This document shows, piece after piece, positions 1 through 64,000 of a stretch of 64,000 bases of DNA; the first letter of the stretch is position 1, and each line of letters begins with the position of its first letter. Location: contig NZ_BMID01000001.1 in assembly GCF_014641655.1 (NCBI RefSeq), positions 1,292,427 through 1,356,426 of the forward strand, in the 5' to 3' direction. The stretch comes from Pseudoblastomonas marina. Lineage in GTDB: Bacteria > Pseudomonadota > Alphaproteobacteria > Sphingomonadales > Sphingomonadaceae. The notes under the pieces are model-generated. The model ran no database searches, was not told where the DNA came from, and was given only the letters and a program-made list of their open reading frames with translations. The translations under genes were made by a program, and so were the position numbers.

Positions 1-31
1 ACGCATCGTGGCCGAGCAGTTCGTCACCTGA
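1..31 (+). CDS. possible 3' end of a gene cut by the window edge
   Basis: In frame 2 the first bases read RIVAEQFVT followed by TGA at 29-31, which looks like a natural protein C-terminus. Another frame also stops at 34-36, so the frame choice is a guess. Too little is present to name a product. Confidence 0.3.
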   Translation, partial: RIVAEQFVT

Positions 32-77
32 ATTAACGGTCGCGGAAATTTCCGTGGCGGTTTGGCGAAAAGCGGTC

Positions 78-106
78 TTGCAATCGGGAATCGCGCCGCA
101 TATAGG
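78..106 (+). promoter_or_regulatory. promoter of tRNA-Asn
   Basis: TTGCAA (78-83), a 17-base spacer and TATAGG (101-106) lie about 25 bases before the tRNA 5' end. The tRNA-Arg promoter at 22891-22919 has the same -35 hexamer and spacer length, which supports the call. Confidence 0.6.
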
Positions 107-131
107 CGCGCTTCCGCACGAGGGCGGGTAT

Positions 132-206
132 TCCCCGATAGCTCAGCGGTAGAGTAGGTGACTGTTAATCACTTGGTCGTTGGTTCGAATCCAACTCGGG
201 GAGCCA
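132..206 (+). tRNA. tRNA-Asn (anticodon GTT)
   Basis: The cloverleaf can be folded by eye. The acceptor arm is TCCCCGA with TCGGGGA at 196-202, the anticodon arm is GGTGA-CTGTTAA-TCACT, and the T-loop is TTCGAAT. A discriminator G is followed by an encoded CCA at 204-206. The loop gives anticodon GTT, asparagine. A strong hairpin terminator follows. Confidence 0.95.
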
Positions 207-230
207 TCCCCCTCTCGCGGAAATGAAAAA

Positions 231-265
231 GGCGCCCGAAGCTTCGAGCTTCGGGCGCCTTTTTC
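231..265. terminator. bidirectional intrinsic terminator between tRNA-Asn and secA
   Basis: A near-perfect hairpin (GGCGCCCGAAGCTTCG and its complement, 231-259) has an A-run on its left and a T-run on its right. It can therefore end transcripts from both the tRNA (plus strand) and secA (minus strand, stop at 267). Confidence 0.85.
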
Positions 266-266
266 G

Positions 267-2996
267 TTATCCCGCCTTGCCGTGGCAATGCTTGTATTTC
301 GCACCCGATCCGCACGGGCACGGCGCGTTGCGGTTGAGGTTCATGCCGGCATAGGGATCGTCCCCCTCGCCCTCGGCACCCTGCGGCTGCGCACCGAGCT
401 GGGCCATCATCGCGGCCGCGCCGGCGGTTTCGCCCGCGGCATCGTTGCGGCCCGTCAGCGGGTCGATATGCCCGGTCAGGAAATCGGGCAGGTCGGGCAG
501 GTCCTCGGTCGCCGGGGGCGGCACGCGGATATCGTTGGTGGCGAGGATTTTCGTCACGTCTTCGCGCAGATCGTCGAGCATGTTCTCGAACAGGCCGAAG
601 GCCTCGCGCTTGTATTCGTTGATCGGCTGTTTTTGCGCATGCGCGCGCAGGAAAACGACCGTGCGGAGCGCATCGAGCGTCGCGAGGTGTTCCTTCCAGT
701 GGTGATCGAGCCGCTGGAGGAGGACCGATTTCTCGACGGAGCGCCAGATCGAGGCATCGGTGGCCGCGATCTTCTTTTCCATCTTCTCGTCTACCGCCTT
801 GGCGAGACGCTCCTCGATATCAGACTGGTCGATACCATCCTCTTCGATCCAGCTCTCGATCGGGGCGGGAATGTTGAGGACCTCGTCGATCCGCTCCTTG
901 AGCCCTTCGAGGTCCCATTGTTCGGGGTAGGAACCCGGCGGGCAGTGATCGGTCACCATCGCGTTGATCGTGTCGTTCCGCATATCGAGCATGACGTCGT
1001 CGACGGTTTCGGAATCCATGATTTCGGCGCGCTGTTCGTAGATGACCTTGCGCTGGTCGTTCATCACGTCGTCGAACTGGACGACCTGCTTGCGCGCCTC
1101 GTAATTGCGCGCCTCGACCTTCTTCTGCGCGGTCTCGATCGCCTTGGAGAGCCATTTCGAGCCGATTGCCTCGCCGTCGGCGAGGTTCGAATTCATCATC
1201 TTGGCGAACAGCGTGTCCGGTCCGAAGATGCGCAGCAGATCGTCTTCGAGGCAGAGGTAGAAGCGCGACAGGCCGGGGTCGCCTTGGCGCCCCGAGCGGC
1301 CGCGCAGCTGGTTGTCGATGCGGCGTGATTCGTGGCGTTCGGTGCCGAGCACGAACAGGCCCCCGGCTTCCTTGACGCGTTGTTTCTCTTCCTCGACTTC
1401 GGCCTTGATCCGCTCGATCGCGGCGTCGCGTTCGGGGCCTTCTTCCATTTCGCCGAGCTCATCGTCGATGCGGAAATCGACATTGCCGCCGAGCTGGATG
1501 TCGGTGCCGCGGCCGGCCATGTTGGTGGCGATGGTGACCGCACCGATGCGTCCCGCCTGCGCGACGATATGCGCCTCGCTTTCATGGAAGCGGGCGTTGA
1601 GCACTGCGTGCTTCACGCCTTCCTCGTCGAGGAATTTGGACAGCAGCTCTGATTTTTCGATCGATACGGTGCCGACAAGCACCGGCTGGCCCTGCGCGCT
1701 CTTCTCTGCGATCGCCTTTGCGATCGCTTTGAACTTGTCGAGCGTGTTCTTGTAGAACTCGTCTTCCTCGTCGATCCGCTGGACCGGGACGTTGGTCGGG
1801 ATCTCGACCACGTTCATCTTGTAGATGTCCCAGAATTCGGCCGCTTCGGTCGCGGCGGTGCCGGTCATGCCCGAAAGCTTGGGATACATGCGGAAATAGT
1901 TCTGGAAGGTGATCGAGGCGAGCGTCTGGTTCTCGGGCTCGATCTTCACCCCTTCCTTGGCCTCGACCGCCTGGTGGAGGCCGTTCGACCAGCGGCGGCC
2001 ATCCATCATGCGACCGGTGAATTCGTCGATGATGACGACCTTGTCGTCCTTCACGATGTAATCGGTGTCGCGCTTGAACATGACGTTGGCCTTCAACGCC
2101 TGGTCGAGGTGGTGGACCACCTGCGTGTTCTCGATATCGTAGAGGTTGTCGCCTTCGAGCAGGCCTTCCTTCTCGAGCTCGCGCTCGGCCCATTCGATGC
2201 CGTCTTCGGTCAGCTGGACATTCTTGGTCTTCTCGTCGGCTTCGTAGAGGTCCTCTTCGATCCGCTTCACCACCGCATCGACCGCGATGTAGAGATCGGA
2301 CTTGTCCTCGGTCGGGCCCGAGATGATCAGCGGGGTACGTGCCTCGTCGATCAGGATCGAGTCGACTTCGTCGATGATCGCGAAGTTGAAGGGGCGCTGG
2401 ACCATCTGGCTGCGCTCGTGCTTCATGTTGTCGCGCAGGTAATCGAAGCCGAGCTCGTTGTTCGTCGCGTAGGTGATATCCGCCGCGTAAGCCTCGCGCC
2501 GGGCGGGCTCGGGCAGGTTGGGCACGATCACGCCGACGCTCAGGCCGAGCCAGCGATAGACCTGGCCCATCCATTCGGCGTCGCGGCGGGCGAGGTAGTC
2601 GTTGACGGTGACGACGTGCACACCCTTGCCCTCGAGCGCATTGAGGTAACAGGCCAGCGTGGCGACCAGCGTCTTGCCCTCGCCGGTGCGCATTTCGGCG
2701 ATTTCGCCGCGATGGAGCACCACGCCGCCGACCATCTGCACATCGAAATGGCGCATGCCGAGCACGCGCTTCGAGGCTTCGCGCACGGTGGCGAAGGCTT
2801 CGGGCATGATGTCGTCCAGCGTCTTGCCCTCTTCGAGCTGGCGGCGGAACTTCTCGGTCTGGCCCTGCAATTCCTCGTCGGTCAGTGCGACGATCTGGTC
2901 TTCATAGGCGTTGATGGTGGCGACGATCTTCTGGATCGAGGCGACGTAACGGTCGTTGGACGAGCCGAAGAGAGTCTTGGCGAGATTGCCGAACAT
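267..2996 (-). CDS. secA: preprotein translocase ATPase SecA
   Basis: SecA is the ATP-driven motor that pushes unfolded precursors through the SecYEG channel. The 909-aa product has a Walker A motif (MRTGEGKT, about residues 102-109), a [11 protein letters not shown] motif B near 210, the DEAD-like helicase core with TNMAGRGTD, and the C-terminal zinc-binding SEC-C tail ([13 protein letters not shown]) that contacts SecB and lipids. I chose the ATG at 2996 (MFGNLAK, the usual SecA N-terminus) over a TTG three codons upstream. The signal peptidase gene lepB, a later step in the same export route, lies near 49.4 kb. Family assignment is certain; only the start is debatable. Confidence 0.98.
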
Positions 2997-3088
2997 GGGC
3001 GTCAAACTTTCGTATCAATGTAAGGGGATGCGCCCGCGGCAAGAGGCCCGGGCGCGCAGCAGCTAGATCGGAAATGTTCCGGGGTGCG

Positions 3089-3361
3089 CTATTCGAGCGC
3101 GAGGTCGGCGCTGATATAGATCGGCGGAATGTAGATCGTGCGCCGCTTTTCGCGCGGGCACGCCTTGTCTTCGGCCTTCCTGCCATCCCTCGCCTTTTCG
3201 CGGCATTCGCAGGTCCGTTCGTCGGACTTGCACTCGGCCGGGTCGCCGGTGGCGGCCTCGACCTGCGAAACCAGCGAGCGGACATTCTCTGCCTGCGCAG
3301 GCGCCGCAACGGCGGCAAGGCCGGTCAGGAGCGCAAGGCAGGTAAGAAGACGGCGTAGCAT
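3089..3361 (-). CDS. small exported protein, function unknown
   Basis: This 90-aa protein starts with MLRRLL and a hydrophobic stretch ending in APAQA, a typical Sec signal peptide with a signal peptidase I site near residue 24. The mature part is charged, has four cysteines including CECR, and ends in a short hydrophobic segment (IYIPPIYISADLALE). The reading frame is open 27 codons further upstream, but the signal peptide fixes the start at 3361. It is divergent from argJ with about 96 bases between the two starts. I do not recognise the family. Confidence 0.65.
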   Translation of the reverse strand: MLRRLLTCLALLTGLAAVAAPAQAENVRSLVSQVEAATGDPAECKSDERTCECREKARDGRKAEDKACPREKRRTIYIPPIYISADLALE

Positions 3362-3457
3362 CGTGCAATGAGATGTAGTGGCTTTGTTCACGGACGTAAA
3401 CCGCCAAGGGACAATTGCTTGCGGGCGGGAGGGCGAGGTCATATTCGCGTGCCTGAC

Positions 3458-4684
3458 ATGGACCTCGATCGCTCACCGCTCGCCCGCCCCTTTCCCGACC
3501 TGCCGCCGATCGACGGGGCGACGCCGCGCGTGGCGCGGGCGCGCTACAAGGAATGGGATCGCTGCGACCTGACGCTGGTCGAGTTCGCCGAGGGCACCGC
3601 GGTCGCCGGCCTGTTCACGAAAAGCGCCTGCGCCTCGCCCGAGGTCGAAGCCGGCCGCGCGCAAATCGGAGGCGGTCGGGCGCGCGCGCTCGTGGTCAAT
3701 GCCGGGAACTCGAACGCCTTCACTGGCGCAGCGGGGCGCGAGGCGGTCGAACAGATCCAGGCGCAAGTGGCCGAGGGACTCGGCTGCGAAGCGCACGAAG
3801 TCTTCGTTTCCTCGACCGGCGTGATCGGCGTGCCACTCCCCAAGGACAAGGCGCGCGCCGGCGTCGATGCTGCCCTCGCCGCCGAGCCATGTGACTGGTT
3901 GGAGGTCGCGCGCGCGATCGGCACCACCGACACATTCGAAAAGGGCGCGCACGCCAGCGCCTTCATCGACGACACGGAGGTGAGGCTGATCGGCGTGATC
4001 AAGGGCAGTGGCATGATCGCGCCCGACATGGCGACGATGCTTGGCTATGTCGTGACCGATGCGGCGATCGAGCCTGCACTGCTCCAGGAATTGCTGTCCG
4101 AAGCCAACGGGCCGAGCTTCGGTAGTATCACCGTCGATAGCGACACGTCGACCAGCGACACCGTGCTCGCCTTCGGCACCGGCACGGCGGGCAATGCCCC
4201 GCTCGTCGACCACGACAGCCCAGGTGCCGACGCCTTCGCCAGTGCGCTCGCCGATCTCTGCGACCAATTGGCCAAGCTCGTGGTGCGGGACGGCGAAGGC
4301 GCGACCAAGTTCATCGAGATCCGGGTCTCGGGCGCGCAATCGGACGACAGCGCGCATCGCGTTGCGATGAGCATCGCCAATTCGCCACTGGTGAAGACCG
4401 CAATCGCGGGGCAGGACGCCAATTGGGGTCGCGTGGTGATGGCGGTCGGCAAGGCGGGCGAACCGGCCGACCGCGACCGTCTCTCGATCCGCTTCGGCGG
4501 GGTCGAAGTCGCGCGCGAGGGCCGTGCGGTCGAAGATTTCGACGAAGCGCCGGTCGCCCAGCATCTCAAGGGTGAGGAGATCGTCGTCGAAGCCGACCTG
4601 GGCATCGGGTCCGGCCGCGCCCGGGTCTACACCTGCGATCTCACCCACGGCTATATCTCGATCAACGCGGATTATCGTTCGTGA
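3458..4684 (+). CDS. argJ: bifunctional ornithine acetyltransferase / N-acetylglutamate synthase ArgJ
   Basis: ArgJ moves the acetyl group from N-acetylornithine to glutamate, recycling it in arginine synthesis; some members also use acetyl-CoA. The 408-aa precursor carries the self-cleavage site DMATMLGY, with Thr193 as the nucleophile that becomes the new N-terminus of the beta chain. The C-terminal VYTCDLTHGYISINADYRS block is typical of the family. ATG at 3458 (MDLDRSPLARPFP) fits other ArgJ proteins; an in-frame GTG lies three codons upstream. It overlaps the next gene by GTGA, so the two are translationally coupled. Whether it is mono- or bifunctional cannot be read from sequence alone. 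Confidence 0.95.
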   Translation: MDLDRSPLARPFPDLPPIDGATPRVARARYKEWDRCDLTLVEFAEGTAVAGLFTKSACASPEVEAGRAQIGGGRARALVVNAGNSNAFTGAAGREAVEQIQAQVAEGLGCEAHEVFVSSTGVIGVPLPKDKARAGVDAALAAEPCDWLEVARAIGTTDTFEKGAHASAFIDDTEVRLIGVIKGSGMIAPDMATMLGYVVTDAAIEPALLQELLSEANGPSFGSITVDSDTSTSDTVLAFGTGTAGNAPLVDHDSPGADAFASALADLCDQLAKLVVRDGEGATKFIEIRVSGAQSDDSAHRVAMSIANSPLVKTAIAGQDANWGRVVMAVGKAGEPADRDRLSIRFGGVEVAREGRAVEDFDEAPVAQHLKGEEIVVEADLGIGSGRARVYTCDLTHGYISINADYRS

Positions 4685-5487
4685 GCGATCGCCTGACCGA
4701 GCAGGTTCGCGCGGTGATGGAAGATGCCTCGCGGCGCGCGATCGTGCCGCGCTACCGGTCGCTGTCCGCGGGCGAGATCGAAAACAAGGCCACCGACGAT
4801 GTCGTGACCGTCGCCGACCATGAGAGCGAGGCGATTCTCACCGAAGGTCTGGCAAAGATCCTGCCCGAGGCAAACGTGGTCGGTGAGGAAGCCGCCGAGG
4901 ACGATCCGGCGATCATGGACCGGCTCGGCCTAGGGCTGTGCTGGATCGTCGATCCGCTCGACGGGACCAACAATTTCGCGGCCGGGAAGCCGCCCTTTGG
5001 CGTGCTGGTCGCGCTGGCCGATGGCGGGGAGACCATCGCCGGCTGGATCTACGATTGCCAATCGGACCGGTTCTGCCACGCAGGCCGAGGCAAAGGCGCC
5101 TTTGTCGATGGAGACCGTGTAACGGCGAGGACCAGCGAGCAATCCCCGCCGGTCGCCGCGATTTCGACGATCTTCCTCGATGCGGCCGAGCGCGAGGCAG
5201 TGCGCGAGCATATCGCGCCGCATTACCGGCTGGTCGAGATCCCGCGCTGCGCCGCCGAACAGTATCCGCGGCTCGCACTGGGCGAGAACGACGTGTCGCT
5301 GTTCAACCGGACGCTGCCGTGGGATCACGCTGCGGGCGCGTTGTGGCTCGAAGAGGCAGGCGGAAAGGTCGCGCGGCTCGACGGCAGCGAATATCGCCCC
5401 GACGACTGGCAGCGCGCCGGTCTGATCGGCGCGGCTTCGCACGAATTGTGGAATGAACTGGCGGAGCGGGTCGCCGCGATGGGCTGA
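4681..5487 (+). CDS. inositol monophosphatase family protein (possibly histidinol-phosphatase HisN)
   Basis: The 268-aa product has all three metal-binding signatures of Li+-sensitive phosphatases: GEEAAED (about residue 62), WIVDPLDGTNNF (about 88-99) and WDHAAGALWLEEAGG (about 220). The family hydrolyses small phosphomonoesters with Mg2+. Members next to amino-acid genes are often HisN-type histidinol phosphatases, and the GTGA overlap with argJ suggests an amino-acid role, but SuhB- or CysQ-like activity is equally possible. The GTG start is set by the overlap. Confidence 0.85.
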   Translation: MSDRLTEQVRAVMEDASRRAIVPRYRSLSAGEIENKATDDVVTVADHESEAILTEGLAKILPEANVVGEEAAEDDPAIMDRLGLGLCWIVDPLDGTNNFAAGKPPFGVLVALADGGETIAGWIYDCQSDRFCHAGRGKGAFVDGDRVTARTSEQSPPVAAISTIFLDAAEREAVREHIAPHYRLVEIPRCAAEQYPRLALGENDVSLFNRTLPWDHAAGALWLEEAGGKVARLDGSEYRPDDWQRAGLIGAASHELWNELAERVAAMG

Positions 5488-5507
5488 GCCCGCTCAGCCG
5501 GAAACAA

Positions 5508-5828
5508 TCAGAGTTCGCTTTCGAGCCAGCTCTGGAGCTGCGACTTGGGCGCCGCGCCGAGCTTCTGCGCGACCGGTTCGCCGTTCTTGAACAGTACCAT
5601 CAGCGGGATCGACTGGACGCCGAATTTCTGCGGCACCTCGGTGCTTTCCATGATGTCCATCTTGGCGATCGTCACCTTGTCGGCCAGCTCTTCGGAAATT
5701 TCCTCGAGCGCGGGGGCGATCATCTTGCAGGGGCCGCACCATTCGGCCCAGAAATCGACCAGCACGGGCTTGTCGCTCTCGAGGACCTTGGACTGGAAAT
5801 CGGCATCGGTGACGGCGGTGGTGGACAT
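5508..5828 (-). CDS. trxA: thioredoxin
   Basis: A 106-aa classical thioredoxin with the redox motif WCGPCK (Cys31 and Cys34) and the cis-Pro region SIPLMVLF. It reduces cytoplasmic disulfides, for example in ribonucleotide reductase. A clear Shine-Dalgarno AAGGAG precedes the ATG at 5828. It is the last gene of the divL-to-trxA run but has its own promoter-like sequence in the 68-base gap after addA, so it is probably also transcribed alone. Confidence 0.96.
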   Translation of the reverse strand: MSTTAVTDADFQSKVLESDKPVLVDFWAEWCGPCKMIAPALEEISEELADKVTIAKMDIMESTEVPQKFGVQSIPLMVLFKNGEPVAQKLGAAPKSQLQSWLESEL

Positions 5829-5853
5829 GGGAGCTCCTTATCAGTTGCAACGC

Positions 5854-5881
5854 TATCTAGGGCGTGGACGATGTTTCGCAA
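5854..5881 (-). promoter_or_regulatory. candidate trxA promoter
   Basis: On the minus strand TTGCGA (5876-5881), 16 bases and TAGATA (5854-5859) sit about 25 bases upstream of the trxA start codon, in the only sizeable gap of the addB-addA-trxA run. This is a visual match only. Confidence 0.4.
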
Positions 5882-5896
5882 CCACGCGCGCGGCGG

Positions 5897-8800
5897 TTAC
5901 CCCTCGCTACGATCCGACCGAGCCCGCGGTCCTTCGGATTCGAGCAACTCGGGCGGGAGCGCGAGCAGGCGCGGCGCGTGGGTGTAGAGGACCGCCGCCT
6001 CCACGCTCCGCCCCGGATAGATCGCGCGCAGGCTGGCGGCGTAGGCGGCCATCTGGCGCATGGTTGCGGGCGGCATTTCGGCGAGGTTTTCCGGCGGTCG
6101 CCTCGTCGTCTTGAAATCGACCACGAGAACGCGATCGTCCTCGATCAACAGCCGGTCGATAGTCCCCGCGATCACCGCTTCGCCCACGGTCGCCGCGATA
6201 GGAACCTCCGCCAGCGCGTGCGGACCGAAAAGCTTGGACCAATTCGGATCGTCTAGGACTTTCAAGCTACTGGAGACGATTTCTTGGTGTATTTCGAGAT
6301 CGAGGTCGGACGCCTGGGTCGCGAGCCAGGTCAGCGCCCGGTGCTCGCGTTCGGCCGGGTCGACATCGGGCAGGCGTTCGAGCAGGCGGTGGATCAGCGT
6401 CCCCCGACGCGCGGCCGGTCCGGCCTCGCCGGGCGGGAGCGGCGGGTCCGGGGCCTCTTCCTCGCCGAGCGAGGATGGCGCGAGCGGCCGCGGCGGTCGC
6501 GGCTCGGGTCCGACCGGGCGCGCGAGCCAGTCGGGTAGGGCGATTGATTCGCTGGCCGAGGCATGCGTGGCGGCATGCGGCTCTCCGGGTCCGCCGATCA
6601 CGTTGACCGGAATTCCTCGTCGCCCCTCGACCCACCCATCGGGGTCGAACAGCGGTTCGAGCCGTGCGTACCAACTGTCCTCGTGCGGCGCCTTTTCGCG
6701 CGCGCCGAGCGAGCCGGTGACGAACAGCGCTTCCTCGGCGCGGGTCATGCCAACATAGAGCAGCCGCCAGTGTTCGCGCAGCATTTCCGCATCGGCCTCG
6801 GCTTTTGCCTCGGCGAGAGGACCGGCCCGCTGGTCGGCGGGAATCGCGGGCATGGGCAGCTCGGGCGCATCCTCCCGACCCGGCCCGGTCTCGGCCAGCG
6901 CCAGTGCATTCCCGCGCGAGTTTTTCGGATTGTCGGCGGCATCGGCAAGGATCACGATCGGCGCCTGCAGGCCCTTCGAGCCGTGCACGGTCATCACGCG
7001 GACCTGTTCCCCCGCCTTGCCCGCCTCGCGCTTCAATTCCCCCTCGCCCGCGTCGAGCCAGTGGAGGAACCCGGTGAGGCTCGGCACCTGCGACACCGCA
7101 TAGGCGTGCGCGGCATTGAGCAATTCGTCGATCGGGTCGTTGGCCTCCCGTCCCAATCGCGCGACGAGACGCCGCCGTGCTTGCCACGGCCCGGTGAGGA
7201 GCCAGTGGAGGAGGCGTTGGGGCGGTTCGAAATCGGCGCGTTCGAGCAGGCCGCGCATGTGGTCGCGCAGTGCGAGCACGTCGGGATGCGAGGAGGCGCG
7301 CAAATGCTCCCACAACCGGACACTGCCCTCGCGATAGCCGTGTTGGAGCAATTGCTCCTGCGACCAGCCCACCAGCGGCGAAACCAGTAGCGCGGCGAGG
7401 TTTAGGTCGTCCAATGGCTGCGCGGCGAAGCGCAGCGCCGCGAGCAGGTCCTGCACCGCGAGCGGATCACCAAGCCGCAGTCGGTCGACCCCCGCCACCG
7501 GAACGCCCTCCTCGTGCAGCCGCGCGACGATCAGCCCGGCGAGGTCCTTGCGCCGGCGCACCAGCACCATGACGTCGCCCGGCCCGGCATTGCGCGATTC
7601 GCCCTTGTGGAGTGGGAAGCCCTTGTCGAGCATGTCCTTGACCTGCTGCGCGATCCGCGTGGCGAGCCGGCGGTCGGTCGGCTGGATCCAGTCGCCGCCT
7701 TCGGCATCGGGACCCTCGCTTGCACCTTCGCCCTCTTCGAAACCGACCGGGCGCCACAGGCCGATCGTGCCGGGGCGCTCCTCGCCCTCGTGCGGCTCGA
7801 CATCCTGCGGCCGCAGCCCGATCTGCTCGGGCCCGATCGCGGCGATCGCGCGATCGACGAATTCGAGGATCGGCCTGGCGGTGCGGAAGGAGCGTCCGAG
7901 CCCGAGTTCCTGCAGTCCGCGCGGCCCAGCGCTCTCGTTCGCGCGGGCATTGGCCTGCTGCCACGCATCGCGATAGCGCGCCATGCGTTCGCGGACGAGA
8001 TCCCGCGCCCTGCGGAAATTCTCCGGGCTGGTGCCCTGGAAGCCGAAGATCGCCTGCTTGTAGTCTCCGACGACGAACAGCGTGCGGGTTTCGAGCCCGT
8101 GCAAGCCCTCGCCGGTCCAGAATTCCTGCGCCAGCCCCTCGAGGATGATCTTCCACTGCGCGGCATTGGTGTCCTGCGCCTCGTCGACGAGGATGTGGTC
8201 GAACCGGCGGTCGAGCTTGAAGCGGATCCAGTCGGCGACGTCTGCGCGGGTGAGCAATTTCGCGGCGAGGCGGATCTGGTCGTCGAAATCGATCAGTCCT
8301 TCGCGCAGTTTCGCTTCTTCCCATGCCAGCGCATATTCGCGCCCAAGTTCGAGCGCCGGAGCGAGCCAGTCGGCAAGTTCAAGGAGCCGCAACGCGCCTT
8401 CGGCCCGTTCGAGCGCCTCGACCACGTCGTCGATTGCCGGGCCATAGGTGTCGTCGACCTTGAGAATGTTGGCGAGCCGTGCCGGTTTTCCCTCCTTGGT
8501 CAGTACCGTACCGCGGAAAGATTCGAGTGTTTCGAGCCGGGCGGCCGGCTCTGCCGCGAGCCACGCGGCGATGGCGTCCGCCCCGGCAAGTCCGGTCTTG
8601 CTGTTCCATTCGCGCAGGATCGTTTCGCAGTGACGCAGCTGCCCGACGGGAAAGCGGTCGTCGGCGCAAAGTGCGGCGAGGGTCGCGCGCGATGCATCGG
8701 ACGGTAGCCCGAGCAACGCGAGCAGCCGGGGGCGCAGCGGCGGGACGAAGCCCCGCGTTCCGTGCCAGGCATCGTGCGCCTTGGCGCAGCGCCGCAGGAA

Positions 8801-9385
8801 CCATTCCGCCCCGTCCGGCCCGAACCTCAGCGACAGCGCGGCGAGCGCGTCGAGCACCTTGCTATCGTTCCGTTTCTCGGCATCGAGCAGCATGTCGGCG
8901 AGCACTTCGCGCGCGAGCAGGTCCGCCTCGCGCTCTTCCATCGCGCGAAGTCCCGGCTGGAGCCCGGCCTCGTGCGGGAACGCCGACAGCAGCCAGGTCG
9001 AGAAGGCGTGGATCGTATCGATCCGCAGGCCCCCGCCGGGGCAGTCGAGCACCGCGGCGAAGCGCGTGCGCGCGCGGGCGATCGTTTCCCGTCCGACATC
9101 GGCGCCGATATCGGCCAGCTCCTTCGCCAATTTCGTCTCTTCGAGCCGGACCCAGCGTGCGAGCACGCCGTTGACGCGCTCGGCCATTTCGGCAGCGCCC
9201 GCCTTGGTGAAGGTCAGGCACAGGATTTCGGACGGCGAAACATCGGGTTCGAGCAACAGTCGCAGCACGCGTGCGGAGAGGACTTGCGTCTTCCCCGTGC
9301 CCGCCGATGCGCCGAGCCACACGGTGTCGCGCGGATCGACCGCTTCGGCCTGCGCATCGGCCAGCCTGAATATCTTCGCGCTCAC
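5897..9385 (-). CDS. addA: double-strand break repair helicase-nuclease subunit AddA
   Basis: AddA is the UvrD-like 3'-5' helicase and nuclease subunit of AddAB, the alphaproteobacterial counterpart of RecBCD, which resects double-strand ends and loads RecA. The 1162-aa protein has Walker A (GASAGTGKT, near residue 25), DEAQDTN (motif II), VMTVHGSKGLQ and YVGMTRAEE late helicase motifs, and a C-terminal PD-(D/E)XK nuclease domain (GTLIHRLLE, then GTIDRLLIE and VVDFKTT). The GTG start at 9385 overlaps the addB stop as GTGA; an upstream ATG at 9412 would lie inside addB and adds a non-family extension. Confidence 0.95.
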   Translation of the reverse strand: MSAKIFRLADAQAEAVDPRDTVWLGASAGTGKTQVLSARVLRLLLEPDVSPSEILCLTFTKAGAAEMAERVNGVLARWVRLEETKLAKELADIGADVGRETIARARTRFAAVLDCPGGGLRIDTIHAFSTWLLSAFPHEAGLQPGLRAMEEREADLLAREVLADMLLDAEKRNDSKVLDALAALSLRFGPDGAEWFLRRCAKAHDAWHGTRGFVPPLRPRLLALLGLPSDASRATLAALCADDRFPVGQLRHCETILREWNSKTGLAGADAIAAWLAAEPAARLETLESFRGTVLTKEGKPARLANILKVDDTYGPAIDDVVEALERAEGALRLLELADWLAPALELGREYALAWEEAKLREGLIDFDDQIRLAAKLLTRADVADWIRFKLDRRFDHILVDEAQDTNAAQWKIILEGLAQEFWTGEGLHGLETRTLFVVGDYKQAIFGFQGTSPENFRRARDLVRERMARYRDAWQQANARANESAGPRGLQELGLGRSFRTARPILEFVDRAIAAIGPEQIGLRPQDVEPHEGEERPGTIGLWRPVGFEEGEGASEGPDAEGGDWIQPTDRRLATRIAQQVKDMLDKGFPLHKGESRNAGPGDVMVLVRRRKDLAGLIVARLHEEGVPVAGVDRLRLGDPLAVQDLLAALRFAAQPLDDLNLAALLVSPLVGWSQEQLLQHGYREGSVRLWEHLRASSHPDVLALRDHMRGLLERADFEPPQRLLHWLLTGPWQARRRLVARLGREANDPIDELLNAAHAYAVSQVPSLTGFLHWLDAGEGELKREAGKAGEQVRVMTVHGSKGLQAPIVILADAADNPKNSRGNALALAETGPGREDAPELPMPAIPADQRAGPLAEAKAEADAEMLREHWRLLYVGMTRAEEALFVTGSLGAREKAPHEDSWYARLEPLFDPDGWVEGRRGIPVNVIGGPGEPHAATHASASESIALPDWLARPVGPEPRPPRPLAPSSLGEEEAPDPPLPPGEAGPAARRGTLIHRLLERLPDVDPAEREHRALTWLATQASDLDLEIHQEIVSSSLKVLDDPNWSKLFGPHALAEVPIAATVGEAVIAGTIDRLLIEDDRVLVVDFKTTRRPPENLAEMPPATMRQMAAYAASLRAIYPGRSVEAAVLYTHAPRLLALPPELLESEGPRARSDRSEG

Positions 9386-12354
9386 GCCCCGTCCTCCGGC
9401 GCGGCGATCCATTCCTCGAGCCGCATCAGCTGGTCGTAATCGTTATACCCCTCGTAATCGGGGTTCTCGCGCGCGGTGAAGGGCGCGTCGCCGGTGATGA
9501 ATTTCGCGATACCTTCGCGCAGGAAGTCTTCGGTCCGATCGAGGAATTCATCGCGCGGAATCCCGCGTTTCCCACGAGGCCCCGGATGCGGGGTTTCGAC
9601 ATAGCCGAAATTTCCGTCACGTGCGCGGGCGAGGGACCAATATTCGAACTTTTCGGGCGTTCCGCGCACGCCCTTGAACGCGCCCTCGCGCGCCATCAGC
9701 CCGATCAGCCCGAGCTGGAGCGCAAAGCCGTGCTCGACCTGCGCCTTCGAGGGCGGGCTACCGGTCTTGTAATCGAGGATCGCGAGACTGCCGTCTTCGA
9801 GCCGATCGATCCGGTCGGCGCGCCCCTTGAGCACCGCACCGGCGATCGGGATCTCGCCATCGACCTCCCATGCGATCGGCAAGCGCCCCTCCTCAGCGAG
9901 CTCCTCGGTATGCTTCACCACCCAGTCGAGAGCCTGTTGGAGCCGAGGCCACCACAGGTGCCGCACCAGCGGGTGGCCCGACATCCTCGCGAGTTCGTCG
10001 GCTGCAAGAACGTGGAGCTCGCCCTCGCCCTTGTGCCAGCGTTCGAGGATGTCGTGCACCGCGGTGCCCTTCCACGCGGCGGAAGGTTCGGCGTCGAGCG
10101 GATCGAGCGCCTTGAGGCGAAGGATTTCGGAAGCATAGAACTGGTAGGGATCGCCCAGCAGCCGGTCGAGCGCGGTGACGCGAACCTTGACCTGCCGCTG
10201 CTCGGCCGACGGCCTTGGCGCAGGTCGCGCGGCCGCGTCTGCGCGTTCGGCATCGTCGACCGCCCGCGCCAGCGTCACGGTGTCGTGATCGCGGTGCTTG
10301 TCGGCCAGCGTTTCGCCCATCAGTGCCTCGACCCGCAGCACGAAGCGCGAGGGGATCACCGGCCCGCTCGCGTCGCGGCGGGCGTGGCTAAGAATCATCT
10401 CGGGCGCCCCGAGCGCGGCGGAAAGGTCGTGTGCGGAAAGCCCGATCCGGAACTCGCCATCGGGCACGCCGAGCACGCGCATGATCGCAGGTGGTAGCAG
10501 CGCATCGGGCGCCGGTGCGGCGGGCCAGGAGCCTTCGTGCATCGCGCCGCAGATAACGAGCTCCGCACGGCTCATCCGGCTTTCGAGCAGCCCGTAGATG
10601 GAGACGCGCGGATGGCCGCCCCAGGGCGGGCGCACCGCGACGCGCTCCATCGCCTCGCGCAGGATCGACGGGAGTTCGCGGGGCTCGAGCGCGGTCGGGA
10701 CGGCACGAGCCTGCTCGCGCAATTCCTCGAGGAAGGCGGACAGCGCGCGGCCTTCCGCCCCGCCCCACAACCCGACCGAGCCGAGTGCTTCGCTGGTTTC
10801 GGCAAGCAGGTCGAGCGCCGCATCGAGCGCGATCTCCTCGCGCGGTTCGAACAACGGGGCGAGCAGCGCTTCGACCTCGCCCCACCAATCGCCGAGCCTA
10901 TTCTTCTCCGCCACCGCGCGCAGGGGTGCGAGACCCGGTGCCGGGCGCGGCCCGCGCAATTCTCGATCGAACCGGCGCGCATTCTCGAGCCAGCGGGCGC
11001 GTTCACCTTCGCGCATGACCAGCGGGTGCTGCAACAGCGCGGAAAGCGCGATCGGCCCGCCCTCGCCGCCCATCAGCTCGGCCGCGAGCAGGAACAGACG
11101 CCCGGGCGCAGTCTGCGGCAGCGGTGTACCCGCGGTGTCGTCGGCCTCGATATGCCAGCGGCGCAGGTGCGCGACCACGCGCGACGCCAATCCGCGATCG
11201 GGGGTTACCAGCGCGACGCGTTTCTCCGGCGTTTCGAGCGCCTCGCGAATCCGGATCGCAATTGCCTGCGCCTCTTCCTCGGGATTGGCGCACTCCATCA
11301 GCGTCACACCGGCAAGCCGGCGCTGTTCGATATCGAGCCCGGCCCAGCGCGCCGAGGGCCCCGGCGGAAGGAACAGGTTCGAGATCGCGGTGCTGCGATC
11401 GGGGCGCGCGGCCGCGATCCCCGCGCGGTGCCAAGGCTGGACCTCGGCGCGGTTCACGCCCATCCGGTTGAGCAGCAGCTTCAGGTGGTATTGCGGATGG
11501 GTCAGCGCATCGGCGCGCCCGATCGGCGGTCCGCCCGCCTCTCCGGACTGGCCGGCGAGCCCGAGATCGTTCCACACCTCGTCATCGAGCGAGAGGTCGA
11601 GATCGGGCAGGATCACCGCGCCGTTTTCGAGCTCGCTGACCGTCCGCAGCAGCTTCGCCAGCGAGGGCGAGGCGCTGGTGACCCCCGCAGCAACAATGGC
11701 CTCGGTTGGCGGGTTTTCCCTCCAGCGCCTGGCGGCATGCTCGAACAGGCGATTGCGCCGGGTGGGCGCATCGACCTCGCCGCGCTCGTCGAGCAGGGCG
11801 AGCCAGTGCGCCTGGATCGTCGCGAACAGACGGGTCGAATCCTGCCAGTGGTTGGCGAGCTCGGGAAAAAGGGAGAGCACGCGCTCCTCGAACAGCTCTC
11901 CGGGCGCGATTCCCTCGACCAGCAGGCGATCCATCGTGCCTGCGATTTCGCGCGCCTGCCGCAGCCGCGATGCGGCGAGCAACCGGTCGTCCTTGGCGTA
12001 ATACGGGTCATGATCCTTGAGCAGCCGCGCCAGTTCGAGCCAGCGGCGCGTCGGATCGACCGCGGGCGGGATCGCGGCGCTATCCTCGCCGATCGGATCG
12101 AGCAGCGGGCCGAGCGTCTCGTCGAGATCGAGGTCGCCGACCACCGCCATGCGCGGCAATAGCAGCCCGCCGTCGGAAGCGCGCACGAAGGCCTCGGTCA
12201 CCGTCCGAGCTGCGCGGCGGCTGGGCAGGAGCAAGGTCAGCTTGGCGAGGCCAAAGCGGTCGTCGCGATAGCGCGGGATCAATCCGGCGGCGAGCGCATC
12301 GGCGAAACCGCGATGCGCGGCGATCGAGTAGACTTGCGGGCGTCCGCTCCCCAC
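9382..12354 (-). CDS. addB: double-strand break repair protein AddB
   Basis: AddB partners AddA; in characterised enzymes it recognises Chi and carries a second nuclease. The 990-aa protein has an N-terminal LLLPSRRAART segment in place of a strict Walker A, as is usual in alphaproteobacterial AddB, and a C-terminal PD-(D/E)XK nuclease (LKGRADRIDRLEDGSLAILDYKTG). The four-cysteine iron-sulfur cluster of Bacillus AddB is absent. The open frame reaches 12645, but the upstream 97 codons overlap murU and look unlike protein. GTG at 12354, seven bases after the murU stop, is the natural start. Confidence 0.93.
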   Translation of the reverse strand: MGSGRPQVYSIAAHRGFADALAAGLIPRYRDDRFGLAKLTLLLPSRRAARTVTEAFVRASDGGLLLPRMAVVGDLDLDETLGPLLDPIGEDSAAIPPAVDPTRRWLELARLLKDHDPYYAKDDRLLAASRLRQAREIAGTMDRLLVEGIAPGELFEERVLSLFPELANHWQDSTRLFATIQAHWLALLDERGEVDAPTRRNRLFEHAARRWRENPPTEAIVAAGVTSASPSLAKLLRTVSELENGAVILPDLDLSLDDEVWNDLGLAGQSGEAGGPPIGRADALTHPQYHLKLLLNRMGVNRAEVQPWHRAGIAAARPDRSTAISNLFLPPGPSARWAGLDIEQRRLAGVTLMECANPEEEAQAIAIRIREALETPEKRVALVTPDRGLASRVVAHLRRWHIEADDTAGTPLPQTAPGRLFLLAAELMGGEGGPIALSALLQHPLVMREGERARWLENARRFDRELRGPRPAPGLAPLRAVAEKNRLGDWWGEVEALLAPLFEPREEIALDAALDLLAETSEALGSVGLWGGAEGRALSAFLEELREQARAVPTALEPRELPSILREAMERVAVRPPWGGHPRVSIYGLLESRMSRAELVICGAMHEGSWPAAPAPDALLPPAIMRVLGVPDGEFRIGLSAHDLSAALGAPEMILSHARRDASGPVIPSRFVLRVEALMGETLADKHRDHDTVTLARAVDDAERADAAARPAPRPSAEQRQVKVRVTALDRLLGDPYQFYASEILRLKALDPLDAEPSAAWKGTAVHDILERWHKGEGELHVLAADELARMSGHPLVRHLWWPRLQQALDWVVKHTEELAEEGRLPIAWEVDGEIPIAGAVLKGRADRIDRLEDGSLAILDYKTGSPPSKAQVEHGFALQLGLIGLMAREGAFKGVRGTPEKFEYWSLARARDGNFGYVETPHPGPRGKRGIPRDEFLDRTEDFLREGIAKFITGDAPFTARENPDYEGYNDYDQLMRLEEWIAAPEDGA

Positions 12355-12361
12355 CCGCGCC

Positions 12362-13078
12362 TCAGCGTTCCGCGAGCGCGGCTTCGGTGGGCGCGATCGC
12401 CTCGGGCGTGCCGACCTCGAACCACTCGCCGGTGTGGACGAGCCCGTGCAAACGGCCTTCCGCGATCGCGCGTTCCCACAGCAGATTGGTCGAAAACTTG
12501 CCCGCGGGCGCATCGCGCAGCAGGCGGTGCGAGACGAGCTGGATCCCGGTGAAGATATAGGGCGCGACCCGCCCCGGCTCGCGCCGCGTGATGCGGCCCA
12601 GCGGGTCGAGGTAGAAATCGCCCTCGCCGCGGTAATTGCGCGCATTGTGATGGCGCACCAGCAGCAGCAGCGCGTCCATCGCGCCCGGGTCCCAGCCCCG
12701 GCTCAGTTCGGTGAACACGTCGCGCGGGCCGTCTAGCCAGATATTGTCGCTGTTGAGGCAGAAGAACGGATCGGAGAGGCTGTCGCGTGCGCGGATCATG
12801 CCGCCGCCGGTTTCGAGCAGCTCCTCGCGCTCGTCCGAAATCTCCACCGCGGGATGCTTCCGGGTCTTCACATGCGCTTCGAGCGCGTCGGCGAGGTAGT
12901 GGACGTTGACCACCGCCCTCGCGACCCCGGCATTGGCGAGTTCGTCGAGCGTGTGGTCGATCAGGTGGCGTCCCGCGACCTTTACCAGCGGCTTGGGCTG
13001 GGTCGCGGTGAGCGGCCGCATGCGCTTGCCGTAGCCCGCCGCCATTACCATTGCGCAATCGCTCGCGAGCTTGCTCAT
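12362..13078 (-). CDS. murU: nucleotidyltransferase, probable N-acetylmuramate-1-phosphate uridylyltransferase MurU
   Basis: The 238-aa sugar-phosphate nucleotidyltransferase begins with MVMAAGYGKRMRPLT, the NTP-binding G-x-G-x-R-x-x-P-x-T loop, followed by PKPLVKVAG. It has the metal-binding NSDN (NTP transfer) around residue 107. In Pseudomonas and Caulobacter MurU turns MurNAc-1-P into UDP-MurNAc, so recycled wall sugar bypasses fosfomycin-sensitive MurA. The ATGA overlap with the AmgK-like kinase gene upstream makes this assignment more likely than a generic glucose- or mannose-phosphate transferase. Confidence 0.85.
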   Translation of the reverse strand: MSKLASDCAMVMAAGYGKRMRPLTATQPKPLVKVAGRHLIDHTLDELANAGVARAVVNVHYLADALEAHVKTRKHPAVEISDEREELLETGGGMIRARDSLSDPFFCLNSDNIWLDGPRDVFTELSRGWDPGAMDALLLLVRHHNARNYRGEGDFYLDPLGRITRREPGRVAPYIFTGIQLVSHRLLRDAPAGKFSTNLLWERAIAEGRLHGLVHTGEWFEVGTPEAIAPTEAALAER

Positions 13079-14055
13079 GCAGCGAAGCTCCCGCCGCCGT
13101 TTTCGCGCAATTCGTGCGGGACATTCGCATCGAACCAGCGCGCGACCGGGGCGAGCGCGGGATGGGCGAGGTCGCGTTCGAGTAGGTCCCAGACGCGCGG
13201 GATCAGGTCGAGGTAGCGGGCCTTGCCGTCGCGCTTCCACAGGCGGGTGAAAATCCCGACGATCTTGGCATTCCGCTGCGCCCCGAGCCTGGCGTAATCG
13301 GCCTCGAATTCGGCGCCGGGGTCGGCCTTCGACAGGTAGTAGTCGAGCATTTCGCGCTCGAGTTCGGGCGCGACGTCGCGGCGCGCATCCTGCAGCAGCG
13401 AGACGAGATCGTAGGCCTTGTGGCCGACCAGCGCGTCCTGGAAATCGAGCAATCCCTGCTTGGTCAGCGCACCGAGCAGCATGATGTTTTCGGCATGGTA
13501 GTCGCGAAGCACGGTAACCCCGTCTCGCTGATTGCGCAGAACGGGAAGCATCGCCTCCTGCCAGGCGTCGACATAACCGCCATCATCGACATCGAGGCCC
13601 TGCGCGGGACAATACCATTCGGTGAAGAGCCGGACCTCGCGGGCATATTCGGCCCACGAATAATCGGGAAACGGCCCCGCGGGCTTCGTGTGCAGTTCGA
13701 CCAGCGCGTCGATCGCGCCGCGATAGGTATCGGCTTCGTCCTGCGGCCATTCGTCGAGATAGTCGCGCATCCGCGCTGACCCGAAATCCTCGAGTAGGAC
13801 GAAGCCGCTGGCGTCGTTCTCGGCATGAATCTCGGGCGCCCGCAGCCCCTGGTCGCGCAACCAGCGATCGGCGCGGACGAAGGGGCGGATATCCTCGGTG
13901 GGCGGCGGCGCGTGCATCAGCAGCGCGCTGTCCTCGCCGCGGCTCAGCCGCCAGTACCGGCGGAACGAGGCATCGCCGGTCAGCGCCTCGGCGCGGGCGC
14001 TGCCCCATCCGGCATCGGCAAGGAAAGTGTCGGCGCCCTCTGGCAGGTCGTTCAT
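13075..14055 (-). CDS. amgK: sugar kinase of the aminoglycoside-phosphotransferase fold, probable AmgK
   Basis: The 326-aa product has the APH/choline-kinase fold: the catalytic loop VLRDYHAENIML and the metal-binding DFQDALVGHKAYDLVSLLQD (about residues 200-225). AmgK phosphorylates MurNAc and GlcNAc at the anomeric position, supplying MurU. The start at 14055 overlaps the tsaE stop (ATGA), and the stop overlaps the murU start. The longer reading frame to 14178 lies inside tsaE. Substrate is inferred from the partner gene. Confidence 0.85.
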   Translation of the reverse strand: MNDLPEGADTFLADAGWGSARAEALTGDASFRRYWRLSRGEDSALLMHAPPPTEDIRPFVRADRWLRDQGLRAPEIHAENDASGFVLLEDFGSARMRDYLDEWPQDEADTYRGAIDALVELHTKPAGPFPDYSWAEYAREVRLFTEWYCPAQGLDVDDGGYVDAWQEAMLPVLRNQRDGVTVLRDYHAENIMLLGALTKQGLLDFQDALVGHKAYDLVSLLQDARRDVAPELEREMLDYYLSKADPGAEFEADYARLGAQRNAKIVGIFTRLWKRDGKARYLDLIPRVWDLLERDLAHPALAPVARWFDANVPHELRENGGGSFAA

Positions 14056-14489
14056 GGCAAGCGTCCCTGCCAGCCCGCACCGCCTTCGACAATGGCGAAA
14101 CGGGCGCCCTCGCCTTTTTCGAGACGGATCGAGAGACAGCCCGCCTCGTGATCGAAGCCGCCCGCCCGATCGGGCCATTCGGCCAGCAATGCAGCGCCCT
14201 CGCGATACTCGTCGAGACCGATCTCCTCGAGCTCGGCGGGGTCTTCGAGCCGATAGAAATCGGCGTGGACGATCCGCGGATCGAGCGTGTCGTAGGCCTC
14301 GATGATGGTGAAACTCGGCGACGGGACCTCGCCGCGATGGCCTGCCGCTTCGATCACCGCCCGCGCGAGCGTCGTCTTGCCCGCCCCGAGATCGCCCGAC
14401 AGCGCGACGACGTCCCCGGCCCGCAACCGGGCTGCGATGTCGCGTCCCAAAACGGCGACTGCTGCGAGATCGGGCAGTTCGCGGCGCAT
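14052..14489 (-). CDS. tsaE: tRNA threonylcarbamoyladenosine biosynthesis ATPase TsaE
   Basis: TsaE is the ATPase of the TsaBDE complex that makes the universal t6A37 modification on ANN-decoding tRNAs. The 145-aa protein has Walker A GDLGAGKTTLAR (about residue 32) and the family motif PSPSFTIIEAYD followed by HADFYRLEDPAELEEIGLDEY. I use the ATG at 14489, one base after the divL stop; a TTG three codons upstream overlaps divL. Coupling of a tRNA-modification ATPase to wall salvage is a common alphaproteobacterial gene order. Confidence 0.93.
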   Translation of the reverse strand: MRRELPDLAAVAVLGRDIAARLRAGDVVALSGDLGAGKTTLARAVIEAAGHRGEVPSPSFTIIEAYDTLDPRIVHADFYRLEDPAELEEIGLDEYREGAALLAEWPDRAGGFDHEAGCLSIRLEKGEGARFAIVEGGAGWQGRLP

Positions 14490-14490
14490 T

Positions 14491-16821
14491 TCAGGCAATA
14501 TCGATCAGCGCCGCGGTGCCCTGCCCTTCTTCGGACATGACCTCGAGCCGGCCTCCATGCGCCTCGACGATCCGCTTCGCGAGGGGAAGGCCGTAATTGA
14601 CGCGCCTCTCGACCGTCTTTCCGTCGGCGCTGACCATCAGCCCGTCGAGCGCACGGGCGAGCTGGAGTGCGTCCATGCCCATCCCGTCATCCGAGATCAC
14701 GATCCGCACACCGTCCCCGCGGGCGAGCAGCTTGACGAGGATCCGCCCGCCATCGGGCAGCGCGTTGATCGCATTGTCGAGGATATGCCCGATCGCCCGA
14801 GCAAGGCGGCGCTCGTCGCCGCGGATGCGGGTTTCTTCTTCGCCGGTCCGCAGTTCGAGCCTGATCCCCCTGGCGTCGATCTTCTCGCGCCGCGAATCGA
14901 TGATCGCCTGGAGGAACGGCTCGAGCACGATCGATTCCTTGACCAGCGGGAGCATGCCGGCCTCGCTCTGCGACAGGTCGAGCACGTTCTCGACCTGCTC
15001 GACCGAATCGAGGATCGCCCGCAGATAGGCCATGCCGTCTTCGGTCAGCTCGCCACCGAGCCCGGTCTCGAGCAGTTCGGCAAAGCCGCGCATCGAGGTC
15101 AGCGGGGTCCGGAATTCGTAGCTCATATTGGCGAGGAAGCGCGTTTTCATCGCGTCGGCCTCGACCAGCGCGGCATTGCGCGCGCGCAGCGCCTCCTCGG
15201 CCTTCTGCGCATCGGTGATATCGAGCACGGTCAGAAGCCCGTTCCCGTCGGGCAACGGGACCCCGGCGAATTCGAGAATGCGGCCATCGGACAGGCTCAC
15301 TCGCCCGACACCCTGTGAGCGGTCGAGCGTTGCGGCGCGCACGACGTCGCCGATCTGCCCGGCTTCCTCGCCCTCGCGCAGGCTCTTCTGGATATGGGTC
15401 AGCAGGTCGTCGATCCGGGGATGCTGGTCGAGGAACTCTTCTTCGAGATCCCAATCCGCCATGAAGCGGCGGTTCCAGAGCTGGAGGCGACCGTCGGGCC
15501 GGAACACCGCGATCGATTCGAACAGGCTGTCGAAGGTCGCGGTCCGGGTGCGGAGCAGCGTGTCCTGCGACGCCGAGAGCTTGAGCTGCTCGGTCCGGTC
15601 TTCGGCCAGCAGCAGCAAGCCGCCATCGGGATCCGGCTGGGCGAAGATTCGCAGATGGGTACCGTTGGGCAGCGTCCAGCTTTCCTCGTTGGTTTCGTTC
15701 GAGGTGAACCATTCCTCGCGCTCGGTCCGCCAGGCCGGAAAATCTCGCACCTGCGGAACCCGGTTCTGGTCGCGGGCGATGTCGAGCCAGCGATTGAAGC
15801 TTGGCCGCTCGCGCATCTGCTCGAAACTGATGCCGAAACTGCGCTGGAACGGCCGGTTGGCGAAGATCAACTGGCGGTTCGAATCGAACTGGGCGACGCC
15901 GGCGGATAGCTTGTCGAGCATGTTGCGCTGCGCCGTCCGGAACGCCTTGAAGCTACGCGCGAGCTCTTCCATGTCCTCGACATCGATCGCGTATCCCGCA
16001 ATCCCTTCCTCGCCCAGCGGGAGGTCGGATACGCGCAGCGCGCGGCGCTGGCCGTTGATCGTCGAGGTCACCATCCGCTCGATCGGCTGGCGCTGCTGGC
16101 CCGCCTCGCGCGCGACCTGGGCCGCACCCAGCCCGTTGACCGGTTCGATAAGCTCGATCTGCTCGGCCACCACCTCTTCGGCATCACGTGCGCCGACGGC
16201 GGCAACGTAGGCACTGTTGACCAGCCGGATCTTGCCCTGCTCGGTGCGGAACCACATCGGCATGGGTGCCGCTTCGAGCAGGCCGACGAGCGCAGCGAAA
16301 TCGCCCTGCGCGCGCTTGGCCTCGGCCCGCAGGCGCGCCAGCTCGCTCTCGCTGTCGGAGAAATCGAACACCCAGACCAGCGCGGCGCCGCCGGGCGAGA
16401 CCTGCGGATCGGCCAGATGGCCGCGCAGCGAAAGGCTGCGCGACGAGCCGCGCGGAGTGATCATCATGCGGAACGGGGCAGCCGTCTTCTGCGTGCGACG
16501 GACGTTCTTCTGCAGCGTTTCGACCTGCTGGTGCGTGAGGCCGCTTTCTCCCTCGGCCAGCTCGCTGAGATAGGTCGGCATCCGGTCGAGCCCGAACCAG
16601 CCGGCGAGCCGGGCCGAAGCCTCGATCCTGCCATCCGAACGGACCAGCAGCGGAAGCGCCGGCGATTCGTCGAGCATCCGCTGCATGCGCTTCAATCCGG
16701 TGCGCATGTCGCGCGCCTGGCCGGTCGCCCGGCTCGCCAGGTAGATCGCTGCGAGCGCGGCCAGCGTCCACCCGCCGAGCACGACCCCGATCAGCGCCAG
16801 TGTGGTAGGCGAAAATTCCAT
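14491..16821 (-). CDS. divL: DivL-like PAS-domain pseudo-histidine kinase
   Basis: A 776-aa membrane-anchored protein: one transmembrane helix (about residues 8-28), several PAS-type sensor segments (about 45-540), a dimerisation domain and a C-terminal HATPase domain. The H-box reads MSYEFRTPLTS, so the phospho-accepting His is Tyr568. The N-box (HILDNAINAL) and DDGMGMD box survive, but the last glycine box is changed to RRVNYGLPLAK. In Caulobacter DivL (769 aa, Tyr550) the same substitution defines a cell-cycle regulator that reads phosphorylated DivK and controls CckA and CtrA. Start ATG 16821 (MEFSPTTL) is taken just before the helix. DivL orthology is inferred from length, layout and the Tyr. 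Confidence 0.82.
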   Translation of the reverse strand: MEFSPTTLALIGVVLGGWTLAALAAIYLASRATGQARDMRTGLKRMQRMLDESPALPLLVRSDGRIEASARLAGWFGLDRMPTYLSELAEGESGLTHQQVETLQKNVRRTQKTAAPFRMMITPRGSSRSLSLRGHLADPQVSPGGAALVWVFDFSDSESELARLRAEAKRAQGDFAALVGLLEAAPMPMWFRTEQGKIRLVNSAYVAAVGARDAEEVVAEQIELIEPVNGLGAAQVAREAGQQRQPIERMVTSTINGQRRALRVSDLPLGEEGIAGYAIDVEDMEELARSFKAFRTAQRNMLDKLSAGVAQFDSNRQLIFANRPFQRSFGISFEQMRERPSFNRWLDIARDQNRVPQVRDFPAWRTEREEWFTSNETNEESWTLPNGTHLRIFAQPDPDGGLLLLAEDRTEQLKLSASQDTLLRTRTATFDSLFESIAVFRPDGRLQLWNRRFMADWDLEEEFLDQHPRIDDLLTHIQKSLREGEEAGQIGDVVRAATLDRSQGVGRVSLSDGRILEFAGVPLPDGNGLLTVLDITDAQKAEEALRARNAALVEADAMKTRFLANMSYEFRTPLTSMRGFAELLETGLGGELTEDGMAYLRAILDSVEQVENVLDLSQSEAGMLPLVKESIVLEPFLQAIIDSRREKIDARGIRLELRTGEEETRIRGDERRLARAIGHILDNAINALPDGGRILVKLLARGDGVRIVISDDGMGMDALQLARALDGLMVSADGKTVERRVNYGLPLAKRIVEAHGGRLEVMSEEGQGTAALIDIA

Positions 16822-16873
16822 TCCCCGTGAGCTATGACGGCTCGCGCGCGGACGCAACTTCGATGAACAAAGA

Positions 16874-16905
16874 AACGGGGCGCTCCGTCGCCGGAACGCC
16901 CCGTT
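16874..16905 (-). terminator. intrinsic terminator of ahcY
   Basis: Inverted repeat AACGGGGCG...CGCCCCGTT (16874-16882 with 16897-16905) with additional pairing towards the loop. On the minus strand it is followed by TTCTTTG, 18 bases after the ahcY stop codon. It separates ahcY from the divL operon. Confidence 0.8.
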
Positions 16906-16923
16906 CTTGTCGGATCCCGTCGC

Positions 16924-18333
16924 TTAGTAGCGGTAGTGTTCGGGCTTGAACGGCCCGTCGACCGGCACGCCGATATAGTCGGCCTGCTTCTGGCTCAGCT
17001 TGGTCAACTGCACGCCGAGCTTGTCGAGGTGGAGCGCGGCGACTTTTTCGTCGAGATGCTTGGGCAGCACGTAGACGTCGTTCTCGTACTGATCGTCGTT
17101 CTTCCACAGCTCGATCTGCGCCAGCACCTGGTTGGTGAACGAGCAGCTCATCACGAAGCTGGGGTGACCGGTGGCGCAGGCGAGGTTCACGAGGCGGCCC
17201 TTGGCCAGGACGATGATCTCCTTGCCGTCGGGGAACTTGACCAGGTCGGTGCCCGGCTTGAGTTCGGTCCACTCGTAATTGTCGAGCGCGCCGATCTGGA
17301 TCTCGCTGTCGAAGTGGCCGATGTTGCAGACGATGCTCATCGGCTTCATCGCCTTCATGTGCTCGGCAGTGATGACGTCTTCATTGCCCGTGGTCGTCAC
17401 GAAGATATCGGCGCGCTTGACGCCTTCTTCCATGGTCACGACCTCGAACCCGTCCATCGCCGCCTGAAGCGCGCAGATCGGATCGATTTCGGTGACGAGA
17501 ACGCGCGCGCCGCCATTGCGGAGCGACTGCGCCGAGCCCTTGCCGACATCGCCGAAGCCGGCGACCAGCGCGACCTTGCCCGAGAGCATGACGTCGGTCG
17601 CGCGACGGATCGCGTCGACCAGCGATTCTCGGCAACCGTAGAGGTTGTCGAACTTCGACTTGGTCACGCTATCGTTGACATTGATCGCCGGGAACGGGAG
17701 CTTGCCCTTCTTCGCCAGCGAATAGAGGCGGTGGACGCCGGTGGTGGTCTCTTCGGAGACGCCCTTGATGTTCTTTACCGACTGGGTGAGATAGCCCGGC
17801 TTCTTCTTGAGGAATTCCTTGAGAGCGCGCTGCATCTCGATTTCTTCGGCGTTCTGCGGCGCAGGCATTTCCTCGCCCGCCTCGATGCGCGCGCCCCACA
17901 GCGCGAACATCGTCGCATCGCCGCCATCGTCGAGGATGATGTTCGCCGTCTGGTCGGCATCGTCCTCGGTCGACCAGTCGAAGATCTTGCCGACGTAATC
18001 CCAATATTCCGCCAGCGTCTCGCCCTTCACGGCGAAGACCGGGATGTCCTGGTCGGCCATCGCTGCGGCGGCGTGATCCTGCGTCGAATAGATGTTGCAG
18101 GTCGCCCAGCGAACTTCCGCGCCCAACGCGCGCAGAGTCTCGATCAGCACCGCGGTCTGGATCGTCATGTGAAGCGATCCGGTGATGCGCGCGCCCTTCA
18201 ATGGCTGCGCGTCGCCATATTCCTCGCGGATGGCCATGAGGCCGGGCATTTCGGTTTCGGCGATGCGGATTTCCTGGTGGCCGTATCCGGCCAGCCCGAT
18301 ATCCTTGATGACGTAATCCTTGGCAGCAGCCAC
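16924..18333 (-). CDS. ahcY: adenosylhomocysteinase
   Basis: AhcY reversibly splits S-adenosylhomocysteine into adenosine and homocysteine, removing the product inhibitor of methyltransferases. The 469-aa protein has the NAD-binding motif [12 protein letters not shown], the STQDHAAAA substrate loop, the roughly 40-residue insertion typical of bacterial forms, and the invariant C-terminus KPEHYRY. GTG at 18333 is chosen because AGGAG lies at good spacing before it; the longer open frame to 18612 runs through the leader hairpin and operator-like palindrome and into the next gene. Regulation is likely through that leader. Confidence 0.96.
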
Positions 18334-18393
18334 GGTATTCTCCTGAAACTTGCGTGATACGCGCCGTTCCAGGCCGTCGAATGCAGACAAACC

Positions 18394-18423
18394 AAGGGCG
18401 GCGCAGGGACCGGCGCCGCCCTT
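18394..18423 (-). promoter_or_regulatory. stable hairpin in the ahcY leader
   Basis: AAGGGCGGCGC (18394-18404) pairs perfectly over 11 bp with 18413-18423 around an 8-base loop. It lies 60-90 bases upstream of the ahcY start, between the palindrome at 18448 and the ribosome-binding site. No U-run follows on the minus strand, so it is not an obvious terminator. It does not match the SAH riboswitch consensus that I remember. Confidence 0.5.
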
Positions 18424-18447
18424 AGCCTCTCCCCCGGCGCGAAGCAA

Positions 18448-18467
18448 ATATAAAGATGTCTTTATAT
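18448..18467. promoter_or_regulatory. 20-bp palindromic operator upstream of ahcY
   Basis: ATATAAAGATGTCTTTATAT is a perfect inverted repeat with 9-bp arms and a 2-base centre, strikingly AT-rich in 65% GC surroundings, 115-134 bases upstream of the ahcY start. ArsR-family SAH-responsive regulators (SahR type) control ahcY and met genes in several Proteobacteria through palindromes of this style. The protein that binds here is inferred, and no arsR gene is in the window. Confidence 0.6.
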
Positions 18468-18488
18468 GAGCCCCGACCGAAGTATCGC

Positions 18489-18944
18489 CTAGCGCCTCGC
18501 GTAGGTGGCGGACCCGCCCCGGCCGTCGGCCAGGAGGTCCCGCGAGGCGGCGATGAGAGCCGCGTTGTCGCCCTGCGCCAGATCGGACGCGAGACGCTTC
18601 AATTGCTCGCAATCGAGGAACGGGTGCCCCTGCCCGTAGGTATTGGCCATCTGCACGCTCAGCCGATCGAGCTGGCGCTTGGCTCCGCGCTTGCCGTGGC
18701 GGCTCTCGAGCTCGCGTTGCATCGAGCGGCTCGCGGCGTTCAGCCGGTCGATATGGCGCGCGCTGAAATCGCGGTAGTCCTGCTGGAAATCGTCCACCGT
18801 CGTGCGACAGCGCAGTGACGTGACCATCAGCATGATGCCGAGTTCGCGCACCCGTTCGTGCGACGCATCCTGCGCCGTTGCAGGCATTGCCGACAGCAGT
18901 CCCGCTGCCGCCAGGCCCAAGCCCAGCCCTTTGATATATTTCAT
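18489..18944 (-). CDS. exported protein, function unknown
   Basis: The 151-aa protein starts [25 protein letters not shown], a clear Sec signal peptide. The mature part is helical and charged, with two cysteines (RCRTTVDDF and DCEQL) that could form a disulfide. A strong ribosome-binding site GGAGGGAATGAC precedes ATG 18944; the longer open frame to 19010 adds no recognisable sequence. It is monocistronic between ahcY and a divergent peroxiredoxin gene. I do not recognise the family. Confidence 0.7.
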
Positions 18945-19114
18945 GTCATTCCCTCCAAGCAGCCCCAAACTGCTGAACGGAGAGTCGACGTTCAAACTTT
19001 CGAAAACCATCCCAAGGGCGGTAAAGAGAAATTAACCATGGCGGGCCCGGGTCAGGACCCTATATCGCCTCCATACGTTCCCGGGTTCGCACCTCAATTT
19101 CAGGACATGACGAT

Positions 19115-19600
19115 ATGACGATTTCCGTTGGCGACAAGCTTCCCGACATCCAGCTGGTCAAGGCGACCCCCGATGGCCCGCAACCGGTCCAGAGCGGCGA
19201 CTACTTCGCCGGCAAGACCGTCGCGCTGTTCTCGGTCCCCGGGGCCTTCACCCCGACCTGCTCGGCGCGTCACCTGCCAGGCTATGTCGAGAAAGCCGAG
19301 GAACTGAAGGCAAAGGGCATCGACGAAATTGCCTGTACCGCGGTGAACGATGCGTTCGTCATGGGCGCATGGCAGCAGGCCGGCGACGCGTCGGCGGTGA
19401 CGATGCTGGCGGACGGCAATGGCGATTTCGCGCAGGCAACCGGGCTCAGTCAGGACAGTTCGGCCTTCGGCATGGGCAAGCGGGGCCAGCGCTATTCGAT
19501 GATCGTCGAGGACGGCGTGGTAAAGGAACTCAACGTCGAGGAGCCGGGCGATTTCAGCGTGTCGAGCGCCGATCACATGCTCGGCCAACTCCAGGGCTGA
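19115..19600 (+). CDS. peroxiredoxin, Prx5/AhpE-like (1-Cys or atypical 2-Cys)
   Basis: The 161-aa protein reduces hydrogen peroxide and alkyl hydroperoxides through a peroxidatic cysteine in VPGAFTPTCS (Cys49). The PGAFTPTCS loop, VNDAFVM and GQRYSMIVEDGVV segments identify the Prx5 subfamily. A further Cys (IACTAVND) could be resolving, or glutathione could reduce it; glutathione reductase is encoded at 43.2 kb. RBS AGGAC precedes the ATG. The next gene follows after 11 bases. Confidence 0.93.
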   Translation: MTISVGDKLPDIQLVKATPDGPQPVQSGDYFAGKTVALFSVPGAFTPTCSARHLPGYVEKAEELKAKGIDEIACTAVNDAFVMGAWQQAGDASAVTMLADGNGDFAQATGLSQDSSAFGMGKRGQRYSMIVEDGVVKELNVEEPGDFSVSSADHMLGQLQG

Positions 19601-19611
19601 TCCCTACCGGA

Positions 19612-19968
19612 ATGGATTGGGGCTATCTCGCGATCAAGGCGCTCGTATCGGGCGTCCTGATCGCGCTGGCCTCCGAAATCGCGCGTCGCAACCCGGGCGT
19701 CGGCGGGCTGATCGCCTCGCTGCCGCTGGTCAGCACGCTCGCGCTCGTCTGGCTGTGGCGCGATACCGGCGACAAGGGACAGGTCGCCGACCTCGCGATT
19801 GCCAGTACGCTATACGTAATCGGGTCGCTGCCGGCCTTCCTCGCGATTGCGCTGATGTTGCGCAACGGGGTAGCCTTCATCCCGACGCTGCTGGCCGGAA
19901 TTGCGGTCGGCTTCGCCGGCTACTGGTCGATCGGGCGTATCGGCGGCGCGTTGGGTTGGCCGGTCTAG
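19612..19968 (+). CDS. DUF3147-family membrane protein
   Basis: A 118-aa integral membrane protein with four hydrophobic segments (about residues 5-22, 34-49, 60-82 and 88-112). The pattern LASEIARRNPGVGGLIASLPLVSTLALVWLWRD is recognisable as the DUF3147 family, whose function is unknown. ATG 19612 lies 11 bases after the peroxiredoxin stop, suggesting co-transcription. Its stop codon overlaps the stop of convergent folE by two bases. Confidence 0.75.
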   Translation: MDWGYLAIKALVSGVLIALASEIARRNPGVGGLIASLPLVSTLALVWLWRDTGDKGQVADLAIASTLYVIGSLPAFLAIALMLRNGVAFIPTLLAGIAVGFAGYWSIGRIGGALGWPV

Positions 19969-20576
19969 CCGTACCCCATCAATCGCAGCACTTCCTCGCG
20001 GCTGCGCGGATCGTCGAGGAAGGTGCCCATCATCCGGCTGGTGACCATGCCCACGCCCGGGGTGCGAACGCCGCGCGCGGTCATGCAGCTGTGCTGCGCG
20101 TCGATCACCACCGCCACCCCCTGCGGCTGGAGGTTCTCCCAGATACAATCGGCGACTTCCGCCGTAAGCCTTTCCTGCACCTGCAGGCGCCGCGCGAAGC
20201 CGTGGAGCACGCGGGCAAGCTTGGAAATGCCGACGACCCGATCATTGGGCAGGTAGGCAATCGCCGCCTTGCCGATGATCGGTGCCATGTGGTGCTCGCA
20301 ATGCGACTGGAACGGAATGTCCTTCAGTAGGACGATCTCGTTGTAACCGCCGACTTCCTCGAACACCCGGCTCAGGTGGACGGCCGGGTCCTCGGTATAG
20401 CCGATGCAGTATTCCTTCCACGCGCGAGCGACGCGCGCGGGCGTATCGAGCAGGCCCTCGCGGGTCGGATCGTCGCCGGTCCATTCGATCAGCGTACGGA
20501 TGGCGTCCTGCACGTGATCCGGCACCGGCGGCTTGCCGCGGGGGTCGTCCTCATCGGGGCCGACGATACTGCTCAT
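19965..20576 (-). CDS. folE: GTP cyclohydrolase I
   Basis: FolE converts GTP to 7,8-dihydroneopterin triphosphate, the first step to folate. The 203-aa protein has the zinc and active-site motif SHCEHHMAPIIGKAAIAYLP, the LQVQERLT stretch, and the QHSCMTARGVRTPG signature with the second zinc cysteine. ATG 20576 (MSSIVGPDEDD) is five bases after the phospholipase stop, so it is the third gene of the hemerythrin-PLD-folE operon. Confidence 0.96.
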   Translation of the reverse strand: MSSIVGPDEDDPRGKPPVPDHVQDAIRTLIEWTGDDPTREGLLDTPARVARAWKEYCIGYTEDPAVHLSRVFEEVGGYNEIVLLKDIPFQSHCEHHMAPIIGKAAIAYLPNDRVVGISKLARVLHGFARRLQVQERLTAEVADCIWENLQPQGVAVVIDAQHSCMTARGVRTPGVGMVTSRMMGTFLDDPRSREEVLRLMGYG

Positions 20577-20581
20577 GCGAA

Positions 20582-22105
20582 TTATCCTCTGATCTTGAAC
20601 CATGCACGCGCGAGCGGGGACGCATCGCGGAAAAGCCCGCCTTTGGCAAACGGTTCGAACATGTCGTCCGGCCGTTCGGGATCGAGCAGTTCTGAACCGG
20701 CCAGCGTCTCCTCGATCTCGCCCTTTTCGGGCGGCTCGTAGGACCGCAGCTGGCGCGACGCACGCGTGCCGTAATCGGCGATGAAGGCCTTCATCGATCC
20801 GGTGCGCGCGAGTTGCTCGAGCGCCGCGGCTTCGGTCATACCGGTATGCTCGGCCAGCAGCGAGACCCGCACGTCGCGAATTTCATCGCCGAGATGCGCA
20901 TTGGCAGGACGGGTCTTGTCGATGAAAAGGTCGGTCTCGCTGTCGAGGCCCATCGAGCGATTGTTGAGGTTGGCCGAACCGATCCGCAGGATCTCGTCGT
21001 CGAAAATCGCAATCTTGGCATGGACGTAGATCGGCGTTTCGCCGGTATAAGGGACGTAGATCCCGAACCGGTCCTTGTCATCGATCTCTCGCAGCGAATG
21101 GACGAGGCAATCACGCGCGTGGTCCATCGCCTGCGCTTCAAGCCAGCCTTCGGCGGTGGTTGGGTGGACGATGACGATTTCGGGCGGATCGTCCTCCTTC
21201 AGGCGCTCGGCGATCGCATCGGTGATCTTGCGTGAAGTCAGGTATTGGTTCTCGAAATAGATCAACTTCTTTGCCCCCGCGATCTGGCGGAGCATGAGTG
21301 TTTCGATCTCGCAGATCTGGCTCAATTCCTCGTATTCGGCACGCGTCCGCGCGATGCCGATCTCGACGTCCTCGAACTGCGCGTCGAGATCGTCGGGCCA
21401 GGGCGATTCTTCGCTCTCGACCGGTTCGAGTTCATCGCCACCCGCGTTCCGCCACCGCTGGCGGCCAAGCTCTCCGAGGCACCTGGCGATATCGCCCTCG
21501 AGCATCATCGTCGCATCGTGCCACGGGCAGTAGGAGGTCCCGCGCGGCGTGGTGCGATCTTCGTCGTCCTCGCGATGGTCGCGCGTGTCCCAGCGCTCAC
21601 TAGTCATGTCGATCCCGCCGCACACGGCGACGCGATCGTCGAGGATCGCGATCTTCTGATGATGCGAGCACCCGATCGGGTGGCGGGTATCGAACTTGAA
21701 GTCGATCGCGCGCTTGGGCCACATTCGCATCACGTCCCACAGCATGCCGGGTCGCGCGAGAAACTGGACCCACCCGACACTCCATTTGAGGATCAGCAAT
21801 TCGAGCCCGTCGCGATGGCGCGCGAGCCACAGCAGGAAACTACCGAGGCGCCGGGGGAAGCCCGCATCCTTGAAGCGCTCGTACCAACGGCGACCGGCGG
21901 CGAGGTGGATCCTCGTGTCGAAATCCCATCCCACCAGCAGGATTCGCTTCTGCGCCTTCAGCATCGCCTGCTGCATCCGCGCGAAATAATCCTCCGCATC
22001 CACGATCATGGTCGCGCGCGAGGCCTTGGCATAGCGCCAGACCCCGGGCTCGACCGACCGGTCGAAAGCCTCCTCGCCATCGGGTTTCGAGCCCTCCCCG
22101 GTCAT
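20582..22105 (-). CDS. phospholipase D-like phosphodiesterase / cardiolipin synthase-like protein
   Basis: The 507-aa protein has two complete HKD motifs: HHQKIAILDD (about residue 148) and HAKIAIFDDEILRIGSANLNNRS (about 365-387), so both halves of the pseudo-dimer active site are present. There is no signal peptide or transmembrane segment, unlike classical cardiolipin synthases. The family cleaves or exchanges phosphodiester bonds of phospholipids. The C-terminal 60 residues are acidic and of unknown role. Four bases separate it from the hemerythrin gene. Substrate is not evident. Confidence 0.85.
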   Translation of the reverse strand: MTGEGSKPDGEEAFDRSVEPGVWRYAKASRATMIVDAEDYFARMQQAMLKAQKRILLVGWDFDTRIHLAAGRRWYERFKDAGFPRRLGSFLLWLARHRDGLELLILKWSVGWVQFLARPGMLWDVMRMWPKRAIDFKFDTRHPIGCSHHQKIAILDDRVAVCGGIDMTSERWDTRDHREDDEDRTTPRGTSYCPWHDATMMLEGDIARCLGELGRQRWRNAGGDELEPVESEESPWPDDLDAQFEDVEIGIARTRAEYEELSQICEIETLMLRQIAGAKKLIYFENQYLTSRKITDAIAERLKEDDPPEIVIVHPTTAEGWLEAQAMDHARDCLVHSLREIDDKDRFGIYVPYTGETPIYVHAKIAIFDDEILRIGSANLNNRSMGLDSETDLFIDKTRPANAHLGDEIRDVRVSLLAEHTGMTEAAALEQLARTGSMKAFIADYGTRASRQLRSYEPPEKGEIEETLAGSELLDPERPDDMFEPFAKGGLFRDASPLARAWFKIRG

Positions 22106-22109
22106 CAGC

Positions 22110-22598
22110 CTATTCCTTGGCGTCTTCCTTCTTCTCTGGAGTAACCTCGGCCTCGGACTTCTCTTCGCGCTTGCGCCGTTCGAACACCTTTTCCATGTGC
22201 TCGACGTCCTCTTCGGTCAGGTGCTCCGCGAAGTCGGGAAAGTGGTCCTCTTCTTCCTCGTCGATGTGGTGGCGGTAGTCGTGGTCGAGCTGCTTGAACT
22301 TGGTCAGCCACGCGCTCGAACTCATGTCGGTCGCGGCAAGGTCGTTGAGCGCTTCCTCGATCTCGTGATGCTCGGCGACCGAATGACGCGTTTCGTCGGT
22401 GGTCGGGGGCTTGCGCAGCATGGTCGAATAGAGCGCCTGCTCCTCTGCTGCGGCATGGCCCTTCACCTCCTTGGTGAACTCTTCGAGCAGGCTCTTGCGT
22501 TCGTCACTGTCGCCGTGGGTTTCGCCCAGCTTGTCGAGCAACTCCCGATGGCGCTCGTGGTCTTGCTTGAGGCGGGCGAAAATATCTTGCGTGGCCAT
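22110..22598 (-). CDS. hemerythrin HHE domain protein
   Basis: A 162-aa four-helix protein with the metal-ligand pattern HERHRELL, GHAAAEEQALY, EHHEIEEAL and HHIDEEEEDHFP, matching the HHE cation-binding domain that holds a di-iron centre. Such proteins bind or sense O2, NO or peroxide, or buffer iron. The C-terminal 40 residues are a very charged Lys/Glu tail. ATG 22598 follows GGGAGC; the open frame extends ten codons further without an RBS. It leads the operon with the PLD gene and folE. Confidence 0.85.
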   Translation of the reverse strand: MATQDIFARLKQDHERHRELLDKLGETHGDSDERKSLLEEFTKEVKGHAAAEEQALYSTMLRKPPTTDETRHSVAEHHEIEEALNDLAATDMSSSAWLTKFKQLDHDYRHHIDEEEEDHFPDFAEHLTEEDVEHMEKVFERRKREEKSEAEVTPEKKEDAKE

Positions 22599-22766
22599 AT
22601 CGGCTCCCTTTGCAAACAATCTTGCCAACAGAACAGGGAATCAGGCCAAGCGGTTCCGCAACAATTGGATTCGGTGGGAGCGTGGATCGGTGCGACCGAT
22701 CACCGGCGATGAATCACAAGATATCCGCGGGGCATCAATTTGCCTTCCAGGGGCCCAGAACCACAG

Positions 22767-22798
22767 AAGGCCACCCTCCCGTCGGAGGATGGCCTTTT
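22767..22798 (-). terminator. hairpin terminator after tRNA-Arg
   Basis: AAGGCCACCCTCC pairs with GGAGGATGGCCTT (22767-22779 with 22784-22796) around a 4-base loop, with one position that is a G-U pair only in the minus-strand RNA. That favours minus-strand use, immediately after the tRNA 3' end. The U-run on the minus strand is poor, while plus has four Ts. Confidence 0.55.
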
Positions 22799-22799
22799 G

Positions 22800-22876
22800 T
22801 GGCGCGCCCGGAAGGATTCGAACCTCCGGCCACCTGATTCGTAGTCAGGTACTCTATCCAGCTGAGCTACGGGCGC
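22800..22876 (-). tRNA. tRNA-Arg (anticodon ACG)
   Basis: On the minus strand the acceptor arm GCGCCCG (22876-22870) pairs with CGGGCGC (22810-22804), a discriminator G follows, and CCA is encoded (22802-22800). The anticodon arm CCTGA-CTACGAA-TCAGG gives ACG, whose A34 is normally deaminated to inosine to read CGU, CGC and CGA. The T-loop is TTCGAAT. Confidence 0.95.
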
Positions 22877-22890
22877 GCATTGGAGGGGGC

Positions 22891-22919
22891 CTAATAGGGG
22901 CGGGTTCCCGGCATTGCAA
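22891..22919 (-). promoter_or_regulatory. promoter of tRNA-Arg
   Basis: Minus-strand TTGCAA (22914-22919), a 17-base spacer and TATTAG (22891-22896) lie 15 bases before the tRNA 5' end. Same -35 hexamer and spacing as the tRNA-Asn promoter. Confidence 0.6.
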
Positions 22920-22924
22920 GCGGC

Positions 22925-23362
22925 TTATCCGCCCTTTTTGAGCCACGCCGCCAAAGGCACGTCGAGCGGCGGCATCGAGAGGGAATCGAGTGCGTCGCGA
23001 GCGATCCAGCGCACCGCCTGTCCATCGCAAGGCACGATTTCGCCGCGCCAGCGGCGGCAAGTGTAAAGAAGTACGACATAGGGCGAACGGTGTTCGATTC
23101 GCTGGTCCGGATCGCTGGCAAAGGCGCCCACCATGCAGTCGACCGGGTCGACCTCGATCGACAACTCCTCTGCCAGTTCGCGAACCAGTGCCCCCTCGGG
23201 CGTTTCGCCCATTTCCACCTTTCCGCCGGGAAATTCCCACAAGCCGGCATGCCGATGTCCGGGCGGGCATTGCTGGACGAGAATTTCGCTGTTTCGGGAA
23301 ATAAGAGCGGCAGCCGATACTATCGTTAATGTCGGATTACTTTGCAAAAATGGTCCCGCCAT
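22925..23362 (-). CDS. mutT: MutT-type Nudix hydrolase
   Basis: The 145-aa protein carries a full Nudix box, GGKVEMGETPEGALVREL followed by AEEL (about residues 46-68), which binds Mg2+ for pyrophosphohydrolysis. The preceding HAGLWEFPGGK matches the MutT/8-oxo-dGTP diphosphatase branch that sanitises oxidised nucleotides. It is single-domain, without the thiamine-phosphate-synthase fusion of some homologues. ATG at 23362; no good ribosome-binding site is visible. Confidence 0.88.
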   Translation of the reverse strand: MAGPFLQSNPTLTIVSAAALISRNSEILVQQCPPGHRHAGLWEFPGGKVEMGETPEGALVRELAEELSIEVDPVDCMVGAFASDPDQRIEHRSPYVVLLYTCRRWRGEIVPCDGQAVRWIARDALDSLSMPPLDVPLAAWLKKGG

Positions 23363-23421
23363 AAAGAATTCGTTAGCCCTTATCGGTCAATACACCAGAA
23401 GCCGTGACCAACAGGGATGAC

Positions 23422-23622
23422 ATGATGACCGGAAAGCAATTTCTCCAGGCCATGCTGCGCGACCAGCGCGGCGCGACCTCGGTCGAATACGGACTCATCA
23501 TCGCCATGATCTTCCTCGGCCTGGTGGGCGTCGCAACCGGCCTCGCGGACGAGAATTCGCAGATGTGGAACACCGTGTCGAACGATATCTCGACCGCCAC
23601 CGCGCAGGCGAACTCGGTTTAG
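23422..23622 (+). CDS. Flp/Fap-type pilin (66 aa)
   Basis: A Flp pilin precursor with the prepilin-peptidase site in DQRGATSVEYGLI: cleavage after Gly with the obligatory Glu-Tyr at +5/+6, followed by one hydrophobic helix (LIIAMIFLGLVGVATGLA). Mature Flp subunits polymerise into adhesive tight-adherence pili. I start at ATG 23422, six bases after AGGGA; an upstream GTG at 23404 is in frame. No tad/cpa assembly genes are in the window. Confidence 0.88.
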   Translation: MMTGKQFLQAMLRDQRGATSVEYGLIIAMIFLGLVGVATGLADENSQMWNTVSNDISTATAQANSV

Positions 23623-23717
23623 GAAATTATCAACTAATCGGGGCTACCCCCGAAATTACTCAACACGCGGCATTTTGGGTGAGCCGGGTAGAGTGACTGC
23701 AAACCAGGAGACTTAGG

Positions 23718-23888
23718 ATGAAATTCTTCAACAAGCTGATCAAAGACGAAGCCGGCGCCACCGCCATCGAATACGGCCTGATCGCCGCGCTGATCGCGGT
23801 TGCCGCCGTGACCGCGATGCAGGGCCTCGGCACTCAGCTGCAGACGACCTTCAACACCGCCTCGACCAAGATGGCGAGCTCGGTCTAA
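23718..23888 (+). CDS. Flp/Fap-type pilin (56 aa)
   Basis: A second, shorter Flp pilin, 56 aa, starting MKFFNKLIKDEAG and cut in DEAGATAIEYGLI. The remaining mature peptide is about 42 residues, mostly one hydrophobic helix. AGGAG lies 11 bases before the ATG. It is 95 bases downstream of the first pilin and differs clearly in sequence, so this is an old duplication. It resembles the usual alphaproteobacterial Flp more closely than its neighbour does. An intrinsic terminator follows. Confidence 0.9.
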   Translation: MKFFNKLIKDEAGATAIEYGLIAALIAVAAVTAMQGLGTQLQTTFNTASTKMASSV

Positions 23889-23912
23889 GCCAAGCGCTTA
23901 GCGAAATCGAAG

Positions 23913-23942
23913 AGGGCGGCGAGGCAACTCGCCGCCCTTTTT
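23913..23942 (+). terminator. intrinsic terminator after the pilin genes
   Basis: AGGGCGGCGAG (23913-23923), loop GCAA, and CTCGCCGCCCT (23928-23938), an 11-bp perfect stem, followed by five Ts. It ends the pilin transcript 25 bases after the second pilin stop. Confidence 0.88.
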
Positions 23943-23966
23943 CGTATGCGCGATCGGCGCCAGGCG

Positions 23967-25460
23967 TCAGTAGGTGACGAGCTTGACCTTGTCCCCGGCG
24001 CGCAGGTTCGCGTTCGCCTCGAGGTCGTTGAGCACGAGGAAGCGTTCGAGCTGGTAGTTCGAATAGCTCATGCGGCTCGCGATCGAGCGTACGGTATCCC
24101 CCGAACGCACGGTGTAGATATCGACCTTGCGCGGGCGGACATTGGCCGCTTCCGAATCGCTGATCCGCCGCATCGATTCGTACATCGAGTTGAACACGCC
24201 GGCATTGCCCGCCTGGGTCACCGTGAGGAAGTGGAACGCCTGTCCGTTCGAGAATTCGTAAGCGAATACCGTTGCGTCGACCTGGCCGTTGCCGGTGTTG
24301 ACCCGCGCGACGCCATAGGCGGCGGGAATACCGTTGACCGTCGTGCGCTGGACGCTCGAGGGCTGGATCTGCTGCTGGTCCGAGAGACCGGCAAAGACGC
24401 TGCGGACATAGCGGTCGAGATCGCCGTTATAGGGAGCCATCGTGAACTGCCCCTGCCCCGACTGTCCGCCGATCGACACCGCACGGGTGCCGTTGACGAG
24501 ATAGAAACCCTGCGGCGCGCGGAAGGCGAGCTTGAGGTCGGGATGGATGAAGGTCCCGTTCTCGACGATCCCCTGCCTAGGGTCGTCGCCGTAGAGCATG
24601 CCGTCGATATTGGTCAGGAACTGGTCTCGCGCGGTGATTCCGCCGACATCGTATTTCTGCGCTTCGGCGAGCGCTTCCTGCACGCGCGAGGCGGGATCGG
24701 GGTGGGTCGACGCCCATTCGGGCACGCGCGTCTCGCCGCGGCCCATCATCCGCGCATCGAGCGCGTTCTGCGCCGCGAGGCTCGACAGAACCGTCGCCAT
24801 CGCGCGTTCGTCGTAGCCCGCGCGGTTGAGATAGAGCGCGCCGAGCTTGTCGGCCTCGAGTTCCTGCCCGCGCGAATAGCTGAGCGTCAGCAGCTGCGAG
24901 CCCTGGAGCAAGCCGCGGGCGAGCGTGTCGCCGAGGCCCGAACCGCCGAGGAATACGCTCGACAGGATCGCGCCGACGGTGCCGAGAATGCTGTTGCGCT
25001 GGGCTTCGGCCTGGCGGCGTTCGGCATGGCGTGCGGCGACGTGGCCGACTTCGTGCCCGAGCACGCCGGCGAGTTCGGCTTCGTTATCCATCAGCGCGAC
25101 CAGCTGACGAGTGGTGTAGACGTAACCGCCGGGGATCGCGAAAGCGTTGTTGATCGAGGAATTGAGCAGCGTGACCGTATAGGCGTCGCGGCCGTTGGCG
25201 AGACCGGACTGCGCGGCGATGTTCTTGCCCACGCGTTCGACATAGGCACCGCCCGGGCCGGTATATTCGCCACCGAATTCGGCCAGCAGCTTGGGATGGT
25301 ATTCGGCACCCTGCGCGCGATCTTCGGCGCTGATCGGTTCGGGCACCTGGTTGATGTCGTAATCACCCCCGCCGCCGAGCAGGCCGGCGCCGGCGGCGCA
25401 GCCGCTCAGCAGGAGGCAGGTGATGGCGGCGGTGGTGGTCTTCAAAGCGGTTTTCGGCAT
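23967..25460 (-). CDS. M48-family zinc metalloprotease lipoprotein with C-terminal LysM-like domain
   Basis: The 497-aa protein has a lipoprotein signal peptide with lipobox LLSGC (Cys near 19), the zinc-protease motif HEVGH (about residue 125) with the downstream Glu in QELEADKLGALYL, and a C-terminal LysM-like module (YTVRSGDTVRSIASRM...LRAGDKVKLV). This layout resembles BepA/YfgC-type periplasmic proteases that degrade or assist misassembled outer-membrane proteins; the LysM part could hold it on peptidoglycan. ATG 25460 is preceded by GAGGAG. The longer open frame to 25673 would run into accA and lacks the signal peptide at its start. Confidence 0.88.
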   Translation of the reverse strand: MPKTALKTTTAAITCLLLSGCAAGAGLLGGGGDYDINQVPEPISAEDRAQGAEYHPKLLAEFGGEYTGPGGAYVERVGKNIAAQSGLANGRDAYTVTLLNSSINNAFAIPGGYVYTTRQLVALMDNEAELAGVLGHEVGHVAARHAERRQAEAQRNSILGTVGAILSSVFLGGSGLGDTLARGLLQGSQLLTLSYSRGQELEADKLGALYLNRAGYDERAMATVLSSLAAQNALDARMMGRGETRVPEWASTHPDPASRVQEALAEAQKYDVGGITARDQFLTNIDGMLYGDDPRQGIVENGTFIHPDLKLAFRAPQGFYLVNGTRAVSIGGQSGQGQFTMAPYNGDLDRYVRSVFAGLSDQQQIQPSSVQRTTVNGIPAAYGVARVNTGNGQVDATVFAYEFSNGQAFHFLTVTQAGNAGVFNSMYESMRRISDSEAANVRPRKVDIYTVRSGDTVRSIASRMSYSNYQLERFLVLNDLEANANLRAGDKVKLVTY

Positions 25461-25605
25461 CTTCGCATCTCCTCTGACGCGCCCCGCCTTCTGGTGGACG
25501 GTGCACTCAAGGCCCGCGGTCGATGTGCGGGCGATTATGTCAGGGGAAATCCGTTGTCCGTGCCTAAAGTTCCCGAGCGAACCGCTTTTCTGGCCGCAAG
25601 GGCGG

Positions 25606-26550
25606 TCAGCCCTCGCCCATCCGCAGAAAGCGTTCCTCGCGCATCGCGCGAAGGCGGGTCGAGTCCAACTCACCCAGCGTTTCGAGTTCTTCCTCGAGCG
25701 CCTTGCCGAGCGAAGCGCAGGCTTTTTCCGGTGCCCGATGCGCGCCGCCGACGGGTTCGGCGACGATCCGGTCGATGACGCCGATCTTGAGCAGGTCCTG
25801 CGCAGTCATCTTCATCGCTTCGGCGGCATCGGGGGCATTTTCCGCGGTGCGCCAGAGGATCGACGCGCAACCTTCGGGGCTGATAACCGAATAGACCGCG
25901 TGTTCGAACATCAGCACGCGTTCGGCGCTCGCCAGCGCGACGGCGCCGCCCGATCCGCCCTCGCCGACGATCGCCGAAACCATCGGCACCGGCAGCGCGA
26001 GGCAGGCCTCGGTCGACCGGGCGATCGCCTCGGCCTGGCCACGCTCTTCCGCTTCGATTCCCGGGAACGCGCCCGAGGTATCGACCAGCGTGACGACCGG
26101 CAGGCCGAACCGCCCGGCGAGGTCCATCAGGCGGATCGCCTTGCGGTAGCCTTCGGGTTTGCCCATGCCGAAATTGTGCCGGAGCCGGGATTCGGTGTCG
26201 TGCCCCTTCTCGTGGCCGATCAGCACGACCCGGCGCTCGCCGAGCTTCGCCAGCCCGCCGATGATCGCCTCGTCCTCGGCGAAGTAGCGATCGCCGCCGA
26301 GCGGGACGAAATCGTCGAAGATGTTGGCGACGTAATCGCGGAAGTGCGGGCGGCCCGGATGACGGGCGACCTGGGTCTTCTGCCACGGGCTGAGCCGCGC
26401 ATAGGTCCCGCCGAGCAAGGTCGCGCGCTTCTCGCGCAGTTTTTCGATCTCGCCCGAAAGGTCGACGTCCTCGCCGGACGCGCTTTCAAGTTCGGTGATG
26501 CGCGAATCGATCTCCGCGATCGGTTTCTCGAATTCGAGATAGGATGCCAT
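25606..26550 (-). CDS. accA: acetyl-CoA carboxylase carboxyltransferase subunit alpha
   Basis: AccA with AccD transfers CO2 from carboxybiotin to acetyl-CoA, making malonyl-CoA for fatty-acid synthesis. The 314-aa protein shows the typical helical N-terminus (MASYLEFEKPIAEIDSRI), the LIGHEKGHDT region, FPGIEAEERGQAEAIA, and the oxyanion-forming GEGGSGGA motif. Length is standard. It lies 42 bases downstream of xerD on the same strand. Confidence 0.96.
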   Translation of the reverse strand: MASYLEFEKPIAEIDSRITELESASGEDVDLSGEIEKLREKRATLLGGTYARLSPWQKTQVARHPGRPHFRDYVANIFDDFVPLGGDRYFAEDEAIIGGLAKLGERRVVLIGHEKGHDTESRLRHNFGMGKPEGYRKAIRLMDLAGRFGLPVVTLVDTSGAFPGIEAEERGQAEAIARSTEACLALPVPMVSAIVGEGGSGGAVALASAERVLMFEHAVYSVISPEGCASILWRTAENAPDAAEAMKMTAQDLLKIGVIDRIVAEPVGGAHRAPEKACASLGKALEEELETLGELDSTRLRAMREERFLRMGEG

Positions 26551-26592
26551 GCGGACCCGCTACCGCCCCCGCCCGCGCGCGGCAAGGGCCAG

Positions 26593-27510
26593 CTATGTTC
26601 CGCGCTTGCTCGCGGCGAGCGGATGCCGCGTGTTCACCAGCTCGACGAGCCGGGCCGCATCGACATGGGTGTATATCTGCGTGGTCGCGATATCGGCATG
26701 GCCGAGCAGCGTCTGAAGCACGCGTAAATCCGCGCCGCCCTCCAGCAGGTGTGTGGCGAAGGCATGGCGCAGCACGTGCGGGCTGACCTTTTCGGGCGGC
26801 AATCCTGCGCGCGCGGCCAGTTCGCGCAACAGCTGGTAGAGCCGAATCCGGGTCAGGTGGCCCGATTTCCCGCGGGAGGGGAAAAGGAAGCGCGAACCAT
26901 CACCTTTCGCTTCGGTCCCGCGACAGGCGACCCAGCGTGCGAGGGCATCGCGCGCGCGGGTCGATACCGGGACCATGCGCTGCTGTCCGCCCTTGCCCGT
27001 CACCGTCACGAAGGGCGCATCGCGAGGAACCGCGCTCAGTGGCAGCGAGACCAGCTCGGTCGCGCGGAGGCCCGAGCCGTAAAGCATCTCGAGCAGGGCC
27101 AGCATCCGCAGCTTGGCCGGCGTTTCCCCCTCGGCCTCGGTCTCGGCGCGTTCGAGCAAGGCCTCGACCTGCGCCCGCGAGAGGATCCTTGGCAACGGCC
27201 GGCGAAGGCGGGGGGTGGGCAGCGCGGAGGAGGGATCGTCCGCGCGCAGCCTTTCGTCCACCGCGAAACCGTAGAACTGCCGTAGCGCCGAGACCTTGCG
27301 CGCCACGGTCGAGGGCGCGAGCTTGGCCCAGTGCCCCGGCAGTTGGCGCAGATCGTCCCGCTCGGCCTCGAGCAGGTCGCCTATCACCGCCTCGGCCTGG
27401 TCGAGATCGCGCGCATAGGCCGCCAAGGTGTTCGCTGCAGCGCCGCGCTCTGCCGCCATCATCTCGAGGAAATCCGCGATTGCCGCGGAATGCCCTGCGG
27501 TGTCGCTCAC
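26593..27510 (-). CDS. xerD: tyrosine recombinase XerD-like
   Basis: A 305-aa tyrosine recombinase with the N-terminal SAM-like core-binding domain (TLAAYARDLDQ) and the catalytic set: Arg in GSGLRATEL, HVLRHAFATHLL (His-x-x-Arg), LLGHADI (His) and Tyr in TTQIYTH. In alphaproteobacteria XerCD resolves chromosome dimers at dif; the full catalytic set, typical length and lack of nearby mobile-element genes favour this role over an integrase. The GTG start overlaps the stop of the upstream exported-protein gene as GTGA. Confidence 0.92.
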   Translation of the reverse strand: MSDTAGHSAAIADFLEMMAAERGAAANTLAAYARDLDQAEAVIGDLLEAERDDLRQLPGHWAKLAPSTVARKVSALRQFYGFAVDERLRADDPSSALPTPRLRRPLPRILSRAQVEALLERAETEAEGETPAKLRMLALLEMLYGSGLRATELVSLPLSAVPRDAPFVTVTGKGGQQRMVPVSTRARDALARWVACRGTEAKGDGSRFLFPSRGKSGHLTRIRLYQLLRELAARAGLPPEKVSPHVLRHAFATHLLEGGADLRVLQTLLGHADIATTQIYTHVDAARLVELVNTRHPLAASKRGT

Positions 27511-29231
27511 CCGCGCGCGACCGCCTCGGCCGCGATCATCCGGGCCTCGGCGGAAAGCCCCACCCGGTCGAGAGCGCGGACGATATGATAGAGGTGCAAC
27601 GGGGTCATCTTGGCCCAGCTGTCGCCCTGCATGCCGAGCCCCGCAAGCAACGCGACCAACGGCGCGCTGCCGCTGTCCGCCGCACCGGAGATCGCACGGG
27701 TCCAGCGGGTTTGCCGTGCGAGGTCGATATCGTAATCGCGCGCCACGCCGTCGCTGGCCCTACCCAACCCGGCCAGTCCGGCGACAAACAGGCGGGTTGC
27801 GTGGTCGCTGTCACCGACCTCGCCGACCGACACCGCATCGCGCTGGGGATTGACGAGCGCGAGCATCGCCCAGGCCTTCGATCCGTTTTCGACCACCCCG
27901 GTCCAGCGCAGCGCGTTGCGATCGAGCCCGGCGGCGAGCATCGCGGCGACCAGTTCGTCGCCATCGTCGGCGAAAGCCTCGTCGACCGGCATGCGGGCGG
28001 CCGCATAGGCGGTCGCGACGCGCGTCCCGTAGGGCGCATTGACATCGGCGCTCCACAGCGTGCGAAGCGCGCTCATCCGCTCTTCCGGATCGGCGGCAAC
28101 ATAGGCGCGGCGCAGTACCTCGGCACGATCGGCGAGAACGGTGCCGGTGTCGCCCGTCCCGTAAGCGATGCTGAGCAGGTCAACCATCGCCTGTGAGGAC
28201 AATACCCCGTTCGCGGCTGCGAACCACGATGAAGACGCACGGTCGTCGAGCGCGAGCGCCGGCGAGGTCGCATCGACCATGGCGTAATAGCGGCCCGCGC
28301 CCGCCCGCAGGCTGTCGGGCACGTCGAGCCCGGTCGCTACCGCGAGCGAATAGGCGAACGGGGTTAGTTCGTCGGTCCCGTCCCATTCGATATTGACCGC
28401 ACGGCGAGTGGAACCACCGGCACCGGCATAGCGCTGGGCGAGCAGCATCTCCGTGCGCGAGAGCACACCCTGCTGGCGCTTGCGCTCGAGCTGCCGCAGC
28501 GCCGCCGCGCTGCGGCCCGAATAAGCGCCGCAGATGTCGCGGGTGACCTTGATGCGCGGATCCTCGGCATCGTAAGGGCTCACGATCTCGAGCATCGGGC
28601 AGGCCCCGACGACGTCACCGGTAGCGACGAAGGCATCGAAGGCCGCGGCGGTCATCGCCGTGTCATAGGCGATATTGTCAACCTGCTGGGCGAAGCCGCG
28701 CGCGACCTGGCCCTCGCCCATCCGTACCAGTAGCGCGGTTCGCATCGCGGCAAAATCGACCGGGTCCATTCCTTCTGGCGCGGCGAGGCGGGAGGCCAGC
28801 GCGCGGCGCAACACGATATGCCCCCAGCGCGAGACGAGACGGCCGCGATTGCCGCGCAGCGCGGCTTCGACGAGGGCCGCCGGTTGCGGCCCGAGTGCGG
28901 CCGCCTCCAACCCGCCCTCGCCTTCGGCCAGCAGGCCCACCGCGCGCAACGAACGCCGCGCCGCTGCCGGAATATCGGCCTTGGGCTTGAGATCGAACAA
29001 TTCCTCGAACTCGTCGTCCGACATCCGTTCGAGCTCTTCGAGCGAAGGGAGGTTGCGCGGCAGGCTGACCGCGGGCGCGGCATCGCGACCGATGTCCTGC
29101 ACCACGGGCTCGGATACCGTCGCCTCCGGGCTCGGAGCCGGAGCGGCGGGGGTCTCTTCCTGCATCGCCGCAACCGCAATTGCCGAGCTGAGTACCAGCG
29201 CGCCACCGAGGGCGAGATAGGCCTTACGCAT
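27507..29231 (-). CDS. large exported protein, function unknown
   Basis: A 574-aa protein with a Sec signal peptide (MRKAYLALGGALVLSSAIAVAAMQ), then a Pro/Ala/Glu-rich linker to about residue 60. An acidic LEELERMSDDEFEELFDLKPK segment follows, and then about 450 residues of Ala-rich helical sequence resembling tandem helical hairpins. There is a cysteine pair (GACPMLE and RDICGAY). I cannot assign a family. It is translationally coupled to the 48-aa membrane protein upstream (TGATG) and to xerD downstream (GTGA), so all three are made together. Confidence 0.8.
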   Translation of the reverse strand: MRKAYLALGGALVLSSAIAVAAMQEETPAAPAPSPEATVSEPVVQDIGRDAAPAVSLPRNLPSLEELERMSDDEFEELFDLKPKADIPAAARRSLRAVGLLAEGEGGLEAAALGPQPAALVEAALRGNRGRLVSRWGHIVLRRALASRLAAPEGMDPVDFAAMRTALLVRMGEGQVARGFAQQVDNIAYDTAMTAAAFDAFVATGDVVGACPMLEIVSPYDAEDPRIKVTRDICGAYSGRSAAALRQLERKRQQGVLSRTEMLLAQRYAGAGGSTRRAVNIEWDGTDELTPFAYSLAVATGLDVPDSLRAGAGRYYAMVDATSPALALDDRASSSWFAAANGVLSSQAMVDLLSIAYGTGDTGTVLADRAEVLRRAYVAADPEERMSALRTLWSADVNAPYGTRVATAYAAARMPVDEAFADDGDELVAAMLAAGLDRNALRWTGVVENGSKAWAMLALVNPQRDAVSVGEVGDSDHATRLFVAGLAGLGRASDGVARDYDIDLARQTRWTRAISGAADSGSAPLVALLAGLGMQGDSWAKMTPLHLYHIVRALDRVGLSAEARMIAAEAVARG

Positions 29232-29377
29232 CAGCGCGCTCCTTCGGGCACGGGAATATCCTCGACGATCAGCTCGATCTCGCGTTCGCCGCCGTCGATC
29301 CAGGCAAGCACGAGGATCGCGAGCAGCAATACCGCGCCGATAGCGACCCACATACCCTTACCGATCCTGCCAGCCAT
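29231..29377 (-). CDS. 48-aa single-pass membrane protein
   Basis: Begins MAGRIGKGMWVAIGA, has one transmembrane helix (about residues 10-26) and an acidic C-terminal tail of about 20 residues (EREIELIVEDIPVPEGAR). Positive residues before the helix predict N-in, C-out topology. Its TGA and the next ATG share a base (TGATG), so translation of the exported protein depends on this gene. It faces aroK across a 60-base divergent region. Function unknown; a membrane partner of the next protein is a guess. Confidence 0.7.
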   Translation of the reverse strand: MAGRIGKGMWVAIGAVLLLAILVLAWIDGGEREIELIVEDIPVPEGAR

Positions 29378-29437
29378 TTCCGACCCTGCTCCAAACGCGC
29401 TTGCGCCTCGCCTAGCCGATCTATAGCCGCCGCTTCA

Positions 29438-30007
29438 ATGCCCGACATGTCGCAACCCGAACTTGCCACGCTGGCACAACGGCTCGACCGGCCGGTGGTG
29501 CTTGTCGGCCTGATGGGCGCGGGCAAGAGCACGGTAGGTCGTCGGCTGGCCGAATTGCTCGGGGTCGATTTCGTCGATGTCGACGAGGAGATCGAGCGCG
29601 CGGCGAACCTCACGGTCGCGGAGATCTTCGAGCGCTTTGGCGAAGAGCATTTTCGCGACGGGGAGCGCCGGGTGTTCACCCGCCTGCTCGACGATTCGGC
29701 CGGCAAGGGCATGGTTATTGCGGCGGGAGGCGGCGCGTTCTCCGAACCGACGACCCGACAGTTGATCCTTTCGCGCGCAATCTCGGTGTGGCTCGACAGC
29801 GACGATGCCACGCTGGCCGAACGCGCGACACGGCGCGACACTCGACCCTTGCTGCGCGAAGGCGATCCACGGGAAAAGCTGGCCGAATTGCGCAGGCGCA
29901 GGCTGGCCGATTACGGCGCGGCACCGATCTGGGTGAAAAGCGGGCGCGGCGCGCACCGCAAGGTCGCGCTCGACATCGCGAAAGGGATCGAGCGATGGAT
30001 CGGATAG
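29438..30007 (+). CDS. aroK: shikimate kinase
   Basis: AroK phosphorylates shikimate at the 3-OH, the fifth step to chorismate. The 189-aa protein has Walker A GLMGAGKSTVGRRLAE, the DVDEEIE substrate Asp, FRDGERRVF (shikimate Arg), the GGGAF loop and the lid arginine near RDTRPLL. Start is ATG 29438 or, three codons later, 29447. It overlaps aroB by 13 bases, the common aroK-aroB pair. Confidence 0.96.
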   Translation: MPDMSQPELATLAQRLDRPVVLVGLMGAGKSTVGRRLAELLGVDFVDVDEEIERAANLTVAEIFERFGEEHFRDGERRVFTRLLDDSAGKGMVIAAGGGAFSEPTTRQLILSRAISVWLDSDDATLAERATRRDTRPLLREGDPREKLAELRRRRLADYGAAPIWVKSGRGAHRKVALDIAKGIERWIG

Positions 30008-31104
30008 GAGTCTCCACTCCTTCGGCTTCGTACGAGGTGATCGTCGGCCGCGGACTGGTGGATGCGATCGGACTGCTCGCCGGCGACTTCCTCCCCGAGG
30101 CGCGCGTATGCGTCGTGACCGACGGAAACGTGAAGGCGCTGCACGGCGCCGCGCTCGAAGCCGCCCTCACCGGAGCGGGACGGGCGATCGCCTGGCACGT
30201 CGTCGATCCGGGCGAAGGCGCCAAGAGCTGGCAAGGGCTCGAAGCGCTCAGCGACTGGCTGCTCGAACAGGGCGTGGCGCGCGGCGATCATATCGTCGCC
30301 TTCGGCGGCGGTGTGGTCGGCGACCTGGCCGGATTCGCTGCCGCGATCCACAAGCGCGGCTGCGGCTTCATCCAGGTGCCCACCACGCTGCTCGCGCAGG
30401 TCGACAGTTCGGTCGGTGGCAAGACCGCGATCAATTCGGCAGCGGGAAAGAACATGGTCGGTGCGTTCCACCAGCCCGGGTTGGTGCTCGCCGATATCGA
30501 CCTGCTCGACACGCTGCCCGAGCGCGAACTGCGCGCCGGGTTTGCCGAGGTTATTAAATACGGCCTGATCGGCGACCGCGGATTTTTCGAATGGTGCGCC
30601 GCCAACGCACCGGCGCTGCTCGCCGACGATCATGACCTTCGCGGAGAGGCGGTCACGCATTGTATCCGCGCCAAAGCGGCGATCGTGGCGAAGGACGAGA
30701 CCGAGCGCACTGGCGCGCGCGCGCTGCTCAATCTCGGCCACACCTTCGGCCATGCGCTCGAAGCGGCGACGGGGTTCTCGGACCGATTGCTCCACGGCGA
30801 AGCCGTCGCGCTGGGCATGGCGCTGGCAGCGAAATATTCGGTACGGCTCGGGTGCCTCTCGATCAATGCTGCGCAGCAAATCGATGAGACCATTGGACTT
30901 TCCGGCTTGCCGTCTTCACTCGCTGCGCTCGGCATAAAAGCGAACGGCGAGGCGATTGCTGCACTCATGCTGCACGACAAGAAAGCCAGTGGCGGCAAGG
31001 TTCCGTTGATCCTGCTGCGCGAAATCGGCGAGGCGTTCGTGCACCCCGATGCCGATCTCGAGGACGTCGCGGCGTTCCTCGATACGGAGCTGCAGGCGCA
31101 CTAG
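29995..31104 (+). CDS. aroB: 3-dehydroquinate synthase
   Basis: AroB cyclises DAHP to 3-dehydroquinate using NAD+ and a metal ion, the second shikimate-pathway step. The 369-aa protein has the GGGVVGDLAGFAAAIHKRG NAD-binding block, PTTLLAQVDSSVGGKTAIN, and the metal ligands in EVIKYG, NLGHTFGHALEA and LLHGEAVALGM. ATG 29995 lies within the end of aroK, so the two are coupled. It converges on the thioesterase gene with only seven bases between stops. Confidence 0.97.
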   Translation: MDRIGVSTPSASYEVIVGRGLVDAIGLLAGDFLPEARVCVVTDGNVKALHGAALEAALTGAGRAIAWHVVDPGEGAKSWQGLEALSDWLLEQGVARGDHIVAFGGGVVGDLAGFAAAIHKRGCGFIQVPTTLLAQVDSSVGGKTAINSAAGKNMVGAFHQPGLVLADIDLLDTLPERELRAGFAEVIKYGLIGDRGFFEWCAANAPALLADDHDLRGEAVTHCIRAKAAIVAKDETERTGARALLNLGHTFGHALEAATGFSDRLLHGEAVALGMALAAKYSVRLGCLSINAAQQIDETIGLSGLPSSLAALGIKANGEAIAALMLHDKKASGGKVPLILLREIGEAFVHPDADLEDVAAFLDTELQAH

Positions 31105-31111
31105 CGAGCGC

Positions 31112-31897
31112 TCAGCCGAACAGGGCGAAAGACTGCATCTGCGCCGCCAGCGGGCGACCGTCGCGATCCCATACCGACATGTCTTGGTTCGAATTGCCGT
31201 CGCGCGCGTGATCGGCGCGGCTATCGAGCAGGAACCAGCCATCCCGCGTCGCCGGATCGTCGGTCAGCAGGTTCACCTGCCACATCATAGAGCTCATCGG
31301 AGCCCGCACGGGACCGAGCCCGAGCACGCCGGGCGGCAACGCATCGGCCAGCAGCAGAAGCTCGGTCGTCGGGTCGAGCCCGTCCCGATCCTCGAGCCGC
31401 GCATACCATGTGAGCGAGGGCTCCGCTTCGTCGAGCCTGGGCCGCGCGAATTTCAGTTCGAGATTGCTCGTGAAGGTCGGCCGCTCATCGTGGCTGGGGA
31501 GATGCGAGGCTTGGTCGAGACTGACCAGGTCTCGGGGCGCCGGGCGGCTGCTGAACGCATAGGCGCTTTCGAGCGCGCGCATGAACACGAAGGTCGCGGT
31601 CAGGCCGATACCCTTCTCGCCCTCGATCTCGGCTGCGATCCAGGTCGCGTTGCGCCCCTGTCGCAGCACGTTCGCGCGCAGCGTCACGTCGCCCGCGAGC
31701 GGACCGACGAAGGCGATTTGCGCCGAGCGCAGCGGCGGCAGGTCATCGCTCACCCGTCGCGCGGCCTCGTAGGCGAGCGCCGTCGAATATCCGCCATAGG
31801 CCGTGCGCCCCTGCGCCCATTCGGGCGGCACCTGCGCGGCGAAGCCATCGCCCTCCTCGCGGATCGCAGCGAACAGCTGTCCGGCGGACTGCGTCAC
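31112..31897 (-). CDS. acyl-CoA thioesterase, TesB-like double hotdog
   Basis: The 261-aa protein looks like a TesB/acyl-CoA thioesterase II family member: RTAYGGYSTALAYEAA at the start of the first hotdog, SAQIAFVGPLAGDVTL, and a second hotdog half with ELLLLADALPPGVL and MSSMMWQVNLL. Such enzymes release fatty acids from CoA. It follows pccA by three bases and is the last gene of the propionyl-CoA cluster, so it may relieve accumulation of short acyl-CoAs; substrate range is not evident. Confidence 0.8.
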   Translation of the reverse strand: MTQSAGQLFAAIREEGDGFAAQVPPEWAQGRTAYGGYSTALAYEAARRVSDDLPPLRSAQIAFVGPLAGDVTLRANVLRQGRNATWIAAEIEGEKGIGLTATFVFMRALESAYAFSSRPAPRDLVSLDQASHLPSHDERPTFTSNLELKFARPRLDEAEPSLTWYARLEDRDGLDPTTELLLLADALPPGVLGLGPVRAPMSSMMWQVNLLTDDPATRDGWFLLDSRADHARDGNSNQDMSVWDRDGRPLAAQMQSFALFG

Positions 31898-31900
31898 TGG

Positions 31901-33943
31901 CTATTCAAGCTCGAGAATCACGGCGTCGACCGCGAGGCTGTCGCCTTCCGCGGCGTTGATCTTCGCGATCGTGCCTTCCTTCTCGGCGCGGAGGATGTTC
32001 TCCATCTTCATCGCCTCGACCGTCGCGAGCGGCTGGCCCGGCTGGACTTCCTCGCCCTCTTCGACATGGAGGCTGACGAGCAGGCCCGGCATCGGGCAGA
32101 TCAGCATCTTCGAAAGGTCCGGCGGTTCCTTTTCGATCATGTGCTGAGCGAGCGGCGCAACATGTGCGGGCAGGATGCGCAATTCGTGCGTCGCCCCGCG
32201 CGTGGTGAGCGCGAGTCCGGTATTGGTGCGGCGCACCTGCACGGTGAGCGGATCTCCGCCCTCGCCGTCCTCGTCGGCGTCGAACAGCGCGTGCACGATC
32301 CGGTCGCCCGGCGTGTATTCCATCGACAGGTCGATCGCCTCGCCGTCGACGACGATTTCGTTTTCGGTGATCGAGACGTCGCGCGAAGTCTCGCCGATCC
32401 GGATCGCCCAGTCGTATTGCGGATCGGGCGCGCCGTTCAATTGCTGGTCGACCCGCTTGGCGCGGTCGCTGTTGGCCGTAGCCATGAAGCCCGCCATCGC
32501 CGACAGGCGGCGCAGCAATTGCTCGTCGGCCGGAGCACCTTCGAAGCCTTCGGGGTATTCCTCGGCGATGAAGCCGGTGGTGAGCTCGCCCGAGCGGAAG
32601 CGCTCGTGCTGCATGATCGCGCTCAAGAAATCGACATTGTGGCCGAGCCCCTCGATCTCGAACGCGTCGAGCGCGAGCACCTGGAGGTCGGCGGCCTCGT
32701 CGCGCGTCTTGCCCCAGGTCACCAGCTTGGCGATCATCGGGTCGTAGAACATCGAGACCTCGCCGCCTTCGAACACGCCGTCGTCGACGCGCACGCCGTC
32801 GACCCCGCGGCGGCCGTTGGCCTCGCCGTCATTGGTCCAGCCCGGCAGCGGGGGATCGTAGCGCACGAGGCGCCCGGTCGAAGGCAGGAAGCCCCGATAG
32901 GGATCCTCGGCATAGACGCGGTTCTCGATCGCCCAGCCGTCGATCGTGACGTCGTCCTGCGTCATTTCGAGCTTCTCGCCCGCGGCGACGCGGATCATCT
33001 GTTCGACGAGGTCGACGCCGGTGATCGCCTCCGTAACGGGATGCTCCACCTGCAGGCGGGTGTTCATTTCGAGGAAGTAGAAGCTCTCGCCGGTCTTGTC
33101 CGCGCCCGACACGATCAGCTCGACCGTGCCGGCGCTGTGGTAATCGACCGCCTTGGACAGCGCGACGCATTGCTCGCCCATCGCCTTGCGCATCTTCTCG
33201 GTGACGAAGGGCGACGGCGCTTCCTCGACGACCTTCTGGTGGCGGCGCTGGATCGAGCATTCGCGCTCGTTCAAATAGATCACGTTGCCGTGCTTGTCGC
33301 CGAGGATCTGGATCTCGATGTGGCGCGGGTCCTCGATGAATTTCTCGATGAAGACGCGGTCGTCGCCGAAGCTGTTCTTGCCCTCGCGCTGGGTGGCTTC
33401 GAAGCCTTCCTTCACGTCGGTGTCGTTCCACGCGAGCCGCATGCCCTTGCCGCCGCCGCCCGCGCTGGCCTTCATCATCACCGGATAGCCGATGTCGTTG
33501 GCCCATTTGAGGGCTTCCTCGGTGGTGTCGATCGCGTCGGGCGAGCCGGGCACGGTGTTGACCCCGGCCTCCTTGGCGATGCGCTTAGATTCGATCTTGT
33601 CGCCCATCGCCGCGATCGCCGATGCGGGCGGGCCGATGAAGGCGATCCCTTCCGCGTCGAGCGCCTCGACGAAGCTCGCACGCTCGGACAGGAAACCGTA
33701 GCCCGGATGCACGGCGTCGGCGCCGGTCTGCTTGCAGGCAGCGATGATCTTGTCGGCGACGAGATAGCTCTCCGCCGCCTGCGCCGGGCCGATATGCACC
33801 GCCTCGTCCGCCATCTTCACGAACGGCGCGCGGGTATCGGCATCGGAATAGACCGCGACGGTGGCGATCCCCATCCGCTTGGCGGTCTGGATCACGCGGC
33901 AGGCGATTTCACCGCGATTGGCGATCAGGATTTTCTTGAACAC
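31901..33943 (-). CDS. pccA: acetyl/propionyl-CoA carboxylase biotin-carboxylase subunit alpha
   Basis: PccA carboxylates its own biotin with bicarbonate and ATP; PccB then carboxylates propionyl-CoA to methylmalonyl-CoA. The 680-aa protein contains the biotin carboxylase domain (ILIANRGEIACR, the glycine loop KASAGGGGKGMR, EMNTRLQVEHPVTE), a BT linker domain, and a C-terminal biotinyl domain with EAMKME, whose Lys646 carries biotin. The GTG start shares a base with the upstream TAG (TAGTG). Location with mce, mutase and bioB supports propionyl-CoA rather than other acyl-CoAs. Confidence 0.95.
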   Translation of the reverse strand: MFKKILIANRGEIACRVIQTAKRMGIATVAVYSDADTRAPFVKMADEAVHIGPAQAAESYLVADKIIAACKQTGADAVHPGYGFLSERASFVEALDAEGIAFIGPPASAIAAMGDKIESKRIAKEAGVNTVPGSPDAIDTTEEALKWANDIGYPVMMKASAGGGGKGMRLAWNDTDVKEGFEATQREGKNSFGDDRVFIEKFIEDPRHIEIQILGDKHGNVIYLNERECSIQRRHQKVVEEAPSPFVTEKMRKAMGEQCVALSKAVDYHSAGTVELIVSGADKTGESFYFLEMNTRLQVEHPVTEAITGVDLVEQMIRVAAGEKLEMTQDDVTIDGWAIENRVYAEDPYRGFLPSTGRLVRYDPPLPGWTNDGEANGRRGVDGVRVDDGVFEGGEVSMFYDPMIAKLVTWGKTRDEAADLQVLALDAFEIEGLGHNVDFLSAIMQHERFRSGELTTGFIAEEYPEGFEGAPADEQLLRRLSAMAGFMATANSDRAKRVDQQLNGAPDPQYDWAIRIGETSRDVSITENEIVVDGEAIDLSMEYTPGDRIVHALFDADEDGEGGDPLTVQVRRTNTGLALTTRGATHELRILPAHVAPLAQHMIEKEPPDLSKMLICPMPGLLVSLHVEEGEEVQPGQPLATVEAMKMENILRAEKEGTIAKINAAEGDSLAVDAVILELE

Positions 33944-34743
33944 TAAGTCGACCTCTCCATGTCTCGTGCAGCCGCATAGCCGATTAGCGCGTCGGCGTAA
34001 GCCCCTGCACCGCGGCGATCCCCCTCGCCCTCGACCAGCGTGCCGACCGCGCGGGCGAGCATGGCGACATCGGAGTCGGACAAGGCCCCCAGCGGCGCAA
34101 CGTAGACGCCGATCGTGAACAGGATCGCGCCGGTTTCGGGCAGGCGGCGCAGCGCCTGGCGTTCGGAGCGGACGAACAGGGTCTCGCCCGCATTCTCGCG
34201 CGTGACGTGCGCGAAGGCGACCTCCGGTGGTTCGGCGACCCAGCGCTTCGCGTCAGTGGCGGCGATGAACCAGTTGCAGCGCCCGTAGATCGCCCCTGGC
34301 TTGAGCTTGGCCATGAAATTGTCGACGCCGGTGGCGAGCTGTTCCTCGTACCCCTGGATCGGCGCATGTAGCGCGCGCAGCGGCAGGCCCAGTTTTTCGG
34401 CGGGTGTCCAGTCGGAGGGCCACGCCACCGCCGCACCGACGAGGCGGTATTGCTCCTCGCCCTCGCGCAGCGTCAGCAAGCACATATCCTCGTGATGCCT
34501 GGCAGCGGCTTCGGGAAGGCCGCCGGATAGGCCGAGCATCGTGGCCAGCTCCGCTCCCGGCGCCTCGCCTTCGGGTAAAAGCTGGATACCTTCGGGGTAG
34601 TCTGCAAAGCCTTCGGCGCGCGCCTGCAAGTTAGGATCGGGCTGGAGCCATTCGCTCTCGTCGAGCTTGGCGAGCCCCATCTTGAGCACGCCCCCGCCGC
34701 GTGCCCTGGGTAGGAGGTCAGGGACGGAGAAGCCTAGGTTCAT
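33943..34743 (-). CDS. DUF3445 / haem-dependent oxidative N-demethylase-like protein
   Basis: The 266-aa protein matches my memory of the DUF3445 family: LHAPIQGYEEQLATGVDNF followed by GRCNWFIAATD, and a late RQALRRLPETGAILFTIGVY block. Characterised relatives are haem proteins that oxidatively demethylate small amines; activity here is unproven. The start is ATG 34743, and the stop overlaps the pccA start by one base, so it is coupled to pccA. Why it sits in a propionyl-CoA operon is unclear. Confidence 0.7.
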   Translation of the reverse strand: MNLGFSVPDLLPRARGGGVLKMGLAKLDESEWLQPDPNLQARAEGFADYPEGIQLLPEGEAPGAELATMLGLSGGLPEAAARHHEDMCLLTLREGEEQYRLVGAAVAWPSDWTPAEKLGLPLRALHAPIQGYEEQLATGVDNFMAKLKPGAIYGRCNWFIAATDAKRWVAEPPEVAFAHVTRENAGETLFVRSERQALRRLPETGAILFTIGVYVAPLGALSDSDVAMLARAVGTLVEGEGDRRGAGAYADALIGYAAARDMERST

Positions 34744-34752
34744 GCGACCGGA

Positions 34753-35280
34753 TTAGCGCCATTCTTCAACAAATATGCTGGAATCATACGGCCCTTCGGT
34801 CATGCCTCCGATATCCAACTTGTACCGGCTCCCGTTTGGGCCTTCGAACTCCCAGTATATGCCGCTTTCATCAGGCCTGCCATATCGGATGAGCAGCGCT
34901 TGGCGCAGTTCATCCTCGCTGGGCGAATATTCCGATCCTACGGCCAACAAGCAGGTGTAAGCGTGTCCTTTCACAAGTTCGCCACGCACGACCTGGGCTG
35001 TCTCGGTCTCCCAAACGTCGAGCGACAGGGCATTGGCAGGATCTGCGCTTTGAGTTCGCTCGAAGCCCCAACCGCTGATTTCTAACGCTTGCCCGAAATC
35101 CGCTGCATCGGACGCGCGCCCCACACATGTCTGGTCGGCAAGCTGAACGATGGCTTCGGCATTGCCAGAGGCCCCCGCCTCGAGAACTGGTAATGCAATG
35201 GCTTTGTTAGGCGGGCTCCCGTCGCACCCCGCTATCGCGAATACGCTAATGAGCAAAAGTAATTGGGTTCGAACCTTCAC
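34753..35280 (-). CDS. low-GC lipoprotein, function unknown
   Basis: A 175-aa protein starting (GTG) [21 protein letters not shown]: a lipoprotein signal peptide with the lipid-bearing Cys near 19. The mature part has Cys in QTCVGRA and YTCLLA, and a C-terminal half with [18 protein letters not shown] is about 55% in the lines I counted, against about 65% around it. GTGA overlap with bioB upstream gives translational coupling despite the foreign composition. Family unknown. Confidence 0.7.
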
Positions 35281-36290
35281 TCCGCCGGTTCCATCACCTT
35301 GCACGCGCGCAGCGGCTCATCGCCTTGCAGCGCGGTCAGCCCGAGCTTGTCGAAAAGCGCGGCGTCGCTGTCGTCGCCCGCATTGGGCGCGGTGAGCAGC
35401 TTGTCGCCGGTGAAGATCGAGTTCGCACCCGCCAGGAAGCACAGTGCCTGCGTCGCCTCACTCATGCTCTCGCGGCCCGCGGACAACCGCACCATGCTCA
35501 TCGGCATGGTGATCCGCGCCACCGCAACAGTACGGACGAATTCGATATCGTCGATCTTGGCCAGCGGCGTGTCGGCGAGCATGTCGCCCAGCACCGTGCC
35601 CTTGACCGGGACCAGCGCGTTGACCGGCACGCTTTCGGGATGCTGTTCGAGCGTGGCGAGCGTGTGGACGAAGCCCACCCGGTCCCCGCGCGTCTCGCCC
35701 ATGCCCACGATCCCGCCGCTGCACACGTTGATGCCCGCATCGCGGACGTATTGCAGCGTATCGAGCCGGTCCTGGAAATTGCGGGTCGAGATCACCCGCT
35801 CGTAATATTCGGGGCTGCTGTCGACATTGTGGTTGTAATAGTCGAGTCCCGCTTCCTTGAGCATCTCGGCCTGCTCGGGCGTCAGCATGCCCAGCGTCAT
35901 GCAGGTTTCGAGCCCCATTTCGCGCACGCCCTTCACGATCTCGACGATCTTGGGCATGTCGCGGTCCTTGGGATTGCGCCAGGCGGCGCCCATGCAGAAC
36001 CGCTGCGAGCCTGCATCCTTCGCCTGCGCCGCCGATTGCAGCACGCGCTGCACGTCCATCAGCTTGGTCGCCTCGACGCCGCTATCGGCCTTCACCGACT
36101 GCGAGCAGTAGCCGCAATCCTCCGGACACCCGCCGGTCTTGATCGAGAGCAGCGTGCAGAGCTGCACCTGCTCGGGCGGATGGAACTCCCGGTGGACCGT
36201 GGCCGCGCGAAACAACAGCTCGGTGAAAGGGAGGTCGAAAAGGTCCGCGATTTCCTCGCGGGTCCAGTCGGTGCGGATGTCAGCGGGCAT
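35277..36290 (-). CDS. bioB: biotin synthase
   Basis: BioB is the radical-SAM enzyme that inserts sulfur into dethiobiotin. The 337-aa protein has the CxxxCxxC cluster motif in [12 protein letters not shown], the [15 protein letters not shown]-binding segment, [12 protein letters not shown] and the auxiliary-cluster region [12 protein letters not shown]. It ends in MEPAE and lies apart from other bio genes. Its place inside the pcc operon fits supply of the PccA cofactor. ATG 36290 overlaps the upstream stop (TAATG); the longer open frame to 36374 is not needed. Confidence 0.96.
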
Positions 36291-36496
36291 TATCGCCTCA
36301 TTTTCTTGAAGTAATGGTGGACCATGAGTGACCACGTCCCCAGCGAAACGCAAATCAGGACGATTCTTGGCCATATCGGTGGCTCCGCCGTGGCAGATGG
36401 ATTGGAAAAACTAATCAGTGCATATACCAGCACGGTAACCACGAACCACACCAGCGTCCCGCCAACGATATTTGCCCAAGCAACGAAAGGCTTCAT
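36290..36496 (-). CDS. 68-aa low-GC membrane protein, function unknown
   Basis: [18 protein letters not shown] begins a protein with two transmembrane segments (about residues 7-28 and 43-60) and a basic C-terminus (HHYFKKMRR). GC is about 52-55%. Its TAA shares a base with the bioB ATG. It is preceded by the palindromic repeat at 36512. I do not recognise the family. Confidence 0.6.
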
Positions 36497-36511
36497 TTCT
36501 CATTCCAATTG

Positions 36512-36592
36512 TCATTGCGAGCATAGCGACGCAATCCAGGGCGACTAAGCGCCGATCCTGGATGCCGCAGCGACTTCGTCACTTCCCAATGA
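36512..36592. repeat. imperfect palindromic intergenic repeat (MITE/REP-like)
   Basis: TCATTGCGAGCATAGCGAC at the left end and its imperfect complement ending CCCAATGA at the right frame a structure whose inner arms read GCAATCCAGG and CCTGGATGC. The TCATTGCGAGC...CAATCCAG pattern is familiar from dispersed repeats in many proteobacterial genomes. It sits in the 111-base gap between the mutase gene and the small low-GC gene. Confidence 0.6.
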
Positions 36593-36607
36593 TGAAACCT
36601 GAAAGAG

Positions 36608-38767
36608 TCACTCCGCCGCCTCGTCCAGATCCTCACCCGCTGGCGGCATATTGTGGCCGAGCAGGCGCAGCACGTCCGCCGCGCATTCGACCACGTTGCT
36701 GCCCGGGCCGTAGATGCCCTGCACGCCTGCATCGCGGAGGAAGTCGTAATCCTTCTGCGGGATCACGCCGCCGGCGATCACCTTGATGTCGGCGCGGCCC
36801 GCATCCTTCAGCAGGCCGATCAGTTCGGGGATCAGCGTCTTGTGACCCGCCGCGAGGCTGCTCGCGCCGATCGCGTCGACCTCGTTTGCGATCGCCATGT
36901 CGCGGGTTTCCTCGGGCGTCTGGAACAGCGGGCCGGAGACGACCTCGAAGCCCATGTCGGCGAAGGCGGATGCAATCACGTTGGCGCCGCGATCGTGGCC
37001 GTCCTGGCCCATCTTGGCGACCATCAGCTTGGGCGCGCGGCCCAGGCGGCGCTCGACCGCCTTCACGCCCGCGACCACCTGCGCATAGCGATCGTCGTCG
37101 GCATAAGCCTCGGAATAGACTCCGCGCACCGGGGTCGGGCTGGTGTCGTAGCGCCCGAAAGCGTCTTCCATCGCCTCGCTGATCTCGCCCAGGGTTGCGT
37201 CGTGCCGCGCGGCCTCGACCGCGAGCGCGAGGAGGTTGCCCTCGCGCTGGGCGGCGCCGCGCGCCAGCGCATCGAGCGCGGCCTTGCAGGCGAAATCGTC
37301 GCGCGCTGCACGCACCTTCTCGAGCCGCGCGATCTGGCTCTGGCGGACCTTGTGGTTGTCGATATCGAGCGTGTCGATCTCGTCTTCCTTGTCGCGGCGG
37401 TACTTGTTCACGCCCACGATGACGGTCTCGCCCCGATCGACGCTCGCCTGCTTGGCGGCGGCGGCTTCCTCGATCGCCGCCTTGGGCTTCCCGCTGGCGA
37501 CGTATTCGGTCATGCCGCCCGCAGCCTCGACCTCGTCGAGCATTGTCTTCGCCTCGGTCACCAGCGCATCGGTGAGGCTCTCGATGTAGTACGAACCACC
37601 CAGCGGATCGGCGACATTGGTGATGCCGGTCTCTTCCTGGATCACCAGCTGCGTGTTGCGCGCGATGCGGGCGGAGAAATCGGTCGGCAGCGCGATCGCC
37701 TCGTCGAGCGCGTTGGTGTGGAGCGACTGCGTACCGCCGAGCACCGCCGCCATCGCCTCGATCGTGGTGCGGATGACGTTGTTGTAGGGATCCTGCTCCT
37801 GCAGCGAGACGCCGCTGGTCTGGCAGTGCGTGCGGAGCATCTTCGACTTGGGGTCCTGCGCCCCCAGCCCTTCCATGACATCGTGCCACAGGTGCCGCGC
37901 GGCGCGCATCTTGGCGATCTCCATGAAGAAATTCATGCCGATGCCCCAGAAGAAGCTGAGGCGCGGCGCGAAGGCATCGATGTCGAGCCCCGCATCCATC
38001 GCGCGCTGGGCGTATTCCTTGCCGTCGGCGATGGTGAAGGCGAGCTCCTGCACCGCGGTCGCCCCGGCCTCGTGCATGTGATAGCCACTGATCGAGATCG
38101 AGTTGAAACGGGGCATGTGCTTAGAGGTGTAGGCGATGATGTCGCGCACGATCCGCATGCTCGGCTCGGGCGGGTAGATGTAGGTGTTGCGGACCATGAA
38201 CTCCTTGAGAATGTCGTTCTGGATGGTCCCCGAAAGTTTCTCCTGGCTGACCCCGCTGCGCTCGGCCGCGACGATATAGAACGCCATCACCGGGATCACC
38301 GCGCCGTTCATCGTCATGCTGACCGACATCTCGTCGAGCGGGATCTGGTCGAACAGGATCTCCATGTCGCGCACGGTGTCGATCGCCACCCCAGCCTTGC
38401 CGACATCGCCGACCACGCGCGGGTGGTCGCTGTCGTAGCCGCGATGGGTCGCAAGGTCGAAGGCGACCGACAGGCCCTTCTGACCCGCGGCGAGGTTGCG
38501 ACGATAGAAGGCGTTCGATTCCTCGGCGGTCGAGAAGCCCGCATATTGCCGGATCGTCCACGGCCGACCGGTATACATCGAGGCGTAGGGCCCGCGGGTG
38601 AATGGCGCCATGCCGGGCACGCCGGGATCGAGTCCCTCGGTATCTTCGGAGGTGTAGAGCGGCTTGACGTCGATCCCCTCGGGCGTGTGCCAGGTGAGAT
38701 CGCGGCCCTTCACTTCCTTGTCGGCCTTGGCTTTCCAGTCGTCGTAGGTCGGTGTCTTGTCGGTCAT
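36608..38767 (-). CDS. scpA: methylmalonyl-CoA mutase
   Basis: This adenosylcobalamin enzyme isomerises (R)-methylmalonyl-CoA to succinyl-CoA. The 719-aa protein has the TIM-barrel substrate domain ([34 protein letters not shown]) and the C-terminal B12-binding domain with base-off ligand motif [11 protein letters not shown]. It is a single-chain type lacking a partner small-subunit gene here. No cobalamin riboswitch is visible nearby, and the MeaB chaperone is not in the window. Confidence 0.97.
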
Positions 38768-38804
38768 GCCACGCCCTTAAGCACAAAGGTCGCGCGCGGG
38801 AAAG

Positions 38805-39590
38805 CTACTCCCCCTTGAACTCGGGCTTGCGCTTCTGGAGGAAGGCCATGCCGCCCTCGATCGCGTCCTTGCTGTCGCCCGCGCGGTGCTGGCCGAGCGC
38901 TTCCTGGTGGAGCGCGCTGGGCAAATCGTGCTGCAAGGCGTGCATGATGTTGGCGCGCATCTGGCCGAGCGCGAGCGTCGGGCCGTTGGCGAGCCGCGCG
39001 GCGAGCGCGCTCGCCTCGTCGATCAGCGCATCGTCGGCGACCGCCTTGTAGATCAGGCCCCAGTTTTCGGCCTTTTCGGCGCCGATCTTCTCGCCGAGCA
39101 TCATCATCTCGGTCGCCCGCGCCTTGCCGACGAGGCGCGGGAGCATCCAGCTCGCCCCGCCATCGGGCACGAGGCCGATATTGACGAAGGCCTGGAGGAA
39201 ATACGCGCTCGCACCCGCGATCACGAAATCCGCCGCCAGCGCGACCGAACAGCCGATCCCAGCCGCAGGCCCGTTGACCGCCGCGACGATCGGCACGCGG
39301 CACTGCGCCATCTGCACCATCAGCGGGTTGTAGCTCATCGCGAGGCTGTCATAGGCGCCGCGCCCGCCCGAGACCGGCCGGTCGCGCTTGGCCGCGAGAT
39401 CGGCGCCCGAACAGAAGGCCCTCCCCTCGCCCGTGATCAGCACGCAGCGCGCCGCGCCCGGATCGGCCAGCACGTCGCGCAATTCGACCGCCATTTCGGG
39501 CGGCATCGCATTGAGCCGCTCGGGCCGGTTGAGCGTGATCGTGGTGACGGGTCCGTCTGCTTCGACGCGGATATGTTCGTAATCGGGCAT
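38805..39590 (-). CDS. enoyl-CoA hydratase/isomerase family protein
   Basis: A 261-aa crotonase-fold protein with the oxyanion-hole motifs GRAFCSGADLAAKRD (about residue 60) and VNGPAAGIGCSVALAADFVIA (about 105-125), then LVPDGGASWMLPRLVG. The second catalytic position, usually Glu or Asp, falls on the VPDGG Asp, as in PaaG/PaaB-type isomerases, so hydratase activity is not assured. AGGAGAGAAC precedes ATG 39590. It sits between mce and the mutase gene, suggesting a role in feeding acyl-CoA into this pathway. Confidence 0.88.
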   Translation of the reverse strand: MPDYEHIRVEADGPVTTITLNRPERLNAMPPEMAVELRDVLADPGAARCVLITGEGRAFCSGADLAAKRDRPVSGGRGAYDSLAMSYNPLMVQMAQCRVPIVAAVNGPAAGIGCSVALAADFVIAGASAYFLQAFVNIGLVPDGGASWMLPRLVGKARATEMMMLGEKIGAEKAENWGLIYKAVADDALIDEASALAARLANGPTLALGQMRANIMHALQHDLPSALHQEALGQHRAGDSKDAIEGGMAFLQKRKPEFKGE

Positions 39591-39637
39591 GTTCTCTCCT
39601 GAGTCCCTCTCCCCGGGCGGGGTGAGGAGCGCTTCGA

Positions 39638-40093
39638 TCAGTTCGACCAGTGCGCGTCGCCCTTGGGCGTTTCCATGATCTCGGTCAGCTGGCCCATCAT
39701 GTCCTTCGGGTGGAGGAAGAAGATCGGCGTGCCGTGCGCGCCGATGCGCGTGGGGCCGAGGATGCGCTTGCCCATCTCCTCGAACCACTTGCGCGCGTCC
39801 TCGATATCCTCGACCTCGTAGCAGACGTGGTGCTGCGCCCCGGCGGGGTTCTTCTCGAGGAACTTGGCGATCGGCGAGTCCTCGCCCAGCGGCTCGATCA
39901 GCTCGATCTGCGTGCCCTTGCCGAGTTCGCCCGCGGCATCGGGCGTATCGACGAAGCAGACCTTCACCCCCTGCGCCTCGAGATCGAACGGCTCGTGGAA
40001 CTTCGTCGCGCCCATCACCTCACGGTAATAGCGGATCGATTCCGCGATCGAGGGCGTCGCGACGCCGATATGGTTGAGACGGCCGAGTTTCAT
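39638..40093 (-). CDS. mce: methylmalonyl-CoA epimerase
   Basis: The 151-aa vicinal-oxygen-chelate protein converts (S)- to (R)-methylmalonyl-CoA between PccAB and the mutase. Two beta-alpha-beta-beta-beta repeats carry the metal ligands in LNHIGVATPS, HHVCYEVEDI and HGTPIFFLHPKD. Length is typical. Its ATG overlaps the stop of the upstream membrane-protein gene (ATGA). Confidence 0.94.
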   Translation of the reverse strand: MKLGRLNHIGVATPSIAESIRYYREVMGATKFHEPFDLEAQGVKVCFVDTPDAAGELGKGTQIELIEPLGEDSPIAKFLEKNPAGAQHHVCYEVEDIEDARKWFEEMGKRILGPTRIGAHGTPIFFLHPKDMMGQLTEIMETPKGDAHWSN

Positions 40094-40559
40094 AAGATAT
40101 TATCCCAAGCATTAAGCGCCAGAAACAAAGTTAAGCCACTGATAAGAATGTTCCAAATCATCGAGGCCACAAAACGTCGAGGCTGCTTTTTATAGACGTA
40201 CGGCCCAAAGGCCATGCTCATCAAAGGCAATACTTTCCCTGTTATCGCCCCTCGAACCGTGATCAAAAGCGCGAGTGGAAAAAACGCTGCAATCAGAAAT
40301 GGGACAAACTTTGGGGAACGTGCAATTCTCTCAGCCCACGGTGTCCACAAGAATGCGGCCATTAAAAACGCAGCAACCCCAAGCAGTACCGCAGCAGAGT
40401 TCTGCCATCTTTTTCCTAGATCCTCACAGTCTGCAACCGAAGGTTCACCATCTGCCACTCTTGCATCGTGTCCGGAAGTTCGTTGAATCAAAATGTAACC
40501 GATAAACAGCAACGCAATCGTTATCGCGACCTTCGCGACTGGGAATTCGATCGTATCAA

Positions 40560-40563
<4 letters not shown>
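40090..40563 (-). CDS. low-GC integral membrane protein, function unknown
   Basis: A 157-aa protein with four hydrophobic segments (about residues 10-26, 55-75, 86-106 and 132-152) and basic loops such as [10 protein letters not shown] is 43-55% per 60 bases, the lowest in the window. The GTG start overlaps the pccB stop (GTGA) and the stop overlaps mce (ATGA), so it is precisely fitted into the operon. I do not recognise a family. Confidence 0.7.
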
Positions 40564-42092
<1,529 letters not shown>

Positions 42093-42151
42093 GCGCTCTC
42101 CCTTGTTCGCTGCGGAGCGGTTAGAGCGAGGACCCGCCGCAGGTCAACTCG

Positions 42152-43174
42152 TCAGAGCTTCACCACCCCGTGCGAAATCAGGCTTTGCGCGCAATCGACG
42201 ATGGTCTCCTCGACCGGGCGGGTTTCCCAGCCGAGCTCGTCCCTGGCGTGGCTCGTATCGAGGTCGCGGGTCTTGCCCAGCTCGTTCATGATCGAGCGCA
42301 GCCCCGGGTTCACGAGCGCGATCGCCTTCACCATCCAGTTGGGCATCACGCGCTTGGGGACCTTTTTCGTGTGCTCGGCAGGCAGCCTGGCGCGGAGCAC
42401 ATCGGCGATCTCGATCAGTTTCATGAACCTGCCCGAGGCGATGAAGCGCTCGTTGGCGAGACCCGGCTCCATCAGGCAGCGCACGTGCAGGTCGGCACAA
42501 TCGCGCAAATCGACCACCCCGAAACCGAGATCGGGCGCCATCGGCATCGATCCGTCGAGCACCTGCTTCATCGCCACCACCGAGGGCGAGAAATCGGGCG
42601 TCTCGATCGGTCCCAGCACCAGCGCGGGATTGACCGAGACGAATTCCATCGTCCCGCCATTGGCGAACATCCAGTCGCGCGCGGCGCGCTCGGCGATCGT
42701 CTTCGACTTGGCATAGGGCGTGACGTCGGGGTGGGTGATGTCGGTCCAGGCGCTCTCGTCGACGCGATAGGACTTTTCGTCGCGGCCATAGGCGATCGCG
42801 GCGACCGAGCTGGTCTGGACGAACCGTCTGACTCCCGCCTGCTTGGCAAAGCGCAAGGCGCGGATCGTGCCTTCGCGCGCGGGGACGATCATCTCGTCCT
42901 CGTGCCTGGGCGTGCGGGTCGAGATCGGCGAAGCGACATGGGCGACCGCGTCGCAATCCGCATTCGCCTCGGCCCAGCCGGCATCGTCCATCAAATCGGC
43001 CTGGAAGATCTTGAACTTGGCCGCACCGACATCGAAGCGATCGCGCAATCCGTCCTCGCTCTTCCTGCGATCGCGCACCGTGGTATGGACCACGTGCCCG
43101 GCCTCGAGCAGCTGGTCGATGATCTCGCCGGCGATATAGCCTGTGCCGCCGGTGACGAGGATGGTCTTGGGCAT
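42152..43174 (-). CDS. NAD-dependent epimerase/dehydratase, dihydroflavonol-reductase-like
   Basis: The 340-aa extended short-chain dehydrogenase has the Rossmann motif TGGTGYIAGEII, and the active-site YAKSK with an upstream Ser in QTSSVAAIAYGR. The VHTTVRDRRK segment suggests an NADP(H) preference, as in dihydroflavonol-4-reductase-like aldehyde and ketone reductases. RBS GGAGG precedes ATG 43174. Its physiological substrate cannot be deduced; no pathway partner is adjacent. Confidence 0.85.
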   Translation of the reverse strand: MPKTILVTGGTGYIAGEIIDQLLEAGHVVHTTVRDRRKSEDGLRDRFDVGAAKFKIFQADLMDDAGWAEANADCDAVAHVASPISTRTPRHEDEMIVPAREGTIRALRFAKQAGVRRFVQTSSVAAIAYGRDEKSYRVDESAWTDITHPDVTPYAKSKTIAERAARDWMFANGGTMEFVSVNPALVLGPIETPDFSPSVVAMKQVLDGSMPMAPDLGFGVVDLRDCADLHVRCLMEPGLANERFIASGRFMKLIEIADVLRARLPAEHTKKVPKRVMPNWMVKAIALVNPGLRSIMNELGKTRDLDTSHARDELGWETRPVEETIVDCAQSLISHGVVKL

Positions 43175-43217
43175 GTCGGGTCCTCCGTGTGCGCCCCCGT
43201 CTAGCACCGATCCGCCC

Positions 43218-44570
43218 TCACCGCATCAGCACGAGTTCCTCGGCCATCGTCGGGTGGATCGCGGTGGTCGCGTCGAAATCGGCCTTGGTCAGCTTGGCCT
43301 TCACCGCGATCGCCGCCGCCTGCATCATCTCGGGCGCTTCGGGCGCGATCATGTGGATCCCGACGATCCGGTCGTCCTCCGCGTCGCATATCATCTTGAA
43401 CAGAGAGCGTTCGTTGCGACCCGCGAGCACGTTTTTCATAGGGCGGAAATCGGACTGGTAGACCTTGACCCCTCCGAGCTTGTTGCGCGCTTCGCCCTCG
43501 GTCATCCCGACCGCGGCGATCGGCGGGTGGCTGAACACCGCGCTGGCGACGCAATCGTGATCGACCGCGCTGGGCTTGTCGCCGAACACCGTGTCGGCGA
43601 AGGCCTGGCCCTCGCGGATCGCCACCGGGGTCAACTGGATTCGGTCGGTGCAGTCGCCGACCGCATAGACATGATCGAGATTGGTCTTCGAGAAGCGATC
43701 GACCAGCACTTCGCCGTGATCGCCCAGTTCGACGCCAATCTCCTGCAGCCCGAGATCCTTGGTGTGCGGCACGCGCCCGGTGGCGAAAAGGACGCAATCG
43801 ACCTCGAGATCGTCGTGGTTTGTCATCGAGACGCACAGCGCACCGTCATCGGTCTTCTCGATCCCGCGGAACTCGGCGTTGAAGCGGAAATCGATGCCCT
43901 TCATCATGCTGATCTGCAGCAGCCGGTCGCGCACCGCCTCGTCGTATCCGCGCAGGATCACGTCGGTGCGGTTGATGATCGTGACCTTGCTTCCGAACTC
44001 GTTGAAGATCCCGGCGAACTCGTTGGCGATGTATCCCCCGCCCGCGATCAGCACGCGCCTGGGCATCTCGTCGAGATGGAATGCCTCGTTGCTGGTGATG
44101 CCGAGTTCGTGCCCGGGGCAATCGGGAATGCGCGGGGTGGCACCGGTGGCGATCAGGATATGCTTCGCGGTGACGACCTTGCCGCTCGCGAGCGTGATCT
44201 CGTGCTCGCCGGTCAGCCTCGCCTTCTCGTGGAACAGTTCGACATCGTGGTTCTCGAGCGTTTCCGTGTAGAGGCCGTTCAACCGGTCGACATCGGCGAG
44301 CACCGCGTCGCGCAGCTTGACCCAGTCGAAGCTCTTGCCCTCGATGCTCCAGCCGAACTTTTCGCAATCCTCGAGGTCCTCGGCGAAATGCGCGCCGTAG
44401 ACGAGCATCTTCTTGGGCACGCAGCCGCGGATCACGCAGGTCCCGCCAATCCGGTATTCCTCCGCCAGCGCGACCTTCGCGCCATGTGCCGCCGCGACGC
44501 GGCTCGCACGCACGCCGCCCGAGCCGCCGCCGATGGTAAAAAGATCGTAGTCGTAGTCGGTGTCGGACAT
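43218..44570 (-). CDS. gor: glutathione-disulfide reductase
   Basis: Gor reduces GSSG to GSH with NADPH. The 450-aa flavoprotein has the FAD motif TIGGGSGGVRAS, the redox disulfide in GGTCVIRGCVPKK (the plant/alphaproteobacterial form), the NADPH-binding GGGYIANEFAGI with NRTDVILRGYD, the second FAD motif YAVGDCTD, and the catalytic His in AIHPTMAEE. It follows the antiporter gene by ten bases. Confidence 0.95.
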   Translation of the reverse strand: MSDTDYDYDLFTIGGGSGGVRASRVAAAHGAKVALAEEYRIGGTCVIRGCVPKKMLVYGAHFAEDLEDCEKFGWSIEGKSFDWVKLRDAVLADVDRLNGLYTETLENHDVELFHEKARLTGEHEITLASGKVVTAKHILIATGATPRIPDCPGHELGITSNEAFHLDEMPRRVLIAGGGYIANEFAGIFNEFGSKVTIINRTDVILRGYDEAVRDRLLQISMMKGIDFRFNAEFRGIEKTDDGALCVSMTNHDDLEVDCVLFATGRVPHTKDLGLQEIGVELGDHGEVLVDRFSKTNLDHVYAVGDCTDRIQLTPVAIREGQAFADTVFGDKPSAVDHDCVASAVFSHPPIAAVGMTEGEARNKLGGVKVYQSDFRPMKNVLAGRNERSLFKMICDAEDDRIVGIHMIAPEAPEMMQAAAIAVKAKLTKADFDATTAIHPTMAEELVLMR

Positions 44571-44580
44571 GTGAGCCTTC

Positions 44581-45567
44581 CTAGAACCGGAGCAAGCCGG
44601 CAGTGAAGAGGATGAAAAGCACGTAGGAGGCGAGCAGCACGCCGCCTTCGCGCCTGCCGAGCCTGCCGCCGGTATAGGCGAAGACGATCGCGGCGACGGC
44701 AGCGGCCAGCAGGATCCACAGATCGGTCTGCAGGATGCCGCCGGGGATCGGCCCCGGCGCGACGAGGCCGGTAATCCCGCCGATGAAGAAGATGTTGAAG
44801 ATGTTCGAACCCAGCACGTTGCCCAGCGCGATATCCCCCTGCTTGCGGATCGCGGCGATGATCGTGGTGGCGAGTTCGGGCAGCGAAGTCCCGGCGGCGA
44901 CGATGGTCAGCCCGATCACCGTGTCCGACACACCGAGCCGTCCGGCGATATCGACCGCTGCGTCGACCAGCACCACCCCGCCCGCGACGATCAGCGCCAT
45001 CCCCACGAGGAAGAATCCGCCCGCGCTCCACAGCGAACCGCTCGGCTCGTCATGCGGCAGCAGCGCGGGGTCGGCGCCCTCGACGGCCAGCGCGCGGTCG
45101 CCCGCGGCGCCGTGGACCCCGGTCGCCTCCTGCTTGAAGGCAAGCCAGAGATAGGCCGCGAGGACCACCAAGAATCCCGCACCGGCCCAGCGATCGAGCC
45201 CGATCGTCTGCCCCGCGAGCATCAGCAGCAGCACCCCGCCGACCCCGACCATCCCGTCGCGCCACAGCACGCTGTGCGACATCACGGCCGGCGCGATCAG
45301 CGCGGCCGCGCCGAGGATCATGAGCGTGTTGGCGATGTTCGAGCCGACGATATTGCCGAGCGCGATCCCCGGCGAACCGGCGAGTGCGGCCTGCACGCTG
45401 GCGGCGAGTTCGGGCGTCGAGGTACCGAGACCGACGATGGTCAGCCCGATCAGCATCGGCGACAGGCCGAGCCGTTCGGCGATCCGCACCGCGCCGCGCA
45501 CCAGCAATTCGCCACCTCCCACCAGCAGGACGAAGCCGAGCAGCAGGAACAGGATGGTGGCGGTCAT
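44581..45567 (-). CDS. calcium/sodium antiporter, CaCA family
   Basis: The 328-aa inner-membrane protein has about ten hydrophobic segments and the two inverted alpha repeats of the CaCA family, GLGTSTPELAAS (about residue 48) and AAGTSLPELATT (about 225), which form the ion site. It resembles YrbG-type K+-independent Na+/Ca2+ exchangers. A charged cytoplasmic loop near residues 145-175 separates the halves. It is probably co-transcribed with gor. Confidence 0.9.
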   Translation of the reverse strand: MTATILFLLLGFVLLVGGGELLVRGAVRIAERLGLSPMLIGLTIVGLGTSTPELAASVQAALAGSPGIALGNIVGSNIANTLMILGAAALIAPAVMSHSVLWRDGMVGVGGVLLLMLAGQTIGLDRWAGAGFLVVLAAYLWLAFKQEATGVHGAAGDRALAVEGADPALLPHDEPSGSLWSAGGFFLVGMALIVAGGVVLVDAAVDIAGRLGVSDTVIGLTIVAAGTSLPELATTIIAAIRKQGDIALGNVLGSNIFNIFFIGGITGLVAPGPIPGGILQTDLWILLAAAVAAIVFAYTGGRLGRREGGVLLASYVLFILFTAGLLRF

Positions 45568-45628
45568 TGCTTATCGCTCTCCGGGCTTGTTGGCGCGGGT
45601 CAGCGCCTGACAAGCCGGCTAGGGCGGG

Positions 45629-47011
45629 TCAAGTATTGTTGCGACCGCCGCGACGGTTGCGGCGACGGTTTCCGCCTCCGCCCTGTCCACCCGAGCGCTG
45701 GCCACCCGAGCGCTGTCCGCTGCTCTGGCCCTGCGGCTTGCCGCCACGACCGCCGCCGGGCTTGCGCTGTCCGCCGCCCTGGCGCGGCTTGACGTTCGCA
45801 CGCGGGGCGCGCTGGCCCGGAGGGGCGCGCTTGGTCGGGCCGACGCCTTCGACCACCGCGCGGAAATTCTCCGGCAGGTCGAGCCGTTCGAATTCGGCAT
45901 CGGTCGTCTTGCGGATGTCCTTCAGATAGGCGCGTTCGTCTTCGGCGCACATCGCGATCGCGATCCCGTCCGCCCCGGCGCGCGCGGTGCGGCCGATGCG
46001 GTGGACATATTGTTCGGGCACGTTGGGCAGCTCGTAATTGATCACGTGGCTGACGCCCGGGATGTCGATCCCGCGTGCGGCGACATCGGTCGCGATCAGG
46101 ATCGGCGTCTTGGCACTCTTGAACTCACCCAGCGCACGCTCGCGCTGCGGCTGGCTCTTGTTGCCGTGGATCGCATTGGACGGGATGCCGCACTGAGAGA
46201 GCTTCTTCACCATCCGGTCGCAGCCATGCTTGGTCCGCGCAAAGATCAGCACGCGCTCGAACTTGCCGGGCACCGGATGTCGCTCGGACAGGATCATCTC
46301 GAGCAGCGTCTGCTTCTCGTCCTGCTGGACCATGAAGAGGTACTGGTCGATGCGTTCCGCGGTGGTGGCCGCAGGCGTAACCGACACGGTGACGGGGTTG
46401 TTGCAATATTTGCCGACCAATTCCTTGATCGCGGTCGGCATGGTGGCGCTGAAGAACAGGGTCTGGCGGTCCTGCGGAACCAGCTGGCTGATCTTGCGAA
46501 GCGCGTGGATGAAGCCGAGGTCGAGCATCTGGTCGGCTTCGTCGAGGACGAGGATTTCCACGCCGGAAAGGTTGAAGGCCTTCTGGTCGATCAGGTCGAG
46601 CAGGCGGCCCGGCGTGGCGACGAGGATATCGGTGCCGCGATGCAGCTTGTTGCGATCCTTGTTGACCGAGGTGCCGCCGACGATGCTGTGCACCTTGAGC
46701 CCGGCGAGCGCGCCGTAATCCTTGGCGGATTCGGCGATCTGCCCGGCAAGTTCACGCGTCGGCGCGAGCACCAGCATGCGGCAGGACTTGAACGGCGTCT
46801 GGTTGTCCGCCTCGCGCAGCCGGTCGATGCTCGGGAGCATGAACGCGGCGGTCTTGCCGGTGCCGGTCTGGGCGATGCCCAGCAGGTCGCGCCCTTCGAG
46901 CACGGGCGGGATCGCCTGCGCCTGGATCGGGGTGGGTTCGGAATAGCCCTTGAGATCGAGCGCCTGGAGGACGGGCTGCGAGAGCCCGAGTTGGTCGAAT
47001 GTAGTGGTCAT
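45629..47011 (-). CDS. DEAD-box ATP-dependent RNA helicase, RhlE-like
   Basis: The 460-aa helicase has the Q motif (GYSEPTPIQ), AQTGTGKT, PTREL, TPGR, DEAD, SAT, VAARGIDIP and HRIGRTARAG, all intact. The last 75 residues are a Gly/Arg/Gln-rich low-complexity tail typical of RhlE enzymes that bind RNA non-specifically and may phase-separate. Likely roles are ribosome assembly and cold-stress RNA remodelling. It has a long gene-free upstream region. Confidence 0.93.
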   Translation of the reverse strand: MTTTFDQLGLSQPVLQALDLKGYSEPTPIQAQAIPPVLEGRDLLGIAQTGTGKTAAFMLPSIDRLREADNQTPFKSCRMLVLAPTRELAGQIAESAKDYGALAGLKVHSIVGGTSVNKDRNKLHRGTDILVATPGRLLDLIDQKAFNLSGVEILVLDEADQMLDLGFIHALRKISQLVPQDRQTLFFSATMPTAIKELVGKYCNNPVTVSVTPAATTAERIDQYLFMVQQDEKQTLLEMILSERHPVPGKFERVLIFARTKHGCDRMVKKLSQCGIPSNAIHGNKSQPQRERALGEFKSAKTPILIATDVAARGIDIPGVSHVINYELPNVPEQYVHRIGRTARAGADGIAIAMCAEDERAYLKDIRKTTDAEFERLDLPENFRAVVEGVGPTKRAPPGQRAPRANVKPRQGGGQRKPGGGRGGKPQGQSSGQRSGGQRSGGQGGGGNRRRNRRGGRNNT

Positions 47012-47344
47012 GTAGAGTTTTTAACTCGCAATATATGCGACGCGCAGAGACACAGCTCGCGCGGCGCGGGGGTAAAAAACCGCCCGCGTGAAAAGGGAAG
47101 TCTGGGAGATAGGACCGAAGCGCGCCGGGGCTCGCCATAAAGGCCGCCGCTTCACGCTGGCTGGCGCTTCGATGGGAGCCATGTGGTGCAGTGCAGCACG
47201 AAAGTCAATCTCTATTGCCTTTGTGCAATGCACAACAGGCTTGGCGAAAGGGCGCCGATGCACTAGCGTCAGCAATATTCCGGCCACCGAAACGCGCTGC
47301 CGGAACTGAGAGACGATACCGCGCTCCCGCATGAAGGAGCCGCC
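47012..47344. other. gene-free region upstream of the RNA helicase
   Basis: I see no convincing protein gene here; the 73-codon frame at 47088-47309 is unlike protein. It holds two copies of TGCA-N-TGCA about 30 bases apart, the second within the perfect palindrome TTGTGCAATGCACAA (47221-47235). It should contain the helicase promoter and the promoter of the small plus-strand ORFs starting at 47345. Confidence 0.5.
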
Positions 47345-47392
47345 ATGTCGCCGCAATTTGTCCGCCATTCTGCAAGAACGCGATCGTCATGA
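47345..47392 (+). CDS. 15-aa leader ORF
   Basis: ATG at 47345 is preceded by a very good ribosome-binding site (AAGGAG, 47334-47339) and reads MSPQFVRHSARTRSS, stopping at TGA 47390-47392. That stop overlaps the start of the next ORF as ATGA. The next ORF has no ribosome-binding site of its own, so this micro-ORF probably delivers ribosomes to it. It is too short to be judged by composition. Confidence 0.45.
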   Translation: MSPQFVRHSARTRSS

Positions 47393-47574
47393 CGGTCCGG
47401 CTCATGATCGCCTATGCGCTGATCGCATTGCTGGTAGCCTTTGCAGGCGTGGTGATCTGGAATATCCGGCAACATTCGCCGCGCCAGACCCGCCTGCGAA
47501 TGCGCGAGCGCCAGAAGGAACAGACGCGCAAGGCACGCGAGCGGCGGGAGGCGGGCGAAGGTGGCGATGCCTGA
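47389..47574 (+). CDS. 61-aa single-pass membrane protein
   Basis: MTVRLMIAYALIALLVAFAG begins one transmembrane helix (about residues 5-25), followed by a strongly basic, probably cytoplasmic tail rich in Arg, Lys and Glu (RLRMRERQKEQTRKARERRE). The composition is clearly protein-like. It starts inside the stop of the 15-aa leader ORF. Function unknown. Confidence 0.6.
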   Translation: MTVRLMIAYALIALLVAFAGVVIWNIRQHSPRQTRLRMRERQKEQTRKARERREAGEGGDA

Positions 47575-47722
47575 TCCCGAAACCCGCGGCGCCGCCATCG
47601 AATGCGCCCGCACCGCCAAGGCGCTTGCGCTCTACGCGAAGCTCCCGGGCACGCTCGCTCGACCGATCCGGCCGCAACCGATTTCCCGGGTAACGAACGA
47701 GGCTCGCTCCTTCTCTTCGTAG
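47567..47722 (+). CDS. possible 51-aa ORF coupled to the membrane protein
   Basis: Reads MPDPETRGAAIECARTAKAL and stops at 47720-47722. It begins with an 8-base overlap (ATGCCTGA) with the preceding gene, the same geometry as rnc-era in this window. Composition alone does not prove coding, and no motif is seen. Confidence 0.3.
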   Translation: MPDPETRGAAIECARTAKALALYAKLPGTLARPIRPQPISRVTNEARSFSS

Positions 47723-47766
47723 GCGATAAGCTCGACGAAGATCTTCTTTCAAAATCGAACCGTGGC

Positions 47767-49290
47767 TTACCCCAATCCCGCCGCATCGAGCAGCGCGCTC
47801 GTACTCGCATCGAAATCCCCCTCGTCCTCTTCCATCGCGCGGGCGATCTGCTTGCCGAGTTCGACGCCGAACTGGTCGAAGGGGTTGATGCCGAGCAGCA
47901 CGGCACTGGCGAAGGTGCGGTGTTCGTGGAAGGCGATCAGCGCGCCGAGCGTGGCGGGGTTCAATGCATCGCACAGGATCGTCGCGCTGGGGCGGTCGCC
48001 GGGATAGGCGCGCGCGCCCCCCAAATCTTCATCGTCGCTTTCCTTGCCCGCCATCAGCGCCGCGCCCTGCGCGAAGCAGTTCATCAGCAGGATCTCGTGA
48101 TGCGCGGGGTCGAGATCGTGGCCGGGCGCGATGCTGGCGATGAAATCGACCGGCACGAGGTGCGTGCCCTGGTGCAATAGCTGGAACACCGCGTGCTGCG
48201 CGTCGGTGCCCGTCCCGCCCCATGTGATCGGCGCCGTGGGACCGTGGACCGGCTTGCCCTCGGCGGTGACGCGCTTGCCGTTGCTCTCCATCTCGAGCTG
48301 CTGGAGATAGTCGGGCAACAGCCGCAGCCGCTCGTCATAGGCGAAGACGGCGCGGGTCTGGCTGCCGCGCAGATGGGTGTAGTAAAGATCGGCGAAGGCG
48401 GCGCGCAGCGGCAAATTCTCCAGCCCATCGACCTCGCGGAAATGCGCATCCATCGCGCCTGCGCCTTCGAGCATCGCGGCGAAGCCCTCCCAGCCCAGCG
48501 CGAGCGCGACCGGGAAGCCGATCGAGCTCCACACCGAATAGCGCCCGCCGACCGTGTCGCTGAAGGGCAGGATCCGCGTCTCGTCGACGCCCCAATCGAG
48601 TGCGGCCTCGGGATTGGCGGTGAGCGCGACGACGCGGCCCTGCGGGTCGGACACGCCGCCCTCGCCCATCCAGTCGAGCACCGACTGCGCATTGGTCATC
48701 GTCTCGATCGTGGTGAAGGTCTTCGAGGCGATCGCGAGCATCGTGGTTCCCGGGTCGCAGGCCTTGAACGCCGCCTTCAGCGCATTGCCGTCGACGTTCG
48801 AGACGACATGCACGTCGACCTTCGCATCGTCTCTTGCCAGCGCATCGAGCGCCAGAGCCGGACCGAGCGCCGAGCCGCCGATCCCGACATGGATCAGGTG
48901 CTTCACCTCGCCGAACGCGCCGGCATGGATCGCCTCGACCAGCCCGCGCATCCGCATGTGCAGCGCATCGGCCAGCGCCACGGCCTCGTCCGCCCCGTGC
49001 CCGCGCTCGGCCGTGTGTTCGGCGGCGCGTTCCTCGGTCGGGTTGACCACTTCGCCCGCAAACAGCGCGCGGCGCTTGTCGGCAAAGCCCATCGCCTTGG
49101 CGAGCTTGGCGAAAGCTTCGCCATGCGCGTCGTCGAGATGGGTCTTCGACCAGTCGAACCGGATCCTCCCGCCCGGCAGGTCGAGCGCCTGCGACCAGTC
49201 CTCGACGCGTCCCTTCTCCTCGAACAGCGAAGCCAGCTTGGGCTTGTCGAGAAGGGTCAGTTCTTTCCAGATGGCTTGGGGATCGCTCAC
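47767..49290 (-). CDS. pgi: glucose-6-phosphate isomerase
   Basis: Pgi interconverts glucose-6-phosphate and fructose-6-phosphate. The 507-aa protein has the two SIS subdomains and the conserved HVGIGGSALGP, SKTFTTIETMTNAQ, GGRYSVWSSIGFP and QLEMESNGKRV blocks. GTG at 49290 (MSDPQAIWKEL) is chosen because GGAG lies eight bases before it; the frame is open 11 codons further. It is divergent from lepB. Confidence 0.95.
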   Translation of the reverse strand: MSDPQAIWKELTLLDKPKLASLFEEKGRVEDWSQALDLPGGRIRFDWSKTHLDDAHGEAFAKLAKAMGFADKRRALFAGEVVNPTEERAAEHTAERGHGADEAVALADALHMRMRGLVEAIHAGAFGEVKHLIHVGIGGSALGPALALDALARDDAKVDVHVVSNVDGNALKAAFKACDPGTTMLAIASKTFTTIETMTNAQSVLDWMGEGGVSDPQGRVVALTANPEAALDWGVDETRILPFSDTVGGRYSVWSSIGFPVALALGWEGFAAMLEGAGAMDAHFREVDGLENLPLRAAFADLYYTHLRGSQTRAVFAYDERLRLLPDYLQQLEMESNGKRVTAEGKPVHGPTAPITWGGTGTDAQHAVFQLLHQGTHLVPVDFIASIAPGHDLDPAHHEILLMNCFAQGAALMAGKESDDEDLGGARAYPGDRPSATILCDALNPATLGALIAFHEHRTFASAVLLGINPFDQFGVELGKQIARAMEEDEGDFDASTSALLDAAGLG

Positions 49291-49412
49291 GCACAGGGCT
49301 CCGTTCGAGTGGACACGCCCCAACGCCTAGTGGCGTGCGCCGGTCGAATAAAGGCCTCATTCACGGCGCGCATGCTTGATTTTCGCGCGCAATGGCGACA
49401 CGGCAGCGCGCG

Positions 49413-50246
49413 ATGAACGAGACCGCCAAAACCCCCGTCGAAACGGAAGCCGATACGCCCGAAAAGCCCGAGAAGAAGGAAGACAGCCTCTTCGTCTTCG
49501 TGCTCAAGCTCGCGCTCGTCGTGTTCATATTCCGCAGCTTCTTCTTCGCCTCGCATTCGATCCCGAGCGAATCCATGCTGCCCAAGCTGTGGAACGGCGA
49601 TTACCTCGCGGCGAGCAAGTGGTCCTACGGCTACACGCGCTATTCGCTGCTGTTCGAACCGCCGGTGGGCGACTGGCGCATCTTCGGCAGCGAGCCCGAG
49701 CGCGGCGATATCGCGGTGTTCAAGCACCCGGTCAGCTACGAGGACTACATCAAGCGCGTGATCGGCCTGCCGGGCGACCAGATCCAGATGCAGGGCGGCG
49801 CGCTCTACATCAATGGCGAGGCGGTAAAGCGCGAGAAGGTCGGCGAATTCATCCAGCCGATGTCGGGGAACACGACCTGCGCGGGCGCGCAATTCCGCAG
49901 CACCGGCGACGATGGATCGCGCATCTGCCGCTACGAGCAATACCGCGAGACGCTGCCCAACGGCGTCACCTACATGACGCTCGATTTCGGTCGCTCGCGC
50001 TATGACGACACGCAGGTCTTTGTCGTGCCCGAAGGCCACGTCTTCATGATGGGCGACAACCGCGACAATTCACTGGACAGCCGCGCACCGGCGGTCCCGG
50101 GCGGCGGGGTCGGCTTCGTGCCGGTCGAGCTGCTGCTGGGCAAGGCGCAGGCGCGGATCTGGTCGACCGACGGCAGCGCCGAATACGTCCTGCCGTGGAC
50201 CTGGTTCACCGCTGCAAGGTGGGACCGCATCGGAGACGGGCTCTGA
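49413..50246 (+). CDS. lepB: signal peptidase I
   Basis: LepB cleaves signal peptides from Sec and Tat substrates in the inner membrane. The 277-aa protein has an acidic N-terminal tail, one transmembrane helix (LFVFVLKLALVVFIFRSFFF), then the catalytic SIPSESMLPKL (Ser54) and YIKRVIGLPGD (Lys114) dyad and the GDNRDNSLDSR box. A second ATG seven codons upstream (49392) is possible; neither has a strong ribosome-binding site. It heads the lepB-rnc-era-glycosyltransferase operon. Confidence 0.94.
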   Translation: MNETAKTPVETEADTPEKPEKKEDSLFVFVLKLALVVFIFRSFFFASHSIPSESMLPKLWNGDYLAASKWSYGYTRYSLLFEPPVGDWRIFGSEPERGDIAVFKHPVSYEDYIKRVIGLPGDQIQMQGGALYINGEAVKREKVGEFIQPMSGNTTCAGAQFRSTGDDGSRICRYEQYRETLPNGVTYMTLDFGRSRYDDTQVFVVPEGHVFMMGDNRDNSLDSRAPAVPGGGVGFVPVELLLGKAQARIWSTDGSAEYVLPWTWFTAARWDRIGDGL

Positions 50247-50923
50247 CCCGCCCCGCCCTGTCCGACGAGACGCGCGATTACCTGCGCGCGCTGGCGGGTG
50301 GCGAGCTGGGTGACGAGGACGTCTGGATCGACGCGCTGACCCATGGATCGACCGGGCAGAAGCGCGATTACGAACGGCTCGAATTCCTCGGCGATCGCGT
50401 GCTCGGCCTCGCCGTCGCGCACTGGCTCTACGTCCACGACCACCAGGCCGAGGGCAAGCTCGCCCAGCGTCTCGCCGCACTGGTCAGCCGCGGGACCTGC
50501 GCCGATATCGCCCGCGCCTGCGGCCTTGCCGACCATATCCGCCTCGGCAAGCAGGCGCGCGACGATGGCGGGGCGGACAGCGACAACATCCTCGGCGACG
50601 TAATGGAATCGGTCATCGGCGCGGCGTTCGTGACCGGCGATTTCACCCGCGCCAGCGCGATGGTCGAACGGCTGTGGGCCGATACGCTGTCGGGCAAGAC
50701 CGGGCGTTCGAAACACCCCAAGAGCGCGCTACAGGAATGGGCCGCGGGCAACCAGAAGCGCCCGCCGCGTTATTCGGTGGTGGACACGTCGGGTCCCGAC
50801 CATTCGCGCAGCTTCACGGTGCGCGTCGAAATCCACGGAGTCGGCTCGATCGAGGCGACCTCCAACAGCAAGCAGGACGCCGAAACCCAGGCGGCGAGAA
50901 AGTTCATCGAGACCCATGGCTGA
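50219..50923 (+). CDS. rnc: ribonuclease III
   Basis: RNase III cuts double-stranded RNA in rRNA and mRNA processing. The protein has the signature ERLEFLGDRVLGL, the second metal region GDVMESVIGAAF, and a C-terminal double-stranded-RNA-binding domain (HPKSALQEWAAG to AARKFIETHG). The start is uncertain. GTG 50219 gives 234 aa but lacks a ribosome-binding site. A CTG at 50243, six bases after GGAGA and overlapping the lepB stop as CTGA, gives 226 aa, the usual length and N-terminus (TRPALSDETRDYL). era overlaps the end by eight bases. Confidence 0.92.
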   Translation: MGPHRRRALTRPALSDETRDYLRALAGGELGDEDVWIDALTHGSTGQKRDYERLEFLGDRVLGLAVAHWLYVHDHQAEGKLAQRLAALVSRGTCADIARACGLADHIRLGKQARDDGGADSDNILGDVMESVIGAAFVTGDFTRASAMVERLWADTLSGKTGRSKHPKSALQEWAAGNQKRPPRYSVVDTSGPDHSRSFTVRVEIHGVGSIEATSNSKQDAETQAARKFIETHG

Positions 50924-51833
50924 CGACAAGAACCAGAGCGGGCAGAGCAAGTGCGGCGTCGTCGCCGTGATCGGTGCGCCCAATGCGGGCAAATCCACGC
51001 TGGTCAACCAGCTGGTCGGTCAGAAGGTCGCGATCGTCTCGCCCAAGGCGCAGACCACCCGCACGCGGCTGATGGGCATCGCGCTGCACGGACCGACCCA
51101 GATCATGCTGGTCGACACGCCCGGCATCTTCGCCCCGCGCCGCCGGCTCGACCGGGCGATGGTCTCCGCAGCATGGGAAGGCGCCGAGGAGGCCGATGCC
51201 GTCCTGCTGCTGGTCGACCCGATCAAGCAGCGCCGACACGAGCTGATGCCGCTGCTCGAACAGCTGAAGGACCGCAAGGAGCGGAAAATCCTGGTGCTCA
51301 ACAAGGTCGACAAGGCGGTCAAGGAACCGCTGCTGGCGCTGGCGCAGGAACTGACCGGCATGGTCGATTTCGACGAGGTGTTCTTCGTTTCCGCGCTTTC
51401 CGGCGACGGCGTGCCCGAGCTGAAGGAAGAACTCGCCAAGGCGATGCCCGAGGGCCCGTGGCATTATCCCGAGGACCAGGTCTCCGACGCGAGCGAGCGC
51501 CTGCTCGCCACCGAAGTCACCCGCGAACAGCTCTACAAGCAGCTGCGCGAGGAACTGCCCTATGACAGCATGGTCCGCCCCGAAAGCTACACCCATCGCG
51601 AAGACGGCAGCGTCGAAATCCGCCAGCAGATCCTCGTCCAGCGCGACAACCAACGTTCGATCGTGCTCGGCAAGGGCGGCAGCATGATCAAGTCGATCGG
51701 CGAAGCCGCGCGCAAGGAGCTGTCCGAGATCCTCGGCCAGAAGGTCCACCTCTTCCTCCATGTGAAAACACAGGAAGGCTGGGACGAGGATCGCGAATTC
51801 TACGAGGAAATGGGGCTGGACTGGTCGAAGTGA
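50916..51833 (+). CDS. era: GTPase Era
   Basis: Era is a Ras-like GTPase with a KH domain that helps 30S subunit assembly by binding the 3' end of 16S rRNA. The 305-aa protein has G1 GAPNAGKSTL, the QTTRTR switch, G3 DTPG, G4 NKVD, and a C-terminal KH domain with VLGKGGSMIKSIGEAARKEL. It starts within the last codons of rnc (ATGGCTGA). The rnc-era order is conserved in bacteria. Confidence 0.97.
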   Translation: MADDKNQSGQSKCGVVAVIGAPNAGKSTLVNQLVGQKVAIVSPKAQTTRTRLMGIALHGPTQIMLVDTPGIFAPRRRLDRAMVSAAWEGAEEADAVLLLVDPIKQRRHELMPLLEQLKDRKERKILVLNKVDKAVKEPLLALAQELTGMVDFDEVFFVSALSGDGVPELKEELAKAMPEGPWHYPEDQVSDASERLLATEVTREQLYKQLREELPYDSMVRPESYTHREDGSVEIRQQILVQRDNQRSIVLGKGGSMIKSIGEAARKELSEILGQKVHLFLHVKTQEGWDEDREFYEEMGLDWSK

Positions 51834-53329
51834 CCGCCGCACCCGCCGATCGCGCGCACCATGCCGCGCCGAACCTGCCGCGGCCTTGGTATGCCGACGG
51901 GCGGGTGTTCCTGATCCTGCTGCTCATCACCGCGCTGACCCGTGCGGCCAGCTTCGGGAACCCGGTGCTCTACAATGACGAGCAGTTTTACCTGCTCGTC
52001 GGTAGCCGGATGCTCGAGGGCGCGCTCCCCTATGTCGAGCTGTGGGATCGCAAGCCGATCGGACTGTTCTTCATCTATGCGGCCACCAGCGCGCTCGGTC
52101 CTTGGGACGTGCTGCAATACCAGGTGGTCGCCGGCCTGTTCGCGGGCACGACCGCGTGGGTGATCTATCGGATCGCACGGATGATCGCGCCGCCCGACGG
52201 CGCCTTCATCGCCGCCGCCTGTTACCCGATCTACCTCGCCGGGTTCAGCCTCGTCGGCGGACAGGCACCGGTGTTCTACAACCTCTTCGTCGCGCTCACC
52301 GCATGGTGGCTCGCGCGGCGCTATCGCGACGGCAACGTGCACAAGCTGTTCTTCGGCGGTTGCCTCGCCATGCTCGCGCTCGGCAGCGCGATGCAGGTAA
52401 AGTACACGGTGGTGTTCGAGGGCATCTATTTCGGCCTCGCGCTGCTGTGGCTGGCTCACCGCGTCGGCCTCCACCGCTGGAGCATCCTGCCGATGGCGCT
52501 CGGCTGGGTCGGCTGCGCGCTGGTGCCGACCGCGATCGCGCTCGGCTGGTACGCCCATCACGGCGACATGGAAGCCTATTTCTACGCCAATTTCGTCTCG
52601 ATCTTCGAGCGCGAGAGCGGCATTTCAGGCCCGCTGATCCGGCTGCCGGTGCTATTGTTCTTCCTCAGCCCGCTATGGCTGCTGATGCTGTGGGCGCCAC
52701 AGAAGCTCGGGCTCAAATACCACGGCACGCCGGTGCTCGATTTCGTCACCGGCTGGGCGATCGCCGCGTTTGCCGGGTTCATGATCATCGGGACCTATTA
52801 CGACCATTATGTCGGCCCGTTGCTGGTCCCGTTCTTCGTGCTCGGCGCGCGCGCGCTCGGTCTGCATGGCCTGCGCCGCAAGCTCGCGATCGGGGTAGTG
52901 GTGTTCGGGGTGGCCTGCACCATCCTCCACACCGTGATCCGCGTCCAGATCGACGGCTCGCGGGAGGAATTCGCGGCGGTCCGCGACACGGTGGCCGAGG
53001 CGATCGCGCCGGACGACTGCATCTACGTCTACGAAGGCGACGTCGCGCTCTATCACGCCACCGGCGCCTGCACGGTGACGCCCTACGTCTTCCCGACGCA
53101 CCTCAACAGCTTCAAGGAAGAACACGCGCTCGGCATCGACACCATCGCCGAGATGGAACGCATCGTAGCCGCGCGCCCCAAGGTGATCGTCAAGATGGCC
53201 GAGCCGTACAACGATCCCGACAATGCTCGCACCCGCGCGGTGCTCGAGGAGGCGCTGGCGGCGAGATACGAGCGCACCGCCGCCCTGCCCCGCGGCACCC
53301 GCGAAGTGGAGATCTGGGTCCGCCGCTAG
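51830..53329 (+). CDS. glycosyltransferase family 39-like membrane protein
   Basis: The 499-aa polytopic protein has about nine transmembrane segments and, after the first, the acidic loop motif LYNDEQFYLLVGSRMLEGALPY, typical of GT39/ArnT-like enzymes that use polyprenyl-phosphate sugars in the periplasm. The C-terminal 120 residues are soluble (DDCIYVYEGDVALYHATGAC). GTG start overlaps the era stop (GTGA). Acceptor and donor are not evident; hopanoid, lipid or cell-surface glycosylation are all possible. Confidence 0.82.
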   Translation: MTAAPADRAHHAAPNLPRPWYADGRVFLILLLITALTRAASFGNPVLYNDEQFYLLVGSRMLEGALPYVELWDRKPIGLFFIYAATSALGPWDVLQYQVVAGLFAGTTAWVIYRIARMIAPPDGAFIAAACYPIYLAGFSLVGGQAPVFYNLFVALTAWWLARRYRDGNVHKLFFGGCLAMLALGSAMQVKYTVVFEGIYFGLALLWLAHRVGLHRWSILPMALGWVGCALVPTAIALGWYAHHGDMEAYFYANFVSIFERESGISGPLIRLPVLLFFLSPLWLLMLWAPQKLGLKYHGTPVLDFVTGWAIAAFAGFMIIGTYYDHYVGPLLVPFFVLGARALGLHGLRRKLAIGVVVFGVACTILHTVIRVQIDGSREEFAAVRDTVAEAIAPDDCIYVYEGDVALYHATGACTVTPYVFPTHLNSFKEEHALGIDTIAEMERIVAARPKVIVKMAEPYNDPDNARTRAVLEEALAARYERTAALPRGTREVEIWVRR

Positions 53330-53508
53330 CGCTTCTTCGCGATCGCGACCTTGTTCTTCTTGGCGAAATCGCGGGTCGATTCCTCGCTCCGGCCCAGCGC
53401 CTTGGCAATCTGCTTGAGCCCCTGCCCCTTCCCGGCCAGCACTCGCAGCTGGCCGGCCTCGTCGGGGCGCCAGGGCTGTTTGTGGCGCTCGAACCGCTCC
53501 TTGCTCAT
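53326..53508 (-). CDS. 60-aa helix-turn-helix-like basic protein
   Basis: MSKERFERHKQPWRPDEAGQ is followed by LRVLAGKGQGLKQIAKALGR, a W-x-x-D-E...L...IA-x-x-L-x-R-S pattern like small SANT/GcrA-type or resolvase-type HTH domains, and ends in a basic FAKKNKVAIAKKR tail. It starts within the topA stop (ATGA) and its own stop overlaps that of the convergent glycosyltransferase gene. Probably a DNA-binding protein made together with topoisomerase I; function unknown. Confidence 0.65.
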   Translation of the reverse strand: MSKERFERHKQPWRPDEAGQLRVLAGKGQGLKQIAKALGRSEESTRDFAKKNKVAIAKKR

Positions 53509-56075
53509 TTCTCGGCCGCCTTCTTTTTTGCCGGAGCCTTTTTCTTGGCTGCAGCCTTTTTCTTGGCCGGTGCCTTCTTCTTCGCCGGGGCCTTCTTGCG
53601 GCCCTTCTTCTTGGCCGGCCCCTTGGCGACGCGCTCGTCGATCAGGCGGATGGCGTCTGCCTCGGTCACGTCCTCGGGCTTCATGTCGCGCGGGATCGTG
53701 GCGTTGGTGGTGCCGTCGGTGACATAGGGACCGTAGCGACCCGGCAGGACCTTCATCTCGGCCTCGGACACCGGGTGCTTGCCGAAGGTCTTGATCGGCT
53801 CGGCCTTGGCGCGCCCGCCGCCCTTGCGATTGGCGGCTTCGGCCAGCAGCGTGACCGCGGCGTTCATGCCGGTGTCGAAGACATCGCGGGTCGATTGCAG
53901 CTTCGCATACTTGCCATCGTGCCTGAGGTAAGGCCCGTAACGGCCTATGCTTGCTTCGATATCATTGCCTGTCTCGGGATGCTGGCCGATCACGCGCGGC
54001 AGCGAGAGCAGCTTCAGCGCCCATTCGAGATCGAAGTCGTCGAGGTCCTTGGGAATCGAGGCGCGCTTGGCGTCCTTGCCCTCACCCAGCTGGATGTAGG
54101 GTCCGAATCGCCCGGTCTTGCGCTCGACCTCGAGACCGGTCTCGGGATCCTTGCCCATGATGGTATCTTCGGCCGGATCTTCGCCATCGGCGCCCGGCTG
54201 GGCGAAACGGCGGGTGAACTTGCATTCGGGATAGTTCGAGCAGGCGACGAATGCACCGTACTTGCCACCGCGCAGCGCGAGCCGCCCGTCCTGGCAGCGC
54301 GGGCACAGGCGCGGATCGGTCCCGTCCTCGCGCGGGGGGAACAGGTAATCCTCGAGGAAGCCATCGAGCACCTCGGTGACTTCGGAGGGCTTGCGCTCCA
54401 TCACCTCGTCGCTCTTGGGCTTGAAGTCGCGCCAGAAGGCTTCGAGCACCTTCTTCCACTCGGCGCGCCCGCCCGAGACCTCGTCGAGTTCGTCCTCCAT
54501 CCCGGCGGTGAAATCGAACGCCACGTAACGCGTGAAGAAGCGTTCGAGAAAGGCGGTCAACAGGCGCCCGCTTTCCTCAGCGTGGAAGCGGTTCTTCTCC
54601 ATCCGCACGTAATCGCGATCGCGCAGCGTCTGGATCGTCGAGGCGTAGGTCGAGGGACGCCCGATGCCGAGCTCCTCGAGCCGCTTGACCAGCGAGGCCT
54701 CGGAAAAGCGCGGCGGTGGCTGGGTGAAGTGCTGGGTCGCGATCACCTCGCGCTTCGCGGGCGCATCGCCCTCGCGCAGGAAGGGCAGCAACCCGTCCTC
54801 GTCCTCTTCGTCGCCCCGCTTGTCGATGCCTTCCTCGTAAAGCGCGAGGAAGCCGGGGAACTTCACCACCTGGCCGTTGGCGCGCAGGCCGTGCTGGCCG
54901 GTCGCATCTTCGAAATGGACGGTCGTGCGTTCCAATCGCGCCGAGGCCATCTGGCTTGCCAGAGCGCGCGTCCAGATCAGCTTGTAGAGCTTTTCCTCGT
55001 CGCCGCGCCCGGCCTTTTCCTTGATGAAATCGGTCGGCCGGATCGCTTCGTGCGCTTCCTGAGCATTCTTGGCCTTGGTCTTGTACTGGCGCGGTTTTTC
55101 GGGGAGGTAATGTCCGTCGTAACGGCGCGTGATGGCCTTGCGCGCACTGGCGATCGCGCTGCCTTCCATCGAGACGCCGTCGGTACGCATGTAGGTGATC
55201 GCGCCCGCCTCGTAGAGCGACTGCGCGAGCCGCATCGTGTGGCTGGCCGAAAAGCCGAGTTTTCGCGCGGCCTCCTGCTGCAGCGTGGAGGTCGTGAAGG
55301 GCGGAGCGGGGCTGCGCTGCAACGGCTTGGTATCCACGCCGACGACGCGGAATTCGCTCTCTTCGACCGCCGTCTTGGCCTTGCCCGCAATGCCCTCATT
55401 GCCGAGCGAGAGCTTTTCGAGCTTCTCGCCCTCGAACTTGACCAGCCGCGCGTCGAAGCCGGTGCCGTCCTGCTCCATCTTGGCGACGACCGACCAGTAT
55501 TCGTCGGACTTGAACGCCTCGATCTCGCGCTCGCGATCGACGATCAGCCGCAATGCGACCGATTGCACGCGGCCCGCCGATTTCGCGCCGGGCAGCTTGC
55601 GCCACAGCACGGGCGAAAGCGTGAAGCCGAACAGGTAATCGAGCGCGCGGCGGCCGAAATACGCGTCGATCAGGTCCTGGTCGAGCTGGCGCGGATGCTC
55701 CATCGCATTGGTCACCGCCTGCTTGGTGATCGCGTTGAAGGTCACCCGCTCTACCTCGGCGGGCAGCGCCTTACGCTTCTTCAGCAGGTCGAGCACGTGC
55801 CAGCTGATCGCCTCCCCCTCGCGATCGGGGTCGGTAGCGAGGATCAGGCGGTCGGCCTTCTTGGCCGCATCGGCGATCGCCTTGACCTGCGAGCGGTTGC
55901 GCTGGTCGGCATAGACCTCCCAGTCCATTGCGAAATCCTCGTCCGGGCGCACGCTGCCATCCTTGGGCGGCAGGTCGCGGACATGGCCGTAGCTGGCGAG
56001 GACCTTGTAGTCCTTGCCGAGGTATTTCTCGATGGTCTTCGCCTTGGCCGGCGATTCGACGATAACAAGCTGCAT
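53505..56075 (-). CDS. topA: DNA topoisomerase I
   Basis: TopA relaxes negative supercoils by cutting one strand. The 856-aa type IA enzyme has the TOPRIM motifs VIVESPAKAKTIEKYLG and DPDREGEA, the nucleophile Tyr295 in ITYMRTDG, a zinc finger (CPRCQDG...CSNYPEC), and three later GRxGPY repeats. It ends in a 35-residue Lys/Ala/Pro tail of KKKAPA-type repeats, histone-H1-like, which probably adds non-specific DNA binding. The leader holds an alternating purine-pyrimidine tract. dprA lies upstream in the same orientation but is separated by a plus-strand orphan gene. Confidence 0.96.
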   Translation of the reverse strand: MQLVIVESPAKAKTIEKYLGKDYKVLASYGHVRDLPPKDGSVRPDEDFAMDWEVYADQRNRSQVKAIADAAKKADRLILATDPDREGEAISWHVLDLLKKRKALPAEVERVTFNAITKQAVTNAMEHPRQLDQDLIDAYFGRRALDYLFGFTLSPVLWRKLPGAKSAGRVQSVALRLIVDREREIEAFKSDEYWSVVAKMEQDGTGFDARLVKFEGEKLEKLSLGNEGIAGKAKTAVEESEFRVVGVDTKPLQRSPAPPFTTSTLQQEAARKLGFSASHTMRLAQSLYEAGAITYMRTDGVSMEGSAIASARKAITRRYDGHYLPEKPRQYKTKAKNAQEAHEAIRPTDFIKEKAGRGDEEKLYKLIWTRALASQMASARLERTTVHFEDATGQHGLRANGQVVKFPGFLALYEEGIDKRGDEEDEDGLLPFLREGDAPAKREVIATQHFTQPPPRFSEASLVKRLEELGIGRPSTYASTIQTLRDRDYVRMEKNRFHAEESGRLLTAFLERFFTRYVAFDFTAGMEDELDEVSGGRAEWKKVLEAFWRDFKPKSDEVMERKPSEVTEVLDGFLEDYLFPPREDGTDPRLCPRCQDGRLALRGGKYGAFVACSNYPECKFTRRFAQPGADGEDPAEDTIMGKDPETGLEVERKTGRFGPYIQLGEGKDAKRASIPKDLDDFDLEWALKLLSLPRVIGQHPETGNDIEASIGRYGPYLRHDGKYAKLQSTRDVFDTGMNAAVTLLAEAANRKGGGRAKAEPIKTFGKHPVSEAEMKVLPGRYGPYVTDGTTNATIPRDMKPEDVTEADAIRLIDERVAKGPAKKKGRKKAPAKKKAPAKKKAAAKKKAPAKKKAAEK

Positions 56076-56094
56076 TGGAGTTCGGGCAGTCCCT

Positions 56095-56120
56095 TACGTG
56101 TGTACGTGTACGTACGCGCG
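56095..56120. promoter_or_regulatory. alternating purine-pyrimidine tract in the topA leader
   Basis: Twenty-six consecutive bases alternate strictly between purine and pyrimidine (from TACGTGTGTACG to TACGCGCG), 20-45 bases upstream of the topA start codon. Such runs can flip to Z-DNA when negatively supercoiled, which would place a supercoiling sensor beside the gene that relaxes supercoils. Function is inference. Confidence 0.45.
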
Positions 56121-56179
56121 ATGGTCAGGTGGCGGGATGATTCGTCAAGCGCGGAAATTGATACTATGCCGCGTTCTGC

Positions 56180-56494
56180 ATGGTTCGGGATCAAAAAAAG
56201 GCGACGAGTCAGAGGGCTCGCTCCGTACTCAGTCGGGCCCTTCCACTGCTCGCGTCCATCCCATTTGGGGCGGCGCTGATCATTCAGACATGGTTTCTAA
56301 CTGCTGAGAAATTCAGAGAGTGTAGCCAGACGCGGACGATCATCGTCCAGCTTCGCGGTGCCACTGCCTGCCTTTCCGAATTCGAGCACTCGATCTATCA
56401 ATCGACACAAGCGGGAATCGCGGTGATCGCAGTCCTAGCGGCATTCTACATCATCAAAATTCGCAGGAGATTTCGTACTAACTCCAGCGATTAA
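56180..56494 (+). CDS. low-GC membrane protein, function unknown
   Basis: A 104-aa protein with a basic N-terminus (MVRDQKKATSQRARS), two transmembrane segments (about residues 19-37 and 73-91), a two-Cys loop between them and a basic C-terminus (KIRRRFRTNSSD). GC is about 47% in the line I counted. It lies alone on the plus strand between topA and dprA, and its stop overlaps that of dprA by two bases. No good ribosome-binding site. Family unknown. Confidence 0.5.
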   Translation: MVRDQKKATSQRARSVLSRALPLLASIPFGAALIIQTWFLTAEKFRECSQTRTIIVQLRGATACLSEFEHSIYQSTQAGIAVIAVLAAFYIIKIRRRFRTNSSD

Positions 56495-57585
56495 TTCCGA
56501 AGACTAATTTTACCCCCCGCATGCCTCTCCAGTCTGCCCGCAAGCTCCAGCTCCAGCAGCGCCAGTTGCACCGCCGCAGCCCCCTCGCCCGACTGACGAA
56601 TCAACTCGTCGACCGCCACAGGGGCGGTGGTGAGCCAGTCGGCGAGTTCGGCGGGTTCGGCTTCGGATAGGTCCTCGGCCGGCTCCCACATCGCTCCGCT
56701 GGCCTCGCGGAAGGTGCTGCGCGGGTTGCCGTCGAAGCCGGAGAGCAGTTCGATCACGTCCTCGGGCGTCTGAACCAGCACGCCGCCTTCGCGGATGAGC
56801 TGGTTGCAACCGTGGCTGCGCGCGTCGAGCGGGCTACCGGGGATCGCCATCACCTCACGCCCCGCCTCGCCCGCCAACCGCGCGGTGATCAGCGAACCCG
56901 ATTTGGGAGCGGCCTCGACCACCAGCGTGCCCGCGGCCAGCCCGGCGATGATGCGGTTGCGCGAGGGGAAGTGCCGCCCGCGCGGCTCGGTACCGGGGGG
57001 CTGTTCGGCAATCAGCAGGCCCTCGTTGGCGATCCGTTCCTGCAGTTCTGCGTGCTGCGGCGGATAGGCGATATCGATTCCGCTCGCGATGACCCCGATA
57101 GTAGAGGGCATGGCGCCTTCGTGGCTCGCCCCGTCGATCCCGCGCGCGAGGCCCGAAACGACGGTCCAACCCTCGGCCGCCAACTTCGCCGCGAAATCGC
57201 GTGCCAGCTTGACCGCCGCCGCACTGGCATTGCGTGCGCCGACCATCGCCACGCAGGGCTTCGCCGCCAGTGCCGGATCGCCGCGATAGGTCAGGATCGG
57301 CGGCGCGCTGTCGAGCTCGGCCAATAGCGGCGGGTAATCGGGCTGGTCGTGGAACAGGTATCGCGCGCCGGCCTTCTTAACCGCCGCGATCTCTCCCTCG
57401 ACCTTGCCGACCGGCGTGGGGGTAATTCTTCGCCCGCCGCGCTGCGCCAGATCGGGCAGTCCCTCGATCGCCCTGGCAGCGGTGCCGAAGCGCTGGAGCA
57501 ATTGCCGGTAGCCCACCGGACCGACATTGGGCGAGCGCAGCAGGCGGATGCGTGCGAAAGCCTCGTCACGGGTGAGCGCGCTCAC
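56491..57585 (-). CDS. dprA: DNA-processing protein DprA
   Basis: DprA loads RecA on incoming single strands during natural transformation, but is also kept in non-competent bacteria. The 364-aa protein has an N-terminal HhH/SAM-like domain (LLRSPNVGPVGYRQLLQRFG), the Rossmann-like core (VGARNASAAAVKLARDFA, SGLARGIDGASHEGA, FPSRNRIIAGL) and a C-terminal winged-helix domain (PVAVDELIRQSG...ELELAGRLERHAGGKISL). GTG start overlaps the plsY stop (GTGA). Confidence 0.94.
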   Translation of the reverse strand: MSALTRDEAFARIRLLRSPNVGPVGYRQLLQRFGTAARAIEGLPDLAQRGGRRITPTPVGKVEGEIAAVKKAGARYLFHDQPDYPPLLAELDSAPPILTYRGDPALAAKPCVAMVGARNASAAAVKLARDFAAKLAAEGWTVVSGLARGIDGASHEGAMPSTIGVIASGIDIAYPPQHAELQERIANEGLLIAEQPPGTEPRGRHFPSRNRIIAGLAAGTLVVEAAPKSGSLITARLAGEAGREVMAIPGSPLDARSHGCNQLIREGGVLVQTPEDVIELLSGFDGNPRSTFREASGAMWEPAEDLSEAEPAELADWLTTAPVAVDELIRQSGEGAAAVQLALLELELAGRLERHAGGKISLRN

Positions 57586-58181
57586 GTCTTCGAACCGACC
57601 TTAGGTTCCTCACCCTTGAGCAGCCGCCCGATATTCGCGCGGTGGAGCCACAGAACGAGCACCGCGATCACCGCCAGCGCGATGAACGCTTCGGTCTCGC
57701 CCGCGAACCACGCGGCCACCGCCGTGACCACCACCGCCGTCATTCCCGCCAGCGAGCTGATCCGCGTCACCGCGAGGACGCCGAGCCAGGCGATCGCGTA
57801 TACCGCACCCAGCATCCACGCGAGACCGAAGGCGACGCCGGCATTGGTCGCCACGCCCTTCCCGCCCCTGAAGCCGAGCCAGACCGGGAAACAATGGCCC
57901 AAAACGGCGGCGACGGCGGCATAGGGCACCGTATCCTCTCCGAACGCGAAGCGCGCGATCAGCACGCCCGCCAGCCCCTTGAGCAGGTCGAGCAGCAAGG
58001 TCGCCGCGCCGAGCTTCTTGCCCCCGGCGCGCAACACGTTGGTCGCGCCGATATTGCCCGAGCCCTGCGCGCGGACGTCGCCCAACCCCGCCGCCTTGGT
58101 CAGCAGCAGGCCGAACGGGATCGAACCGACGAGGTAGGCGGCGAGCATCGCTAGCCCGGTTTCGGTGTTGAATTCGAACAT
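57582..58181 (-). CDS. plsY: glycerol-3-phosphate acyltransferase PlsY
   Basis: PlsY transfers an acyl group from acyl-phosphate to glycerol-3-phosphate, the first step of phospholipid synthesis. The 199-aa inner-membrane protein has the three conserved cytoplasmic motifs GSIPFGLLLTK, GSGNIGATNVLR and GHCFPVWLGFRGGKGVAT, with about five membrane segments. It shares an operon with dprA, a common pairing. A REP-like element lies 14 bases upstream of its start. Confidence 0.95.
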   Translation of the reverse strand: MFEFNTETGLAMLAAYLVGSIPFGLLLTKAAGLGDVRAQGSGNIGATNVLRAGGKKLGAATLLLDLLKGLAGVLIARFAFGEDTVPYAAVAAVLGHCFPVWLGFRGGKGVATNAGVAFGLAWMLGAVYAIAWLGVLAVTRISSLAGMTAVVVTAVAAWFAGETEAFIALAVIAVLVLWLHRANIGRLLKGEEPKVGSKT

Positions 58182-58194
58182 CTTGGCCTCCCCG

Positions 58195-58283
58195 TGCGCC
58201 CCGAGCTTGTCGAAGCGCGGCTGTCCTGCTTATGCGCAACGCTAGTAGAAACAACTGTCCTTCGACAAGCTCAGGACGAACGG
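58195..58283. repeat. inverted pair of REP-like elements
   Basis: CCGAGCTTGTCGAAG at 58201-58215 is the complement of the core of GTCCTTCGACAAGCTCAGGA at 58257-58276. The unit CTTCGACAAGCTCAGG is a well-known dispersed intergenic repeat in sphingomonads and other Proteobacteria; translated it gives RPELVEG or PSTSSGRTE. The two copies can form a cruciform between divergent plsY and murI. Confidence 0.8.
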
Positions 58284-58285
58284 AA

Positions 58286-59098
58286 TTGGACATTTCACAA
58301 GCGACCGCGCCCATCCTGCTGTTCGATTCCGGCGTCGGCGGATTGTCGGTGCTCGAGGCCGTGCGCCGCGAACTGCCCGATGCACCGGTGGTCTATGCCG
58401 CGGACAATGCGGGCTATCCCTACGGCACCAAGAGCGAGGCGCAGATCGCGACGCGGATCCCGGCGCTGCTCGGGCGGCTGGTCGAACGCTACCGCCCCCG
58501 CCTCGTCGTGATCGCCTGCAACACAGCCTCGACCATCGCGCTGGAAGACGTCCGCGCCGCGCTCGACCTGCCGGTGGTCGGCACAGTGCCCGCGATCAAA
58601 CCCGCCGCCAAGCTGACCGAGAGCGGCGTGATCGGCCTGCTCGGCACCGAGGCGACCGTGCGCCAGGCTTATGTCGATGCCCTGGCGCAGGATTTCGCCA
58701 ATGGCTGCATCCTGCTGCGCCACGGCTCGGCCGAGCTGGTGGCGGCGGCGGAGGAAAAACTCCACGGCGGCACCCCCGACCCGGCGGTGTTCGAACGCAT
58801 CGCCAGCGCCTTCCGCCAGCAGCCCGGAGGCGAGCGGATGGACACGGTGGTGCTCGCATGCACCCATTTCCCGCTGGTCGAGGACGAATTGCGCGCCGCG
58901 CTGGGCCCTGATCCTCGGCGCATGCGCTTCGTCCACGGGGCCGAAGGGATCGCCCGGCGGGTCGCCCACCTGCTCGAAGGCCAATCATTCACCCGCGACC
59001 GCCCCGACCGGCTTGTCCTGACCGCGCCCGACGAACGTTTCTCCGCGCTCGAACCCGCGCTCGCCCGCTACGGCCTCGAGGCGTGCGAAACCCTCTGA
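58286..59098 (+). CDS. murI: glutamate racemase
   Basis: MurI makes D-glutamate for peptidoglycan with two catalytic cysteines, Cys78 in VIACNTAST and Cys192 in VLACTHFPLVE, after the N-terminal FDSGVGGLSV motif. I start it at TTG 58286 (MDISQATAPILLFDSG, 270 aa). The reading frame is open to 58232, but those codons are the repeat element (CPSTSSGRTE) and are probably not translated. The AGGA inside the repeat, nine bases upstream, serves as ribosome-binding site. Confidence 0.93.
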   Translation: MDISQATAPILLFDSGVGGLSVLEAVRRELPDAPVVYAADNAGYPYGTKSEAQIATRIPALLGRLVERYRPRLVVIACNTASTIALEDVRAALDLPVVGTVPAIKPAAKLTESGVIGLLGTEATVRQAYVDALAQDFANGCILLRHGSAELVAAAEEKLHGGTPDPAVFERIASAFRQQPGGERMDTVVLACTHFPLVEDELRAALGPDPRRMRFVHGAEGIARRVAHLLEGQSFTRDRPDRLVLTAPDERFSALEPALARYGLEACETL

Positions 59099-59102
59099 AT
59101 TC

Positions 59103-59119
59103 TTGCGAGTCGTTCGCAA
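59103..59119. promoter_or_regulatory. Fur-box-like palindrome upstream of hemA
   Basis: TTGCGAGTCGTTCGCAA is an inverted repeat with 6-bp arms and a 5-base centre, 63-79 bases before the hemA start. It resembles alphaproteobacterial Fur/Mur boxes (TGCnAnT...nTnGCA). Binding by an iron regulator is inferred. Confidence 0.55.
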
Positions 59120-59181
59120 AGACAATCCTTCTAATCGGCGGGTTACGGCGCTAGTGCACCGCGCACGGAATCGATGCACCG

Positions 59182-60402
59182 ATGAACTACCAGCATATCT
59201 TCGACCAGGCGATCGAACGCCTCCACGAGGAAGGGCGCTACCGCGTCTTCATCGACATCCTGCGCAACAAGGGCGCCTTCCCCAACGCACGCTGCTTCGC
59301 CGGGCATAACGGCCCGAAACCGATCACCGTGTGGTGTTCGAACGACTACCTCGCGATGGGCCAGCACCCCAAGGTGATCGAGGCGATGGAAGAGGCGCTG
59401 CACGATGTCGGCGCGGGTTCGGGCGGCACGCGCAATATCGGCGGCAACACCCACTACCATGTCGAGCTCGAGCACGAGCTGGCCGACCTCCACGGCAAGG
59501 AAGGCGCGCTGCTCTTCACCAGCGGCTACGTCTCCAACGACGCGACCCTGTCGACGCTTGCCAAGCTCCTGCCGGGCTGCGTGATCTTTTCCGACGAATT
59601 GAACCATGCGAGCATGATCGCCGGGATCCGCAATTCGGGCTGCGACAAGCGGGTGTTCCGTCACAACGATCTCGACCATCTCGAGCAATTGCTCGCCGCC
59701 GAGGATCGTGACGCGCCCAAGCTGATTGCGTTCGAAAGCGTTTATTCGATGGATGGCGACGTCGCCCCGGTCCACGCAATCTGCGACCTCGCCGAGAAAT
59801 ACAACGCGCTGACCTATGTCGACGAGGTCCACGCGGTCGGCATGTACGGCAAGCGCGGCGGCGGGATCACCGAGCGCGACGAGGCCGCGCACCGGATCGA
59901 CATCATCGAGGGCACGCTGGGCAAGGCGTTCGGCGTGATGGGCGGCTACATCGCGGCCGACAAGAAGATCATCGACTGCATCCGCAGCTACGCCCCGGGC
60001 TTCATCTTCACCACCTCGCTCTCCCCGGTGCTGGTCGCGGGCGTGCTGGCCTCGGTCAAACACCTCAAGGCTTCCAGCGAGGAGCGCGACGCGCAGCAAC
60101 TCGCCGCCGCCCGGCTCAAGGCGCTGATGGCCGAAGCCAACCTGCCGGTGATGGACAGCACCACGCATATCGTCCCGCTTATGGTCGGCGATCCGGTGCG
60201 CGCGAAGAAGATCTCGGACATCCTGCTCGCCGAATACGGCGTCTACGTGCAGCCGATCAATTTCCCGACCGTGCCGCGCGGCACCGAGCGCCTGCGCTTC
60301 ACCCCCGGCCCCGCGCACAGCGAGGAAATGATGCGCGAACTCGTCGCCGCGCTGGTCGAGATCTGGGACCGGCTCGACCTGGAACTGCGCCAGGCCGCCT
60401 GA
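59182..60402 (+). CDS. hemA: 5-aminolevulinate synthase
   Basis: This PLP enzyme condenses glycine and succinyl-CoA to 5-aminolevulinate, the C4 route to haem used by alphaproteobacteria. The 406-aa protein has [45 protein letters not shown] and the PLP lysine in [12 protein letters not shown] (Lys248). Succinyl-CoA also comes from the propionyl-CoA pathway at 31-42 kb. Probably iron-regulated through the upstream palindrome. No haem-regulatory CP motif is seen. Confidence 0.97.
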
Positions 60403-60405
60403 TCC

Positions 60406-60684
60406 GTGCTTGCGGTTGCCGACTCCGACTTTCGCCACCGTACACCTCCCGAACTCAAGGTCATGCTCGACGCCAGCCCCGAACTGGCCGAAAAATGGCA
60501 CGCGCTGACCGCGCTGGCGCGCAACGAATGGATCTGCTGGACGATCTCGGCAAAGCAGGAGGCGACGCGCGAAAAGCGCCGTGCGCGGCTGCGCGAGGAG
60601 ATACTCGAGGGCAAGAAGCGCCCCTGCTGCTGGCCGGGATGCCCGCACCGCCGCGAATCCGCGAGAAAATTCGTCGATGCCTGA
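60406..60684 (+). CDS. YdeI/OmpD-associated family-like protein
   Basis: The 92-aa product resembles the C-terminal part of the YdeI/OmdA (bacteriocin-protection) family: PPELKVMLDASPELAEKWHALT, NEWICWTISAKQEATREKRRARL, then EGKKRPCCWPGCPHRR. It is about half the length of full members, so it may be a stand-alone domain or a truncated copy. The C-terminal Cys pair plus CPH could bind metal. GTG start three bases after the hemA stop indicates coupling. Function unknown. Confidence 0.55.
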   Translation: MLAVADSDFRHRTPPELKVMLDASPELAEKWHALTALARNEWICWTISAKQEATREKRRARLREEILEGKKRPCCWPGCPHRRESARKFVDA

Positions 60685-60791
60685 CACGATCTCGGCGCGA
60701 CAAAGCGAAAATCGTTAGGCGAATGGAAACCTTACCGTGACATTGCCTTGGGGCGGTGCGCGTAAAAGGACGCCCCCGCACAGGGACGACG

Positions 60792-63008
60792 ATGGCATTT
60801 TTCCGAAATCGAGGCAGCGCTGCCGAGGTTCCGACGCATGCGGATGCGGGCGGTCCCGAGTTTGCGGATGCGGCTGGTTTCACCGATGCGAAGGCGCGGC
60901 TCGAAGTGCTCGACGATTTCGAGCGCACTGGAATTGCGTGGATCTGGGCGACCGACGGCGACGGCAAGCTGATCTACCTGTCGCCCGGCGCGGCAGAGCA
61001 TCTCGGCGTCGATCCGTCGCAATTGTTGGCGCAGCCCTTCGCCTCCCTGTTCGAAACCGATCCCGACGATCCCGACGGCCGCTCCTCGCGCCCGCTCAAA
61101 TTCCAGATCAAGGCGCGGGGCAAGCTGACCGACGCCGTGGTGCGTTGTATGCTTCCGGAAACCAAAACCGGAACGCAGAAATGGTGGCAGGTCTCGGCCC
61201 ACCCCAAACTCGACCCCGAGGGCAACTTCCTCGGCTATCGCGGCGCGGCGAAGGACGTGACGGTCGAATACAACCGCAAGCTCGAGGACAGCCGCCTCGC
61301 CGAATACGATTCGCTCACCGGCCTGTTCAACCGCCACCGGATGAGCCGCCGGATCGACAGCGTGCTCGCCGCGTTCAAGACGGCCAAGCGCAATTGCGCG
61401 CTGATGATGCTCGACCTCGACAAGTTCAAGCAGGTCAACGACACGATGGGCCACCAGGCCGGCGACGAGCTGCTCAAGACCGTCGCCGAGCGCCTGACCT
61501 CAATCGTCGGCGATCGCGGCGAGATCGGGCGGCTGGGCGGCGACGAATTCCAGATCATCCTGCCCGATATCGACGATCGCGGGAAACTTGGCGAGCTGGC
61601 CGACAAGATCATCCAGATCGTCTCGCAACCCTATCCGATCGACGGCAAGCGCGCTGTCATCGGGACCTCGGTCGGGATCGCGATCGCGCCCTATGACGCG
61701 CTTGAGAGCGAGGACTTGATCCATGCCTCCGACCTCGCGCTCTATGCCGCCAAGCACGGTGGGCGCGGCCAGTTCCGCTTCTACTCGGCCGATCTCAAGG
61801 ACGAGGAGGAGGAACGCCAGGAGCTGCTCGACGATTTGCGGATCGCGCTCAACGAAGACCAGCTCGAGCTGCATTACCAGCCGGTCGTCCAGTGCGACAA
61901 TTCGATGGTCGTCGGTTTCGAGGCACTGATGCGGTGGGAGCATCCCGAGCGCGGTCCGGTGCCGCCATCCGCTTTCATTCCGGTCGCCGAAAGCAGTGCA
62001 CTGATCAACCAGCTCGGCGAATGGGCGCTGCGGCGCGCCTGCGAGGATGCCAAGGCCTGGCCGAAATCGGTCCGCGTCGCGGTCAACGTCTCGGCCAAGC
62101 AGTTCGCGCAGAAGGGTTTCGTCAGCCTCGTCACCAACGCGCTCGCGGCGAGCGAGCTCGATCCCGATCGGCTCGAACTCGAACTGACCGAGAGCGTGTT
62201 CATGGGCGATAGCGAGACGGTCGAGGAAACCTTCGACCAGCTGAAGAAACTCGGCGTGCGCATCGCGCTCGACGATTTCGGCACCGGCTATTCCTCGCTC
62301 AGCTATCTGCGCGCCGCGCCGTTCGACAAGCTCAAGGTCGACAAGAGCTTCGTCGACTCCTGCACCCTGCAAGACCAGAACAGCGCCAAGATCATCGCCG
62401 CGATCATCGGCCTGTCCGACGCGCTGGGCATGGATGTGACGGTCGAGGGCGTCGAGGCGTTCGACCAGCTCGAACTGGTCAAGTCGAAGGGTGCAAAATA
62501 TATCCAGGGCTGGCTCTACTCCAAGGCGATGCCCGCCGCCGAGATCGCCGAGCTGATCGAGGCCGACGAGTTGCGGATCGAACCCGACGGCCCGGAGACC
62601 CACCGGCCCGATCGTCGCTCGGTCTATCGCCGCATAGGCGTGATCCACGAGGATCATCGCTACACGGCGGTGATGCGCGACCTCTCGACCACCGGCGCGC
62701 TGGTCGAAGGACTGGTCGGGGTGCCGGAGGGCGAGCCGATCGTGCTCGATCTGGGCGGCGGCCAGCTCGCCGTCGGTGTGGTCAAGCATTCCAAGGAAGA
62801 AAAATTCGGGGTCGAGTTCGAGGCACCGCTGGTGTCGGACGGTGCGGGGGGCCTGTGCACCCGCCACCGGATCAGCCCCTATGCCCTCGCCGCCGCCGGC
62901 ATGCCGCTCGAAGCGTTGCCGCAGGGTGCGGAGACCAAGGGTATCGTGCCCGAACAGCCGAAAACCCCGCGCCGCTTCATGGAAGTGGTCGTCGGCGGGG
63001 CCGGATAG
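60792..63008 (+). CDS. PAS-GGDEF-EAL-PilZ cyclic-di-GMP protein
   Basis: The 738-aa soluble protein has a PAS/PAC sensor (about 45-170), a diguanylate cyclase domain with intact GGDEF (249-253), an EAL phosphodiesterase domain with EALMRW (377-382), ELTESVF and DDFGTGYSS, and a C-terminal PilZ-like domain (about 604-700) with an RR-rich start and D-x-S-x-x-G (630-635). Both catalytic sites look intact, while the RxxD inhibitory site before GGDEF is absent. It may switch between making and degrading c-di-GMP according to the PAS signal. ATG 60792 follows GGGACGACG. Confidence 0.93.
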   Translation: MAFFRNRGSAAEVPTHADAGGPEFADAAGFTDAKARLEVLDDFERTGIAWIWATDGDGKLIYLSPGAAEHLGVDPSQLLAQPFASLFETDPDDPDGRSSRPLKFQIKARGKLTDAVVRCMLPETKTGTQKWWQVSAHPKLDPEGNFLGYRGAAKDVTVEYNRKLEDSRLAEYDSLTGLFNRHRMSRRIDSVLAAFKTAKRNCALMMLDLDKFKQVNDTMGHQAGDELLKTVAERLTSIVGDRGEIGRLGGDEFQIILPDIDDRGKLGELADKIIQIVSQPYPIDGKRAVIGTSVGIAIAPYDALESEDLIHASDLALYAAKHGGRGQFRFYSADLKDEEEERQELLDDLRIALNEDQLELHYQPVVQCDNSMVVGFEALMRWEHPERGPVPPSAFIPVAESSALINQLGEWALRRACEDAKAWPKSVRVAVNVSAKQFAQKGFVSLVTNALAASELDPDRLELELTESVFMGDSETVEETFDQLKKLGVRIALDDFGTGYSSLSYLRAAPFDKLKVDKSFVDSCTLQDQNSAKIIAAIIGLSDALGMDVTVEGVEAFDQLELVKSKGAKYIQGWLYSKAMPAAEIAELIEADELRIEPDGPETHRPDRRSVYRRIGVIHEDHRYTAVMRDLSTTGALVEGLVGVPEGEPIVLDLGGGQLAVGVVKHSKEEKFGVEFEAPLVSDGAGGLCTRHRISPYALAAAGMPLEALPQGAETKGIVPEQPKTPRRFMEVVVGGAG

Positions 63009-63009
63009 G

Positions 63010-63249
63010 TCAGGTCCACTCCGTGCAGGTGATGCTCGGGCTGTAACCTTCCCACAGCTTGCAATATCGGACCGCCCCGTTCGAGGCGTGCAGGAAATAG
63101 GTGTAGGTCTCGTCCTTCCGCAGCACGGTGATCGTGTCTCCGCCGGCCGCATCCTGGCGCTGCGCCTGCGCCGCCCCCATAGCGGTGCCCGACACAACGA
63201 GGACAGCGATCGCCGCGACGGTATTGCGGCCCAGCCTCTTCAAATCCAC
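63010..63249 (-). CDS. small exported protein, function unknown
   Basis: A 79-aa protein with a signal peptide (MDLKRLGRNTVAAIAVLVVSGTAMGAAQAQ) and a 49-residue mature domain containing two cysteines (VRYCKLWEGY and ITCTEW) that could form one disulfide, plus several aromatic residues. It converges on the GGDEF gene, with one base between the stops. Not recognised. Confidence 0.7.
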   Translation of the reverse strand: MDLKRLGRNTVAAIAVLVVSGTAMGAAQAQRQDAAGGDTITVLRKDETYTYFLHASNGAVRYCKLWEGYSPSITCTEWT

Positions 63250-63345
63250 GGCAGACTCCTTCGCAGATGCCCACCGCTCGAATAGGACGGGCGAGAAGCG
63301 ATGAAAACGGTCCGATTCTGACGCGCTCGCGGCGCGGCCGCCGCG

Positions 63346-64000
63346 CTAGGCGTCCTTCGCGGGCGGAAAGACCAACACGTCGGCATCGAGTTCACGCAGG
63401 AGGTCGCTGGTGGTGCTGCCGAGCAGCGCCTGGCGGAAGCCGCTGTGACCGTGCGAACCGATCGCGATCAGCTGGCAATCGTGCCGCTCGAGCGCGCGTG
63501 CGATCACCCGCCCGGTCTCGCCCTCGACCGTCTCTCCCTCGAGGTGGTCGTGGTCGCGGGTGAATTTCGCCATCTCGGAGTCGACGTGCTCGCGCAGTTC
63601 GTCGCGGATATATTCGGCCTTCTGCCAGCCGTCGAAGGGGACGTGATAGGCGTGCACGGCATGGAAATCTGCCTCGGGCAGCAGCGCCTGCGCCTGGTCG
63701 AGCACCTGCCGCGAGGCCTCGGAAAAATCGGTGCCGACGAGGACGCGCCGATACGGCCCGGATGCACGCCGCTTGACCACCAGCGTCGGGATTTCGCTGT
63801 ACCGCAGCACGTGATCGACCGCGGTGCCGAGGAAGTAGTCGCCGACCGAATTGTAGCGCGCGACGCCCATCACCAGCAGCGATGCGCCCGAATCGCGCAC
63901 CGCGCCGATGATCGCCTCGGGCACGGTCCCGCTCGGACACAGCAGCTCGACCTCGCAATCGGCGTCGCGGACGAGCTCGCGCAATTGCCGTTCGAGTCGC
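63346..64000 (-). CDS. universal stress protein UspA family, tandem domain (5' end outside window)
   Basis: The visible 218 codons hold the end of one Usp domain (SGASLLVMGVARYNSVGDYFLG) and a complete second one (YRRVLVGTDFSEASRQVL to the end). The second has the ATP-binding G-2x-G-9x-G-S motif, GSHGHSGFRQALLGS. Tandem Usp proteins are typical of stress and dormancy responses. The frame stays open to base 64000, so the N-terminus is missing; the Met at 63984 is probably internal. Confidence 0.9.
   Translation of the reverse strand, partial: RLERQLRELVRDADCEVELLCPSGTVPEAIIGAVRDSGASLLVMGVARYNSVGDYFLGTAVDHVLRYSEIPTLVVKRRASGPYRRVLVGTDFSEASRQVLDQAQALLPEADFHAVHAYHVPFDGWQKAEYIRDELREHVDSEMAKFTRDHDHLEGETVEGETGRVIARALERHDCQLIAIGSHGHSGFRQALLGSTTSDLLRELDADVLVFPPAKDA

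Follow-up and report, generated by a model that had tools for sequence, protein, structure and literature searches.

A DivL pseudokinase within a known alphaproteobacterial gene order in Pseudoblastomonas marina

The closest described counterpart of the gene neighbourhood analyzed here is found in Brucella, where ahcY, divL and tsaE, and further on addB, addA and trx, lie in one co-transcribed operon that the available text of PMC9491525 (2022) describes as ancestral to the alphaproteobacteria. Within the literature on DivL together with tsaE, ahcY, addA, amgK and murU, a description of this linkage was found only in that text; the accessible part of PMC13046382 mentions neither addB nor divL, and that of PMC8116508 reports no clear pattern of divL location in Sphingomonadales genomes. 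The linkage of divL with its neighbours is therefore not new, as the arrangement is already in print for Brucella. The closest described counterpart of the protein is Caulobacter DivL, which, according to the available portion of PMC4211667, lacks autokinase activity and has a dispensable CA domain.

The window, that is, the whole stretch of 64,000 nucleotides that was analyzed, corresponds to G000:C1:1292427-1356426 in a genome of 2.6 Mb. Its divL gene (14491..16821, minus strand) codes for 776 residues comprising an N-terminal helix, which is probably a membrane helix, PAS domains, a DHp domain and a CA domain. Tyr568 of the DHp domain (codon 15118..15120, minus strand), which sits within FLANMSYEFRTPLTSM of the translation, was earlier said to replace the phospho-His; it is read in frame and falls on Tyr550 of Caulobacter DivL (PDB 4q20), with Arg571 falling on Arg553 when residues are counted from Tyr550. 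Both Arg571 and Pro573 are kept alongside Tyr568. In the same alignment, one Caulobacter DivK-docking position, Arg553, is conserved as Arg571, and two others are changed, Tyr562 to Phe and Ala601 to Ser.

Several comparisons place the product among the DivL proteins. First, 4q20 is its top PDB sequence match (E 5e-29, against 6e-19 for the runner-up). Second, in a tree built from 95 kinase cores, all 88 DivLs, 4q20 included, form a single clade (support 0.887), and six other kinases of the window genome and HK853 (4jas) fall outside it. Third, several PAS domains precede the core, with PAS families above the Pfam cut-off, and an AlphaFold2 model (mean pLDDT 83, pTM 0.37, with low confidence in the ATP lid at 729-739) contains four PAS-like folds, a DHp domain and a CA domain by our reading of its secondary structure. 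In a structure search, 4q20 is the first match that covers the core alone, at rank 23 overall; an NCBIfam scan matched no DivL model to the product. The top PDB match and the clade both place the kinase core closest to DivL among histidine kinases, bearing out the earlier note's identification of a DivL-type pseudo-kinase. Judged by these sequences, the gene product is a canonical DivL pseudokinase, an ordinary member of a known family of cell-cycle regulators.

The last glycine box of the ATPase domain had also been called altered, as in a regulator. The alteration is present: the G2 box reads NYGLPL (residues 742-747; 14581..14598, minus strand), where relatives have GLGLPL or similar. It is no signature of a regulator, because 60 of 87 aligned DivLs (22 named ones and 65 from genomes of the order) still have all three ATP-site motifs, as scored with simple patterns. 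At the phospho-His site, by comparison, 85 of the 87 carry Tyr, one carries Asp (G022), one Ser (G028) and none His; thus the Tyr hardly varies and the ATP site has degenerated repeatedly, which fits the account of Caulobacter DivL in the available portion of PMC4211667. Two genomes were left out of both this count and the tree, G083 with a remnant lacking the DHp domain and G066 with a match that is another kinase, and G105, having no DivL match, is absent from both. In the window's own family, f1, the ATP-site motifs are intact in 24 of 33 DivLs, and the window DivL lacks G2 only; all 12 DivLs of family f5 have lost the N-box Asn and DxGxG, and divL is still kept there. By the alignment, the G2 change is a decay within a lineage and not a DivL hallmark; the ATP site of DivL seems free to decay, and in the window's lineage the G2 box is gone.

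A tie between the ATP site and DivK was considered and rejected. According to the accessible text of PMC2877005, the kinase domain of DivL is retained only in the presence of DivK. A DivK match was obtained in all nine f5 genomes tested, and yet all 12 f5 DivLs lack the N-box Asn and DxGxG; the state of the ATP site therefore does not depend on DivK. This check is at the level of motifs, whereas that text concerns the domain as a whole, and f5 still has it. In two further genomes, G001 and G022, divK is unmatched at 1e-20, yet DivL is there, with its ATP site decayed.

Under relaxed selection, divL could be on its way out of the window's lineage, perhaps without function already. The lost G2 box would agree with this, as would a branch that by eye is longer than those of near neighbours in the kinase-core tree and the remnant or absent divL of two family members, G083 and G105. 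We nevertheless judge it very improbable that the gene is being lost, given that the 776-residue frame is intact with Tyr568, Arg571 and Pro573 in place, that DivK, CckA, ChpT and CtrA are all encoded in the genome, and that f5 retains DivL after losing the N-box and G1 throughout.

Downstream of this canonical DivL, tsaE (14052..14489) begins one base past the divL TGA, with its ATG at 14489. It is followed by genes for an AmgK-like sugar kinase (13075..14055) and a MurU-like uridylyltransferase (12362..13078), then by addB (9382..12354, with a GTG start at 12354 chosen by eye), addA (5897..9385) and finally trxA, coding for thioredoxin (5508..5828), all on the minus strand. TsaE, AddB and AddA score above their NCBIfam cut-offs; the kinase and the uridylyltransferase have AmgK and MurU as their top NCBIfam models, with scores below the cut-offs (227.7 bits against 500, and 237.6 against 370). 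The one-base spacing to tsaE and the succession of genes are as the earlier note had given them. Of the 4-bp overlaps that it saw through the run, those at tsaE/amgK and amgK/murU (ATGA in each case) and at addB/addA (GTGA) stand, making three of six junctions only, and those at murU/addB and addA/trxA do not: the former genes are about 7 bp apart, measured to our own choice of start at 12354, and the latter 68 bp. Upstream of divL lies ahcY (16924..18339, minus strand; above its NCBIfam cut-off, start approximate), and the next two genes beyond it are a minus-strand gene for a protein of 173 residues and a plus-strand gene for a redoxin. The 173-residue protein (18489-19010) has a signal-peptide-like start and no Pfam match.

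The space between ahcY and divL contains a terminator-like hairpin of 15 pairs and a T-rich tail (16873..16906, minus strand; fold z -3.99), by far the strongest hairpin in a consensus scan of positions 3500-20000. That scan gave one promoter-like site (1.2 in shuffles) and nine terminator-like sites (9.9 in shuffles), numbers that match the shuffles and thus indicate no excess of either; it found no sigma-70-like promoter before divL and no terminator-like hairpin between divL and tsaE. Among 26 family loci in which both ahcY and divL were matched, 16 have a terminator-like site within 100 nt past the ahcY stop and 10 have none by the same rule, which yields 0 of 26 past the divL stop, 1 in 1300 dinucleotide shuffles and 0 in 520 windows inside divL. 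(A count of 42 in 65 loci, made by a laxer rule with no control, was set aside.) The hairpin sequences vary from locus to locus, so the position seems to be kept while the sequence turns over. The suggestion that divL heads the run thus gains support for the family from the hairpin predicted behind ahcY, past which divL is probably the first gene of a unit divL-tsaE-amgK-murU-addB-addA-trxA.

The gene order recurs widely. A survey of the order, covering 118 genomes, gave a DivL match at 1e-60 in 108 and a TsaE match in 113, of which 112 entered the adjacency count, the weak match in G017 (E 9e-4) being left aside. Both genes are present in 107 genomes; in 105 of these they lie side by side on the same strand, and in the remaining two on separate contigs of fragmented assemblies. 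Named genomes supplied 80 tsaE loci, 29 of them alphaproteobacterial (28 by title and L048 by gene content). A divL match lies upstream of tsaE in 22 of these 29, with 1 to 2 kb between the genes in L041 and L044; the upstream DNA is short or missing in L045, L058 and L093, and is present with no divL match in L042, L060, L065 and L101. The other 51 loci, many of them short, gave no amgK, murU or addB match to the window proteins, and three of them (L062, L073 and L107) gave a distant kinase or helicase match. The part from divL to trxA, often with ahcY, is found in free-living genera such as Microvirga, Kaistia and Sphingomonas. In the twelve f5 loci (L148-L151, L159 and L163-L169), murU is matched in 11 and amgK is unmatched in 10, and a MurU-like gene is kept without the usual kinase beside it.

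Natural losses of divL bear on what this conservation means. Of 95 genomes with a completeness of 90% or more and contamination no higher than 5%, 92 have divL. The three without a whole divL are G105, G066 and G083, and in all three ahcY, tsaE, amgK, murU, addB, addA and trxA are still together. In G105, a PIN-domain gene (L153:12682-13119, minus strand) stands between ahcY and tsaE in place of divL; this genome has no divK match at 1e-20, no ChpT domain, a diverged CtrA (66% identity) and a CckA match of E 2e-123, poorer than in the ten other family relatives tested (3e-154 or better). G066 lacks divL, divK, chpT, cckA and ctrA at the thresholds used. G083 retains a 109-residue frame between ahcY and tsaE (L152:12636-12962, minus strand), only the CA end of divL, and keeps divK, chpT, cckA and ctrA, so the loss is not always joint. 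The divK, chpT, cckA and ctrA check covered 40 hand-picked genomes, these three included, and the joint losses are therefore counts and not a statistical test. Thus divL can be lost while its neighbours stay, and in two cases divK and chpT are missing as well.

These observations divide the linkage of cell-cycle control, t6A modification, wall salvage and break repair that the earlier note had read from the run. The physical linkage holds across the order. A functional one is not supported, because three near-complete genomes without a whole divL retain all seven neighbours, and because in two of them the further losses lie in the DivK/ChpT pathway, with CckA and CtrA also affected. We therefore hold it improbable that the cluster is a functional module in which co-expression with divL would put t6A modification, wall recycling and break repair under the control of the cell-cycle state. 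The near-universal adjacency of divL and tsaE, the close spacing of the genes, the same run at most alphaproteobacterial tsaE loci and, according to the accessible part of PMC8116508, the activation of DNA repair genes by CtrA in several species would all favour such a module, but it has to contend, besides the survival of the neighbours, with f5 loci in which amgK is unmatched while divL and tsaE stay, and with the lack of a CtrA box near divL, the nearest of three one-mismatch sites in the window lying some 2.2 kb away from the divL start, at 19021. The cluster is rather an inherited alphaproteobacterial gene order, most likely maintained because its housekeeping genes are closely spaced and transcribed together, and not because they serve one pathway.

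The partners through which DivL would act are encoded in the window genome: DivK has Caulobacter DivK as its best PDB match (E 9e-34), CtrA scores above its NCBIfam cut-off, CckA is best named CckA but scores below its own, and a ChpT-type domain (PF10090) is present at E 4e-34. By analogy with Caulobacter, from which both the binding and the control of CckA are carried over, DivL would read DivK~P through its DHp domain and would set CckA, and hence ChpT and CtrA, with no phosphotransfer of its own.

Among the 15 HisKA matches of this genome, inspection by eye found no ordinary DivJ- or PleC-type kinase; the NCBIfam scan among them covered CckA and two unlinked kinases with complementary defects. 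HK-A (G000:C1:1189170-1190825, minus strand; L127:1671-3326) has a strong HATPase match, and HK-B (G000:C1:1564436-1566397, plus strand; L126:937-2898) matches HisKA but not HATPase. Wherever it was found in the family (17 of 17 genomes), HK-A retains the N, G1 and G2 boxes and lacks the His, its place being taken by Pro (12 genomes), Arg (2), or Ser, Gly or Ala (one each); HK-B, in all 17 family genomes where it was found, has HELR and is missing the N-box Asn and DxGxG. Outside the family there is a sole HK-A relative, in G007, and its His is normal. A search of 24 genomes detected HK-A in 18 and HK-B in 17; of the 20 that belong to the family, 17 have both and 3 neither, a co-occurrence weaker than it appears, since HK-B-like proteins under the match threshold occur in G094 and G053 (L265, L273), two of the three HK-B negatives. 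Split histidine kinases exist in other bacteria. No such pair was found in titles and abstract openings on PleC, DivJ and DivK in Sphingomonas or on split or degenerate kinases, which is no proof of absence. In this family, HK-B might receive its phosphate in trans from HK-A and hand it on to DivK, to be read by DivL; we regard this scheme as rather unlikely, and the link to DivK is a guess. If true, three kinases, each catalytically incomplete alone, would surround one relay.

Taken as a whole, the locus is very probably explained by a canonical DivL pseudokinase, the likely head of its unit, in an inherited gene order that likely reflects no common pathway. Against this explanation, the order-wide adjacency of divL and tsaE exceeds what would be needed if the neighbourhood meant nothing; further points are the changed docking residues, the relay genes kept in G083, the 10 family loci with no hairpin and the missing NCBIfam DivL match. 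The finding is thus settled as a known regulator within a known ancestral gene order. The analysis adds that free-living lineages retain the gene order, that the ATP site of DivL has degenerated repeatedly with the Tyr preserved, and that divL can disappear from between neighbours that remain, twice together with divK and chpT; these observations argue against inferring function from the neighbourhood.

Compared with the 16-gene bvrR/bvrS operon of Brucella abortus, the window has the same one-strand series of ahcY, divL, tsaE, a nucleotidyltransferase gene, addB, addA and trx, the nucleotidyltransferase of Brucella being annotated as a mannose-1-P guanylyltransferase and MurU-like by our own reading. 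The window differs in having amgK and a terminator-like hairpin before divL, and in lacking a small gene between ahcY and divL or between addA and trxA; upstream of ahcY, where Brucella has bvrR/bvrS, hprK and pts genes, its next two genes are neither bvr nor pts. Compared with Caulobacter crescentus DivL (4q20), the window protein has a degraded G2 box (NYGLPL against GPGLGL), two different docking residues and about a third identity in the core. It shares with that protein the Tyr in place of His, the conserved Arg after it and the layout of multiple PAS domains followed by DHp and CA, and its genome, like that of Caulobacter, encodes DivK, CckA, ChpT and CtrA.
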